Below are positions 1 to 64,000 of a stretch of DNA of 64,000 nucleotides, piece after piece. The DNA comes from Pleodorina starrii (Eukaryota; Chlorophyta; Chlorophyceae; Chlamydomonadales; Volvocaceae), in contig BRXU01000002.1 in NCBI GenBank assembly GCA_030267565.1, positions 8,747,001-8,811,000 of the forward strand, written 5' to 3'. Position 1 is the stretch's first letter; every line of letters starts with the position of its first letter. Below the pieces are notes generated by a model that made no database searches, was not told the DNA's origin, and saw only the letters and a list, made by a program, of their open reading frames with translations. Both the position numbers and the translations under genes were made by a program.

Positions 1-1356
1 GGCCACCGCCGGAGGCGGCAGCGCTTAGACAGATGCGCACCTACCTACCCGATCGATCAAGACCTGGCGGGCAGGCCTAGTCGGCTGCTTTCGAGAGTTT
101 GACCGGCGGTCACTACTTGTCGCGCGTAAGGCGGCGTAAGGCGACTCCGGTTGGGTTGTCATCGATTGTACGGCATGTGTACTGGGGGTGGCCTGATCAG
201 TCGTACAGTCGTACAGGGCGGGCGTCAACAGGGCGTCAGGGCCCGAGTCGGGGAGAGAGCGGGCAGGTGTATGTACGGCTGCTTGCTTGCAATCTGGAAG
301 ACTATGAAGAGGCCTTTAGCAGTTGTGGTTGCGGTATGATGTTGGTTCTGTTGAATTCAATTTAATGCGGCTTATTACATAGGTTGTTTGGGGGTGGTTG
401 ATTGTACGGCTGCTGCTTGCACTGTGAGCGCCGTACTGTGTAGGTAGGTTGGAAGGCGGGTGGCTCCGTTCAACTCCAGGTTTTATTTTGCAGACTGATC
501 ATGGGAAGGAGCATCGTCTGCCTTGACCAACTGGAATATCTGTTCATTGACACACGGGGCCGGCAAGGGGTGTTGAGAAGTGGAGAGGTGATGTTGCACG
601 CTGGCTGCCGTACTTCGTCTTGTCAGGTCTTGTTGTAAAGTTCCCAGTTGCAGCACTGTCACACACGTACAGCAGTTTACGACGTTTGAGCACGAGCAAA
701 CCGACGAAATAGAAAATGACGAATTCGAGCGACCTGCAAGGTCCCGTCACCATGCGTGGGCTACTGACAGAGTACGGCAATTGCGAATGTACGGCGCGCA
801 GGGCATTCCTGGGGCGAAAGGTGGTTTGATCTCAGCTTGTTATGGTACACTGGTAGTTCCACTGGTGGCAGCCGACCCGACACCCGAGGCTCGGAAGGGT
901 AATAAAGGGCCAACGGCGGGCCAACGGGGGGGCCGACGGTGCTTCGATAAATTATGGACAACAAACGCTTGCCAGGTACCGGTACACCGATCGAGCCCCG
1001 TCGGCAGCACAGCTCGTTCGCCCTCCGACATGTGCTTCCCGTTGTCAGGAGCACCGGAGGGACAACGCGGATGGTAGGGTACAGAGGAGACAACAGCCTC
1101 GTACTCGGGGCCGTCAATCCAACCTTCCTGTCAATCTTGGGATCCGAAGTCCGGGTGGGTGGGTGGCAGGTCTGCACTCAGCAGACCTTGTCCTGAAACC
1201 CAACCCGCTTCCAATAACGGTAACTGGGCCGCGCCCCCCGTCTCAACCAGCAGACCCCGCCATCCACGCAACCTCATTTGGAAAGAAACCTGGTGCGCGC
1301 CGCACCCGCCATCGGCCCGCTGTTAAGTGTGTGCGTGCTGCGCATGAACCCGAGAG

Positions 1357-1434
1357 GGCCGGGCCCCGGGCCCCGGGTCCCGGGCCCCAGGCGCCGGGCG
1401 GGGCCCCGGGGCCCCGGGCCCGGGCCCCGGGCAT
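1357..1434. repeat. GC-only palindromic cluster
   Basis: About 78 bp made almost only of G and C, built from overlapping GGGCCCGGGGCCC words that are self-complementary, so either strand can fold. It lies about 600 bp upstream of the channel gene start. I see no function; it could be a simple-sequence expansion. Confidence 0.6.
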
Positions 1435-1898
1435 GCCGCGTACTGGCCGGTATGTAATGTAGTAAGGTGATCCGTGGGTCAGTTTCTGAATTCTGATTAT
1501 CGGAACAATGTAACCCAGCTCGCGCGGATGTCAACTTGGCCACAATGCGCTGCGCGCCGCATTTATAGCCTCACTATCATTGAAAGATTTATGCTGCAAC
1601 GTCGTATTTAAGGCATCCCTCTAAACGGCACAGCACGGCAAGTTCTGCACAGCACGGCATCACTTCAGTCCAGCCGACCTCGCGACTTCCTTTTTACCAA
1701 CCGTCGGCGGCACTTTATGATAAATGCACAACGGCACAAGCCGAGACCGAAGAACTTTATGGTCTGAGGCAAGATATACCCTTAGCAACGAGGCCACAAA
1801 ATATCTTCTCAGCGCGCCTTACCGCCGATTCGTCCAAAGTCCGGTATCGGCGCCTTCGGAGCGCTCTGCTGGGGCCCTGCAAGTCCATTGGCCAGCTC

Positions 1899-1909
1899 GC
1901 TCATAAATA
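1899..1909 (+). promoter_or_regulatory. Possible TATA-like element
   Basis: A CATAAATACA word lies about 120 bp upstream of the chosen ATG of the channel gene. It is the best TATA-like match in the proximal upstream sequence, but algal promoters vary and similar words occur elsewhere, so this is tentative. Confidence 0.2.
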
Positions 1910-2026
1910 CACTGAACACAACATATCATGCATTTAGGCAGAATTAGTCGCATTTCTCCATAGTCACATCATAACGCCTTCTCGTGATCGCGGCTGCGCG
2001 CTCTGCGCACCACCGCGCCGTGAAAG

Positions 2027-5000
2027 ATGGCAGCTGGCTCAGCAGCCGTCCTCAGCTCTTTTCTGCTGAACTTTTGCTTAGCGGTTGGCGTCTTTGCCGC
2101 TTTCAGCATCATTCGTGTGAGGCCCTGGTGCAAGCGCTTTTTCGCATCAAGACGGTGGGTGCTCCGCTATAAATGTTCGATCATGACATTTAAGGCAAAT
2201 AAATTATCACGCGCGAAGAAGGCGGGTTGCTTGACCGAGGGCAGAGCTGGTGCCACTTTGAAAGCGCCTGCTGTGCTTTGTCGAGGGCGATGCGAGACCG
2301 CCATAACAAAGAATGCCTTGGAATGCATCCTGCAAATTTTGGTGATGCCCTTTTGCCGAACTTTTATTTAGACGGCTTTATGTCATAGCCTTGCCGAGAA
2401 ATAGGTCGCGTCATCGGACAGAGAGCTGTCGCCACAATGGCAGGAGCTAGATAGGGCCTTAGCCGTCCGTTTATTTATTAAATCAATACATTATGAAATG
2501 ACGGTTACCCATTATCGCAGCCCACATTTCCGCGGGCTCCGTTTTCCCTCTCGAGATCGCGTCGGCCCTGCGCCGATATGCCCCCGACCTCACGTCCGAC
2601 AACGTTTTCTACCCTTTTCGTGCGTAGCTTTGCGGAGCTTATGTATCACGGCCGCAAATACTTCCTCTTTCGCCTGTTTTCCGCCTCTGCAGTTTCGCCA
2701 GGGATCTGGACTCGCGGCCCAAGCGGCTGCCCAACTCACCGCTGGGCTGGGTGGTTCCCGTGTTGACGTACCCCGAGGAGGACATCATAGATGAGACGGG
2801 GCTGGATTGCGCCATGTACCTGCGGATCCTGAGATTTGGTGCGTCGTACTTTTGTTGTACGATGTGCAGCCCGCTGATTGCTTTGCTTGAGAGGAAACGG
2901 GCGTTCCGGGCGAAGATATCTATGCCTAGGTACCGGCCTATGTGGCTTCTCGACTGACCCTGAATGACCCACGGGTACCAGTTCTGAGACGAGACGTGTT
3001 GCGTGTTGCTTTCAAGTCAGCACCGTATTCGTCCGGTTTAATAAGGCTGATCCGTTATGAGCGGGAAGAGGCTCCTGCAGATCATCAGACCACCGGTGAC
3101 CGGCGCGTATGTAGGAGTCCCGGAAAGCTGCTGTCGTTGTTTCGCTCGCTCGGTTGGCCCTCGTCGTACATCGTACGACCTCGCCGTGCCGCCGCCGTAC
3201 GTATGGATGGCGCTTTAATAGCGCTGCGTGCATGTTCCGCTGTCCCTCCCTGCTGCTGCTGCTGTGATATGGCTGGCTACCGTATTCCGGCATTTCCGAG
3301 CTCCGTCATTTGACCACGCACCCCGGATCAACCAACCGCAACCAACCGCCAACCGTTCGTCTCATCGGCGCGGGATCCCTTCGTTTTGCAGGTCTGTATC
3401 TGTTCGTGCTGTTATCGTTTTGGTGCGTAGCGACGGTGCTCCCGGCCAACATCACCAGCGGGGAGATCGACCGGGTGCTCAGCCAGGGGGTGAGTGGGTG
3501 CACGTGTTTGTGTGTGTATGTACGGTACGTATGCGCGTGTCACACGGCGGGTACGGCATGTACCACAGGAATGATCTTATGGCTGGGTTCCACTGCAAAA
3601 CGATTCGCTCATCGTGATTGGGGAGGGAGTGAACAGCTGTGCGAGTGCTTACCTACCTACCTGGGGCCATGGATCGAAGAAGTAGAACGCAAATGGGACA
3701 CGACCTCGGCAGCGGCAGCGGCAGCGGCAGCGGCAGCGGGTGGCAGCGGTGACAGCGGTGGCAGCGGCGGCGGCGGCGGCGGCCGGAATGGGTCGGGGTA
3801 GGTGCCCCCGAAAGCCGAGCGCCGTACCCACCAGCCGCCTGCCCACCAGCCGCCGTACCGCCGGCAGTCTACAGATGGACCTACCAGCCGCCGCATTTGC
3901 CGGTCCCATCGGCGTCAGTGAATGCGATACGGTAGGATGGATGCGCACAGCAGAGCACAGCACAGCACAACAGAGCGCAGCAGAGCACAGCACAGCACAG
4001 GTAGACAGCACAGCACTGATCATCATAATCGTCAACGACATCATCCGTCGGAACGCAGAAAGCCGAACGCCCAAGGTCGCGAGGACACCCGTTGCGCTCC
4101 CGGTGGGATGGACGGTTCGGAGGCTCGGAGCTCGGAGGTCGCAGAACGCCCGCAACGTCCCCTCACTCACAACACGCGCCGCGCCTTGGCCGTTGCGATT
4201 GGCTCAGGCTTGTCTCAGGGCGGGTTGCGGCCGGTTTGGTTCCTAGCCCCGGCCCCCCGGCCCTGCCCTCTCTCACAGCCCCCGCAACCCCCCGTTGCAC
4301 CTACCGTTACCCCCATGCATTTACACATCAGGGCGGCGACAGCGGCACCACGGTCAACGGCAACGTCCTCCGCTTCACAGACTTTGACCACTACTCGCTG
4401 ACCAACGTCGCGCCGGGCAGCGCCAAGATGTGGGTCCACCTATCCTCCATACACTTTGTCGTACTGACCACGCTATGGGTGAGTACGGCATGTACGGCAA
4501 TGTCCATCGATCCAGCCCGGGGCTACTGTACTGCCGAACCCTGCAGACATTGTTGCCTTGCTTGTCGTCTCAATTCGGTTATGTATACGTACGTAAATGC
4601 TTGGCGATATATTTGGCGACAACCGACAAGACACGCACGCGGCTCCCATACATGTGCGCGCATCGATCGACCGCAGCTGCTGTGGCGCTTCAACCGCGAA
4701 TCGGTGGTCCTGCGTCTGATGTTCCTGGGTAACGCCAAGCGCGGAGGGCCCTCCCACACCGTCCTGGTCACCGACATTCCGGGGGTCAGCGAGGTGGGTG
4801 CGGAATAGGGTGGGTGAGTGCTGAGTGGGTGGGTGATGAGGGGGTGACTGGGGGCCGGCTGCCGTGTGGCTGCTGCATGTATGGGTGAGCCGGGAGGGTG
4901 CAATGCAAGCGGGAGGCGTGGTTGATGATTGCGTGCCTGGGTTTGCTTATTGTGGACGGATGGGGTGCAGCGAGGGCTTGAAGAGCCTCGCGCTTCGTCT

Positions 5001-8000
5001 TCCGTCACCGTGACATACAGGGCCGCCGTCGGGCTTCCGGGCTTCCGGGTTCCGGGAAGTCTTAGGGTTTGGGGGTCTACCAGGCACATCCGACGGGCGT
5101 GTGTGTTGTGTGTTGTGTGTTGCTTGATTGTGTGTTGTGTTGTGCGGTCGGCTCGTCGAGAACGAACCGTCCCCTTGCGATTCAGTCCTTCGCTTCTCTG
5201 GCAGTTCCCCGACTCCCGCGTTCACACGAGTGCGCGTGCTTCCCATTGGAGCCGTACAATATTATTCCCGAAAGTCAGTGCCTCCCCCAAAACTACTGCA
5301 CACCGTAATAACAATAACAACACGGTATCAATCAATCAAACGGGCCATTTCCATCCGAGAAGTGGCCCGAGAGATATCGCCGGTCCGAGTCCCCAGCTGC
5401 TGCTGCCAGCCCGCCGCCGGCCGAGTCTCATTCGCGTTCGGGCTCCCTCGGAGGCCCGGTCCGCGTCCGGCAAGCCGTACAGGTATGACCGTAACTGTAC
5501 GACAGCAAGCAAGCTAGCAAGCAAGCTCGATGCGGGCGGGGCGAGGACAACGAGCCAATAAAACGAACCTACCTACCCTACCTACCTAAGTGCCGTTACG
5601 TCGGTCGCCACCAGCGCTGTACCCCCGCCCACACAGACAGGAGGCTCTGCTTCAGAAGCTGGGGGCGGGCGTATGTATCCAGTCGTCGCACGCCAAGCCA
5701 ATCGATTGAGCCTTGTTTGTTTGTTTTAGCCTTTCTTTATTTCCACACACCACCATGCACACGCGCCGCACTCGCGCTTCGTACATCAGCCAGATAGACC
5801 CTGTCGTCTCGATCGACAACTAACTGCCATGTAGCAAACAAGCAAGCGAGTAACACGGACACACAATGGTAGTCGTACATGGCATGATAAGGCCCCGCCC
5901 TGTGTGCTGTAATAAAACCCAGATCCAGGAAGATCGTTCGGAGCTTGCGCCAGCCGGTGGTGGAGACGACGTGAGGCCGGTCAGTGATGGGGCCGGCGGC
6001 GGCGGCGACAGTGGTGGCAACGCCAACGGTGGCGGCGGCGCGGACGTTGAGCTACCCGAGCAGCGGCAAGAGCCGCCGTCGCCTCAGATGACACCGTCGC
6101 AGAGGCAGCAGCAGCAGGAACTGCCGGTTTCGTATTCGGCCTTGACGAACAGCGGCGGTACGGCAGGTGGTCGGAAGCCGTACGGCGGTACGGCAGTCTC
6201 TGATAAACCCGGCGCTTCGTCAAACGACCGCAAACTGGATGTCATGCGAAGGTACGTAAGAAATGGTTACGTACGGCGGCGGCGATACCTCAATCCAACT
6301 AACTAGCAAAATTTCATTTCCTTCTTCTGCTGCTCTACAGCCATACATGCGTGCATATGCGGTCGCAGGCTCCGCCCAGCCACATATGTACACGTAGCGT
6401 ACACGGCCACCGTCGGAAACACACATATGCTCGGCCCCTCTCCTCGCTCCCCTCCGTAACGTCTGCCTCGTCTGTCCGTTGATGTGCCCGCCGTTAGTTG
6501 ATTGGCAATCAATGCAAACTCCGCCACGCTTCCTTCCTTGGTCGCGTTTTCTTGTCTTCTTCTTCTTGCCCCGCCCCCGCCCGCCAGCGCCTATTCCTCC
6601 AGCGATAGCCCCAGCAGCAGCAGTCCCAGCCCCAGCCCCAGCCCCAGCCCGGCCGAAGTGCCCAGCCGCGGCGCCGTCAGCGGCAGCGGCGTCTCGACAA
6701 CTTCCGCCGCCGCCGCCGCCGTCGACGACGCCTCTTCTGCTGTGCGGAACAGCCCACAGCAGCAGCGGACCTCCTTCATGCGTTCCCTCCTGGGTGGCAG
6801 GATGTCAAACGCCTCGTCAGATAGCGCTGCTGCCTGCGCCGCAGCCGGCGCAGCCAGGGCCCAGCAGTCCGTCGCCGCCGCCGCCGACCCCAGCGCCGCC
6901 GCGGCCAGCGCGGCCACGACGGCTTCGGGTAACTCGCCGCAAACCGTGGACAGCAGCAGTGGCAATGGCGGCCGATCTGCGGCGAATGGCGGCGGATCGT
7001 CAGAGTCGCCGTCGGTGCAGCGGCGGGAGGGTGCGGCGGCGGCGGCGGCGGCGGGTGGTGGTGGTGGTAACGGTGGTAACGGCGGCGGCGGTGAGGACGC
7101 TTGGCGTTACGCGGCCACGGGGGGCAGGCTGGAGGAGCCGCGCGTGGGTCCGAGTAATGCGGAGCTGCTTCGAAAGCTCGAGGTGCGCTCCATTCGTAGC
7201 CACTACTTGCTTTGGTAATCCGATGGTTTAAATTTATTGAAATTTATTTATGGGAATGGGTTCCATGCATGCTTACTGCTGTCAGATTCCGTGGTCGGCC
7301 GGCACGAGGAACTTCGTAGGTTGAAGGTTCGTTGCCGTCGCATCCCTGATCTGGTGAGGTGCTGTGCTGCTGTGCTGCTGCTGCATTTATAGACACACAC
7401 GCGTGTGCGCCTGTGCGTGCTCGGGTGCTTGCGCTGCAGGCGGGCTCCCAGGACGCGGACGAGATTGCGCTGGCTGTGTTGCCCGAGTGGGGAATCGACA
7501 CGGCGCCGCTGCCGACCAGCCGCCGGCTCACCAAGCGCTACAACTACGACACGCAGGACTGCAGTCTGGACGCGGCCTACCAGGCGAAGCAGCAGCTCCG
7601 GGTGCGTGCGGCGGGAGCAGAGTGCGGCGAGAGATAGAGCAGAATAATAATGAGCGCATGCGGGAGCAGAGTGCGGGAACAGAGTGCGGCGGGAGCAGAG
7701 TGCGGAAAGGGTGCATGCTGCTGCATGCGATTGATTTTTTTTCCGAGGACAGGACAAGGACAGCGTGCGGGAGCAGACGAAGTGCGGCGAGAGAGCGGAA
7801 TAATAATAATGAGCGCATGTTCATTCGCTGCTAGCTGCGCTGCGTGCCGCATTCGTTCTGCCCATCCATGCATGCATTCTTCTGATAGATCCGGTCCGGT
7901 CAGGTCAGGTCCCATACGTGATACGTCTCGCGCCGTACATCTCCCTGGGCTCCTCTCCGTCGCTCGTTCGCAGAGCGGCCTGACTCCGCAGCAGTTTGTG

Positions 8001-8875
8001 GCCCGTGAGTTTGCGCTGGTGTACGGCCCCGACGATGTGGCGGCGGTCAACATGATCCACGACACGTCCGACCTGGCGCCCCTGGTGGCCGAGTACGACA
8101 AGGTGTGTGCGTATGTGTATGTACGACAATGTACGTATGTATGTATGTATGTATGTATGTATGTATGTATGTATGTATGTATGTATGTATGTATGTATGT
8201 ATGTATGTATGTATGTATGTATGTATGTATGTATGTATGTATGTATGTATGTATGTATGTATGTATGTATGTATGTATGTATGTATGTATGTATGTATGT
8301 ATGTATGTATGTATGTATGTATGTATGTATGTATGTATGTATGTATGTATGTATGTATGTATGTATGTATGTATGTATGTATGTATGTATGTATGTATGT
8401 ATGTATGTATGTATGTATGTATGTATGTATGTATGTATGTATGTATGTATGTATGTATGTATGTATGTATGTATGTATGTATGTATGTATGTATGTATGT
8501 ATGTATGTATGTATGTATGTATGTATGTATGTATGTATGTATGTATGTATGTATGTATGTATGTATGTATGTATGTATGTATGTATGTATGTATGTATGT
8601 ATGTATGTATGTATGTATGTATGTATGTATGTATGTATGTATGTATGTATGTATGTATGTATGTATGTATGTATGTATGTATGTATGTATGTATGTATGT
8701 ATGTATGTATGTATGTATGTATGTATGTATGTATGTATGTATGTATGTATGTATGTATGTATGTATGTATGTATGTATGTATGTATGTATGTATGTATGT
8801 ATGTATGTATGTATGTATGTATGTATGTATGTATGTATGTATGTATGTATGTATGTATGTATGTATGTATGTATG

Positions 8876-8906
<31 letters not shown>

Positions 8907-11900
8907 GTATGTATGTATGTATGTATGTATGTATGTATGTATGTATGTATGTATGTATGTATGTATGTATGTATGTATGTATGTATGTATGTATGTATGT
9001 ATGTATGTATGTATGTATGTATGTGTCGTTACAGTATCTGACCGGGCCCTGACGCTGGCCAGGGGCTGCTAACCCAGCCCCGACGGAAAGACCGCCTAAG
9101 CACTCTCCCCCTTGCGGTGGGAGAAGGGCGTGAGGGGCCGCTACCCCCTCCTGCTCGACGCAGAGCTGGCTGCGTCGTACACCCCATATACGGGTGTACG
9201 GCGCAGCGGCTCCCCAAAGGCTTGAGCTCACAGCCTGCCATATACGGCAGCTGGGCCCTTCGTCCGCACAAACAGCAGTCGCGCCGGTGCGCTACGCGGC
9301 GCCCGCGCTGTCCTGCCCGCCCTGAAGTCCTTGCAGCGCCGGGGCGCCCGGCCGGCCTGCTACCGGCTGGCGGTGCTCCTCTAGGCGCGAAAACAAAGCG
9401 CTGAGAACCTGCCCCGAGCTTGGTCCGGCTCGTGGGCGGTCAGCACCAAAGGAGAACCCAAGACAGCGCGCGTCCTACCCCTGCTACTACTCCTACTACG
9501 ACGGCCCCGGAGAGGCCGGGGGGTGGCCCCTAGAGGCCGAGCTCCAGAGCTCCGCTTGGCCTCGAGGCGGCAGGAGGTCGGGCGCGGGCCTTGCGGCAGC
9601 GGGCTAGGTGACGGGGCTATAGTTCGCACTAGGCGGCACCTCGCCAACTCGCCTCACTCTCGCTATACCCGCTCCCTAAAGCCTCCCTCGCCTACAAAAG
9701 GCAGCAAGCGGCGGTCTCTGCACCCTAAGTCCTCTCGGACCCAAAGGAACCCCCCCTCATCCCCTCCTCTCACGCCTCCCTGCCTCGACGCCCTAAGTTC
9801 CCTCCCTCACCCCTAAAGCCCCTTCATCCCCTCACTCCACGACCCCTCCCTCTCCCTCCATACCCATCCCTGCGTGCTGCACACACTGAATGTGGCCGTT
9901 GACCGCCGCCAGGATGGGGTGGTCAGGCCCTACCCCCTCCCATCCCCGCCTTGGCACGTCTAGCTCCGCAAACCCCCGCACACGCTGCCAAAAATCTAGT
10001 GCTGCGCGCGCCTTGGCCACCTCGACTGGGTCTGGGGCGTCCGGGGCGGTGGGTGAGTTCCTGACTGCCCACAGCCCCACGCGCGCCCGTTCCATGGCCG
10101 TGAGTGCCGCCAGGCAGATCACGTCCCACACGCACTGCTGCACGCCTGGCGGTGGCTCCGCCAGCCACACGTTTGCCCGGGTGATGGGCCCGGGCACGTG
10201 GGCGGCGATCTGCTGCACCACCGCTTGCGCCACCGGGCACTCCCAGAAGTGGTGTGCACGCGGCGAGCATGCGTGTGGGCCGGCTCCCCCGTACGCGCCG
10301 CACTTGCATTGTTCTGGTGCTGCTCCCCTGATGTGGCTGTTGCCGGGAAGCGGCACGCCGTCCTGTGCCAGCCGCCAGAGCGTCTCAAAGTGTTCGCGCT
10401 CCCATTTGATGGGCCACATTCGCCGGAGCATTGCCAGTACACTTGCTGCTGGCGCCACTTCGGCGGCGGCTGGCTGATGTCCCGGTGGGTGGGCTCCTGC
10501 TGCTGCTGCCGCCGCTGCGGGCTGCTCCCGGGCTTCCCGCTCGTAGGCTGCGTGCAGGCGGGCCCGGCGCTCCGTTACCGGCTGCATCTGCATTTGGGTG
10601 GCTTGGCGGACGGAGAGGTCGCGCAGCTTGATGCTGAGTGACCCCCCAAACCGCCAGCCCACCCGCCCCACGAACCGAGCTCGTATCGTCTCCTCCGTAT
10701 CCAGCCCTGCCGCGCGTTCCGGGTGCGCCAGCACCGTCGCTGCTGCTGCACGCCATTCCGGGCTAATATCCGCCGTGAGGCGGTTGATGGCGTCGATGGT
10801 CGTCGTCCGCCTGAAGCCTGTCAGGTCGCTGGGGTCAAGGTTGGCGGTTACCCAGGCCTCCCACTCGCCAGCTGCTCGCGGGGCGGATGCGGCGGCCTGC
10901 GTCACCCTCATTAGGTCACCCACCGTGCGCAACGCCCTGCATGCCGCCAGACGCCTGTGGCGGCTCTCTAGTCCTGGCCTAGGAAGCGGGTTGGGAGCCA
11001 TGTCCCAGTCCTCCTCCTCGGGCGCGAAGTCTGGATCTGCCGCCTGCGCGTCCGCTGCATCCCCCGCTTCCGCTGCCCCGCTGGTCGGTTGCGCACCGTT
11101 CGGCAAAAGGGGGTTGCCCCAAAGCGGGATATTAAGGCACCAGTCCCCGGCGGCCGGCAGCGGCGTCGTGTCAACATCTTGCACGGGGGGGAGGTAGCTG
11201 AGGGCGACGAGGAGTGTCGTGACGTCTGCGGGCAGGGGGTCCGTTCCTGGGTGGGGCATCCCTCCCTGCGCCACACCCGTGGTGAGCACGGATCCGGGGC
11301 TCAGCAGCGGGTGGTAGCCACGGAGCAGCTGGGCGAACGTTCGTACCGACGAGTGGGCGTTGTCTGCTGGCTGGCTGGCGGTCCGGGCGAGCTTGGCCGC
11401 CTTCACCGCCTCCCGTGCGCGGGTGTGCAGGGTGAGCGGCAGCAGCCCGCATCCGCCGTCTCGCGCCGCGCCCCACATGAGCTGCCCTGGGAGGCCGGTG
11501 AGGCGCTGACATGGCTGCATGGGGCTGACCCTGCGGTCGCCTGCCTGTGCTGCCCATCTCTCCACCTGGCGGGCCTCTTCCCCCCCTCCTCGGCCGCCGT
11601 GCTCCCAGTGGTACGTCCTGATCTGTAAGGCGTATGCCGATATGAGGTTGCAGCTGCCGAACACCGACAGCCGAAGTCGGGTGACGCGGTGCATCCGCTT
11701 GCGGATCTCCTCCCCGGCGCGGTGCCAGTTGGATTGCTGGCCTGTTGGGTTATTTGAGAAGCCAGCTCCTAGCGCAGTCGCGGCAGGCACCAGGCGCAGG
11801 CCCTGGATGTTTGGCACTGCGGGCGCATGGGCTGGTGCTGGCGCTTGCGGCGGGCCTGGTGCTGGTGGCGGCGGCGCGGGCGGTGGGAGCTGGGCGCCGG

Positions 11901-14900
11901 CTTCCGGCGGGCCTGGCGGCTGCTGAGGTGGGGGCTGCTGGGGTGGCTGCTGCGGCTGTGCCGGCAGGTGGCCAACTCTCAGGAGCTCCACTTTGTCACG
12001 GTTTAGCCGCTGTCCGGTGGCCTGCGCAAACGTCTCCGTGGCGTCGAGGAAGGCTTGGACGGTGTGGTCGCCCTCCAGGAACACCTCTCCGTCGTCCGCA
12101 AACTGCACCGCCGTGGTTAGCTCGGCATCTGCTGGGTCCAGGCGAATGCCCAGTCCCTTGCGTTGTAGCCATGACAGCAGCGCTTGCGCGACGAAGAGGT
12201 AGAGCAGCGGGGCGAGCGGGCAGCCTTGTCGGACGCCCGCCGCCATGCTGACCGGCTCTGACTGCCTCCCCCCCACCAGCGCCCGGGCCTGCGTGTCCGC
12301 CAGCAGCGTCTGTACCCACTTTCGGAGCTGTTCGGACGCGCCCAGCTCCGCCATCGCTGCCACTAGAAAGTCCCGGTGGACCGTATCGTAGGCTTTGGCA
12401 AAGTCGAGGAAGGCGACCAGCGCGTTGCGTCCCTGGCGTCGGAGGAGGTGGGGAAGGTAGCGGAGGGTGAAGATGCTGGCGCCAATGTGTCGCCCCGGGA
12501 GGAAGGCCGTTTGCTCCGCAGAGATCGCGGCATTCAGGGCGGGGCCAAGCCTATTTGCCATGACTTTGGCGAGGATGCGGTAGTCCGTGTTGAGCAGGGT
12601 GATGGGGCGGTAGTTGCCTGGCTGTGTGGGGTCGCCCTTTTTGTAGAGCACCTTGATGATGCCCTCGGTGAACCGCGCGGGCATGTTGCCTGTGGTGCCG
12701 ATGGCGGTGTATAGGTCTGCCAGGAGGGGGGCGAACTGCCGCTGGAAGGCCCGGTAGAGCTCTGCGGGCAGGCCATCCCACCCCGGCGCTTTTCCGCGCG
12801 GCGTGGCCTTGAGAGCCGCGGCCACCTCGGTGCTGCCCACTTGGGCCCGGCCGACTGGGTCTTCCGGGTCTGCCGGCAGTCGCAGCGGGTGATCTCGGAG
12901 GGCCTCCAGGACCTGGGCCTGCGCCTGCTGCTTCACCGATGCCGGCAGCTCGGCCTCCGATGGCAGGGCGCTGACGTCCTGCCAGAAGTTGGCGATGATC
13001 TGCGGCAGTCGCCTGGCATCGCTGACCAGCTGGCCCGTGCGGGGGTCGCGCAGCATGGAGGGGCCGGGGCCGCCCCCGTTGCCGCCATCGCTCTGTTCCC
13101 GGATGAGGGCGGTGAGGGCCCGGGAGGGGCGCTCGCCTTCACTGATCCGGTTCCGCCGGGCGTCCCGGGCCGCCTCGTTGGCCGCGGCCCGCATGCCCTT
13201 CTGTACTGCCACCTGCGCCTCCACTGCCGCCGCCAGCCGTTCCTCGTTGGAGGGGTCGGCGTCCAGGGCGCTGGCGGCTTCCTGTGCTGCCGCCGCTAGC
13301 TGTTGCACGCTGGCGGCTGGCCGGACGCGGCGCGTTTGTGCTTCTCGGTTGAGCCGGGCCACCTGGGCTGTGAGCCGGCGTTTGAACGCCGGCCACCAGT
13401 CCAGCACGGCCTGCTGCGGGTGCTCACCGCCGGTGGGGGCCGCTCCCACTTCCTCGTCTAGCCAGTCGCCCAGGCTGCGTTTCAGGTCCGCATGCGCTAG
13501 GCAGTGGAGGCGGAGGCGGCGCGGGAGATTGGTGTTGGGGGGCGGTTGGCGGGCTGCGATGTGGGCGATGGCGAGCCGATGGTCAGACGGCGAGGTGACG
13601 TTGATGTACGCTTTCGCGAGGTATGGGCAGGCCGCCTCAGGCAGGTAGATGCGGTCCAGGCGGGAGCCCCCAGGCCGCGGTCCCCGGTATAGGTACGTGA
13701 ACTCACGGCGCTGGGGGTGCAGCGTGCGAAAGCTGTCCACCATCCCTGCGGCCGCCGCCGCCTCCTGCAGCTGCATGGATGGGGCCGCGTCTGCTGCGCG
13801 CAGGTCCGGGCTGGGGCAGTCCAGGGCCGGATTCTCCACAAAGTTGAAATCGCCGCACCACAGCAGTACCGAGCCATCTGCCGCCGCATCTGCGGCGGCG
13901 GGGGCCAGGCCTGCCTGACACAGCTGTTGCCGCAGGCCCGCGGCGCCATCCCTTCCGGCCTGTGGGAAGTAAACGCTGCAGACCCGCACATGATGTCCGC
14001 CCCACTGAAATCTGCACTCCGTGAGCCACCCCGCGGGCACGCCGGCGGGCGCGGGGAGGGCCTCGATGGCGCGGGGGGGAAGGAGGTTTGCACGGACGAG
14101 GATCGCCACGCCCGCGGTGTGTTGGCTGTTTGAGTACGAGTGCGCTGCTATGGTCCAGCCCGGCTGGTGGAGCCGGTCGGCGGCGGCCGTTAGGGCCGCC
14201 TCCAGTGCGCTCCGGTCTGGGTCCCCGGTGTGGTGAGTCTCCTGCAGACACACCACGTCGAGCTGGAGCTGGGCCCAAAGCTGCATCGCCGCTTCGAAGC
14301 GCGCTGCGGCGCGCGCCTCCCACACACGCAAGCCTCCCATGTTATGGGACGCCACTCGCAGTGGCCGGGTTATTTGGGCCCGACCTCCCTGACCCCTTGC
14401 TGCTCTCATTGTTGTGGAGCCAGCGGCGTTGCCGCCGCCGGGGCCTGGGGGGGTTGGTCTGCGTTAGTCTGGGCGCCGTCTTGGCTGGCCTGGGATAGCC
14501 GTAGCTCCAGGCTGAATGCACGCAGGCTGGCCGCGGGGGTGCTGGCACTGCTGCGCTGGGAGGGGCTAAGGCTGCATGTGTGCGCCTGGCGGGCGGCCGA
14601 GGCGGGGGTTCTGTCCCCTGCCGGCTTCCGGCGCGTGCTGGCGGATTTTTCGCGCATGGCGTCTCCGACTGTGCCTCTCACCTTGGCACTCCGACCCCGC
14701 AGCCGGAGCACGACTGCTGCGTCCGATTCGCCCGCTTTGCGCGTCCATCCGCCGCCACCTTTTGCCTGGCGGGCATCAGCTCTGGCCAGGATCTCCGCGT
14801 CCGTCAGGTCCGCGATGCAGCGGCCCTGGCTGGGTCGTTTCCTGGCTGAGGCCTCCTCTGGGCTCGTCTCGCACGGCGAGCGCTGCCGCCCCCGCTCTTT

Positions 14901-16841
14901 CTGCGCACTGGCGCTGGGGTCAGCAGGGGTCATCGCCGTCGGCGTCTCAGTGGCGGCGAGCCCCGTAGGGCAGCTGCCTCCTGCCCCAGGTGTACGCTGG
15001 GTTTGCCGTGGCGTTCTCCGGGGTGCCGCCGGCGTCAACTGCTGCTGCTGCGGCTGCCGCTGCTGAGGCGGCTGCTGTGGCTGACCGACGGCTGGTTCCG
15101 CTGCGATGGCAGCATGCTCCTCGGCCGAGTCCGCATTGGCGGGCGCCGCAGCCTGCTCCTCCTGCTGGTGTTGCCGCGCGTCGGTTGGGCCTGCCGTGGT
15201 GGCTGCCTGGACTGTGGCCTCGTGTGCTAGGGCCGCCGTGTTGGCAGGGCCTTCGGGTGTGCCGGCCGTAGCGGTCGCGTCCGCGGCGGCGGCGCGCTCC
15301 GCGGCGGTGGCGCGCTCCGCGGCGGCGGCACGCTCCGCGGCGGCGGCGCGCTCCGCGGCGGCGGCACGCTCCGCGGCGGCGGCGCGCTCCGCGGCGGCGG
15401 CACGTTCCGCGGCGGCGGCACGCTCCGCGGCGGCGGCGCGCTCCGCGGCGGCTGCTGTCCGCCGTTCGAGCCCCAGCTGCTCCCTCAGCGCTGCCTGCTG
15501 GGCCCGGGTTTCCCGGTCGTTTTGTTCCCGGATCTCCTCGGTCCGCCGGGCCAGGGCGGTCGCCGCGTCATCCGCGCCCAGTTGTTGGGCGGTCCCGGCT
15601 ACCTGTGTGGTTGCCGGTGCTGCGGGGGTCGTCCTTTGTGGCGCGGTCGTATCTGCCGCTCGGGCTGCCGCCGCTGGCCGGGGGTCCACGGGGTGTTCCG
15701 CCTGCGGTGCTGTGGCCCGACCGGTGGGTTGGGCACGTGCCCGCGCCTCGGCCTCCAAGCGGACCAGGTGATGCATGTATGTATGTATGTATGTATGTAT
15801 GCATGTATGTATGTATGTATGTATGTATGTATGTATGTATGTATGTATGTATGTATGTATGTATGTATGTATGTATGTATGTATGTATGTATGTATGTAT
15901 GTATGTATGTATGTATGTATGTATGTATGTATGTATGTATGTATGTATGTATGTATGTATGTATGTATGTATGTATGTATGTATGTATGTATGTATGTAT
16001 GTATGTATGTATGTATGTATGTATGTATGTATGTATGTATGTATGTATGTATGTATGTATGTATGTATGTATGTATGTATGTATGTATGTATGTATGTAT
16101 GTATGTATGTATGTATGTATGTATGTATGTATGTATGTATGTATGTATGTATGTATGTATGTATGTATGTATGTATGTATGTATGTATGTATGTATGTAT
16201 GTATGTATGTATGTATGTATGTATGTATGTATGTATGTATGTATGTATGTATGTATGTATGTATGTATGTATGTATGTATGTATGTATGTATGTATGTAT
16301 GTATGTATGTATGTATGTATGTATGTATGTATGTATGTATGTATGTATGTATGTATGTATGTATGTATGTATGTATGTATGTATGTATGTATGTATGTAT
16401 GTATGTATGTATGTATGTATGTATGTATGTATGTATGTATGTATGTATGTATGTATGTATGTATGTATGTATGTATGTATGTATGTATGTATGTATGTAT
16501 GTATGTATGTATGTATGTATGTATGTATGTATGTATGTATGTATGTATGTATGTATGTATGTATGTATGTATGTATGTATGTATGTATGTATGTATGTAT
16601 GTATGTATGTATGTATGTATGTATGTATGTATGTATGTATGTATGTATGTATGTATGTATGTATGTATGTATGTATGTATGTATGTATGTATGTATGTAT
16701 GTATGTATGTATGTATGTATGTATGTATGTATGTATGTATGTATGTATGTATGTATGTATGTATGTATGTATGTATGTATGTATGTATGTATGTATGTAT
16801 GTATGTATGTATGTATGTATGTATGTATGTATGTATGTATG

Positions 16842-16872
<31 letters not shown>

Positions 16873-19800
16873 CTGTTACATATCTGCCGGGCCGACACTG
16901 GCCGGGGGCGCTAACCCGCCCACATACGGGAGACCGCCGAAGCACTCCTCTGTTGAGGAGGGGCGTACCACCTTGTCTGCACACTGCACCGGGAAGTGCT
17001 AACCGCTGCGCCGTAATCGTCACAGGACAGCGTCCACCTGATTGTCCATGTGCCAGCTAAGCTAGCCCCAGGCGCCTACTGTCCTCGGTCCACCGAACGC
17101 ATGCTCTGCAGCTGCGTAATCTACCAGGGCACTCACACCGGTGCCATTACCACCTCCTATGTCCTTCGGAAGCCTGCCGCCGCCCGATCTTAGTTATCCA
17201 ACCACCACCTGCTATGCAGTCTGGTCCAGGCCCTATGCAGACTCATTCCTCCACCACTGCTCTGCGGCAGCGTTGTAGTCTTCTTGGTGGCATCCCACTC
17301 CAGCCGCCCCGTGCACCAGAGGACACCATTGTCTCCAGCCTTCGACACCCCGATCTCTTTCACCCGGGGGACCAGCGGTGGGGTACGATCCCACGTCTTC
17401 CGGTTAAGTTAGTGCCGACTCTGGGGATCGAACTCCAGACCCGCCGGTTACTAACCCGGTGCTCTGACGCTGGCCAGGGGCTGCTAACCCAGCCCCGACG
17501 GAAAGACCGCCTAAGCACTCTCCCCCTTGCGGTGGGAGAAGGGCGTGAGGGGCCGCTACCCCCTCCTGCTCGACGCAGAGCTGGCTGCGTCGTATACCCC
17601 ATATACGGGTGTACGGCGCAGCGGCTCCCCAAAAGCTTGAGCTCACAGCCTGCCTTATACGGCAGCTGGGCCCTTCGTCCGCACAAACAGCAGTCGCGCC
17701 GGCGCACTACGCGGCGCCCGCGCTGTCCTGCCCGCCCTGAAGTCCTTGCAGCGCCGGGGCGCCCGGCCGGCCTGCTACCGGCTGGCGGTGCTCCTCTAGG
17801 CGCGAAAACAAAGCGCTGAGAACCTGCCCCGAGCTTGGTCCGGCTCGTGGGCGGTCAGCACCAAAGGAGAACCCAAGACAGCGCGCGCCCTACCCCTGCT
17901 ACTACTCCTACTACGACGGCCCCGGAGAGGCCGGGGGGTGGCCCCTAGAGGCCGAGCTCCAGAGCGCCGCTTGGCCTCGACGCGGCAGGAGGTCGGGAGC
18001 GGGCCTTGCGGCAGCGGGCTAGGTGACGGAGCTATAGTTCGCACTAGGCGGCACCTCGCCAACTCTCCTCACTCTCGCTAAACCCGCTCCCTAAAGCCTC
18101 CCTTGCCTACAAAAGGCAGCCTGCGGCGGTCTCTGCACCCTAAGTCCTCTCGGACCCGAAGGACCCCCCCCTCCTCCTCCCCTCCTCTCACGCCTCCCTG
18201 CCTCGACGCCCTAAGTTCCCTCCCTCACCCCTAAAGCCCCTTCATCCCCTCACTCCACTTCCCCTCCCCCTCCCTCCATACCCATCCCTGCGTGCTGCAC
18301 ACACTGAAAGTGGCCGTTGACCACCGCCAGGATGGGGTGGTCAGGCCCTACCCCCTCCCATCCCCGCCTTGGCACGTCTAGCTTTGCAAACCCTCGCAGC
18401 GGCTCCCCAAAGGCTTGAGCTCACAGCCTGCCATATACGGCAGCTGGGCCCTTCGTCCGCACAAACAGCAGTCGCGCCGGCGCGCTACACGGCGCCCGCG
18501 CTGTCCTGCCCGCCCTGAAGTCCTTGCAGCGCCGGGGCGCCCGGCCGGCCTGCTACCGGCTGGCGGTGCTCCTCTAGGCGCGAAAACAAAGCGCTGAGAA
18601 CCTGCCCCGAGCTTGGTCCGGCTCGTGGGCGGTCAGCACCAAAGGAGAACCCAAGACAGCGCGCGTCCTACCCCTGCTACTACTCCTACTACGACGGCCC
18701 CGGAGAGGCCGGGGGGTGGCCCCTAGAGGCCGAGCTCCAGAGCTCCGCTTGGCCTCGAGGCGGCAGGAGGTCGGGCGCGGGCCTTGCGGCAGCGGGCTAG
18801 GTGACGGGGCTATAGTTCGCACTAGGCGGCACCTCGCCAACTCGCCTCACTCTCGCTATACCCGCTCCCTAAAGCCTCCCTCGCCTACAAAAGGCAGCCC
18901 GCGGCGGTCTCTGCACCCTAAGTCCTCTCGGACCCAAAGGAACCCCCCCTCATCCCCTCCTCTCACGCCTCCCTGCCTCGACGCCCTAAGTTCCCTCCCT
19001 CACCCCTAAAGCCCCTTCATCCCCTCACTCCACGACCCCTCCCTCTCCCTCCATACCCATCCCTGCGTGCTGCACACGTACTGTATGTACTGTACGTACT
19101 GTACGTACTGTATGTACTGTACTGTATGTACTGTACTGTACTGTACTGTACTGTACTGTATGTACTGTACTGTACTGTACTGTACGTACTGTACGTACTG
19201 TATGTACTGTATGTATGTATGTCTTCATAATATAGATGGTGGTAGGTCGGGCGAAGACGGACCCTCTGAGATCGATAGATGAGTAGACCCACGCAGCAGG
19301 CTTCGCATGGCGGACATTCAAGAACAAGCAAGCCGGTCGGCTGACCCGCTGCATTCCAGCTCGTCCCATCTCGTCCAACGCTCCAACCCACTTACCCGTG
19401 CGGTCCTAATTAGGTTCGCGAGCAGCTCAAGGACTATCTGGATAAGCAGCAGCTGAGGCTGAGGCTGCGGAAGGCACTGCCGCACAAACAGGTACGACAC
19501 ACACATATACATACGTTTTACTTATAAGCCAGTAATAAGAATGAACGTAACACGATTGCCGTTGATGTGTACTGCTAGAATGTACGGCAACCACCCAACA
19601 GTTGTACCGACCAGACTGCAACCTCCCGCTGTAACTAACACGGGGGGGCGGGTGGGGCGGGTCATGTACGACGCACCTCACACACAAATGAATCATTGTC
19701 TTTATTTGATGGCGAATGAATTAGCGAACGTGCCCACCATCCACGTACGTATAACTTATACCACACTGCTCATCGATTCGCTTTCCACCTACGTATATCC

Positions 19801-22800
19801 CGGTCGGTTGCTTCTCCGTACGGCGGGCAGCTGACGGTGCTGGGCGCAATGTACGGCAGCTGGGGCAAGGAGTACACGGGCAGCTACTGCTTCAAAAAGG
19901 TACGCGTGCGTGGCGGGAGGAACGAAGGCTTACATACATGCATATGACGACCGACATGCATGCATGCACGCAGCAGGTCGATCGATGGGTAGGTAGACCA
20001 AAAGGATAGATGGGGCGGGGCGGGGCGGGGCGGGGGGCAGGGGGGGGCCTAGCTAATAACAGCGGGGATGTGCGGCGCCGGTACATACGTATGGTGGACA
20101 TACGTAAAGTAAGGCGAGTTGCTTGATTGATATATAAGGAAGGCGGGGTAATGTATGTATGCTAACATGGATTGGGAGGGCGGGCGCGTAGGGCTCTGCT
20201 TCTGCTAATTCTGCCAGTGGCAGTGCTGCCGAGCGGGAGACAAGTGTTGTCGCTCGGCCGGCCGGGTACATATGTGCAATAATGATGTATAAATAAGGAA
20301 CAGACCGTCATATCATCTCTCCGGAGACGCGACGCCCTCGATCGCTCACAGCCAGCCGCGCACGTACGCACGGCGGTTGTACGTGTGCCCCACCGCCCGC
20401 CTGCTGTACATACGCACACGCACACACGCACGCAGGTGGACGCAGTGAACTTTTGGCTGGCGAGGCTTCGGTTCCTTCGGGTGGGTGGGTGGCTGGGGGG
20501 TGGGTGGGTGGCTGGGGGGTGGGTGGGTGGCTGGGGGTGGTTTGGGGGGGTGGAACAATCGGTACGTAGCTCTCGCGATATACAATATCGTTAGTTAGTC
20601 GTACATATTGCCGCTTTCCGACGACATATACAGGTGCATATGTGTACGAATAATGTAGCTACGTGTGCTGCCGTGCTGTGTGTATGTATGTGCGTGCAGG
20701 AGCGCATTGCGGAGGAGCAGCGTTCTGCGGAGCTCCGGGTGGCGCCCTCCGCCTTCGTCACATTCACGTAAGACATCGTAGCTGATGCTGCTGATGCTGC
20801 TGCTGCTGCGGGTCGGGAATATGGCCGGTGTTGATATGGAGGAAGCCCGTCCTGATGCTGCATGCAAATGAAGGGCGGGCGGGGCATCTGAAGGAAAAGC
20901 AACATACAGCAATTCGTTGCTGGACGTCGGCGTGCGGGCATGCGTGCGTGGCTGGCCGGCGGGGATGACAAAATGATGACTGCGCCCATAGCACAGCAAC
21001 CCCGTATATATAAATATACTGCATATGCTTCCTTCGCACGGCGGGCGGCCCGTCGGTACTAATGTTCCATTATTTGCTTGTGCCGCGTCGATCGCTTCCC
21101 GCCCGCCGTACACCTGCACGACATATACACGCACACACGCACACCCTCCTCTCTCTCTTCCCCCCCCCCGCAGCACCCGCATGTCTCAGGCGGTGGCTTC
21201 CAACTCGCTGCACCACCACGACGTCGACGCCTGGCGGGTGCACAACGCGCCGGCGCCCTTCGAGCTGGTCTGGAAGAACCTGGGGCTCACCATGCCCGTC
21301 AAGAGCGGCCGCCTCTACATCCTGTGAGTGCGTACCGTGCGTGCGTGAATGTGTGGGTGCGCGCGTGTATGTTTCAGTACGGCGCTTGGGTGCTTCTTGA
21401 GGATGGGACGTGCTGATGTCCTGGTAGATACTGGTAGATCCTGGTCGAGGTCATAGGTGCCGTACAGTCGGCTAGCATAAAGCCTAAAAAAGGCGTCGCA
21501 TAGCATCTCGAGTAGCCTTTGCTCCGCCCAAGCACTACATTGGTATCGAGTCCAGTACTGTCGTACAGTCTCTCAGAGGTCAGAGGTCGTCAGTTCGATC
21601 CCTGGTATTCGCGGCAAGACTTCCACTCCAGAAAACCTACCTAATTCTAAGAAAGGCGTCGCACAACATCTCGAGTTGCCTTTGCTCCGCCCAAGCACTA
21701 CATGGTGGATCCTGATGGATATGTCAAATATACGTGCATGTATGCTTGCGTGAAATAAACGAGCGCGCTCTTCGACGTACCCGCTGTGCTAGCTATTCGT
21801 CGTTAACGAGCGTATCCCGCGGCGGCCGCCTCGGCTAGCCTGTGCGCTGATTGCTCCTACGTATACTCCTACGTCGGTATGATAAAATATCGGCGGGCAC
21901 GCACATGCATGCCATGCAGGTGGGCCGCCTTCTGGATGATGACTCTGTTTTTCATGATTCCCGTGACCGCCATCCAGGTACGTAATTAAATACAACAGTA
22001 AAAAGTAATTATAATAACAAAGGGGAATTGCGGTACGGTTATTGTATTGCGCCGTATGATGTATGTTGCACGTACACGTGCACGCGTGTCCCAGGCACGC
22101 ACTCTTTATTGCCGCAACAAACCCGCCCTACGTACATCACATCTTGCCAAGCAATCAAGCAATCCATCACATCTATCTTGCTTGCTAATCAATTCATCAC
22201 ATCTTGATTGTCAACCTGTTCATCACATGCATCTTGCCTACCATTTCATCACATCTATCTATCTTTCCAACCAATCCAGCCATCACATCTTGCCAACCGT
22301 ACAACAGGCTCTTATCGAGGTTCCCAAGCTGGCCAAGGTTCCGGTGCTGGGGGCAATCGTGACGGCACCAGCTGTACGGCAAATCCTGGAGGCCATAGTC
22401 CCCGGTGCGTGGGTCGATCGCTTGGTTGTTAGCGAGATGGCTGGCTAAGTTCCGCCCGCCCCCTGTATGTTGAGTGATCCACAACGAAGGAATCCTTTAT
22501 CAATACGTAAAATATTTTTTAATGCATCGACGGAAGAAATGGAGTACTTGTGTCATTGATGCCGTACCTACCGTACTTGCAGGACTGGCCCTCAAGATCT
22601 TTTTAGCGGTCGTGCCCATCGTTCTCCGCTACATGGCGCTTCTGTCGGGCGCCACCTCAGCCAGCGAGATCGACTTTGGCGTCGTTAAGCGCTATTTCCT
22701 GTTCCAGGTGAGGTGTGAAATCTATTATGCGTTGGTTGACACATTTAGCACACCTGGCAATCAAGTGTGCCGAGCTTGCGCCATTACGTGCCCACCACCG

Positions 22801-25800
22801 CATTATGATTGCAACAATCAGTCGTCGGTCACGTGCAAACTTCCGTGACATGGAAATAACATCCGTCAGGTATAAGGACATGATCAGTAATTAATAAGTT
22901 ATTAATGAAATTGGTGTTCATTTATAACAATTAAGTTAACACCAATTAAATGTTTAACTATATTAAAATAATATAGTTAAACAAAATTTAATTAAGTATG
23001 ATAACTAATGTATTTATTATAATTTCCTTATTTATTATAATGTTTTTATTGTAATTTGCCTTCTTTGGTGGTTGACCACCGCGTTCACACGCAGGTCATC
23101 GTGGTCTTTTTCGGCAACATCATTGCGGGGTCCTTCTTTAACCAGGTGGGTGGGTGCGTGGGTGGATGGATGGCTGTCTGTCTTGTAACTCAGCTGACGT
23201 GGTTCAGACGCACGCATGCGGGATTTTCAGGCTGGCTCGGCAATGGAGGATGGGCATCGTCACCTATCTATCTACGTATATACTGACGAACTATGCAAAC
23301 ATATTCTCTCATGTGTGTTGTTGGCGTGGGTACGTGGCGCTGTTAGTTGGACACCGACGATGGCCCATCTATCTGGACAGTGCTTGTGGATGGGCGCATG
23401 CGTCATACATGATTTTATTTTTTTCTCCCTAGATGACAAAACGTGAATACGTCGGCTTGCTTTGCTGCTCGTTATTTATTATTACATACAGTAATAATTT
23501 ACCGATGTACCGTCTGCTTCGTATCGCCGCCAGTCTTCTCTACCCCAAATTCCCTCCGATTATATGGAGTTCCACCGATCATAACTTCAATCTACGGTGA
23601 TCCCGGTGATCCGATCCCTCCTCAGCTGAACCAGTGGGTGAAGAATCCAGGCAGCGTCGTCACCACCCTCGGGAAGGCCATTCCCATGACATCCACCTTC
23701 TTCATCACCTACGTGCTGACCAACGTGAGTAATAAGCCCACGTTTTGCCTTCATCTAGCTTGCATTGGGGTGCTTCCGCAGATTTTTATTGTCATTGGAA
23801 GCTTCCATTTTTGGTGATGACTGGGTGCTGGGGACGGATGGGACCCATGCATGTAGTCGACTTGCTTCGTCGCGCAACCGACAATCGCCGTAAATAACAA
23901 AGTCAAGACAGCTAGCCGCGCCGGCTGAAAGCGAATGCACACGATTTTCGTGTGTTTGTTATGTAAGGCCTTCGCGATTAAGACAACATATTTGTGTGTA
24001 TGGGTCGTCTTCTCCAGCGATCGCGATAGATCGTGGTTCAGCCGCCGCCTGGTCGATTCCGGCAGCAGTAGTCCAACAAGTAAGGCGAACGCACGATCAA
24101 GCAAGCACGCGCTTTCATTACAAAATACGAGTTACCAAACATAACCATCATCAAGCATCTGTTATAAACTGCATGGCTGCTAGCTATCCTGCGTTAGTTT
24201 ATCACGCACTTGTGCGACTGTATGTCCTGGAAAAAAATAAGACACGACGAAACAACTCACGATAGACGGACGTCGATGTCATACATTTCTTCTTGGGAGC
24301 ACATCGTTCACCCACCACCTAAAACCGGCTGCAACGATCGTTATGACAGGTGCTTGCCGTATCAATAAGCCTTATTATACGCAAAGGGACTGTACAACTT
24401 AGCCCCTGGTGCCCGTAATGTGGGTCGGTGTGATTGGTAGATGTTGTCGTTGGATGTTGTCGTTACTGAATACGATGCGTCGTATGCAGAATAGTTTTTC
24501 AGGCACAATTCAGTTTTAAATTCTCTATAAGCTTCAGTAATTGTATTCACGCGAGGTCGCGTCTATGTGTCAAATCGTTATACGCTCTGCCGTACACAAG
24601 CATCACCCTACATTACGGGCTGAACAGGTTGGCTCCTGTCCACTCAATACCCCCACCCCGCATCCTAAATAAAACTGTCTAATGCCACCCGCCGCCGATT
24701 TTTTTCATGCACAAATAAACACGGAAGACTCCAAATGCAACAAGCAAGGAATGAAGGAATGAAATCTTGCTTGGTTGAAACTTGCTGCCAACCAACGATC
24801 ACAGGGCTTGGGCGTCAAGTCGCTCGCCTTCATTCGCCTGCCGGGTTTCGTCATCTTTTGGATTCTGTCGAAGTTCGCCGGCAGCCCACGCGCCCGGCAG
24901 CGCATGTGGATGTACCAGTATACGGACAACGGAACCACGGTGGTGGACCACACGATCACCCTTCTCATCGGCCTGGTGTGTGGGTGTGTGGGTGTGTGGG
25001 TGTGTGGGTGGATGGGTGGCGTGCTGTGAATGAATGCGCGGGCATCCAACGAAATACGTAATGATGTTCCTTCCGTTTATCAATAGCCGCAATGGATGGA
25101 TGGGATTGCATGGTCTGCTGCAACGCACTCCCCCTCGCTCGCTCCTCCCATGCACCTCCCACCTCCCACCTCCCGCGCGCGGGACTCCATCCAAAGTCGC
25201 GGACGACCGTTCACGATTACACGGTTTCACAATTACCTGCATTCATGTTTTCTATCTCCGATGTGATGTGTGATAACGTGGTTGGATCTAGCCCTAACAT
25301 GACCGTTACAAACACGGTTTCGTTACAAACAAATTATAACAAGAGCTTACAGGAGGCCTGGTCATCCCGTTCGTTGTTTTCATGCACGTAAAATCCCGGA
25401 GCGTCTGCTGTCTTCACCGTCCTGCCCATCGAGCCGTTAGTCTGGAAGCCCGCCACGCCGCTCCATTTCCTGCCCACCCGCTGCCTTCCCAACGTTTACG
25501 CCGCCATCCCTTCCGTCACTCACTCACTCACTCGCTCTTGTCTCTCCCGCGCCATACCCACCCACCCACCCACCCTACCGTGCCGCCCCCTCCGCCCGCA
25601 GACGTTTTCCTGCATCAACCCCATCGTGTGCCCCGCCGCACTGGCCTACTTCTGCGTCAACCTCCTGGGCGAGACCTACAACAACGTGTACGTCTTCAGG
25701 CGCCAGTACGAGAGCGCTGGCCGGCTGTGGAAGACGGTGTGTGCGCCTGTTGCTGTATGTGCGCGTGCGTGTGCGTGTGCGTGTATGTACCATACGATAT

Positions 25801-28392
25801 ATGCGTGAGGTGCCATCCAGGGCAGGAGGTTCTAGAGGCGGGGGAGGGGCTTGATTGCAGACGACAGCGGAGTGCATTGCATGTGCATGCTCGCGTTCGT
25901 TAGGGCGCGGCGGTCCTACATACCTACATGCATCCATACCTACCGTCGTACATACTTCCCTCACACACCCACCCTCCCTCCCTCGATCCCTCCTTCCTTC
26001 CTTCCTCTCCTACCGACCTCGCTCCCTCCGCTCCTTCCGCTCCCTCCGCTCCCTCCCTTCTCTCCGCTCCCTCCGCTCCCTCCCTCCCTCCCCCCTCCCC
26101 CTGCCTGCATAGGTGTACAACCAGGTGATGGTGGGTCTGTACATCATGCAGCTGACCATGCTGGGCCTGCTGGGCCTCAAGAAGTTCAAGTACGCGCCGC
26201 TGTCCGTACCGCTGCTGCTCTTCTCGGTGGGCTGCCACATCAGCACGCTGCGACTCTACAAGCGACCCTGGTGAGAGGGAGAGAGAAAGGTGGAGCTGGA
26301 GAGAAAGGCGGGGCGGGCCCAATCGGATGGAAGCGCAAGCAAGTGAAATCGAAATCGAAACTGAAAACAAAAGCAGGAGCGAAAGCGATCGATGTCCTTT
26401 GCTTGCGTCCATGGCTTCGTGTGCGTGCGTGCGTGCGTGTCATCCAGCAGGGGCCGTTCGTTTAACCGCCGCCTGTGCGTCGACGAGTGAACCACTAAAG
26501 CAGTCAGATGACTCATCACCCAACGAACCGCCCAACTAATAACCGCCCAGGTCGGTTACTGCGCTCCACGACGCTGCGGATCTGGACATGTGGGAGGCGG
26601 ATCGCCGCCGCCAGGAGCTTCTGCGCGCGGCTCGACAGGTGGGTGGGCGCGTAGGTAGCTAGACAGGTGGCTGCGTGCGAGGAGGGCTGCGTACCTGTGT
26701 GTTGTACAGTACGTGCGTGCGAGCATGCGCGCGTGTGTCCGGCTTGCTTGTGCGTCCGGCTTGATTGGTTGATTTGATCGCTCGGTTGTTTTACCTGTGT
26801 GTCATACGTACATGACTCTCACGCACCTCAAGAACTAGTTCGGCAGTGACGGACAGCGACAGTGCAAGTAGCTAGGTGGGGACGGGAGGAAGGAAGCGGC
26901 GTGCACCACGCACTTCATGCGCACCTACAATCGGCCGGATGTGTCTGTGCCAGCCATGAATGCGCGCGTCGTCTCCCACTCTGGGAACGCCACTTCTTCA
27001 TGGCCACATGCATGGCTGGTTCATGGCGGAGGCAGGGTTATTTTCATGGGGATCCCCGTATGCACAAACGCACGCACGCACGCACACGCACGCACACACA
27101 GGAGCGCAAGGCCGCGAGCTCAGGCCGGGGACCTCTGGAGGCGGTGGAGGAGGGCGAGGCGGCGGGCGGCGGCGCGGGGGGCGGTGAGGTGGGGGCGGCC
27201 AGGGCGACGACGACGGCGATGCGGACGATCCCGGCGGCGGCGGCTGCAGCGGGTACGATCGAGGGTACAAGGGGTATTTACCAGTCGCTTGCTAGGGGTG
27301 GGTCATTTGGTGCGGGTCCGTACAGGCCGATGAAGGCCCGCCCGCCCGCCCGTTTCACCCAAGCTGCAAGTCAATCTGATTCATTGCCTGATTGATTGGT
27401 TGAGCGATCGATAGATAGGGCGATCGAGCGACTCACGCACACATTGATGAGTGCTCACCCGCCCGTACACACGTATGGCCGATTCCGTTCCGTTCCGCAG
27501 GCCCGGTGGAGCGGCAGTTCCGCCGGGCGCTAGTGGACGAGCGAGCGGCGTTGGATCTGCGGCCGGAGGAGGCTGAGCGAATCGGGGACCTGTACAAGGA
27601 CCCATGCTTCAAGGTGCGTGCGTGCGTCGTGGGTGATGAGGTAGGGGCTAAACGAACCCTCGCCTATCTAACAGCGAACAGCTTTCAAGCATTGCCTTGC
27701 CGTCGTCTTATTATTACGTACATCGATCATTTATCGTTCCTCGTCACATCCATTCATGAACTAACGTACCTGTTTCTCATCGAAGGTTGGTTATTGGTTC
27801 GTTGCAAGGCAGCAGCAGCAGCAGACCCACGCGCGCAGCCACGTACGTGCGTGTTGTAAGGCGCAGCGAGTTACACCTACCTACATACCCTGCTGCCTGC
27901 CCCTCGTCATTGCCCCATCAGCACGGGCATGGCTGGCCACATTACCAGTCCTGAATCATCACTAAGTAAATTGTTTCCATCACCATTCGTTTTATTACCA
28001 ATCGCATCGTAGCCCTGTCACCAATCCGCCGCCGACCTATGTCTTCATCACCATGAATGAATGTTTTATTTATTAAGCAATGCCCTTGTAGCCCTTCATT
28101 CCCGATTTCGCTCGCTCGCTCGCTCGCTCGATCGCTCCTTCAGGTGAAGCTGCACAAGCTTTCCAAGTTGGAAGCACTGGCAGCCGACCTGCGACCCCGA
28201 ATGGACTCGCTGAACTCCTGGACGGCACGGCTCAAGAAGGGCGGCGGTGGAGGCGGCGGCGGCGACGGAGGAGGAGGAGGAGGCGGGGGGAACGGACAGG
28301 AGAACCTGACGGAGGCGCCGCCCCTGGAGGTGACAGAGTATGACAGCTCCCGGCTGTCCGACGACGGAGATACGGAGGATTCAGCGCCTTAG
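2027..28392 (+). CDS. OSCA/CSC1/TMEM63-family cation channel, 26 exons
   Basis: Predicted 1,249-aa membrane protein of the OSCA/CSC1 (DUF221) family of mechanically or osmotically gated, Ca-permeable channels. Exons: 2027-2154, 2693-2838, 3392-3489, 4332-4478, 4677-4793, 5929-6251, 6588-7182, 7440-7601, 7974-8102, 19414-19491, 19831-19899, 20436-20480, 20700-20767, 21174-21323, 21920-21977, 22308-22404, 22583-22707, 23095-23145, 23626-23724, 24805-24975, 25602-25736, 26113-26270, 26551-26638, 27102-27252, 27501-27613, 28144-28392. Every junction is GT-AG and all phases match. The N-terminal TM segment (aa ~8-28) is followed by a TYPEEDIIDETGLD-type motif, two more TM segments (aa ~95-117, 155-173), a cytosolic domain beginning VLVTDIP, then the 7-TM channel region (aa ~750-1050) with WAAFWMMTLFFMIPVTAIQ. 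Exons 6-7 (aa ~213-518) add a Ser/Ala/Gly-rich insertion inside the cytosolic domain; exons 24 and 26 form a Gly-rich, acidic tail. The start is the first ATG giving the typical N-terminus. A small exon between exons 5 and 6 could be missed. Introns not listed separately show nothing recognisable, including the ~1.1-kb intron at 23725-24804. Plasma-membrane location is inferred from the family. Confidence 0.9.
8135..9024. repeat. (ATGT)n array, 890 bp, 3' tail of the LINE
   Basis: About 222 tandem ATGT units with one interruption near 8905 (TAAG). It directly adjoins the 3' end of the minus-strand LINE, which ends ...CTGTAACGAC and then runs into (ACAT)n. The array has no stop codon in any of six frames, so the long MYVC and HTYI open frames across it are not genes. 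Confidence 0.95.
9025..9831 (-). other. LINE 3' UTR
   Basis: Non-coding sequence between the ORF2 stop and the microsatellite tail. On the minus strand its end reads ...GGCCAGCGTCAGGGCCCGG, then a TGTAA word about 20 nt before the tail. The same sequence recurs at 17465-18396 and in part at 18397-19076, and the terminal 70 bp recur in diverged form at 16871. Confidence 0.75.
9832..14409 (-). CDS. LINE ORF2: APE-type endonuclease and reverse transcriptase
   Basis: 1,525-aa polyprotein, uninterrupted. The N-terminal APE-like endonuclease (aa ~12-290) shows LQET near 57, GDFNF near 186 and SDHRL near 278, the usual catalytic landmarks. The reverse transcriptase (aa ~530-800) shows KAPGWDGLPAELYRAF near 540, LDFAKAYDTV, GVRQGCPLAPLL and the catalytic FADD near 770. 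A Pro-rich linker follows, and a Cys/His cluster (CKCG...H...C near aa 1368-1390) resembles the zf-RVT motif of L1-clade elements. Its role is target-primed reverse transcription. The ATG overlaps the ORF1 stop as ATGA, so translation by reinitiation is likely. All landmarks I looked for are intact. Confidence 0.92.
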   Translation of the reverse strand: MRAARGQGGRAQITRPLRVASHNMGGLRVWEARAAARFEAAMQLWAQLQLDVVCLQETHHTGDPDRSALEAALTAAADRLHQPGWTIAAHSYSNSQHTAGVAILVRANLLPPRAIEALPAPAGVPAGWLTECRFQWGGHHVRVCSVYFPQAGRDGAAGLRQQLCQAGLAPAAADAAADGSVLLWCGDFNFVENPALDCPSPDLRAADAAPSMQLQEAAAAAGMVDSFRTLHPQRREFTYLYRGPRPGGSRLDRIYLPEAACPYLAKAYINVTSPSDHRLAIAHIAARQPPPNTNLPRRLRLHCLAHADLKRSLGDWLDEEVGAAPTGGEHPQQAVLDWWPAFKRRLTAQVARLNREAQTRRVRPAASVQQLAAAAQEAASALDADPSNEERLAAAVEAQVAVQKGMRAAANEAARDARRNRISEGERPSRALTALIREQSDGGNGGGPGPSMLRDPRTGQLVSDARRLPQIIANFWQDVSALPSEAELPASVKQQAQAQVLEALRDHPLRLPADPEDPVGRAQVGSTEVAAALKATPRGKAPGWDGLPAELYRAFQRQFAPLLADLYTAIGTTGNMPARFTEGIIKVLYKKGDPTQPGNYRPITLLNTDYRILAKVMANRLGPALNAAISAEQTAFLPGRHIGASIFTLRYLPHLLRRQGRNALVAFLDFAKAYDTVHRDFLVAAMAELGASEQLRKWVQTLLADTQARALVGGRQSEPVSMAAGVRQGCPLAPLLYLFVAQALLSWLQRKGLGIRLDPADAELTTAVQFADDGEVFLEGDHTVQAFLDATETFAQATGQRLNRDKVELLRVGHLPAQPQQPPQQPPPQQPPGPPEAGAQLPPPAPPPPAPGPPQAPAPAHAPAVPNIQGLRLVPAATALGAGFSNNPTGQQSNWHRAGEEIRKRMHRVTRLRLSVFGSCNLISAYALQIRTYHWEHGGRGGGEEARQVERWAAQAGDRRVSPMQPCQRLTGLPGQLMWGAARDGGCGLLPLTLHTRAREAVKAAKLARTASQPADNAHSSVRTFAQLLRGYHPLLSPGSVLTTGVAQGGMPHPGTDPLPADVTTLLVALSYLPPVQDVDTTPLPAAGDWCLNIPLWGNPLLPNGAQPTSGAAEAGDAADAQAADPDFAPEEEDWDMAPNPLPRPGLESRHRRLAACRALRTVGDLMRVTQAAASAPRAAGEWEAWVTANLDPSDLTGFRRTTTIDAINRLTADISPEWRAAAATVLAHPERAAGLDTEETIRARFVGRVGWRFGGSLSIKLRDLSVRQATQMQMQPVTERRARLHAAYEREAREQPAAAAAAAGAHPPGHQPAAAEVAPAASVLAMLRRMWPIKWEREHFETLWRLAQDGVPLPGNSHIRGAAPEQCKCGAYGGAGPHACSPRAHHFWECPVAQAVVQQIAAHVPGPITRANVWLAEPPPGVQQCVWDVICLAALTAMERARVGLWAVRNSPTAPDAPDPVEVAKARAALDFWQRVRGFAELDVPRRGWEGVGPDHPILAAVNGHIQCVQHAGMGMEGEGGVVE
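14406..15776 (-). CDS. LINE ORF1, Ala/Glu/Arg-rich coiled-coil protein
   Basis: A 456-aa frame from the first ATG outside the microsatellite (reading MHHLVRLEAEARARAQ) to the TGA that overlaps the ORF2 start. It contains about ten 6-residue repeats of the AERAAA type (encoded near 15280-15460 by an 18-bp tandem repeat), predicted to form a long helix, followed by Gln/Pro-rich and basic stretches. I see no RRM and no CCHC zinc knuckle. ORF1 proteins of L1-type elements bind RNA and form trimers; that role is inferred from position only. The open frame continues upstream into the ATGT array, which codes nothing meaningful, so the true N-terminus may have been lost by 5' truncation. Confidence 0.7.
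   Translation of the reverse strand: MHHLVRLEAEARARAQPTGRATAPQAEHPVDPRPAAAARAADTTAPQRTTPAAPATTQVAGTAQQLGADDAATALARRTEEIREQNDRETRAQQAALREQLGLERRTAAAAERAAAAERAAAAERAAAAERAAAAERAAAAERAAAAERAAAAERATAAERAAAADATATAGTPEGPANTAALAHEATVQAATTAGPTDARQHQQEEQAAAPANADSAEEHAAIAAEPAVGQPQQPPQQRQPQQQQLTPAAPRRTPRQTQRTPGAGGSCPTGLAATETPTAMTPADPSASAQKERGRQRSPCETSPEEASARKRPSQGRCIADLTDAEILARADARQAKGGGGWTRKAGESDAAVVLRLRGRSAKVRGTVGDAMREKSASTRRKPAGDRTPASAARQAHTCSLSPSQRSSASTPAASLRAFSLELRLSQASQDGAQTNADQPPQAPAAATPLAPQQ
15280..15462 (-). repeat. 18-bp coding tandem repeat in LINE ORF1
   Basis: About ten copies of an 18-bp GC-rich unit encoding the hexapeptide AERAAA, with small variants (ERATAA, ADATAT) at one end. The copies are nearly identical, so they probably expand and contract by slippage. 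Confidence 0.8.
15777..16870. repeat. Second (ATGT)n array, about 1.1 kb
   Basis: About 273 ATGT units with one GCATG variant near 15801. On its left it touches the 5' end of the LINE ORF1. On its right it touches a sequence ending ...GATATGTAACAGT on the minus strand, a diverged match to the LINE 3' end. The array is therefore best read as the 3' tail of that second element, into which the LINE inserted. Confidence 0.93.
16871..17030 (-). mobile_element. SINE-like element with LINE-derived 3' tail
   Basis: On the minus strand, GGCGCAGCGGTTAGCAC (plus coordinates 16996-17012) matches a tRNA-type polymerase III A box. The next ~130 bp end in GGCGGTCTCCCGT...GGGTTAGCG...GGCCAGTGTCGG...CAGATATGTAACAGT, which aligns with the LINE 3' end at 9025-9110, and then run into (ACAT)n. 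A tRNA-like head joined to a LINE-like tail is the standard SINE plan. I found no good B box in this copy, so it may be rearranged. Confidence 0.5.
17031..17412. other. Unassigned repeat-like DNA inside intron 9
   Basis: About 380 bp between the SINE-like piece and the tRNA-like fragment. It has no coding potential I can recognise and is probably the body of another retroelement, since both ends carry tRNA-like or LINE-like sequence. Confidence 0.4.
17413..17466 (-). repeat. tRNA-Thr(AGT)-like 3' half, probably a SINE head
   Basis: Minus strand: TCAGAGCACCGGG (D-arm 3' half and anticodon stem), a TTAGTAA loop with AGT in the anticodon position, and GAGTTCGATCCCC (T arm and B box) followed by AGAGTCGGC, resembling an acceptor 3' strand. 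The 5' half of the tRNA is missing and is replaced exactly by the 3' end of a LINE fragment. It is not a functional tRNA gene. Confidence 0.5.
17465..18396 (-). mobile_element. 5'-truncated LINE fragment 1
   Basis: Near-identical to 9049-9975 of the full LINE: most of the 3' UTR plus the last ~48 codons of ORF2, with scattered substitutions and small indels. The last ~25 bp of the LINE 3' end are missing and replaced by the tRNA-like fragment. 5' truncation is typical of LINE insertions. Confidence 0.85.
18397..19076 (-). mobile_element. LINE fragment 2 (internal 3' UTR piece)
   Basis: Matches 9199-9883 of the full LINE almost exactly, lacking the 3'-most ~175 bp. It is joined head-on to fragment 1 at about 18397 and ends at its other side against the TACTG-type simple repeat. 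It is closer to the full-length element than fragment 1 is. Confidence 0.85.
19077..19222. repeat. TACTG(TACG/TATG) simple repeat
   Basis: About 145 bp of alternating GTACTGTA, TGTACTGTACG and GTATGTATGT units. It bounds the nested retroelement cluster on the right. The GTAT-rich end resembles the arrays on the left and is probably what remains of the microsatellite that received the first insertion. Confidence 0.85.
20481..20548 (+). repeat. G-rich 19-bp tandem repeat at a 5' splice site
   Basis: Three copies of a 19-bp unit (GTGGGTGGGTGGCTGGGG-like; GGCTGGGG recurs at 20491, 20510 and 20529) start exactly at the donor of intron 12. Each unit repeats GTGGGT donor-like words and G-runs able to form a G-quadruplex. 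Confidence 0.7.
21485..21704 (+). mobile_element. SINE-like repeat pair in intron 14
   Basis: Two direct copies of a ~58-bp sequence (21485-21540 and 21644-21704, both containing AGGCGTCGCA and CTTTGCTCCGCCCAAGC) flank a segment with GTTCGATCC at 21593-21601, which fits a polymerase III B box in a T-arm context. This looks like two SINE 3' ends with one tRNA-like head between them. Start and end are approximate. Confidence 0.45.
22880..23056. repeat. AT-rich palindromic tract in intron 17
   Basis: An isolated ~175-bp AT-rich stretch in otherwise GC-rich DNA. It holds two adjacent hairpins: arms 22909-22918/22938-22947 (AATTGGTGTT) and 22952-22964/22970-22982 (GTTTAACTATATT, perfect, 5-nt loop). 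It could be an organelle-derived insertion or a small palindromic element; no coding content. Confidence 0.6.
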
Positions 28393-28763
28393 AACCCTTA
28401 ATAACATAAAACATATATCTGTTGTGTGACGTTTATTTGCCATACGCGTGCAGAATGGTGTCTCATGGATGTATGACGCGCGGGATGGGTACAGAGCGGA
28501 GGACACACAACATACACAGCGGGGATTGCACGGCAGGGGCGGATGATATGACGGACGGCAGACCGACGGTGCGGTGCGGTGCGCATGACCCGCATAGAAG
28601 ATGAACGAAGGCGGGGGATGGAAGGGGTTAGATGTACGTAATAAAGATGACGTAACCGCGCGCAGCGATGGAACGGAGGCTACGCACGTCGTCGGCGAAC
28701 AGACCCCACATACAACAGCAATTCGATCGGGAGGAGGGATTGCAGGTTCGTTGCATTGCAGGC

Positions 28764-28768
28764 TGTAA
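28764..28768 (+). terminator. Candidate TGTAA polyadenylation signal, channel gene
   Basis: First TGTAA after the channel gene stop codon, 372 bp downstream. TGTAA is the usual volvocine polyadenylation word; the choice among later copies (such as near 28939) is open. Confidence 0.4.
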
Positions 28769-29821
28769 GGAAAGCAGCTGTGTGTCGGCTCGAGTTTGGG
28801 TGGTAAGAATTGCTTCGTATCGGTCGGCGGGCTTGCATTGCCCTTACTTGGTCAATCACATGGGGCATCGTTTAGCAAGCGAGGCCATTGCATTGGCTGG
28901 TCACATCCACAGAGCATGGCGTAGCTTGTCGGGAGAGTGTAACGAACTGGGCATGTGTATGTGCCGTTGTGAATTTAGATTCCTTTTATATTTGGCCGTT
29001 GCTTGCTTGTGGTTCGCGCGGCTCAGGTGGGCGGGCGGGGCTGATCCTTCTGCTGCGTTGAGGCCCGCAGCGAGCAGCAGCGGGCGCATGCACCTTTTCC
29101 CCTTCGGGGTGCTTGCCTATTTAGGACAGACCCATATGTACACTACATGTAGATAGATGTGCAACGTGGCAGTTCTGCTCCCGTCTTGTCTACGTAGTTT
29201 CGATTAGCTTCCTTGGTGCACCATCGATCCATACATGCGTCCACATTACCGCTATCGACGTTTCCATCCATCCTGGACGACGTACGTAATAATACGTGCC
29301 GTACAACTGTTTTTATAGATAGTTTGATCTGGTTGGAACCGACATTATTGCTTGTATGTCAGGGTAGGTGTGTGTGCGAGGCAGGGTGTGTGGCCGCCGG
29401 TGGGGACGGCTCGCTGGCGATGTCTGCTACCGGAAACGCCAAGTAAAAATATGTATATATATGTAAACATGCTGCTGCCACGTGCACGCACGCACGCAGA
29501 TGTGGCTGTGGCTGTGGCCGCCGATCCGTCCGACGCCGCCCCAGACGATGTGTGTGGAGCGAGGCGGCAGATGAATGCATCCGCCCCGACCCGGGGATGG
29601 ATACACACGCGCGGAACCGACAAACCAGGGTGCCGTATAATCCATATGTCGATTCATTGATGTTAAACGTCAAAGAGGCAAATTCCGTCATCCAGACAGC
29701 TAAGTAAGATATTCCAATAATACATCCACCCTCCTTCCCTCTCCTTCACGCACGCATCAGCCTGCCCTCGTCTGCTGCTCACCAAACAAATGCGTACATG
29801 CCACATATATACGGCACATAT

Positions 29822-29826
29822 TTACA
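29822..29826 (-). terminator. Candidate TGTAA polyadenylation signal, AP2 gene
   Basis: TTACA on the plus strand, so TGTAA on the minus strand, about 620 bp past the AP2 gene stop. I saw no nearer copy. Confidence 0.3.
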
Positions 29827-30444
29827 TGAATTTAGATGTTGACTACGTATGTATACCTTGCATTTCACTCTTGAGATATGTAAAAGCGTCATCATGCGAA
29901 CAGCTAATAATATATCACAGGCGTAAGGACCCATGTGTCGGCTACGATTTGTCCAAGCCACATCGTCACAGCGCGTGGCGTATGTACGCGTGAAAACGTT
30001 TCTGTACAAAATTAAAAAAAATGTGCGTTAAGAAAGCTATTAATGCTTGTACTTTATTTCTTACCAGTCCGAAATAAACATACACTGCGCTTCCAATTTC
30101 CGGCAAACCGAATGTATAGCAAATAAAATATCAGTGGACGACGGCCATTGTTGAATATATTATTATGTTTATTATACGTACATACCCACGCACACTGGCG
30201 GGATACAGATATATAGAGACGGATCCCCGAGAGATGGCTTGCGTTCTTCAAGCTTTGCTCAGGCCTTGAGCCCATAACTCCATAAAGCGTAGGTAGAATT
30301 AGCCACCCTCACGCCATGATTTACGTAGCTGCCCCGGGGTCAGTGCCACGTGTGTAAGTATGCTGCTAGTTGCGTACCGCCCAACGTTGCCCAGAGTTAA
30401 CTGCGCATCCACCCTCGCAGGTCGCCCGCCGCCGCCCGCCTTCT

Positions 30445-33400
30445 CTAAGAGTTGTAGAACTCCGCCGCATCGCGTAGCTCCAACAAAAGGTCCTGAATCT
30501 GCGTGTACGGCACGCATGGCATGGATGACGGCACTTCACGCCTGTTACGTACCCTCCACGTCACGTGACACATTTTTGCAAAAGGTGCCTTCCGGCGATC
30601 GTGTCGCCCATCCAGCTCTCTTAACACGCGGTCTATCTGCCCCCATCCGCGCGCGCGTCTGCTGCCGATATGTTTGTTCGTGTCTGGTTGTTAATTGCTG
30701 AGATTTGCGGCCGCTTCATCTATCTCCCATATATCCAGGTATTTCAGCCCATTCACCCGGGCATCCCACTCGTTCATACTGATTCGTTTCAGTGCATCTA
30801 TTCATATCCACATGTTCATCTATCCCGCCGCCCCGCCGTACGTACGCACGTACGTCTATCCACTATATATGTATCGTCCGCGGACTGACGGACTGACCTT
30901 CTCCTCTTCGCCCTTCGCGACGGCGACGCCCAGCGCTTCGTAAATGCGTTGGATGAAGAACTCCTGGCCGGCGCTCTGATATATGGGTGTACAGTATGAG
31001 TGCAACCGACGGTAGGGTGGTGTGTATATATGTGTACATGCACGGTCGGTGAATGGCGATAGATGATGATGGGTACGGCGAAGAATACAGTAATGTAAAT
31101 GCAGTGCGTGGCAGCTATAGTGTGCAATGAGACCGACGAACGTACGTGCAGCAGGGCCATTCTTATGAGGTAATAATAAGCGGCCAAGCAATCATGCATG
31201 TAACGTAATTCATCATCCGAGTAAGCACGCGCGCATGATGCATACGTGTTATGCGGCAACGTGCGGCATACCGTATCCGGTAGTAATACGACGACGGAGG
31301 TAGGTATGTAGGGCAGGTCAAGGGTTCGTAAGCGTTATTGACGACCTGTAGTAATTCCGTATGGTATGGCCCCTTTCTTATTTCGCCGCGCGCGCTTGCC
31401 CCCACCAGCAGGCAGACCACCCACGCTCGCACCCACCTGCCTCCAACCATGACAGACATGGCATTAGGTGGATGTATGGCGTGACGCGGCATGACATGAC
31501 AGGATAACAGAAAGGGCAGGACCATGTGCACTATCCACAGATAGATAGATAGAAAGGTATGGTAGATAGATGGACAAACATACATAGTGTGCGTGCGTGC
31601 CTGCCTACGTACATACATAGTGTGCGTGCGTGCCTACACGCGTACGGCACGTACCTGCAGCTGCAGCAGCGCATCCTGGGTCTTCCGGGTGTCAACCGGG
31701 CCCAATCGGAGCTGCTTCATCAGCTTGTTGACCGCAAGCTTGACGCCGGCGATGTCAGTCGGCTCCAGGGGGGGCAGCCGGTCAAAGGTAGTAGGAGTAG
31801 CGCCGGCGGCGGCGGCGCCGGCGGCGGCTGCGGCCCCGGCGCTGCTGACCGCAGCGGTGCGGCCGCTGGCGAAGATGGCGGCCGTGGGGCGGCGGTTGGC
31901 GGCGGTCCGCGGCGGCGGCGGCTGTGGGCGGGGCGGCGCAATCCTCACTCTCGCCACTTCGAGACTGAGACCGGACCGCAGCGGCGGCGGTCGAGTCGCT
32001 GCCCGGGCATCCTCCTGGCCGTCGTCGTCGTCGTTGTTGGCACGCTTGCGCTTGGAGGACTGCACCATTCGCAGCAGGCAGGGGAGGGGAGGGGAGGGGT
32101 ATGTCGTATGTGCGCACGCGTGTGTGTATGTTGAGCGCGTTGATTGCGCGCGTGCGTACGTGTGGAGCACACAGAAGCAGCAGGTAGGGTTAGGGCATTG
32201 ATTGTATGTGGTAATGAGGGGGGCCGATGGACGTAGCGTAAAGGCGTCGGGACACGCCTGCCGGATGGATGGGTGGATGGATGGATGGGTGGATGGACGG
32301 ATGGATGGATGAATGGATGGCTGGACGGATGGCTGGATGGATGGATGCTAAAGAAAAATCTTTATTAGTAACAGGATTTGGGGCGGTGGTAGCAAAGGTA
32401 GCGGAGGAGGTAGTCATGGTGCTTCGGTACGCCTGAATAATAAGAAGTTTTAGAACCTCGGGCATTCTGTTGTTTAAGGAACTGGTAGATTGATTTGCGT
32501 GAGTAGGGTTGTGCGGATCGTCGATGATCAGAAAATCTCCCCATGGATGGACGGGCTGCTTTGTGTGTGGGTGGGGGCGGGCTTCGTTGCTTGCTTGCTT
32601 GCCCGCATGGGCGCCGATACATGTGTCTATCGGGCAGAGGTAAAGCCGATTTAAAGGAATAGAAGCGGGTGCGTGCATCCTGAATAGTTTTCACTCATAC
32701 CCTGTCTAAGCCCTATAGTTATAACTTTGCGCGACTGGCGGGGGCGGCATAAACCGCACGGTGCGCGTGCATGCAAGTCCTGCCTACCTGCTGCTGCCTG
32801 CCGCTCGGATCGTCGCGTGCAGAAATTGATGTGACTGTGGCCAGGGCGGTGGGAGTGACAGCAGCAGCCGAGGCGGCAGCCTCAGCCGTCTCAGCCCCGC
32901 CGTCGTCGCTGCCGGGACCAGCGGCGGTCGCACCGTCGTCCTGGCCTGATGTCTGCTGCAGCTGCATTCGGGCAGCGCGGACAGCGGCCAGTGCAGCTGA
33001 AGCGGCCACAGTGATCGAGCCGCCAAAGCGGGTGGCGGTCTCGTACCCGACAGGGACCACGTCCGGGTAGTTGAGTCGCACTTCACTGTGAGGTTGGTTG
33101 ATGGATCGACGGAGTCCCGGGGGGGGGGGGCGGAGATCACGCACGCAGCAGCAGGCGGGGTGGGCGGGGTGGGGTGCGCGGGTAAGTTGCGGGTGAGGGC
33201 GACGAGCGAGGGTGATTGCATCGCCGGACGGCGGTGAATTTTTATTTGGGATGCGTGACTGAATGGTCGTAAGGGCGTGTGTATTAACACCGGAACCCGC
33301 ACGAACCGGAGGGACTCGTCGACAGGCCGGCGGCGGCGACGAGCTAGCTAGGCAGGCCGATTGCAAACTTCATACAGGATGAAATAAGGTTTTTGGTGCG

Positions 33401-34576
33401 CAGGGTATGCATGGCACGTGTGCAGGTTCTGCTGTGCCTAACATTCATGGTAGATTAGATGATATATATGCATGACGACATACATGAGGCTACAACCGGC
33501 TACGTACATGGGCTGATGAAAACACACCGACGTCAGCAAACGGTATTTATCCCTCCCTAAATGGCGGTACATGTGTACGTACGTACGTACGACATGGTAC
33601 GGCTCAATCACGCTGCGTGATCACACACCTTCCGTAAATCTCACGGGAGGCGGCATCGAACATGAGCGCCGCCTCTATCTGGTCGGCGAAATGTCCCAAA
33701 TGTAACCGTTTGCCGTCTTCGTGTACGACACACTCCCATAGCTGCATGACCTCGTTCCAGGACACCCCGAGAAGCTTGTCGTTGTCCTCCTCCTCGTCCT
33801 TCTTCTTCTCGTCGTCGGCGCCGCCCTTGTCCTTGTTGTTTTTGTTCTTGTTCTTGCCCGTTGCCTTGTTCTTGTCCTTCTGCTTCTGGAAGGTATCCTT
33901 CAGCTCGTCGATCGTCATGCCGTCCAGCTTCTTACGCTCCGCCTCAGACAGCCCAAAGTTAAACTTTGCCTTGGGGCCCTGCAGCTTGTACGCCAGACTG
34001 CACGCACGTGGGGAATGCGAGGCAGCAATGAGCGAGGGGCGTAATGGAAACGACGTGCGTGTTGGTCTTGCGGCGGGCGGCGGCGGGAAAATTCTATACG
34101 ATCAGACAGACACAAACATAAGTACACGCGCGTGCATATATATATACATGCTCACGAAGGGCGGGGAATAGTTAGGGGGACATTAATACATGGTGCTTTG
34201 TTCCTTGTTACTGTATAAGGATGGCTGTCCAGAAGGGACGAGACGCCAGCGAGCGTGAATTTGAACAACGAAGCGGCGCGCGGAGGGCTCGGTGGCATCC
34301 GGCTGATGAACCGGCAAGCAACATGACAGCAGGTATACAAATTGGTAGATTGTATGGGCGCCCTACTATAAAATAATGGCTCCGCAGCAATTCGGCCAGA
34401 ACGAGTTGATTGGCGAGCGAGCGAGCTTACAGGTCGTATTGGTAGGCCGCGTCTTCGTCCGTGGCGCAGGGGCACCCACAGTGCTCTACCCCGTCAACCT
34501 TGACGTGGGCCGTCCACTGGTTGGCCTGATGCTTCCTGAACCACACTCCATGGAACTGCGACTTCTTGTTGCCCAT
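30445..34576 (-). CDS. Two-AP2-domain transcription factor-like protein, 6 exons
   Basis: Predicted 449 aa. Exons (minus strand): 34576-34431, 33997-33629, 33085-32788, 32059-31655, 30975-30898, 30498-30445, all GT-AG with consistent phases. AP2 domain 1 (aa ~7-63) is split by the first intron and ends in the hallmark [10 protein letters not shown]2 domain 2 (aa ~125-179) begins LLGVSWNEV, has [19 protein letters not shown], and ends after a splice in SEVRLNYPD. Between them lies a Lys/Asp/Glu-rich linker (aa ~86-122). The rest is an Ala-rich region, a KRKR basic patch with an acidic DDDD run (possible NLS), and a helical C-terminus ending in AEFYNS. AP2 domains bind DNA; a nuclear regulatory role is inferred. 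The start is the ATG just before domain 1; the frame stays open 52 nt upstream to a good acceptor (GTGCAG, exon edge 34628), so an earlier coding or 5' UTR exon is possible. Confidence 0.87.
32263..32347. repeat. (GGAT)n microsatellite in an AP2 gene intron
   Basis: Imperfect GGAT/GGGT/GGAC tandem repeat, about 85 bp, inside the intron between AP2 exons 3 and 4. No function seen. Confidence 0.85.
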
Positions 34577-34819
34577 CGATGCTGCTGGACCGACCGGAAT
34601 GAAGTGCGCGGCGAGACTGGATCGATAGCTGCACAAATAAAGACGACTGTACACCGAAGCTCGTGGAATCGTCCACGCGCGTGCTGCTGAAGGCCAATCC
34701 TCGCCTTTACGACTTGCTTGCTCCGTCGATGTATGGTATGGCCTACCGCGCACTGGCTTGTACTGACAAGCTGAGGAGGTGGTTCCAAGGTAGGTACTGT
34801 CTGGGGGTCCGGGGGAGGC
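34577..34819 (-). other. 5' region of the AP2 gene up to the duplication edge
   Basis: Contains the likely acceptor feeding the first recognised AP2 exon (34628) and upstream sequence of unknown content. Block A starts at about 34820, so the AP2 promoter or first exon may lie partly within duplicated DNA. Confidence 0.4.
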
Positions 34820-37330
34820 CTCCTTGGACGGGGGCGTGGGTAGGTTCTGGGGGTCGGTGCCCTGCCTGTATATATGTAGCTCGGCTATATTTACTTGCTG
34901 CGTGGCTTGCAGAGAGCGAGCGCGTGTGTGTCGGAGACGGAGTCGGTTCGGGCTCCTGCTGTGATGGTCGTGCTTGTTTTTTGAGTACGCTGAGACGTCA
35001 GTCAAACGCACGCGGATAAGGCAGCTACTGTGACCTGAAGTGCGCGGTTCGAGTTGGTGCGTGTGTACGTGGGCAGGTAGGCACAGGTAGCAGATTTAAC
35101 GTACAGTGATGTGTTCTGTTTGTAAGTAATTTAGGGGCGATAAGTAATAAAACTTAGTAATTGTTAAAGCGCTAATTACATTAATTACAAAAAATACGAA
35201 TGAAGAAAATTGTGTCGTTTCGCGGGATTACAGCAGGTTAGTTCCATTCGTCGCTCCGTTAGTTCTCTTTCCCGTGGGCTCTTTTAAGCAGCAGCATGAA
35301 GGCATTAAAACACACATGCATGTCAATAGATAGCAGGTGTGCATTGTCATAATATTAGCGGGACCTTGCACGCACGCACCCCGGCTGCTGCTAGCGACAG
35401 CCGCTACGTCTTGATTGTCAGCTACGTTCGATCGCCAGCGTTGTTTGCGAGCTAAGACGTCCCAAGCTACCACATTCTGCACATATCTCAGTGACCATGG
35501 TTTTGTGCTTAATCATACGTAGTCTGTGTCATGAATAATGCTGGGGGGCGTGCGGAGGACGCAATTTGGGGAGTTACCATATTACTCGCGCATGCAGTAA
35601 GTAAAAGCTTGCATAGACAATGCTAGTTATCCGCATTTCGTCTGCTGGATTCCCGTTGATAAGTACGGGCTGTCAGCTGTCTGCTGGGGGTTAGACGGGC
35701 AGCAGACGTACGTGTAAGATGCGGGGCTAATTACTCGCTTGTAGGGGCTGAAAGGTTCAATGAAGACATCGAAAACATTTTCTTATCTACCATTGTTCGC
35801 AAGGCAACCCGAAACAATTCTACAGGGGTGTTAAACATTTTGAGCAGTAGGACTTCAACAGGGCAAAGTATCGATCGCACGTAGAGGTCCATTCAGGCAG
35901 CAGGTCTTCTTGTATGGTTACGCTCAACGGGGTATATATGTAGCCGCGCAACTACTACCATACGCATGGCAGCACCTCTGCGCTAAACACAAATCATCAT
36001 TATCAATAAAATTAAGGAAATTATAATACAGCTTTGCGACTAGGTGTGGTGCATTAGTATTATTTCTTCCTGCTCTCTTCAGCATTCACTTCAACGAAGA
36101 TGCGATGCCGTCTCTGTCCTGTACGTAATTTTTACACATTCAGCGGAGTTTCTTTCTACTATGATACTTGCATAAGTGTGAATCTTGACATAGTGGGCTT
36201 GATGGTTGGCGCGGTAAGGTGATGCATGAGGTTGTTGTCCATGCTAGGGTAGCAGGGTGCTTGTTACGTGAAGTCGCAAAAAGATCCGCGCCGCGTCATC
36301 AAAACCCTTAAATTGCAACATAACGCTTAATGAGGTTGAAAAGTTGAGACAGTCGCTGCGGTTGGGGGAGACGTTTGAATCCATGCATGCTCGTAAAGCG
36401 AATGTCGCGATACGTATTTTCCGGACACGCCGATGGACTAGACGCTCGCCGTAGACCGGTTGTTTGATCTATGACACATGTATACTGGGGGCGACATGGG
36501 CGCGATCGGCATCGTGGTGCGGGTCGGTGGAGCATGGACTCAACAACAAAATCAGCAGCCGGTTTTTTCTCATTCTACCCAGGAAAAAAGAATTGAGTGT
36601 GGGTTTAGGAGGCATGTTTAGTGCTTGCAGCGTTGCAGGGGGGGCGCGCGCTTCGCGCCGGAGGCCCTATGCCCCAAGAAAACAGCAGGGAAATTACCAG
36701 GACCGGTAAGCCTTCTCCGTGTCCCACCGGGTGATTGTTTCGTGACGCTCTGGGAACTAATTTGGAACCCCGGAGACTTCCATACACAGGAACTTCATCC
36801 GCCAGGTCGATTCGCAGCCTGCAAGGCGCTTGATGATGTGCATGTAGACGTTAATCTGTCGTTGCCGCTGTACCGTCGCGCCAACAGGTGAACAAAGAAT
36901 ATGGCTGCCGCGCCGGGCTGTTTGCAGGCCATGCAAAGCCATGTTGCAGCGGTATGGGGGAACGTAGCGCCATGAGCCTATGCTCACCCATTGCGTGCGT
37001 AGGCATTGGTATGCAGGCAGCAGGGCAGAAGCAGGAGCCCCGAAATGCCAGGCCAGGCCACGCTTCGTTTACGGTAACACTGTACGGCGGTTCTAACTAA
37101 CTCCTCACGGTTACACTACAATCCGATACAGCACCATCGAGTTGTCCGTCTGGCTCCTGCAAAAAGCAACCTAACCTGCAAAAACAAAATTTATAACGAC
37201 CGTCGCGATTTCGACTTTGGACTAGGACTACTGGCCGGTTGTCTCCTTCTGCTCACTCCGGCAGAAATGCCAGGCAAACGGCACCACGTGTTGCAACGAC
37301 ACAAAACCCATCCAACAATCCCCCACACGC
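34820..37330. repeat. Segmental duplication: blocks A (copy 1) and C (copy 1)
   Basis: A spans 34820-36085 (1266 bp) and C spans 36086-37330 (1245 bp). The A|C junction reads CTTCAGCAT|TCACTTC and is the empty insertion site of element T. The blocks contain only short ORFs that recur unchanged in each copy, with no recognisable protein; a possible small exon (GTTGCAG acceptor near 36640, GTAAGC donor near 36708) is not supported by context. Confidence 0.9.
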
Positions 37331-38596
37331 CTCCTTGGACGGGGGCGTGGGTAGGTTCTGGGGGTCGGTGCCCTGCCTGTATATATGTAGCTCGGCTATA
37401 TTTACTTGCTGCGTGGCTTGCAGAGAGCGAGCGCGTGTGTGTCGGAGACGGAGTCGGTTCGGGCTCCTGCTGTGATGGTCGTGCTTGTTTTTTGAGTACG
37501 CTGAGACGTCAGTCAAACGCACGCGGATAAGGCAGCTACTGTGACCTGAAGTGCGCGGTTCGAGTTGGTGCGTGTGTACGTGGGCAGGTAGGCACAGGTA
37601 GCAGATTTAACGTACAGTGATGTGTTCTGTTTGTAAGTAATTTAGGGGCGATAAGTAATAAAACTTAGTAATTGTTAAAGCGCTAATTACATTAATTACA
37701 AAAAATACGAATGAAGAAAATTGTGTCGTTTCGCGGGATTACAGCAGGTTAGTTCCATTCGTCGCTCCGTTAGTTCTCTTTCCCGTGGGCTCTTTTAAGC
37801 AGCAGCATGAAGGCATTAAAACACACATGCATGTCAATAGATAGCAGGTGTGCATTGTCATAATATTAGCGGGACCTTGCACGCACGCACCCCGGCTGCT
37901 GCTAGCGACAGCCGCTACGTCTTGATTGTCAGCTACGTTCGATCGCCAGCGTTGTTTGCGAGCTAAGACGTCCCAAGCTACCACATTCTGCACATATCTC
38001 AGTGACCATGGTTTTGTGCTTAATCATACGTAGTCTGTGTCATGAATAATGCTGGGGGGCGTGCGGAGGACGCAATTTGGGGAGTTACCATATTACTCGC
38101 GCATGCAGTAAGTAAAAGCTTGCATAGACAATGCTAGTTATCCGCATTTCGTCTGCTGGATTCCCGTTGATAAGTACGGGCTGTCAGCTGTCTGCTGGGG
38201 GTTAGACGGGCAGCAGACGTACGTGTAAGATGCGGGGCTAATTACTCGCTTGTAGGGGCTGAAAGGTTCAATGAAGACATCGAAAACATTTTCTTATCTA
38301 CCATTGTTCGCAAGGCAACCCGAAACAATTCTACAGGGGTGTTAAACATTTTGAGCAGTAGGACTTCAACAGGGCAAAGTATCGATCGCACGTAGAGGTC
38401 CATTCAGGCAGCAGGTCTTCTTGTATGGTTACGCTCAACGGGGTATATATGTAGCCGCGCAACTACTACCATACGCATGGCAGCACCTCTGCGCTAAACA
38501 CAAATCATCATTATCAATAAAATTAAGGAAATTATAATACAGCTTTGCGACTAGGTGTGGTGCATTAGTATTATTTCTTCCTGCTCTCTTCAGCAT
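37331..38596. repeat. Block A, copy 2
   Basis: Same 1266 bp as 34820-36085, joined to the preceding C at CACACGC|CTCCTTGG. This C-to-A junction occurs three times in the window and marks the first tandem duplication. Element T follows immediately. Confidence 0.92.
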
Positions 38597-38648
38597 TAGA
38601 GGATTTAGGAAACCTCAATAATCAAAGTTATATCTTTGAAGTTTGATA
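38597..38648 (+). repeat. Element T left terminal inverted repeat
   Basis: 52 bp pairing with 40094-40146. The outer 18 bp are perfect; the inner match includes ATCAAAGTTA and AAGTTTGATA with a few mismatches and one indel between. Confidence 0.8.
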
Positions 38649-38866
38649 CGACATTTTTGGAAACCCTCAAAGATACGGGGCTCAACTTTGATGAATCCAG
38701 GTTCAACTTCCCGGACACCTACCGCTCGTTCCTCAAGGATAAAGCCGAGCCGTACGTCGCAAAGTTGCATCTTTTGGATAGGGATACATACATTTCTGTG
38801 TTTGATAGGGAATCATTTCCTCATTTGGGCTTATCAACTTGGGCATTGAACGGAGACACTGAATAG
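38636..38866 (+). CDS. Element T small ORF, 76 aa, unknown
   Basis: Opens just inside the left TIR and ends in TAG exactly next to the rep stop, so the two ORFs converge tail to tail. The sequence (FPDTYRSFLKDKAEPYV..., DRDTYISVFDRESF) has ordinary composition and looks protein-like but matches no family I recognise. It could be a remnant of a capsid or accessory gene, or host sequence. Confidence 0.35.
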   Translation: MKFDTTFLETLKDTGLNFDESRFNFPDTYRSFLKDKAEPYVAKLHLLDRDTYISVFDRESFPHLGLSTWALNGDTE

Positions 38867-39565
38867 TCACCGAGAGAGCCGACTCGCAAGACTGGGCCAA
38901 GCAAGCGACCACTTGGTGGTGTTGAAAAACACCTGCATTCCGAGACGGCTCTTGCCGCTGTTGCCGACCACATCCTGCACCCAGATGATGGTGCGGTCGT
39001 TTGCGGGAAGAACCCGCCCGTCTGGACCCACCAGCTTTTCCAGCACAGCTTGCTGCCAGGGGCGTGGCACAAAGCCAAGCTCTGGACGAGGGAGGGCGTT
39101 GACAGCTGCCTCGTAGGCGTGGAGGCCATGACGAAAGCGGATGTAGGTCTCAGGCATGTCCAGAGCTACCCTCTTTACACCGTGTGTTCTCACAAGCAGC
39201 GCCGCATGGGTCAGGTCGTTGCGTTGTCCTTGTGCAGTCTCCCATTGGCCCACCTCCCAGGGCCCCTCAGCGCGCGTTGCTTGCGAGGAGACCCGCTCTT
39301 TTGCCGCATCTCTGCTGGTGTTCTCAACTCTCTGCTCCCAAGCGGCCGGTGCCTTCAGCCAATTTTGGCACGCGCTCAGGCGCACGGACTTGGTGAATTC
39401 CACATAGCCGTTAAACTCGAATTCGCCCGTCGGAAGCGAATCGAGCTGGAATATGCAATATCGCACGTAGTCAGGCACACTACTGCTTATATGGGCGTGC
39501 GTAACCGGGGCTGGTGGGGCTACTTTCAGGTGAAAGAACCAACACCTAGCACAATTACTCGACAT
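38867..39565 (-). CDS. Rep-like protein of CRESS-DNA type, truncated
   Basis: 232 aa. It follows the order of a rolling-circle Rep: a region like HUH motif I (CWFFHLKV, aa 8-15), FEFNGYVEF at aa 49-57 in the motif II position, EGPWEVGQW at aa 100-108, GQRNDL at aa 113-118, and a Walker A of the SF3 helicase (VVGNSGKS, ending at aa 206). The motif II histidine and motif III tyrosine expected in active Reps are not present at the aligned places, and the protein stops 26 residues after Walker A, so Walker B and motif C are missing. Endonuclease and helicase activity are therefore doubtful. Family Reps nick an origin hairpin and unwind DNA in rolling-circle replication. Confidence 0.75.
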   Translation of the reverse strand: MSSNCARCWFFHLKVAPPAPVTHAHISSSVPDYVRYCIFQLDSLPTGEFEFNGYVEFTKSVRLSACQNWLKAPAAWEQRVENTSRDAAKERVSSQATRAEGPWEVGQWETAQGQRNDLTHAALLVRTHGVKRVALDMPETYIRFRHGLHAYEAAVNALPRPELGFVPRPWQQAVLEKLVGPDGRVLPANDRTIIWVQDVVGNSGKSRLGMQVFFNTTKWSLAWPSLASRLSR

Positions 39566-39658
39566 TATGCCTAAAACAGAATAAAAAAGCTGCTTGATGT
39601 AGCTTTGGCCCGTCTTTTTATATGTTCTTTCCGGGCCTGGGTGTAGCAGCTAGCTGCT

Positions 39659-39767
39659 GGGCCCCCCCTGGTCCTGGATCGGACCGGACCAGAAGTGCCT
39701 TATATATAATATATATTATCTTATGGCGCACTTCTGGTCCGGTCCGGTCCAGGACCAGGGAGGGCCC
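39659..39767. promoter_or_regulatory. Long hairpin with AT-rich loop, origin-like
   Basis: Two ~39-bp arms (about 39659-39698 and 39726-39767, with CTGGTCCTGGA and CGGACCAGAAGTGC in the left arm) pair with about two mismatches around a ~26-nt loop of only A and T except one C and one G. It lies about 95 bp upstream of the rep start. CRESS-DNA replicons carry their origin in such a place, but the loop has no exact canonical nonanucleotide, so the origin role is inferred. Confidence 0.55.
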
Positions 39768-40093
39768 CGCCGATGCTATAACTCCGAAGACCAAAGGAAA
39801 GCGCCACATCACCAAATTCCCGTCTCCGTTTACTATCAATAGGATAAAAAGGGTAAACTACAACCCTTAAGAACGGGATTTGTAACCACGAAGACGACAT
39901 AGACACAAGAAGGGATAACATTGACAGCTCTATGTTGCGACTCCGGGCAATTATACTATCTAAATAGAGTTATTGATATACACATGCCTCTTGTAATGTT
40001 AATGGTCGTCTGTCGCACCCACAAAGCTTGCGTTCAAGTATACCTGCGGGTACCGTTAGGAAACCCAAAACAAAGATACGAGCGGACGCCGTA

Positions 40094-40146
40094 TATCAAA
40101 CTTAGGCCACTCTAACTTTGATGATAGTGGTTTCCTAAATCCTCTA
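40094..40146 (-). repeat. Element T right terminal inverted repeat
   Basis: 53 bp, imperfect inverse of 38597-38648, ending GGTTTCCTAAATCCTCTA. Confidence 0.8.
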
Positions 40147-40147
40147 T

Positions 40148-42519
40148 TCACTTCAACGAAGATGCGATGCCGTCTCTGTCCTGTACGTAATTTTTACACA
40201 TTCAGCGGAGTTTCTTTCTACTATGATACTTGCATAAGTGTGAATCTTGACATAGTGGGCTTGATGGTTGGCGCGGTAAGGTGATGCATGAGGTTGTTGT
40301 CCATGCTAGGGTAGCAGGGTGCTTGTTACGTGAAGTCGCAAAAAGATCCGCGCCGCGTCATCAAAACCCTTAAATTGCAACATAACGCTTAATGAGGTTG
40401 AAAAGTTGAGACAGTCGCTGCGGTTGGGGGAGACGTTTGAATCCATGCATGCTCGTAAAGCGAATGTCGCGATACGTATTTTCCGGACACGCCGATGGAC
40501 TAGACGCTCGCCGTAGACCGGTTGTTTGATCTATGACACATGTATACTGGGGGCGACATGGGCGCGATCGGCATCGTGGTGCGGGTCGGTGGAGCATGGA
40601 CTCAACAACAAAATCAGCAGCCGGTTTTTTCTCATTCTACCCAGGAAAAAAGAATTGAGTGTGGGTTTAGGAGGCATGTTTAGTGCTTGCAGCGTTGCAG
40701 GGGGGGCGCGCGCTTCGCGCCGGAGGCCCTATGCCCCAAGAAAACAGCAGGGAAATTACCAGGACCGGTAAGCCTTCTCCGTGTCCCACCGGGTGATTGT
40801 TTCGTGACGCTCTGGGAACTAATTTGGAACCCCGGAGACTTCCATACACAGGAACTTCATCCGCCAGGTCGATTCGCAGCCTGCAAGGCGCTTGATGATG
40901 TGCATGTAGACGTTAATCTGTCGTTGCCGCTGTACCGTCGCGCCAACAGGTGAACAAAGAATATGGCTGCCGCGCCGGGCTGTTTGCAGGCCATGCAAAG
41001 CCATGTTGCAGCGGTATGGGGGAACGTAGCGCCATGAGCCTATGCTCACCCATTGCGTGCGTAGGCATTGGTATGCAGGCAGCAGGGCAGAAGCAGGAGC
41101 CCCGAAATGCCAGGCCAGGCCACGCTTCGTTTACGGTAACACTGTACGGCGGTTCTAACTAACTCCTCACGGTTACACTACAATCCGATACAGCACCATC
41201 GAGTTGTCCGTCTGGCTCCTGCAAAAAGCAACCTAACCTGCAAAAACAAAATTTATAACGACCGTCGCGATTTCGACTTTGGACTAGGACTACTGGCCGG
41301 TTGTCTCCTTCTGCTCACTCCGGCAGAAATGCCAGGCAAACGGCACCACGTGTTGCAACGACACAAAACCCATCCAACAATCCCCCACACGCGCGCGACA
41401 CCTGCTCGGGCCTGGCGACGGGCGGAAGGCGGGAGTACTAGCCCTGGCAGAAGATGAAACACCAACGGCAGATGCCGTCTCCAGGCGGCAGCTGTTCCCA
41501 AAGAGGCGCAGCCTCCAGCTGCAAGCCGTACCCCGTACGGCAACCAACTTAACCGTTGATACCGATCGTCGTTAGAACCCGACTTCTCTGCCACGCATCT
41601 ATTTTGATCCTTCAATACTCACTCTTAATTGTGACCTATCGATACTCCCCTTTAACATCGTGTTGGGTGGTAGTCCTGAACCGTAACTGAACCCATCCCG
41701 GTGGCTCGTGCACACCCCCCTGCCTATGCACACCTCGACTGCCGGATCCTGTCTCCTTACTTGGTATCCGCCGTGACAATAAAAAAACAACCACCACATT
41801 ATCCTGCCGCCACCCAGCACCGCATACCGGCCACTATCCCGCAATCCCTTCATGCCCCCCCCCTTGGTGACCTGCACCCGACCACTCCGCAACGCGAACC
41901 CAGAGTACAATGGCGGCTGCATTGATGCCTGGTGACGAATGCCCCGTACGGATCCCTCCTGCCAACACATATCGTACTCAGCACATCCGTCGCGTCACCG
42001 AAACTGATGACCGGCCCACAACCCCCACGCTGTCCCACGCTGATCGTCCGCTCTACACCTGCACCTGAGCCCGTGCCTTTGCGCCTGTATCAAGCCTGCG
42101 TCTGCGCCTGCGGGTGCGATTGCGGCTCTCTAAAGCCTGCGAATGTCATTGTGACCGCCGCACCAGCGTCCGCGTAAGACTACCGGCGGTGTGCACACAT
42201 CTGCCTCCCACACCTTCGCCCTCTCGAGGCTGTCGCGGTGTCATCCTCCTGCTTCATTCCAGTGCATTCCTTTTGAGTGGTAGGGCCTAATGGGCCTTAT
42301 GGATCATCTCTTTTGAGATCCGGGCAGGACACCGCACACCGGCCTGCCTAGCATCGCAAACCTGACCTGACCAGTACGGCCCGATGGTACAGGCAGCAGC
42401 CGGCGCTGGACATCTCCTGCCAACCAGTTAAACAAACGCACGCACGCACACACACGTGCGAACACACAGACGTGCACACAGAAACACACACACTCACTCA
42501 CGACCGCCACAGCCGCCTG
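40148..42519. repeat. Blocks C (copy 2) and D (copy 1)
   Basis: C is 40148-41392, and D is 41393-42519 (1127 bp), which begins GCGCGACACCTGCTCGGG. In the gene X copies, D lies directly downstream of the gene's 3' end, so here it is a detached copy without block E. D holds short ORFs on both strands but no recognisable gene. Confidence 0.9.
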
Positions 42520-44397
42520 TAAGACGTCCCAAGCTACCACATTCTGCACATATCTCAGTGACCATGGTTTTGTGCTTAATCATACGTAGTCTGTGTCATG
42601 AATAATGCTGGGGGGCGTGCGGAGGACGCAATTTGGGGAGTTACCATATTACTCGCGCATGCAGTAAGTAAAAGCTTGCATAGACAATGCTAGTTATCCG
42701 CATTTCGTCTGCTGGATTCCCGTTGATAAGTACGGGCTGTCAGCTGTCTGCTGGGGGTTAGACGGGCAGCAGACGTACGTGTAAGATGCGGGGCTAATTA
42801 CTCGCTTGTAGGGGCTGAAAGGTTCAATGAAGACATCGAAAACATTTTCTTATCTACCATTGTTCGCAAGGCAACCCGAAACAATTCTACAGGGGTGTTA
42901 AACATTTTGAGCAGTAGGACTTCAACAGGGCAAAGTATCGATCGCACGTAGAGGTCCATTCAGGCAGCAGGTCTTCTTGTATGGTTACGCTCAACGGGGT
43001 ATATATGTAGCCGCGCAACTACTACCATACGCATGGCAGCACCTCTGCGCTAAACACAAATCATCATTATCAATAAAATTAAGGAAATTATAATACAGCT
43101 TTGCGACTAGGTGTGGTGCATTAGTATTATTTCTTCCTGCTCTCTTCAGCATTCACTTCAACGAAGATGCGATGCCGTCTCTGTCCTGTACGTAATTTTT
43201 ACACATTCAGCGGAGTTTCTTTCTACTATGATACTTGCATAAGTGTGAATCTTGACATAGTGGGCTTGATGGTTGGCGCGGTAAGGTGATGCATGAGGTT
43301 GTTGTCCATGCTAGGGTAGCAGGGTGCTTGTTACGTGAAGTCGCAAAAAGATCCGCGCCGCGTCATCAAAACCCTTAAATTGCAACATAACGCTTAATGA
43401 GGTTGAAAAGTTGAGACAGTCGCTGCGGTTGGGGGAGACGTTTGAATCCATGCATGCTCGTAAAGCGAATGTCGCGATACGTATTTTCCGGACACGCCGA
43501 TGGACTAGACGCTCGCCGTAGACCGGTTGTTTGATCTATGACACATGTATACTGGGGGCGACATGGGCGCGATCGGCATCGTGGTGCGGGTCGGTGGAGC
43601 ATGGACTCAACAACAAAATCAGCAGCCGGTTTTTTCTCATTCTACCCAGGAAAAAAGAATTGAGTGTGGGTTTAGGAGGCATGTTTAGTGCTTGCAGCGT
43701 TGCAGGGGGGGCGCGCGCTTCGCGCCGGAGGCCCTATGCCCCAAGAAAACAGCAGGGAAATTACCAGGACCGGTAAGCCTTCTCCGTGTCCCACCGGGTG
43801 ATTGTTTCGTGACGCTCTGGGAACTAATTTGGAACCCCGGAGACTTCCATACACAGGAACTTCATCCGCCAGGTCGATTCGCAGCCTGCAAGGCGCTTGA
43901 TGATGTGCATGTAGACGTTAATCTGTCGTTGCCGCTGTACCGTCGCGCCAACAGGTGAACAAAGAATATGGCTGCCGCGCCGGGCTGTTTGCAGGCCATG
44001 CAAAGCCATGTTGCAGCGGTATGGGGGAACGTAGCGCCATGAGCCTATGCTCACCCATTGCGTGCGTAGGCATTGGTATGCAGGCAGCAGGGCAGAAGCA
44101 GGAGCCCCGAAATGCCAGGCCAGGCCACGCTTCGTTTACGGTAACACTGTACGGCGGTTCTAACTAACTCCTCACGGTTACACTACAATCCGATACAGCA
44201 CCATCGAGTTGTCCGTCTGGCTCCTGCAAAAAGCAACCTAACCTGCAAAAACAAAATTTATAACGACCGTCGCGATTTCGACTTTGGACTAGGACTACTG
44301 GCCGGTTGTCTCCTTCTGCTCACTCCGGCAGAAATGCCAGGCAAACGGCACCACGTGTTGCAACGACACAAAACCCATCCAACAATCCCCCACACGC
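42520..44397. repeat. Partial block A (A2) and block C, copy 3
   Basis: A2 (42520-43152) equals the last 633 bp of A; C is 43153-44397. The D-to-A2 junction (GCCGCCTG|TAAGACG) is unique in the window and marks a 7067-bp tandem duplication of 35453-42519. The A|C site here is empty of element T. Confidence 0.92.
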
Positions 44398-45663
44398 CTC
44401 CTTGGACGGGGGCGTGGGTAGGTTCTGGGGGTCGGTGCCCTGCCTGTATATATGTAGCTCGGCTATATTTACTTGCTGCGTGGCTTGCAGAGAGCGAGCG
44501 CGTGTGTGTCGGAGACGGAGTCGGTTCGGGCTCCTGCTGTGATGGTCGTGCTTGTTTTTTGAGTACGCTGAGACGTCAGTCAAACGCACGCGGATAAGGC
44601 AGCTACTGTGACCTGAAGTGCGCGGTTCGAGTTGGTGCGTGTGTACGTGGGCAGGTAGGCACAGGTAGCAGATTTAACGTACAGTGATGTGTTCTGTTTG
44701 TAAGTAATTTAGGGGCGATAAGTAATAAAACTTAGTAATTGTTAAAGCGCTAATTACATTAATTACAAAAAATACGAATGAAGAAAATTGTGTCGTTTCG
44801 CGGGATTACAGCAGGTTAGTTCCATTCGTCGCTCCGTTAGTTCTCTTTCCCGTGGGCTCTTTTAAGCAGCAGCATGAAGGCATTAAAACACACATGCATG
44901 TCAATAGATAGCAGGTGTGCATTGTCATAATATTAGCGGGACCTTGCACGCACGCACCCCGGCTGCTGCTAGCGACAGCCGCTACGTCTTGATTGTCAGC
45001 TACGTTCGATCGCCAGCGTTGTTTGCGAGCTAAGACGTCCCAAGCTACCACATTCTGCACATATCTCAGTGACCATGGTTTTGTGCTTAATCATACGTAG
45101 TCTGTGTCATGAATAATGCTGGGGGGCGTGCGGAGGACGCAATTTGGGGAGTTACCATATTACTCGCGCATGCAGTAAGTAAAAGCTTGCATAGACAATG
45201 CTAGTTATCCGCATTTCGTCTGCTGGATTCCCGTTGATAAGTACGGGCTGTCAGCTGTCTGCTGGGGGTTAGACGGGCAGCAGACGTACGTGTAAGATGC
45301 GGGGCTAATTACTCGCTTGTAGGGGCTGAAAGGTTCAATGAAGACATCGAAAACATTTTCTTATCTACCATTGTTCGCAAGGCAACCCGAAACAATTCTA
45401 CAGGGGTGTTAAACATTTTGAGCAGTAGGACTTCAACAGGGCAAAGTATCGATCGCACGTAGAGGTCCATTCAGGCAGCAGGTCTTCTTGTATGGTTACG
45501 CTCAACGGGGTATATATGTAGCCGCGCAACTACTACCATACGCATGGCAGCACCTCTGCGCTAAACACAAATCATCATTATCAATAAAATTAAGGAAATT
45601 ATAATACAGCTTTGCGACTAGGTGTGGTGCATTAGTATTATTTCTTCCTGCTCTCTTCAGCAT
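44398..45663. repeat. Block A, copy 4
   Basis: Same 1266 bp as copy 2, displaced by 7067 bp, again followed by element T. Confidence 0.92.
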
Positions 45664-45702
45664 TAGAGGATTTAGGAAACCTCAATAATCAAAGTTATAT
45701 CT

Positions 45703-45933
45703 TTGAAGTTTGATACGACATTTTTGGAAACCCTCAAAGATACGGGGCTCAACTTTGATGAATCCAGGTTCAACTTCCCGGACACCTACCGCTCGTTCCT
45801 CAAGGATAAAGCCGAGCCGTACGTCGCAAAGTTGCATCTTTTGGATAGGGATACATACATTTCTGTGTTTGATAGGGAATCATTTCCTCATTTGGGCTTA
45901 TCAACTTGGGCATTGAACGGAGACACTGAATAG
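45703..45933 (+). CDS. Element T small ORF, copy 2
   Basis: Identical to the 76-aa ORF at 38636-38866; unknown function. Confidence 0.35.
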   Translation: MKFDTTFLETLKDTGLNFDESRFNFPDTYRSFLKDKAEPYVAKLHLLDRDTYISVFDRESFPHLGLSTWALNGDTE

Positions 45934-46632
45934 TCACCGAGAGAGCCGACTCGCAAGACTGGGCCAAGCAAGCGACCACTTGGTGGTGTTGAAAAACACC
46001 TGCATTCCGAGACGGCTCTTGCCGCTGTTGCCGACCACATCCTGCACCCAGATGATGGTGCGGTCGTTTGCGGGAAGAACCCGCCCGTCTGGACCCACCA
46101 GCTTTTCCAGCACAGCTTGCTGCCAGGGGCGTGGCACAAAGCCAAGCTCTGGACGAGGGAGGGCGTTGACAGCTGCCTCGTAGGCGTGGAGGCCATGACG
46201 AAAGCGGATGTAGGTCTCAGGCATGTCCAGAGCTACCCTCTTTACACCGTGTGTTCTCACAAGCAGCGCCGCATGGGTCAGGTCGTTGCGTTGTCCTTGT
46301 GCAGTCTCCCATTGGCCCACCTCCCAGGGCCCCTCAGCGCGCGTTGCTTGCGAGGAGACCCGCTCTTTTGCCGCATCTCTGCTGGTGTTCTCAACTCTCT
46401 GCTCCCAAGCGGCCGGTGCCTTCAGCCAATTTTGGCACGCGCTCAGGCGCACGGACTTGGTGAATTCCACATAGCCGTTAAACTCGAATTCGCCCGTCGG
46501 AAGCGAATCGAGCTGGAATATGCAATATCGCACGTAGTCAGGCACACTACTGCTTATATGGGCGTGCGTAACCGGGGCTGGTGGGGCTACTTTCAGGTGA
46601 AAGAACCAACACCTAGCACAATTACTCGACAT
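45934..46632 (-). CDS. Rep-like protein, copy 2
   Basis: Same 232-aa frame as 38867-39565, with the same motif losses and the same early end after Walker A. The lack of differences between copies points to very recent duplication. Confidence 0.75.
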   Translation of the reverse strand: MSSNCARCWFFHLKVAPPAPVTHAHISSSVPDYVRYCIFQLDSLPTGEFEFNGYVEFTKSVRLSACQNWLKAPAAWEQRVENTSRDAAKERVSSQATRAEGPWEVGQWETAQGQRNDLTHAALLVRTHGVKRVALDMPETYIRFRHGLHAYEAAVNALPRPELGFVPRPWQQAVLEKLVGPDGRVLPANDRTIIWVQDVVGNSGKSRLGMQVFFNTTKWSLAWPSLASRLSR

Positions 46633-46725
46633 TATGCCTAAAACAGAATAAAAAAGCTGCTTGATGTAGCTTTGGCCCGTCTTTTTATATGTTCTTTCCG
46701 GGCCTGGGTGTAGCAGCTAGCTGCT

Positions 46726-46834
46726 GGGCCCCCCCTGGTCCTGGATCGGACCGGACCAGAAGTGCCTTATATATAATATATATTATCTTATGGCGCACTT
46801 CTGGTCCGGTCCGGTCCAGGACCAGGGAGGGCCC
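46726..46834. promoter_or_regulatory. Origin-like hairpin, copy 2
   Basis: Duplicate of the hairpin at 39659-39767, in the same place upstream of rep copy 2. Confidence 0.5.
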
Positions 46835-47214
46835 CGCCGATGCTATAACTCCGAAGACCAAAGGAAAGCGCCACATCACCAAATTCCCGTCTCCGTTTAC
46901 TATCAATAGGATAAAAAGGGTAAACTACAACCCTTAAGAACGGGATTTGTAACCACGAAGACGACATAGACACAAGAAGGGATAACATTGACAGCTCTAT
47001 GTTGCGACTCCGGGCAATTATACTATCTAAATAGAGTTATTGATATACACATGCCTCTTGTAATGTTAATGGTCGTCTGTCGCACCCACAAAGCTTGCGT
47101 TCAAGTATACCTGCGGGTACCGTTAGGAAACCCAAAACAAAGATACGAGCGGACGCCGTATATCAAACTTAGGCCACTCTAACTTTGATGATAGTGGTTT
47201 CCTAAATCCTCTAT

Positions 47215-49586
47215 TCACTTCAACGAAGATGCGATGCCGTCTCTGTCCTGTACGTAATTTTTACACATTCAGCGGAGTTTCTTTCTACTATGATACTTGC
47301 ATAAGTGTGAATCTTGACATAGTGGGCTTGATGGTTGGCGCGGTAAGGTGATGCATGAGGTTGTTGTCCATGCTAGGGTAGCAGGGTGCTTGTTACGTGA
47401 AGTCGCAAAAAGATCCGCGCCGCGTCATCAAAACCCTTAAATTGCAACATAACGCTTAATGAGGTTGAAAAGTTGAGACAGTCGCTGCGGTTGGGGGAGA
47501 CGTTTGAATCCATGCATGCTCGTAAAGCGAATGTCGCGATACGTATTTTCCGGACACGCCGATGGACTAGACGCTCGCCGTAGACCGGTTGTTTGATCTA
47601 TGACACATGTATACTGGGGGCGACATGGGCGCGATCGGCATCGTGGTGCGGGTCGGTGGAGCATGGACTCAACAACAAAATCAGCAGCCGGTTTTTTCTC
47701 ATTCTACCCAGGAAAAAAGAATTGAGTGTGGGTTTAGGAGGCATGTTTAGTGCTTGCAGCGTTGCAGGGGGGGCGCGCGCTTCGCGCCGGAGGCCCTATG
47801 CCCCAAGAAAACAGCAGGGAAATTACCAGGACCGGTAAGCCTTCTCCGTGTCCCACCGGGTGATTGTTTCGTGACGCTCTGGGAACTAATTTGGAACCCC
47901 GGAGACTTCCATACACAGGAACTTCATCCGCCAGGTCGATTCGCAGCCTGCAAGGCGCTTGATGATGTGCATGTAGACGTTAATCTGTCGTTGCCGCTGT
48001 ACCGTCGCGCCAACAGGTGAACAAAGAATATGGCTGCCGCGCCGGGCTGTTTGCAGGCCATGCAAAGCCATGTTGCAGCGGTATGGGGGAACGTAGCGCC
48101 ATGAGCCTATGCTCACCCATTGCGTGCGTAGGCATTGGTATGCAGGCAGCAGGGCAGAAGCAGGAGCCCCGAAATGCCAGGCCAGGCCACGCTTCGTTTA
48201 CGGTAACACTGTACGGCGGTTCTAACTAACTCCTCACGGTTACACTACAATCCGATACAGCACCATCGAGTTGTCCGTCTGGCTCCTGCAAAAAGCAACC
48301 TAACCTGCAAAAACAAAATTTATAACGACCGTCGCGATTTCGACTTTGGACTAGGACTACTGGCCGGTTGTCTCCTTCTGCTCACTCCGGCAGAAATGCC
48401 AGGCAAACGGCACCACGTGTTGCAACGACACAAAACCCATCCAACAATCCCCCACACGCGCGCGACACCTGCTCGGGCCTGGCGACGGGCGGAAGGCGGG
48501 AGTACTAGCCCTGGCAGAAGATGAAACACCAACGGCAGATGCCGTCTCCAGGCGGCAGCTGTTCCCAAAGAGGCGCAGCCTCCAGCTGCAAGCCGTACCC
48601 CGTACGGCAACCAACTTAACCGTTGATACCGATCGTCGTTAGAACCCGACTTCTCTGCCACGCATCTATTTTGATCCTTCAATACTCACTCTTAATTGTG
48701 ACCTATCGATACTCCCCTTTAACATCGTGTTGGGTGGTAGTCCTGAACCGTAACTGAACCCATCCCGGTGGCTCGTGCACACCCCCCTGCCTATGCACAC
48801 CTCGACTGCCGGATCCTGTCTCCTTACTTGGTATCCGCCGTGACAATAAAAAAACAACCACCACATTATCCTGCCGCCACCCAGCACCGCATACCGGCCA
48901 CTATCCCGCAATCCCTTCATGCCCCCCCCCTTGGTGACCTGCACCCGACCACTCCGCAACGCGAACCCAGAGTACAATGGCGGCTGCATTGATGCCTGGT
49001 GACGAATGCCCCGTACGGATCCCTCCTGCCAACACATATCGTACTCAGCACATCCGTCGCGTCACCGAAACTGATGACCGGCCCACAACCCCCACGCTGT
49101 CCCACGCTGATCGTCCGCTCTACACCTGCACCTGAGCCCGTGCCTTTGCGCCTGTATCAAGCCTGCGTCTGCGCCTGCGGGTGCGATTGCGGCTCTCTAA
49201 AGCCTGCGAATGTCATTGTGACCGCCGCACCAGCGTCCGCGTAAGACTACCGGCGGTGTGCACACATCTGCCTCCCACACCTTCGCCCTCTCGAGGCTGT
49301 CGCGGTGTCATCCTCCTGCTTCATTCCAGTGCATTCCTTTTGAGTGGTAGGGCCTAATGGGCCTTATGGATCATCTCTTTTGAGATCCGGGCAGGACACC
49401 GCACACCGGCCTGCCTAGCATCGCAAACCTGACCTGACCAGTACGGCCCGATGGTACAGGCAGCAGCCGGCGCTGGACATCTCCTGCCAACCAGTTAAAC
49501 AAACGCACGCACGCACACACACGTGCGAACACACAGACGTGCACACAGAAACACACACACTCACTCACGACCGCCACAGCCGCCTG
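47215..49586. repeat. Blocks C (copy 4) and D (copy 2)
   Basis: C is 47215-48459 and D is 48460-49586. D runs directly into block E at CCGCCTG|CCCTGAAC, as it does at the intact gene X locus. Confidence 0.92.
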
Positions 49587-51661
49587 CCCTGAACGTGCAG
49601 CCCCCCTCTTCTTCCGCCGACGCGTCCTCCTCCACCACCTTGGGCCCCTCTCCCCCCTCCTCCTTCTCCTCCTCCTCCTCCTACACCTCCGCTTCCATCT
49701 CCAATCGAAGCCTCCACTGCTCGAACTTGCGCATCATGTGCTGGTGCTGGTCCCAGGTGGCTGCCCCCACCCCCACCCCCGTTGCCGCGCCGCCGCCGCC
49801 GCCGCGCTTGCGGCGACCGGAGGCCTGACCGCCCGCCGCCCCGTCGGTTGGGCCCTCATCCCGCCTGCCGCCCTTGGCCGCCGCCGCACCGGCGCTAACG
49901 GCGGCTTGCTTCTGCTTCTGCTTCCGCTTGTCCTTCTGCTTCTGTTTCTGCTCCGGCTGTGCCTGTCGCTCCTGCTGCGCGACGAGCAGGCAGTCTGGTT
50001 TGCCCAGCTCGCACTCAAAGGCGACCAACTCCACGGCCAGGCCCGACCGTACCGCCGGGCTGCGGCTCATGAGCTCGTCCACCTGTACGACAACGCTGCA
50101 AAGCGACTGCTCCAGCTTCGAGCCCATCATGTCGTACGATGACCTGCGACAGCTCGGCTCCGAAACCAGGCCCAAGCCGAATGCCTCCGGCCCCAGGCGC
50201 CCAAACGAGTCCCCGCCGGGGCCGCGGTGCTCCTGCTCGTGCAGTGCGGGCAAGAACTGCCGTAAGCGCGCAAAGCAACCGTCGTATGCTTTGAAGAGCT
50301 CCAGCGGTCCGCCGAGCTTGTCGGCCCCCCCGCTGCCGCCACCACCGCCGTCACTCGGCCCACCACTGCGGATGCTGCTGATGCTGCTGATGCCGCTGCC
50401 GCGGTGTTGGACGTCCTCCTCCTTGTCCTCGGCGGCTCCGCCACCTCTGCCGCCGCCTTCACTCCCCTGGAGCGGCGTCGGAGGGCCGGCGTCGCTGGCC
50501 TCGTGGTCGGGGGCGGCGGCGATGCCCTGGTGGTCCAACCGCCGTACCACGACAGCCAGGTCGCGATGCTGCGACATCAGCTCACCGCGAACCTGGCAGA
50601 GGGGTCGGAGGGCATTCGGAAGGGTTCGGGAAGGTTCGAGAGGGTTTCCAACCATCCCAAACCATCCCAACTCCCGCAGCCGCTTCCTCCAGCCCACCTT
50701 CCCACGCGTTGGCACCCAATGACGCCGCACCCGCCCCCTCCCTTCTCCCACCCCCGCCAGTGCGTCTCTACCCTATCTCCCCTCCACCCACAGACACTCC
50801 ACCACACACCACTTCCCAACCGCAGCCCCAAAGGGCCCCAACCCAACCCAACCCTGCCACTCGGCCCCGCCACCCACCTGCGCGAGCAACAGCATCGCCG
50901 CCTCCACACCCTCCAGCCCCATCGCCTGCACGCGCAGGGCCCCGCACCGCTCCGAAACCAGGCAGCTGCGAGCCAACTCAGCAGCCACCGCGTAACTGCA
51001 AGGAGGGAGGGAGGGAGGGGACAACGTTGAGCGGCAGGATGTCAGGAACGGGTTTGAGGGCCTAGGGCCTAGGGAAGCTGCGTAGGGAAACAGAGTAGGT
51101 AGGCAAGGGGTCAAGGAAGGGAGGCAAGGGGTCAAGGAAGGGAGGCTTAGAGAATTATAGAAGGCAGGTGAATTGAGGAGGCAAAGGAGAAGGGAGGGAG
51201 GTGACCCTACCCCCCACACCCCCTCACGCCACACCAGCTGCTGTGTATTCAAACCCCGCTCTTCACCGCACCCACCCGCGCCGCTTCGACACAACCACCA
51301 AGCCGCTCCGCCGCCCACCGCCGCCACCGTCGGCCGCGGCCCGAACCCCCTCCTTGGCCCCCCGCTGCTTGCCAGCGGCTGCGGCTGCGGCTTCCCGACC
51401 GCTGCCGCCGCCGCCGCCGCCTTCCTCTGTGTCCGCCACCGCTCTCTCCACAAGCTCAGCGGGGACGGCGGCGGTCCGCAGCGCCAGGAAGACCACTCCG
51501 GGACAGCCCTCGGGCGGAGGGAACATGGCGGAGGGCTGCGAGGCGAGGTGCCGGGGGGGAAGGGGGGGAGGGGGGCAGGGCGGGGGACAGGGAGTGATAA
51601 GCTCCTATATGAAACAATGAGTCACTGCGGACGTTGTTGACGAGAGGGGAGTCCCCAAGGT
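49587..51661 (-). pseudogene. Block E copy 1: stranded 3' end of gene X
   Basis: 2075 bp matching 56334-58408. It carries copies of the last three gene X exons (51535-51276, 50995-50878, 50592-49681) with splice sites and stop preserved. The duplicate stops at 51661 inside the intron before the first of these exons and is joined to block C' instead of upstream gene X exons, so no complete gene is present. It could be transcribed only from a new promoter. Confidence 0.85.
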
Positions 51662-51664
51662 CCC

Positions 51665-53961
51665 CAAAACCCTTAAATTGCAACATAACGCTTAATGAGG
51701 TTGAAAAGTTGAGACAGTCGCTGCGGTTGGGGGAGACGTTTGAATCCATGCATGCTCGTAAAGCGAATGTCGCGATACGTATTTTCCGGACACGCCGATG
51801 GACTAGACGCTCGCCGTAGACCGGTTGTTTGATCTATGACACATGTATACTGGGGGCGACATGGGCGCGATCGGCATCGTGGTGCGGGTCGGTGGAGCAT
51901 GGACTCAACAACAAAATCAGCAGCCGGTTTTTTCTCATTCTACCCAGGAAAAAAGAATTGAGTGTGGGTTTAGGAGGCATGTTTAGTGCTTGCAGCGTTG
52001 CAGGGGGGGCGCGCGCTTCGCGCCGGAGGCCCTATGCCCCAAGAAAACAGCAGGGAAATTACCAGGACCGGTAAGCCTTCTCCGTGTCCCACCGGGTGAT
52101 TGTTTCGTGACGCTCTGGGAACTAATTTGGAACCCCGGAGACTTCCATACACAGGAACTTCATCCGCCAGGTCGATTCGCAGCCTGCAAGGCGCTTGATG
52201 ATGTGCATGTAGACGTTAATCTGTCGTTGCCGCTGTACCGTCGCGCCAACAGGTGAACAAAGAATATGGCTGCCGCGCCGGGCTGTTTGCAGGCCATGCA
52301 AAGCCATGTTGCAGCGGTATGGGGGAACGTAGCGCCATGAGCCTATGCTCACCCATTGCGTGCGTAGGCATTGGTATGCAGGCAGCAGGGCAGAAGCAGG
52401 AGCCCCGAAATGCCAGGCCAGGCCACGCTTCGTTTACGGTAACACTGTACGGCGGTTCTAACTAACTCCTCACGGTTACACTACAATCCGATACAGCACC
52501 ATCGAGTTGTCCGTCTGGCTCCTGCAAAAAGCAACCTAACCTGCAAAAACAAAATTTATAACGACCGTCGCGATTTCGACTTTGGACTAGGACTACTGGC
52601 CGGTTGTCTCCTTCTGCTCACTCCGGCAGAAATGCCAGGCAAACGGCACCACGTGTTGCAACGACACAAAACCCATCCAACAATCCCCCACACGCCTCCT
52701 TGGACGGGGGCGTGGGTAGGTTCTGGGGGTCGGTGCCCTGCCTGTATATATGTAGCTCGGCTATATTTACTTGCTGCGTGGCTTGCAGAGAGCGAGCGCG
52801 TGTGTGTCGGAGACGGAGTCGGTTCGGGCTCCTGCTGTGATGGTCGTGCTTGTTTTTTGAGTACGCTGAGACGTCAGTCAAACGCACGCGGATAAGGCAG
52901 CTACTGTGACCTGAAGTGCGCGGTTCGAGTTGGTGCGTGTGTACGTGGGCAGGTAGGCACAGGTAGCAGATTTAACGTACAGTGATGTGTTCTGTTTGTA
53001 AGTAATTTAGGGGCGATAAGTAATAAAACTTAGTAATTGTTAAAGCGCTAATTACATTAATTACAAAAAATACGAATGAAGAAAATTGTGTCGTTTCGCG
53101 GGATTACAGCAGGTTAGTTCCATTCGTCGCTCCGTTAGTTCTCTTTCCCGTGGGCTCTTTTAAGCAGCAGCATGAAGGCATTAAAACACACATGCATGTC
53201 AATAGATAGCAGGTGTGCATTGTCATAATATTAGCGGGACCTTGCACGCACGCACCCCGGCTGCTGCTAGCGACAGCCGCTACGTCTTGATTGTCAGCTA
53301 CGTTCGATCGCCAGCGTTGTTTGCGAGCTAAGACGTCCCAAGCTACCACATTCTGCACATATCTCAGTGACCATGGTTTTGTGCTTAATCATACGTAGTC
53401 TGTGTCATGAATAATGCTGGGGGGCGTGCGGAGGACGCAATTTGGGGAGTTACCATATTACTCGCGCATGCAGTAAGTAAAAGCTTGCATAGACAATGCT
53501 AGTTATCCGCATTTCGTCTGCTGGATTCCCGTTGATAAGTACGGGCTGTCAGCTGTCTGCTGGGGGTTAGACGGGCAGCAGACGTACGTGTAAGATGCGG
53601 GGCTAATTACTCGCTTGTAGGGGCTGAAAGGTTCAATGAAGACATCGAAAACATTTTCTTATCTACCATTGTTCGCAAGGCAACCCGAAACAATTCTACA
53701 GGGGTGTTAAACATTTTGAGCAGTAGGACTTCAACAGGGCAAAGTATCGATCGCACGTAGAGGTCCATTCAGGCAGCAGGTCTTCTTGTATGGTTACGCT
53801 CAACGGGGTATATATGTAGCCGCGCAACTACTACCATACGCATGGCAGCACCTCTGCGCTAAACACAAATCATCATTATCAATAAAATTAAGGAAATTAT
53901 AATACAGCTTTGCGACTAGGTGTGGTGCATTAGTATTATTTCTTCCTGCTCTCTTCAGCAT
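51665..53961. repeat. Partial block C (C') and block A, copy 5
   Basis: C' (51665-52695) equals the last 1031 bp of C; A is 52696-53961. The E-to-C' junction (CCAAGGT, then CCC, then CAAAACCC) is unique and marks a 6747-bp tandem duplication. Confidence 0.92.
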
Positions 53962-56333
53962 TCACTTCAACGAAGATGCGATGCCGTCTCTGTCCTGTAC
54001 GTAATTTTTACACATTCAGCGGAGTTTCTTTCTACTATGATACTTGCATAAGTGTGAATCTTGACATAGTGGGCTTGATGGTTGGCGCGGTAAGGTGATG
54101 CATGAGGTTGTTGTCCATGCTAGGGTAGCAGGGTGCTTGTTACGTGAAGTCGCAAAAAGATCCGCGCCGCGTCATCAAAACCCTTAAATTGCAACATAAC
54201 GCTTAATGAGGTTGAAAAGTTGAGACAGTCGCTGCGGTTGGGGGAGACGTTTGAATCCATGCATGCTCGTAAAGCGAATGTCGCGATACGTATTTTCCGG
54301 ACACGCCGATGGACTAGACGCTCGCCGTAGACCGGTTGTTTGATCTATGACACATGTATACTGGGGGCGACATGGGCGCGATCGGCATCGTGGTGCGGGT
54401 CGGTGGAGCATGGACTCAACAACAAAATCAGCAGCCGGTTTTTTCTCATTCTACCCAGGAAAAAAGAATTGAGTGTGGGTTTAGGAGGCATGTTTAGTGC
54501 TTGCAGCGTTGCAGGGGGGGCGCGCGCTTCGCGCCGGAGGCCCTATGCCCCAAGAAAACAGCAGGGAAATTACCAGGACCGGTAAGCCTTCTCCGTGTCC
54601 CACCGGGTGATTGTTTCGTGACGCTCTGGGAACTAATTTGGAACCCCGGAGACTTCCATACACAGGAACTTCATCCGCCAGGTCGATTCGCAGCCTGCAA
54701 GGCGCTTGATGATGTGCATGTAGACGTTAATCTGTCGTTGCCGCTGTACCGTCGCGCCAACAGGTGAACAAAGAATATGGCTGCCGCGCCGGGCTGTTTG
54801 CAGGCCATGCAAAGCCATGTTGCAGCGGTATGGGGGAACGTAGCGCCATGAGCCTATGCTCACCCATTGCGTGCGTAGGCATTGGTATGCAGGCAGCAGG
54901 GCAGAAGCAGGAGCCCCGAAATGCCAGGCCAGGCCACGCTTCGTTTACGGTAACACTGTACGGCGGTTCTAACTAACTCCTCACGGTTACACTACAATCC
55001 GATACAGCACCATCGAGTTGTCCGTCTGGCTCCTGCAAAAAGCAACCTAACCTGCAAAAACAAAATTTATAACGACCGTCGCGATTTCGACTTTGGACTA
55101 GGACTACTGGCCGGTTGTCTCCTTCTGCTCACTCCGGCAGAAATGCCAGGCAAACGGCACCACGTGTTGCAACGACACAAAACCCATCCAACAATCCCCC
55201 ACACGCGCGCGACACCTGCTCGGGCCTGGCGACGGGCGGAAGGCGGGAGTACTAGCCCTGGCAGAAGATGAAACACCAACGGCAGATGCCGTCTCCAGGC
55301 GGCAGCTGTTCCCAAAGAGGCGCAGCCTCCAGCTGCAAGCCGTACCCCGTACGGCAACCAACTTAACCGTTGATACCGATCGTCGTTAGAACCCGACTTC
55401 TCTGCCACGCATCTATTTTGATCCTTCAATACTCACTCTTAATTGTGACCTATCGATACTCCCCTTTAACATCGTGTTGGGTGGTAGTCCTGAACCGTAA
55501 CTGAACCCATCCCGGTGGCTCGTGCACACCCCCCTGCCTATGCACACCTCGACTGCCGGATCCTGTCTCCTTACTTGGTATCCGCCGTGACAATAAAAAA
55601 ACAACCACCACATTATCCTGCCGCCACCCAGCACCGCATACCGGCCACTATCCCGCAATCCCTTCATGCCCCCCCCCTTGGTGACCTGCACCCGACCACT
55701 CCGCAACGCGAACCCAGAGTACAATGGCGGCTGCATTGATGCCTGGTGACGAATGCCCCGTACGGATCCCTCCTGCCAACACATATCGTACTCAGCACAT
55801 CCGTCGCGTCACCGAAACTGATGACCGGCCCACAACCCCCACGCTGTCCCACGCTGATCGTCCGCTCTACACCTGCACCTGAGCCCGTGCCTTTGCGCCT
55901 GTATCAAGCCTGCGTCTGCGCCTGCGGGTGCGATTGCGGCTCTCTAAAGCCTGCGAATGTCATTGTGACCGCCGCACCAGCGTCCGCGTAAGACTACCGG
56001 CGGTGTGCACACATCTGCCTCCCACACCTTCGCCCTCTCGAGGCTGTCGCGGTGTCATCCTCCTGCTTCATTCCAGTGCATTCCTTTTGAGTGGTAGGGC
56101 CTAATGGGCCTTATGGATCATCTCTTTTGAGATCCGGGCAGGACACCGCACACCGGCCTGCCTAGCATCGCAAACCTGACCTGACCAGTACGGCCCGATG
56201 GTACAGGCAGCAGCCGGCGCTGGACATCTCCTGCCAACCAGTTAAACAAACGCACGCACGCACACACACGTGCGAACACACAGACGTGCACACAGAAACA
56301 CACACACTCACTCACGACCGCCACAGCCGCCTG
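53962..56333. repeat. Blocks C (copy 6) and D (copy 3), downstream of gene X
   Basis: C is 53962-55206 and D is 55207-56333. This is the copy contiguous with the full gene X, so it is probably in the original arrangement, with A-C-D as the spacer between gene X and the AP2 gene. The A|C site is empty of element T. Confidence 0.92.
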
Positions 56334-56427
56334 CCCTGAACGTGCAGCCCCCCTCTTCTTCCGCCGACGCGTCCTCCTCCACCACCTTGGGCCCCTCTCC
56401 CCCCTCCTCCTTCTCCTCCTCCTCCTC

Positions 56428-59400
56428 CTACACCTCCGCTTCCATCTCCAATCGAAGCCTCCACTGCTCGAACTTGCGCATCATGTGCTGGTGCTGGTCC
56501 CAGGTGGCTGCCCCCACCCCCACCCCCGTTGCCGCGCCGCCGCCGCCGCCGCGCTTGCGGCGACCGGAGGCCTGACCGCCCGCCGCCCCGTCGGTTGGGC
56601 CCTCATCCCGCCTGCCGCCCTTGGCCGCCGCCGCACCGGCGCTAACGGCGGCTTGCTTCTGCTTCTGCTTCCGCTTGTCCTTCTGCTTCTGTTTCTGCTC
56701 CGGCTGTGCCTGTCGCTCCTGCTGCGCGACGAGCAGGCAGTCTGGTTTGCCCAGCTCGCACTCAAAGGCGACCAACTCCACGGCCAGGCCCGACCGTACC
56801 GCCGGGCTGCGGCTCATGAGCTCGTCCACCTGTACGACAACGCTGCAAAGCGACTGCTCCAGCTTCGAGCCCATCATGTCGTACGATGACCTGCGACAGC
56901 TCGGCTCCGAAACCAGGCCCAAGCCGAATGCCTCCGGCCCCAGGCGCCCAAACGAGTCCCCGCCGGGGCCGCGGTGCTCCTGCTCGTGCAGTGCGGGCAA
57001 GAACTGCCGTAAGCGCGCAAAGCAACCGTCGTATGCTTTGAAGAGCTCCAGCGGTCCGCCGAGCTTGTCGGCCCCCCCGCTGCCGCCACCACCGCCGTCA
57101 CTCGGCCCACCACTGCGGATGCTGCTGATGCTGCTGATGCCGCTGCCGCGGTGTTGGACGTCCTCCTCCTTGTCCTCGGCGGCTCCGCCACCTCTGCCGC
57201 CGCCTTCACTCCCCTGGAGCGGCGTCGGAGGGCCGGCGTCGCTGGCCTCGTGGTCGGGGGCGGCGGCGATGCCCTGGTGGTCCAACCGCCGTACCACGAC
57301 AGCCAGGTCGCGATGCTGCGACATCAGCTCACCGCGAACCTGGCAGAGGGGTCGGAGGGCATTCGGAAGGGTTCGGGAAGGTTCGAGAGGGTTTCCAACC
57401 ATCCCAAACCATCCCAACTCCCGCAGCCGCTTCCTCCAGCCCACCTTCCCACGCGTTGGCACCCAATGACGCCGCACCCGCCCCCTCCCTTCTCCCACCC
57501 CCGCCAGTGCGTCTCTACCCTATCTCCCCTCCACCCACAGACACTCCACCACACACCACTTCCCAACCGCAGCCCCAAAGGGCCCCAACCCAACCCAACC
57601 CTGCCACTCGGCCCCGCCACCCACCTGCGCGAGCAACAGCATCGCCGCCTCCACACCCTCCAGCCCCATCGCCTGCACGCGCAGGGCCCCGCACCGCTCC
57701 GAAACCAGGCAGCTGCGAGCCAACTCAGCAGCCACCGCGTAACTGCAAGGAGGGAGGGAGGGAGGGGACAACGTTGAGCGGCAGGATGTCAGGAACGGGT
57801 TTGAGGGCCTAGGGCCTAGGGAAGCTGCGTAGGGAAACAGAGTAGGTAGGCAAGGGGTCAAGGAAGGGAGGCAAGGGGTCAAGGAAGGGAGGCTTAGAGA
57901 ATTATAGAAGGCAGGTGAATTGAGGAGGCAAAGGAGAAGGGAGGGAGGTGACCCTACCCCCCACACCCCCTCACGCCACACCAGCTGCTGTGTATTCAAA
58001 CCCCGCTCTTCACCGCACCCACCCGCGCCGCTTCGACACAACCACCAAGCCGCTCCGCCGCCCACCGCCGCCACCGTCGGCCGCGGCCCGAACCCCCTCC
58101 TTGGCCCCCCGCTGCTTGCCAGCGGCTGCGGCTGCGGCTTCCCGACCGCTGCCGCCGCCGCCGCCGCCTTCCTCTGTGTCCGCCACCGCTCTCTCCACAA
58201 GCTCAGCGGGGACGGCGGCGGTCCGCAGCGCCAGGAAGACCACTCCGGGACAGCCCTCGGGCGGAGGGAACATGGCGGAGGGCTGCGAGGCGAGGTGCCG
58301 GGGGGGAAGGGGGGGAGGGGGGCAGGGCGGGGGACAGGGAGTGATAAGCTCCTATATGAAACAATGAGTCACTGCGGACGTTGTTGACGAGAGGGGAGTC
58401 CCCAAGGTTCGGGTTCGGGGAACGGCGACAAGGAATCGCGCGAAGGGGAGGGGGAGGGAGCGGGGGCATCTGGCACACAGAGGGAGAGGGACAGACGACG
58501 CACATGCGGACATGTGGACACGCGTGCTTCGGATGCACTACCAGTCCCCAAGACGGCGTCGCACGCAGCGCGCCGCCGCAAAGCAACGACCCTCCCTCCA
58601 TCCATCCATCCCTCCCTGTCTCCCTCGCCGGTCGCCACGTCGCACCGCGTCCACCTCGTACCTGCTCCCCCGGCGCCCCTCCCAGGACCTGCTGAGCCAT
58701 TTTCACGCTGCACGAGGGCTGGAAGGCGGCATACAGGAACGAGGGCGGCGGCGCCGACGATGAGGACGGCGGGGGGCCTGCGGAAGGCTGAGGCGGCTTG
58801 GCGCGCTTCGGCGGCGGCGGCGGCCCCATCAGCAGCGCTGCCGCAGTGGCGTCCCGCGCCGCCGCCGCCGCCGCCGCCGAGAGCTGTGATCGCTTCATTC
58901 GCTCCGAGTCTCCGCAGTGGAGCGCCGTCAGCGCCAGCATCATGCCCGGGCCGTCCACCGCCACCACGGTCTGTACGGCATATAGGTACGGCAGTGTATA
59001 CGGCAGTCGTACCGTTACTCGCGAGGAATGTAGGCTCAGGCATATGGCAACGGCCTGCACCTCCCTGGCCCATGTCCTGGCCCGGATCGCCCGTGCTCCC
59101 TTGCCCCGCCTGGCGCCCCCAGGGGCCCGCCCTCTCTCCCCTCCATGCCCATCCGTCTGCCCACAGCCCTTCACCTTCGCACCTGTAAGCCGCTGGCAGT
59201 CCCCTCTGACCCAGAATATGATCCATATGGCCCCGCCCCGCCCCGCCCCGCACCCGGGAAACCGTCCCAAGCTCGCTCCTGTCTCTGTCTCTGTCTCTGC
59301 CTCGAAAACAACAACCCGACCCACCTCCACGCCATTCCCGGCACCGGTCCCGGCAGAGCCGCCGCTCCCGCCTCCGCTCGCGGCCCGGGCCGCGGCGCAG

Positions 59401-62400
59401 CGCCACAGCCGCATCAGCACCGGCAGCGACTGACGCGGCTCCCATCGCGGCCCGCCCAGCTGCCGCCGCGACGCCTCACCACCACCACCACCACCACCAC
59501 CACCGCTGCCGCCGCTGCCGCCACCGCCAGCGCTGCGCCCCGACCCGCACGACTGCTGTTGCTGCTGCTGCTGCTGCTGCTGCTGTTTCTGTTGCTGCTG
59601 CCGCCTCTCCAGCTGTCGCTGCCGCCCCAAGAGCTGCTGCGTCGCCTTCAGCGCCTGCATCTCATCCCCCGCGGCGACCGAGTCCACGGCCCTGTCCACA
59701 TCCACATCCACATCCACATCCAGACCAAAGGAGAGACCCGGCTCGTCACGCAGCCCCGGCAAGCCCTGCAGCTCATACATGGCCTGCCGCACCGCGGCCT
59801 CAGGCAGGCCCACGCCCATCTTGGCCACAAGCTCCAAAACCTCCGCCTTCTTGACCTCCGCCTTCTTCGCCTCCGTCTGCGGAGGCGGCGGCAGCGGGGG
59901 CGGCTGCTGCTCCTGTCCGTTTGCCGCCGCTGCGAAGCGCCGCCGACTCTGGGGGTGCAGCAAGAGTGGATCCTCCAACGAGTCGCCGCCGCCGCCACCG
60001 CTCACGGCGCCGCTGGGCGGCGGCGGCGGCGGCGGCAGCCGTTGCGGCGGCTGCCACTTGCTGGCCAACTCCTGGCGGTGGGGCGGGTCCATTCGGCCGA
60101 GCTGCCGGCCGGCGGCGTACCACGGGGCGGAGACGGGGAAGCCGCCGCCGCTGCCGCCGCCTCCGCCGCTGCCGCCAGCGAGCGGCGGGATGGTGCCGAC
60201 GAATCCCGAGGGCAGTGGCGGGGGCTGGAATGGGGGCGGGGGCGAGTCGGGGTAGTTGCGCTCGAAGCGCTGGTGGTCGATGCCGCCGGGGCCGCCGCCT
60301 CCGGTGGCATCCTCCTCGTCCTCCTCCCCTTTCCCCTGGTTTCGGAGCTCCGGGAATGTGAAGGCGGAGAACAACGGCGCCGTGGCGGCGCCGAGGCGGC
60401 CCTCGTCCTCGCCCCCGCCCTCGCCCAACCGTGCAAGCTTCAGGTCGTCGATAAGGGAATAAAACCATCTGTCGCAGTCGTCATCATCGCTGTAGAAGAA
60501 GCCCGCCCCGGTCTCCGAACCGAAGATGCCGCCGCTGTGGCGGCGGCGGTCGCCGCCGCCGCCGCCGCCGCCGTCGCGCGCGCCACCGTAGCCGCCAGCG
60601 CGATACAGGGCCTCCTCCTCCTGGCCACCGCAGCGGCGCTCGCCCTCACCGAACGGGTCGTCGTACCCGCTCGACAGCTCCAACGCCGCCGCCGCATCCG
60701 CCGCCGCCACCAGCTCGTCCTGCTCGCCCCCGTCTCCGATGTCGTACTGTCTCTCCGCCGCCGCCACCACCACGTACCGCCTGAGCTCCTGTAACAATGC
60801 CCTCACGCTGCGCCGCCGCCGTCGCTGCGTCGTGGCCGCCGACCCGCAGGTTGTCGCCATATCCGTACTGCCGCCGCCGCTGCCGCTGCTGCCGCCGCCG
60901 ACGGCGTCGGCGTCGTCGCCAGCCGGCGGCGGCCGCGCGAAGAGCCAGGGCTCCGCCAGGCCCTCCTCCTCCGCCAGCACCTGAACTGAAACGTGGAGCG
61001 CAATAGCGGCCCAGACAGCCGGCGCGCGTCGGAGGAGGCCCGCGAACGCCGTCGCCACATTGCCGCCGCCGCCGGTGTCGACGTCGACGTCAACGTCACA
61101 CGCGGCCGGATGCGGACGTGACGCATCGGCGGCGTCGGCGCCGGCTTCGCCGCCGCCGCTGTCGCCGGCAGCGCCGGAGGCTGCAGCGCCAGCGGCGCCG
61201 CGGCGGAGGCGGCCCGGCAGGAAGTTGAAGGCTGCGAATGCGGTTATGGCGTGGTAGTGCGAGGCGCGGCAGGGAAGGCCCTATGCGGGTAGTCGCGGAG
61301 AGGGAGAATGGCGAGGGTCGGGGTTGACACGTGACGTGGCAGGGGGGCAGGAGTGTATGTGTGTGCGGAGGGGAGGGGAAGGGCAAGGCGGGTGGTAAGG
61401 CAAGCTGCGCATTGTGTGGTGCGCGCACCCGGCAGAGACACAGGGGATGTTGCGGTTTGGGTTCCGAAGGCAACGAGGCCCTCGCCGCCCAGCGGCTTCC
61501 CAGTCCACGAAACGCTATCAGTCAAATCCGCACAAGCCTCACATCCTGCAAGCCTTCAATGCGCATACATACAGAACCTAACTTTGCCACGGCCAAAGCC
61601 TCAACCATGACAGGCGGGCCCATGCGGCCGTGAGTCACGACCCATCCAGAAAAGCCAAGCAAAGGCAGCCAGCGCCAGCAGCATGTACCTAGGAATGAAG
61701 GCACCTTTGAAGCAAGGACAAGGCCAACCGGGCACTTATCCTATTAGCCAACTGCCTCCAGACAAACGTTGCAAGCCCCGCGCTCAAAGCGGCTCCCCAA
61801 CACGCGCGGCCCCCCCCCCCTACACACACACACGTGACACCATTCGGCACCCAGAAACAGTTTCCGGGTTACTGGGAGTGCCCCTTTGGTCAGTGCACCA
61901 AACCCGGATAGCATGCAGCACACACATACACATACAGGCGACACGACCACCCAGCAGCCACACAGCCGCACGGCCGCACAGCCAGACACCTGCTTGCCGG
62001 ACCGCCGCACGCCGGCGATGTTGCGCATGTGCATGATCCACTCCTGGTAGGTGGCGCCCGCCGCGACGCACGGCAGCAGCCGCAGCAGCCGCACCGGCAG
62101 ATCGGGCCGGTGGGCCAGCAGCAGCAGACCGAGCAGCGCGTGGCGCAGAGCCTGGGGGGGGGGCAGAGTCGAGTCGGTGGGGGTCAGGGGCGAGGCGAGG
62201 TGAGGGCGAAGAGCGGGGTCGGGGTCGGGGTCAGGGGCGGGTCGAGGTGAGGGCGGAGAGCGGGGTCGGGGTCACGGGGAAAGGGAGTGATATGCTCCTT
62301 TATAATACAATGAGTCACTGCGGACGTTGTTGTCGGGGGGTCGGAGGGAGGGGGAGTCGGGTCAAGGGCGGAGAGCGGGGTATGGGGTCGGGGACGGGGG

Positions 62401-64000
62401 GAGCGCCAGCTCGGAGTCCGGGTGGACGTGGGCTCTGCGGAGCCTCCCCCGAGGCCTCACACCAGGGCGGCCACCGAGGCAGATAGAACACGGGCGCGAA
62501 CCAGGCGACGGGGGAACACGGGCCACGGCGGCAAACAGAATACAGCAGGCCACGCGGCGGCCAGGGGAGCTACCCCCAAAAACCGGCGGGAGCGGCAGGT
62601 GCACCGGAGGAGAAGCGGAAGAGGCAACGACGGCGGCGCAAAACCAAGTACAGGAGCGCATCCGCGTTTGCGCGCATTCGCGTTCAGTGTGCTTCCACCA
62701 AGTACGGGAGCGCATCCGCGTTTGCGCGCATTCGCGTTCAGTGTGCTTCCTTTCATACTCCCTGGCCCAGCCCCGTCCCCTCTCAGCCCAGCCCAGCCTT
62801 GGCTCAGCCCCGCGGCTGCCCCAATGCAAAGCCCGGTCCGCTTTCAAGCCCAGCCGCCCCGATCAAGAGCCCCAAGCGAGGCGTACCATTCCGGCGGGCC
62901 GGCAGGTCATCGGCGCCTCCTGCTCCTCCTCCTCCACCGCGGCCGCCGCCAGCTTCCCCCAGCTCCCCTCGTGCTCCTCCAGCAGACCCGGCCGCAGCCA
63001 GCCCAGCACACCCAACATCTCACCCACGGGCAGCAACTCCTCATCCCTGACGGCCCAGCCGCCGCCGCCGGCGACACCCCTGCCCCCGCCCGCGCTTGCC
63101 CCGCTCCAGCCGCCGCCATCACCCATGCTGCTGCCGCTACTGCCGCCAAAGCTGCTGCCGCCGTCGTCGCTGTCCTCCCAGTCCTCATCCTCCCCGTCAT
63201 CCAACGACTCCAGAAGCTCCCCCTCCTCGTAGGTGTCCTCCGTCTCCACATCGGAATCGTCGCAGATTCCGACACTGCCGCCGCCGTCGCGCCGCAGCCG
63301 CGGCAGCGCCGCCGCCAGCAGCTGCGCCAACCGCGGATCAGCCGCCAGTGCCGACTTGAAGGCCGCGCGAAGCTGGCGAATCCATGTTTCCTCCCGCCGG
63401 GTGCACCGACGGATCTCCCGCCTTAGGAGGGCGGTCCTTGCAACACCGCCGCCGCCGCCGCCGCCGCTCGTGGCCGCCTCCGTCGACTCGTCGCCGCCGC
63501 TGAGCCACAGGCACGGTATCCGGGCCGTACGGCAGTCCTGGTGGTCGTCGTCACTGTCGTACGGCGCGAACATGACGCTCGAGCCGGCGCGCACCGCCAG
63601 GGCCTCGAGCTCGTACGCCCAACCCGACCCAGCCGCCGTTTGCGCCGCCGCCGCCGCCGCCGCTGCAGTTGCTGTTGCATCTCCAGCAGGTGTCGCAGCC
63701 GCCGCCTTCCCGCTTATCCCTGCTTCAGCGGCGGCCGTAGCGCGGCCGGCGGCGGCGGCGCTGCGCCGCGCCGCGAGATCCAGCGCAATCCCCCGCTCCA
63801 GATCCGGATCCGAAACTTCCAGACAGCCCAGCCACCGCACGGCCTTTTGGACGGCGTTTGCTGCGCAGGTGGGTGTGCTGGCGCCGCTGGCGGCGCCGCT
63901 GGCGGTGTCGTCGTCGCTGACGTCAGGGTGCCGCTGCCGCCGCAGCCTTGCCAAAGGCGGTGGCGGCTGCCTCGGGAAATCCAGATCATCGAAATCCAGA
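56428..64000 (-). CDS. Gene X: large low-complexity protein, 5'-partial
   Basis: Not recognised. Exons (minus): beyond 64000 to 62887, 62151-61990, about 61231-59325, 58970-58662, 58282-58023, 57742-57625, 57339-56428. The frame is open at the window edge, so the start is outside. Most phases match; between the second and third exons they match only if a later donor (61980) is used or a small exon is missed. The protein exceeds 1,500 aa. It is acidic and Gly/Ser-rich at the start, has a short helical leucine-rich segment (exon 2, LLGLLLLAHRPDLPVRLLRLL), long Gly, Gln and Pro runs in the large exon, and a Lys/Gln-rich stretch (QKQKQKDKRKQKQKQ) with a GRRKR basic patch near the end, suggesting a nuclear location. 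The last exons lie in the duplicated block E. Confidence 0.6.
58336..58389. repeat. 54-bp dispersed repeat in gene X intron (copy a)
   Basis: AGGGAGTGATA...GCTCCT...ACAATGAGTCACTGCGG with ACGTTGTTG at its end. It matches 62282-62335 with about six mismatches, and a third copy (51589-51642) lies in the block E duplicate. Both primary copies are intronic in gene X. Confidence 0.7.
62282..62335. repeat. 54-bp dispersed repeat in gene X intron (copy b)
   Basis: Diverged copy of 58336-58389, located in the intron between the first two visible gene X exons. Confidence 0.7.
62644..62750. repeat. 54-bp tandem duplication in gene X intron
   Basis: Two head-to-tail copies of a unit beginning CCAAGTAC(A/G)GGAGCGCATCC, differing at about one base. 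No function seen. Confidence 0.85.

Follow-up and report, generated by a model that had tools for sequence, protein, structure and literature searches.

We analysed a window of 64,000 nucleotides from Pleodorina starrii (contig BRXU01000002.1, hereafter C2, positions 8,747,001 to 8,811,000). It holds an element with terminal inverted repeats (TIRs), 1,548 bp long (38598–40145), whose termini were fixed by aligning filled against empty units of the tandem array around it. Its features, in window coordinates, are:

38598..40145 (no strand): TIR element, 1,548 bp; from the TIRs and empty-site comparison
38595..38597 (no strand): left target-site duplication, ATT; filled/empty comparison
38598..38650 (+): left TIR, inner limit approximate; arm alignment and comparison with an element on contig C26
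38636..38866 (+): 76-aa 'convergent ORF', overlapping the transposon end and the sequence downstream of rep; ORF list, Pfam and comparison with a relic on contig C5
38773..38935 (−): remaining part of the sequence that follows rep, common to the C5 relic (86%) and partly to a relic on contig C18; sequence comparison
38867..39565 (−): CRESS-type Rep ORF, 232 aa, with nuclease residues substituted and the helicase ending after Walker A; Pfam, PDB and relic comparison
38934..38935 (−): junction where rep has lost about 349 bp internally, as compared with the C18 relic, with 2-bp microhomology; sequence comparison, length by hand
39656..39770 (−): long hairpin upstream of rep, with 43-nt arms, an AT-rich loop and GGTCC repeats in the stem; folding and shuffles
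39890..40145 (no strand): right terminal block, 86–88% identical to an older copy on contig C3, which is flanked by neither Rep nor hairpin; sequence comparison
40093..40145 (−): right TIR, inner limit approximate; arm alignment
40146..40148 (no strand): right target-site duplication, ATT; filled/empty comparison
36084..36086 (no strand): empty site; filled/empty comparison
43151..43153 (no strand): empty site; filled/empty comparison
53960..53962 (no strand): empty site, exact 21-bp match only; sequence match
45665..47212 (no strand): second copy, letter-identical, inside an exact 7,067-bp duplication; self-comparison

The TIRs are imperfect and about 52 bp long. Their ungapped arms of 34 nt (38597–38630 and 40113–40146) are 91% complementary, with likeness over some 50–58 bp when small gaps are allowed, and their local alignment score was 64, compared with a maximum of 35 in 2,000 letter shuffles. 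The terminal 17-mer occurs four times in the window, each time exactly, where 0.03 occurrences are expected at up to three mismatches. The filled site reads GCATT/AGAGG...CCTCT/ATTCAC and the empty site GCATTCAC, giving a 3-bp target-site duplication (TSD) of ATT; the window has at least three empty sites. Together, TIRs, TSD and empty sites bear out the original prediction that this was a discrete insertion. The unit of about 1,550 bp with TIRs of about 52 bp that it described also holds, but its boundaries, 38597 and 40146, are each one base too wide.

The insertion sits inside a 2.5-kb tandem array. Positions 35453–49586 of the window form a higher-order tandem array, a 7,067-bp duplication of 2,511-bp units, in which 35453–42519 is exactly repeated as 42520–49586 and about 1.1 kb of other sequence (41393–42519) is included. 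Because the second filled copy lies inside this exact duplication, the window shows one insertion event, later duplicated. The higher-order array may have arisen very recently or may reflect the assembly. ATGT tetranucleotide arrays, long and nearly perfect, occupy 8129–9024 (224 copies) and 15771–16871 (275 copies), and scans of the window for tRNAs and for Rfam families at the gathering threshold gave no match. GC content along the element shifts from 35.8% in the left 106 bp to 58.5% in rep and 42.4% in the right 257 bp, as expected of a chimaera, a pattern that coding sequence alone could also cause.

The rep gene, its hairpin and its relics

The Rep ORF matched the Pfam family Viral_Rep (PF02407) with an E-value of 5.4e-5 and 23.8 bits, below the 26-bit cut-off; in the genome scan the match reached 25.6 bits, or 26.1 bits with its neighbours, above the cut-off, and none of 14 control genomes matched. 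Against PDB, the ORF aligned with the N-terminal domain of replication-associated protein (E 7.3e-7), in entries that we take to be nanovirus Reps. Viral_Rep homology and this structural match uphold the claim of a CRESS-virus-type Rep. Structure prediction from the single sequence was uninformative (mean pLDDT 37).

The PDB alignment also places different residues at the histidine position (HUH/HUQ) of what we take to be motif II (residues 50–52) and at the tyrosine and lysine positions of what we take to be motif III (residues 91 and 94). The copy on contig C16 has the same residues as the window Rep at these substituted nuclease positions. Walker A of the superfamily 3 helicase is kept (residues 201–206), while Walker B, motif C and the rest are missing, and the ORF takes its last 22 residues from sequence downstream of rep. 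As judged from its sequence, one would not expect the window Rep to function as a normal nuclease-helicase. Between C2 and C16, rep differs by two replacement changes, one silent change and one frameshifting indel, a very small sample in which no constraint is apparent.

A large protein search returned no relatives of Rep, either at E≤1e-3 or at E≤10 (1,219 candidates each). Among viral contigs, seven stretches fitted the pattern and none was confirmed, and a degenerate motif had no matches there. Phages yielded no relatives, PHROGs and NCBIfam gave no match, and the best plasmid match listed, among the best 10 of 19 records, had an E-value of 2 and was taken as chance. Thus, no parent replicon was found in the protein, viral-contig, plasmid and phage searches.

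Within the P. starrii genome, Rep sequence of very different age was found on five contigs (C2, C16, C5, C18 and C28), and the genome scan detected no N-terminal Rep domain beyond the C2 and C16 copies. The C18 relic holds the stretch missing from the window rep, in two separate open pieces that, by eye, look like the rest of a Rep helicase. The C5 relic keeps the last part of the helicase region, and its stop looks like the natural stop of rep. More diverged and carrying stops, the C28 relic (locus L076, about 743–1300) retains the middle region and Walker A together with the stretch after it; it had an E-value of 0.0016 in the genome search, and 3.5e-7 (tblastn) and 3.4e-9 (tblastx) with two fetched stretches as sole targets. 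These helicase-like stretches were recognised by eye and by relic-to-relic similarity. Searched against Pfam and PDB, the relic helicase pieces had no match, the sole PDB row (E 0.6) being an unrelated ciliary protein, and the C18 piece gave nine stretches in viral contigs, none of them confirmed. A weak match of contig C24 to the L046 frame was rejected as Rep, since what is in common is the sequence next to a Rep relic; C20 also matched this frame weakly.

No recognisable element ends lie near the C5, C18 and C28 relics in the genome-wide search for the 17-mer. Nor did any appear when the sequences around the C5 and C18 relics were loosely aligned to the ends, and a scan allowing four mismatches found no TIR in the 2.4 kb around the C28 relic.

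The arms of the hairpin upstream of rep are 93% complementary, and its stability (z −12.8) was equalled by none of 200 shuffles. CRESS origins consist of a stem-loop with a nonanucleotide of the TANTATTAC type, and their stem is usually much shorter than 43-nt arms. Four matches to TANTATTAC occur in the window, none of them within the element. The hairpin and its position agree with the proposed origin-like structure upstream of rep, but the lack of the nonanucleotide and the long arms do not. In the genome search the hairpin was present at four places, all in copies of the element (C2 twice, C16 twice), and on this ground the idea of a separate MITE was rejected. The second, convergent ORF that had been predicted exists as an open frame but does not look like a conserved gene: it has no Pfam family, spans two unrelated blocks and carries a 4-bp indel in the C5 relic.

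Copies of the ends elsewhere in the genome

We searched 136,057,477 bases on 95 contigs; the genome search scored the best candidates, and counts of element copies are accordingly to be read as 'at least'. The exact terminal 17-mer was found at 10 places (four on C2, two on C16, one on C3 and three on C26). Allowing up to two mismatches gave 18 places, compared with 9 for a reversed control; as chance would yield about as many as the 8 imperfect places, the exact ones alone were counted. Among the imperfect sites, those on C12 (L061; 33 bp at 88%) and C6 (L057; 18–22 bp) are perhaps old ends. Read into the TIR, the flanking triplets are ATT and AAT on C2, AAT on C16, AGT and AAT on C26, and AGT on C3; A-N-T was present at six of six ends with the exact 17-mer, duplicated copies being counted once.

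The C16 copy covers the element rightwards from about 39039; its left part is missing. Over 1,109 aligned positions it is 99.5% identical to the C2 element (four substitutions and one indel), and it has been duplicated, the two copies being identical to each other; a fragment of 286 bp is also present. Its site differs from that on C2, the empty form being GTGCAAT/AAAAGG in C16 array units; the right side alone of this insertion is visible, the left end being absent. The copy sits in another tandem array (L042–L043), whose units measure about 4.2 kb, and has undergone rearrangement and duplication there. The copies on C2 and C26 are likewise found in repeat arrays.

On C3, the right 257 bp of the element are present at 86–88% identity, an older copy interrupted by another insertion; the block ends at about 39890, with neither rep nor the hairpin beside it. 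Nested in this right end, at L044 4260–4617, is an insertion of about 358 bp with inverted ends of its own, recognised by eye.

The C26 element, in contrast, carries no Rep. It measures 2,862 bp (L041, 319–3180), has exact 81-bp TIRs and is accompanied by a 2,142-bp partial copy. Its ends are 80% identical to those of the C2 element, an identity that the left terminal block of the latter shows to about 38702. Inside lies a multi-exon gene whose exons correspond by eye to a 385-aa P. starrii protein (P0001), the first exon (247 aa) being 97% identical to it. Next to the right TIR is the truncated start of an AAA_25-like ATPase (E 2.2e-5, below cut-off); apart from this weak match and a chance-level AAA_9, Pfam recognised nothing in the C26 genes, and a search for viral relatives of the ATPase start gave 11 stretches, none confirmed. 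One end of the C26 element fits an empty site, GACGAC/ATT/GCTG, and the other has different flanks. Because the flanking triplets of the two ends differ, a TSD is not verifiable at C26. The inner part of the C26 end also has a match on C25 (L074).

Copies with the same ends are thus present at unlinked sites on C2, C16, C3 and C26; the original prediction had named a genome-wide search for such copies as its check. The ends define a small family.

Mobility of the element and the role of Rep

Terminal repeats, a 3-bp duplication and a target preference of this kind are those of cut-and-paste class II transposons. Of four ORFs of the element scanned against Pfam, Rep alone matched, and no transposase was recognised. 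The element is probably a non-autonomous TIR transposon that is moved in trans and carries a decayed CRESS segment as cargo. A transposase encoded elsewhere in the genome, by inference of the DDE type, would recognise the ends (AGAGGATTTAGGAAACC and subterminal repeats) and insert the element at A-N-T triplets, giving the 3-bp duplication. One copy would have acquired a CRESS-type segment, either from a replicon (virus or plasmid) or from an already endogenous relic of one, so that rep, the sequence following it and the upstream hairpin came to lie between the ends. The chimaera would then have transposed as a unit at least twice, to C2 and C16, while rep decayed. The fusion would have preceded both insertions, which are recent, judging by the near identity of the two copies. 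We infer that rep was captured rather than ancestrally owned and, as the parent replicon was not found, the capture junctions are placed by inference somewhere in 38703–38772 and near 39890.

Rep itself is unlikely to be the mover, since its catalytic positions are replaced, its helicase is cut after Walker A and the hairpin lacks the origin nonanucleotide. The existence of a Rep-free element with similar ends and of transposed Rep copies without catalytic residues makes Rep most likely cargo. The notion of an element built around Rep finds no support in view of the C26 element, with similar ends and no Rep, of a window Rep that lacks its nuclease residues and most of its helicase, and of the C5, C18 and C28 relics with no recognisable ends nearby. 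As counterpoints, C3 may have lost an interior that once held rep, and the C5, C18 and C28 relics may be truncated elements.

In a different history, Rep would have been the element's own gene and, maybe together with a transposase, would have replicated it; the present copies would be the decayed remains of a CRESS-derived transposon lineage and the C26 element a derivative with a swapped interior. In its favour, Rep, hairpin and right end travelled as one at C2 and C16, five contigs retain Rep sequences that differ greatly in age, and a transposon of Tuber melanosporum shows that such a combination occurs, according to the passages on it in PMC3198968. We nevertheless consider this history rather unlikely: no ends accompany the C5, C18 and C28 relics, the C3 end stands without rep and the nuclease residues are replaced in both transposed copies. 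TIRs and a TSD fit DDE transposition, which also counts against such a lineage, as does the lack of TIRs in Replitrons, the known HUH transposons of green algae, as described in part of PMC10741241. Passive integration of CRESS DNA into a resident transposon, by Rep nicking or double-strand-break repair, would make the unit-like appearance accidental. There is precedent in the CRESS Rep relics of many eukaryotic genomes, several of which lie in host genes or transposons (listed in parts of PMC3198968), but the chimaera recurs, with its right terminus unchanged, at a second site not linked to the first, and so was mobile after fusion. As a complete account, passive integration is largely refuted by the C16 copy and we regard it as quite improbable; as a step in the origin of the chimaera it is compatible with the cargo reading.

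That the ORF is not a CRESS Rep at all, or that the element is an assembly artefact of the tandem array, seems highly improbable. Such doubts could draw on the modest E-values (5.4e-5, with the ORF below the Pfam cut-off), on the empty result at E≤10 among 1,219 candidates of the large protein search, on the relic helicase pieces without a Pfam or PDB match and on the exact identity of the two window copies. They are countered by the independent PDB match (7.3e-7), a Walker A where one is expected, relic-to-relic similarity in the helicase region and a C16 copy that carries differences of its own. A bolder extension, which we hold to be unlikely, is that a volvocine transposon family has repeatedly taken up replication modules of extrachromosomal replicons, namely the CRESS Rep and hairpin at C2/C16 and the AAA_25-like ATPase start at C26; its older members were maybe mobile as circles and as transposons. 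If true, it would offer a route for the exchange of parts between CRESS replicons and transposons.

Related elements and implications

Pack-type transposons (Pack-MULEs and similar) are non-autonomous TIR elements that hold captured gene pieces between conserved ends. Unlike theirs, the cargo of the Pleodorina element is CRESS-type, and the genome has no further N-terminal Rep domain beyond C2/C16. A close precedent comes from T. melanosporum. The passages on the subject in Liu et al. 2011 (PMC3198968) present a transposon bounded by TIRs whose geminivirus-like Rep has decayed; they count 42 Rep genes or remnants, and the element has transposase ORFs in its interior, 37-bp TIRs and no obvious TSD. 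Both are TIR-bounded, carry a decayed CRESS-type Rep and have multiplied in a eukaryotic genome, and the prediction of an undescribed class is too strong in view of this precedent, as far as those passages describe it. Relative to the same passages, the Pleodorina element differs in having few copies, no recognised transposase ORF, TIRs of about 52 bp and a 3-bp TSD with empty sites, and its Rep N terminus is nearest, among solved structures, to nanovirus Rep, in a green algal host.

Teratorn of medaka, as presented in part of PMC10175614, is a 180-kb fusion of a piggyBac-like transposon with a herpesvirus. It shares with the Pleodorina element the union of a cut-and-paste transposon with a DNA virus, whereas the latter is 1.5 kb long, CRESS-type, non-autonomous and decayed. 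Replitrons, by the account in parts of PMC10741241, are HUH transposons that occur in green algae and in some land plants, with short direct terminal repeats, no TIRs and TSDs of 2–8 bp. An HUH-related protein, a short element, green algal hosts and a TSD in this length range are common to both; in contrast to that account, the Pleodorina element has TIRs and a nuclease domain without key residues. A table in PMC3198968 credits the green alga Micromonas pusilla with one virus-related gene, apparently in the Rep column. None of the open-licence papers listed reports a CRESS Rep transposon in a volvocine alga, or an encounter of the volvocine lineage with CRESS replicons.

The element is a documented case, with TSD and empty sites, of a TIR transposon that carries a CRESS Rep segment and moves with it. 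It touches on how endogenous Rep genes multiply, whether through the nuclease that they encode or as passengers of DNA transposons; the former is thought to occur and has not been experimentally confirmed, according to the section concerned in PMC10175614. Our findings suggest that the volvocine lineage met CRESS replicons, and that a transposon can take up and disseminate pieces of small single-stranded DNA virus or plasmid replicons.
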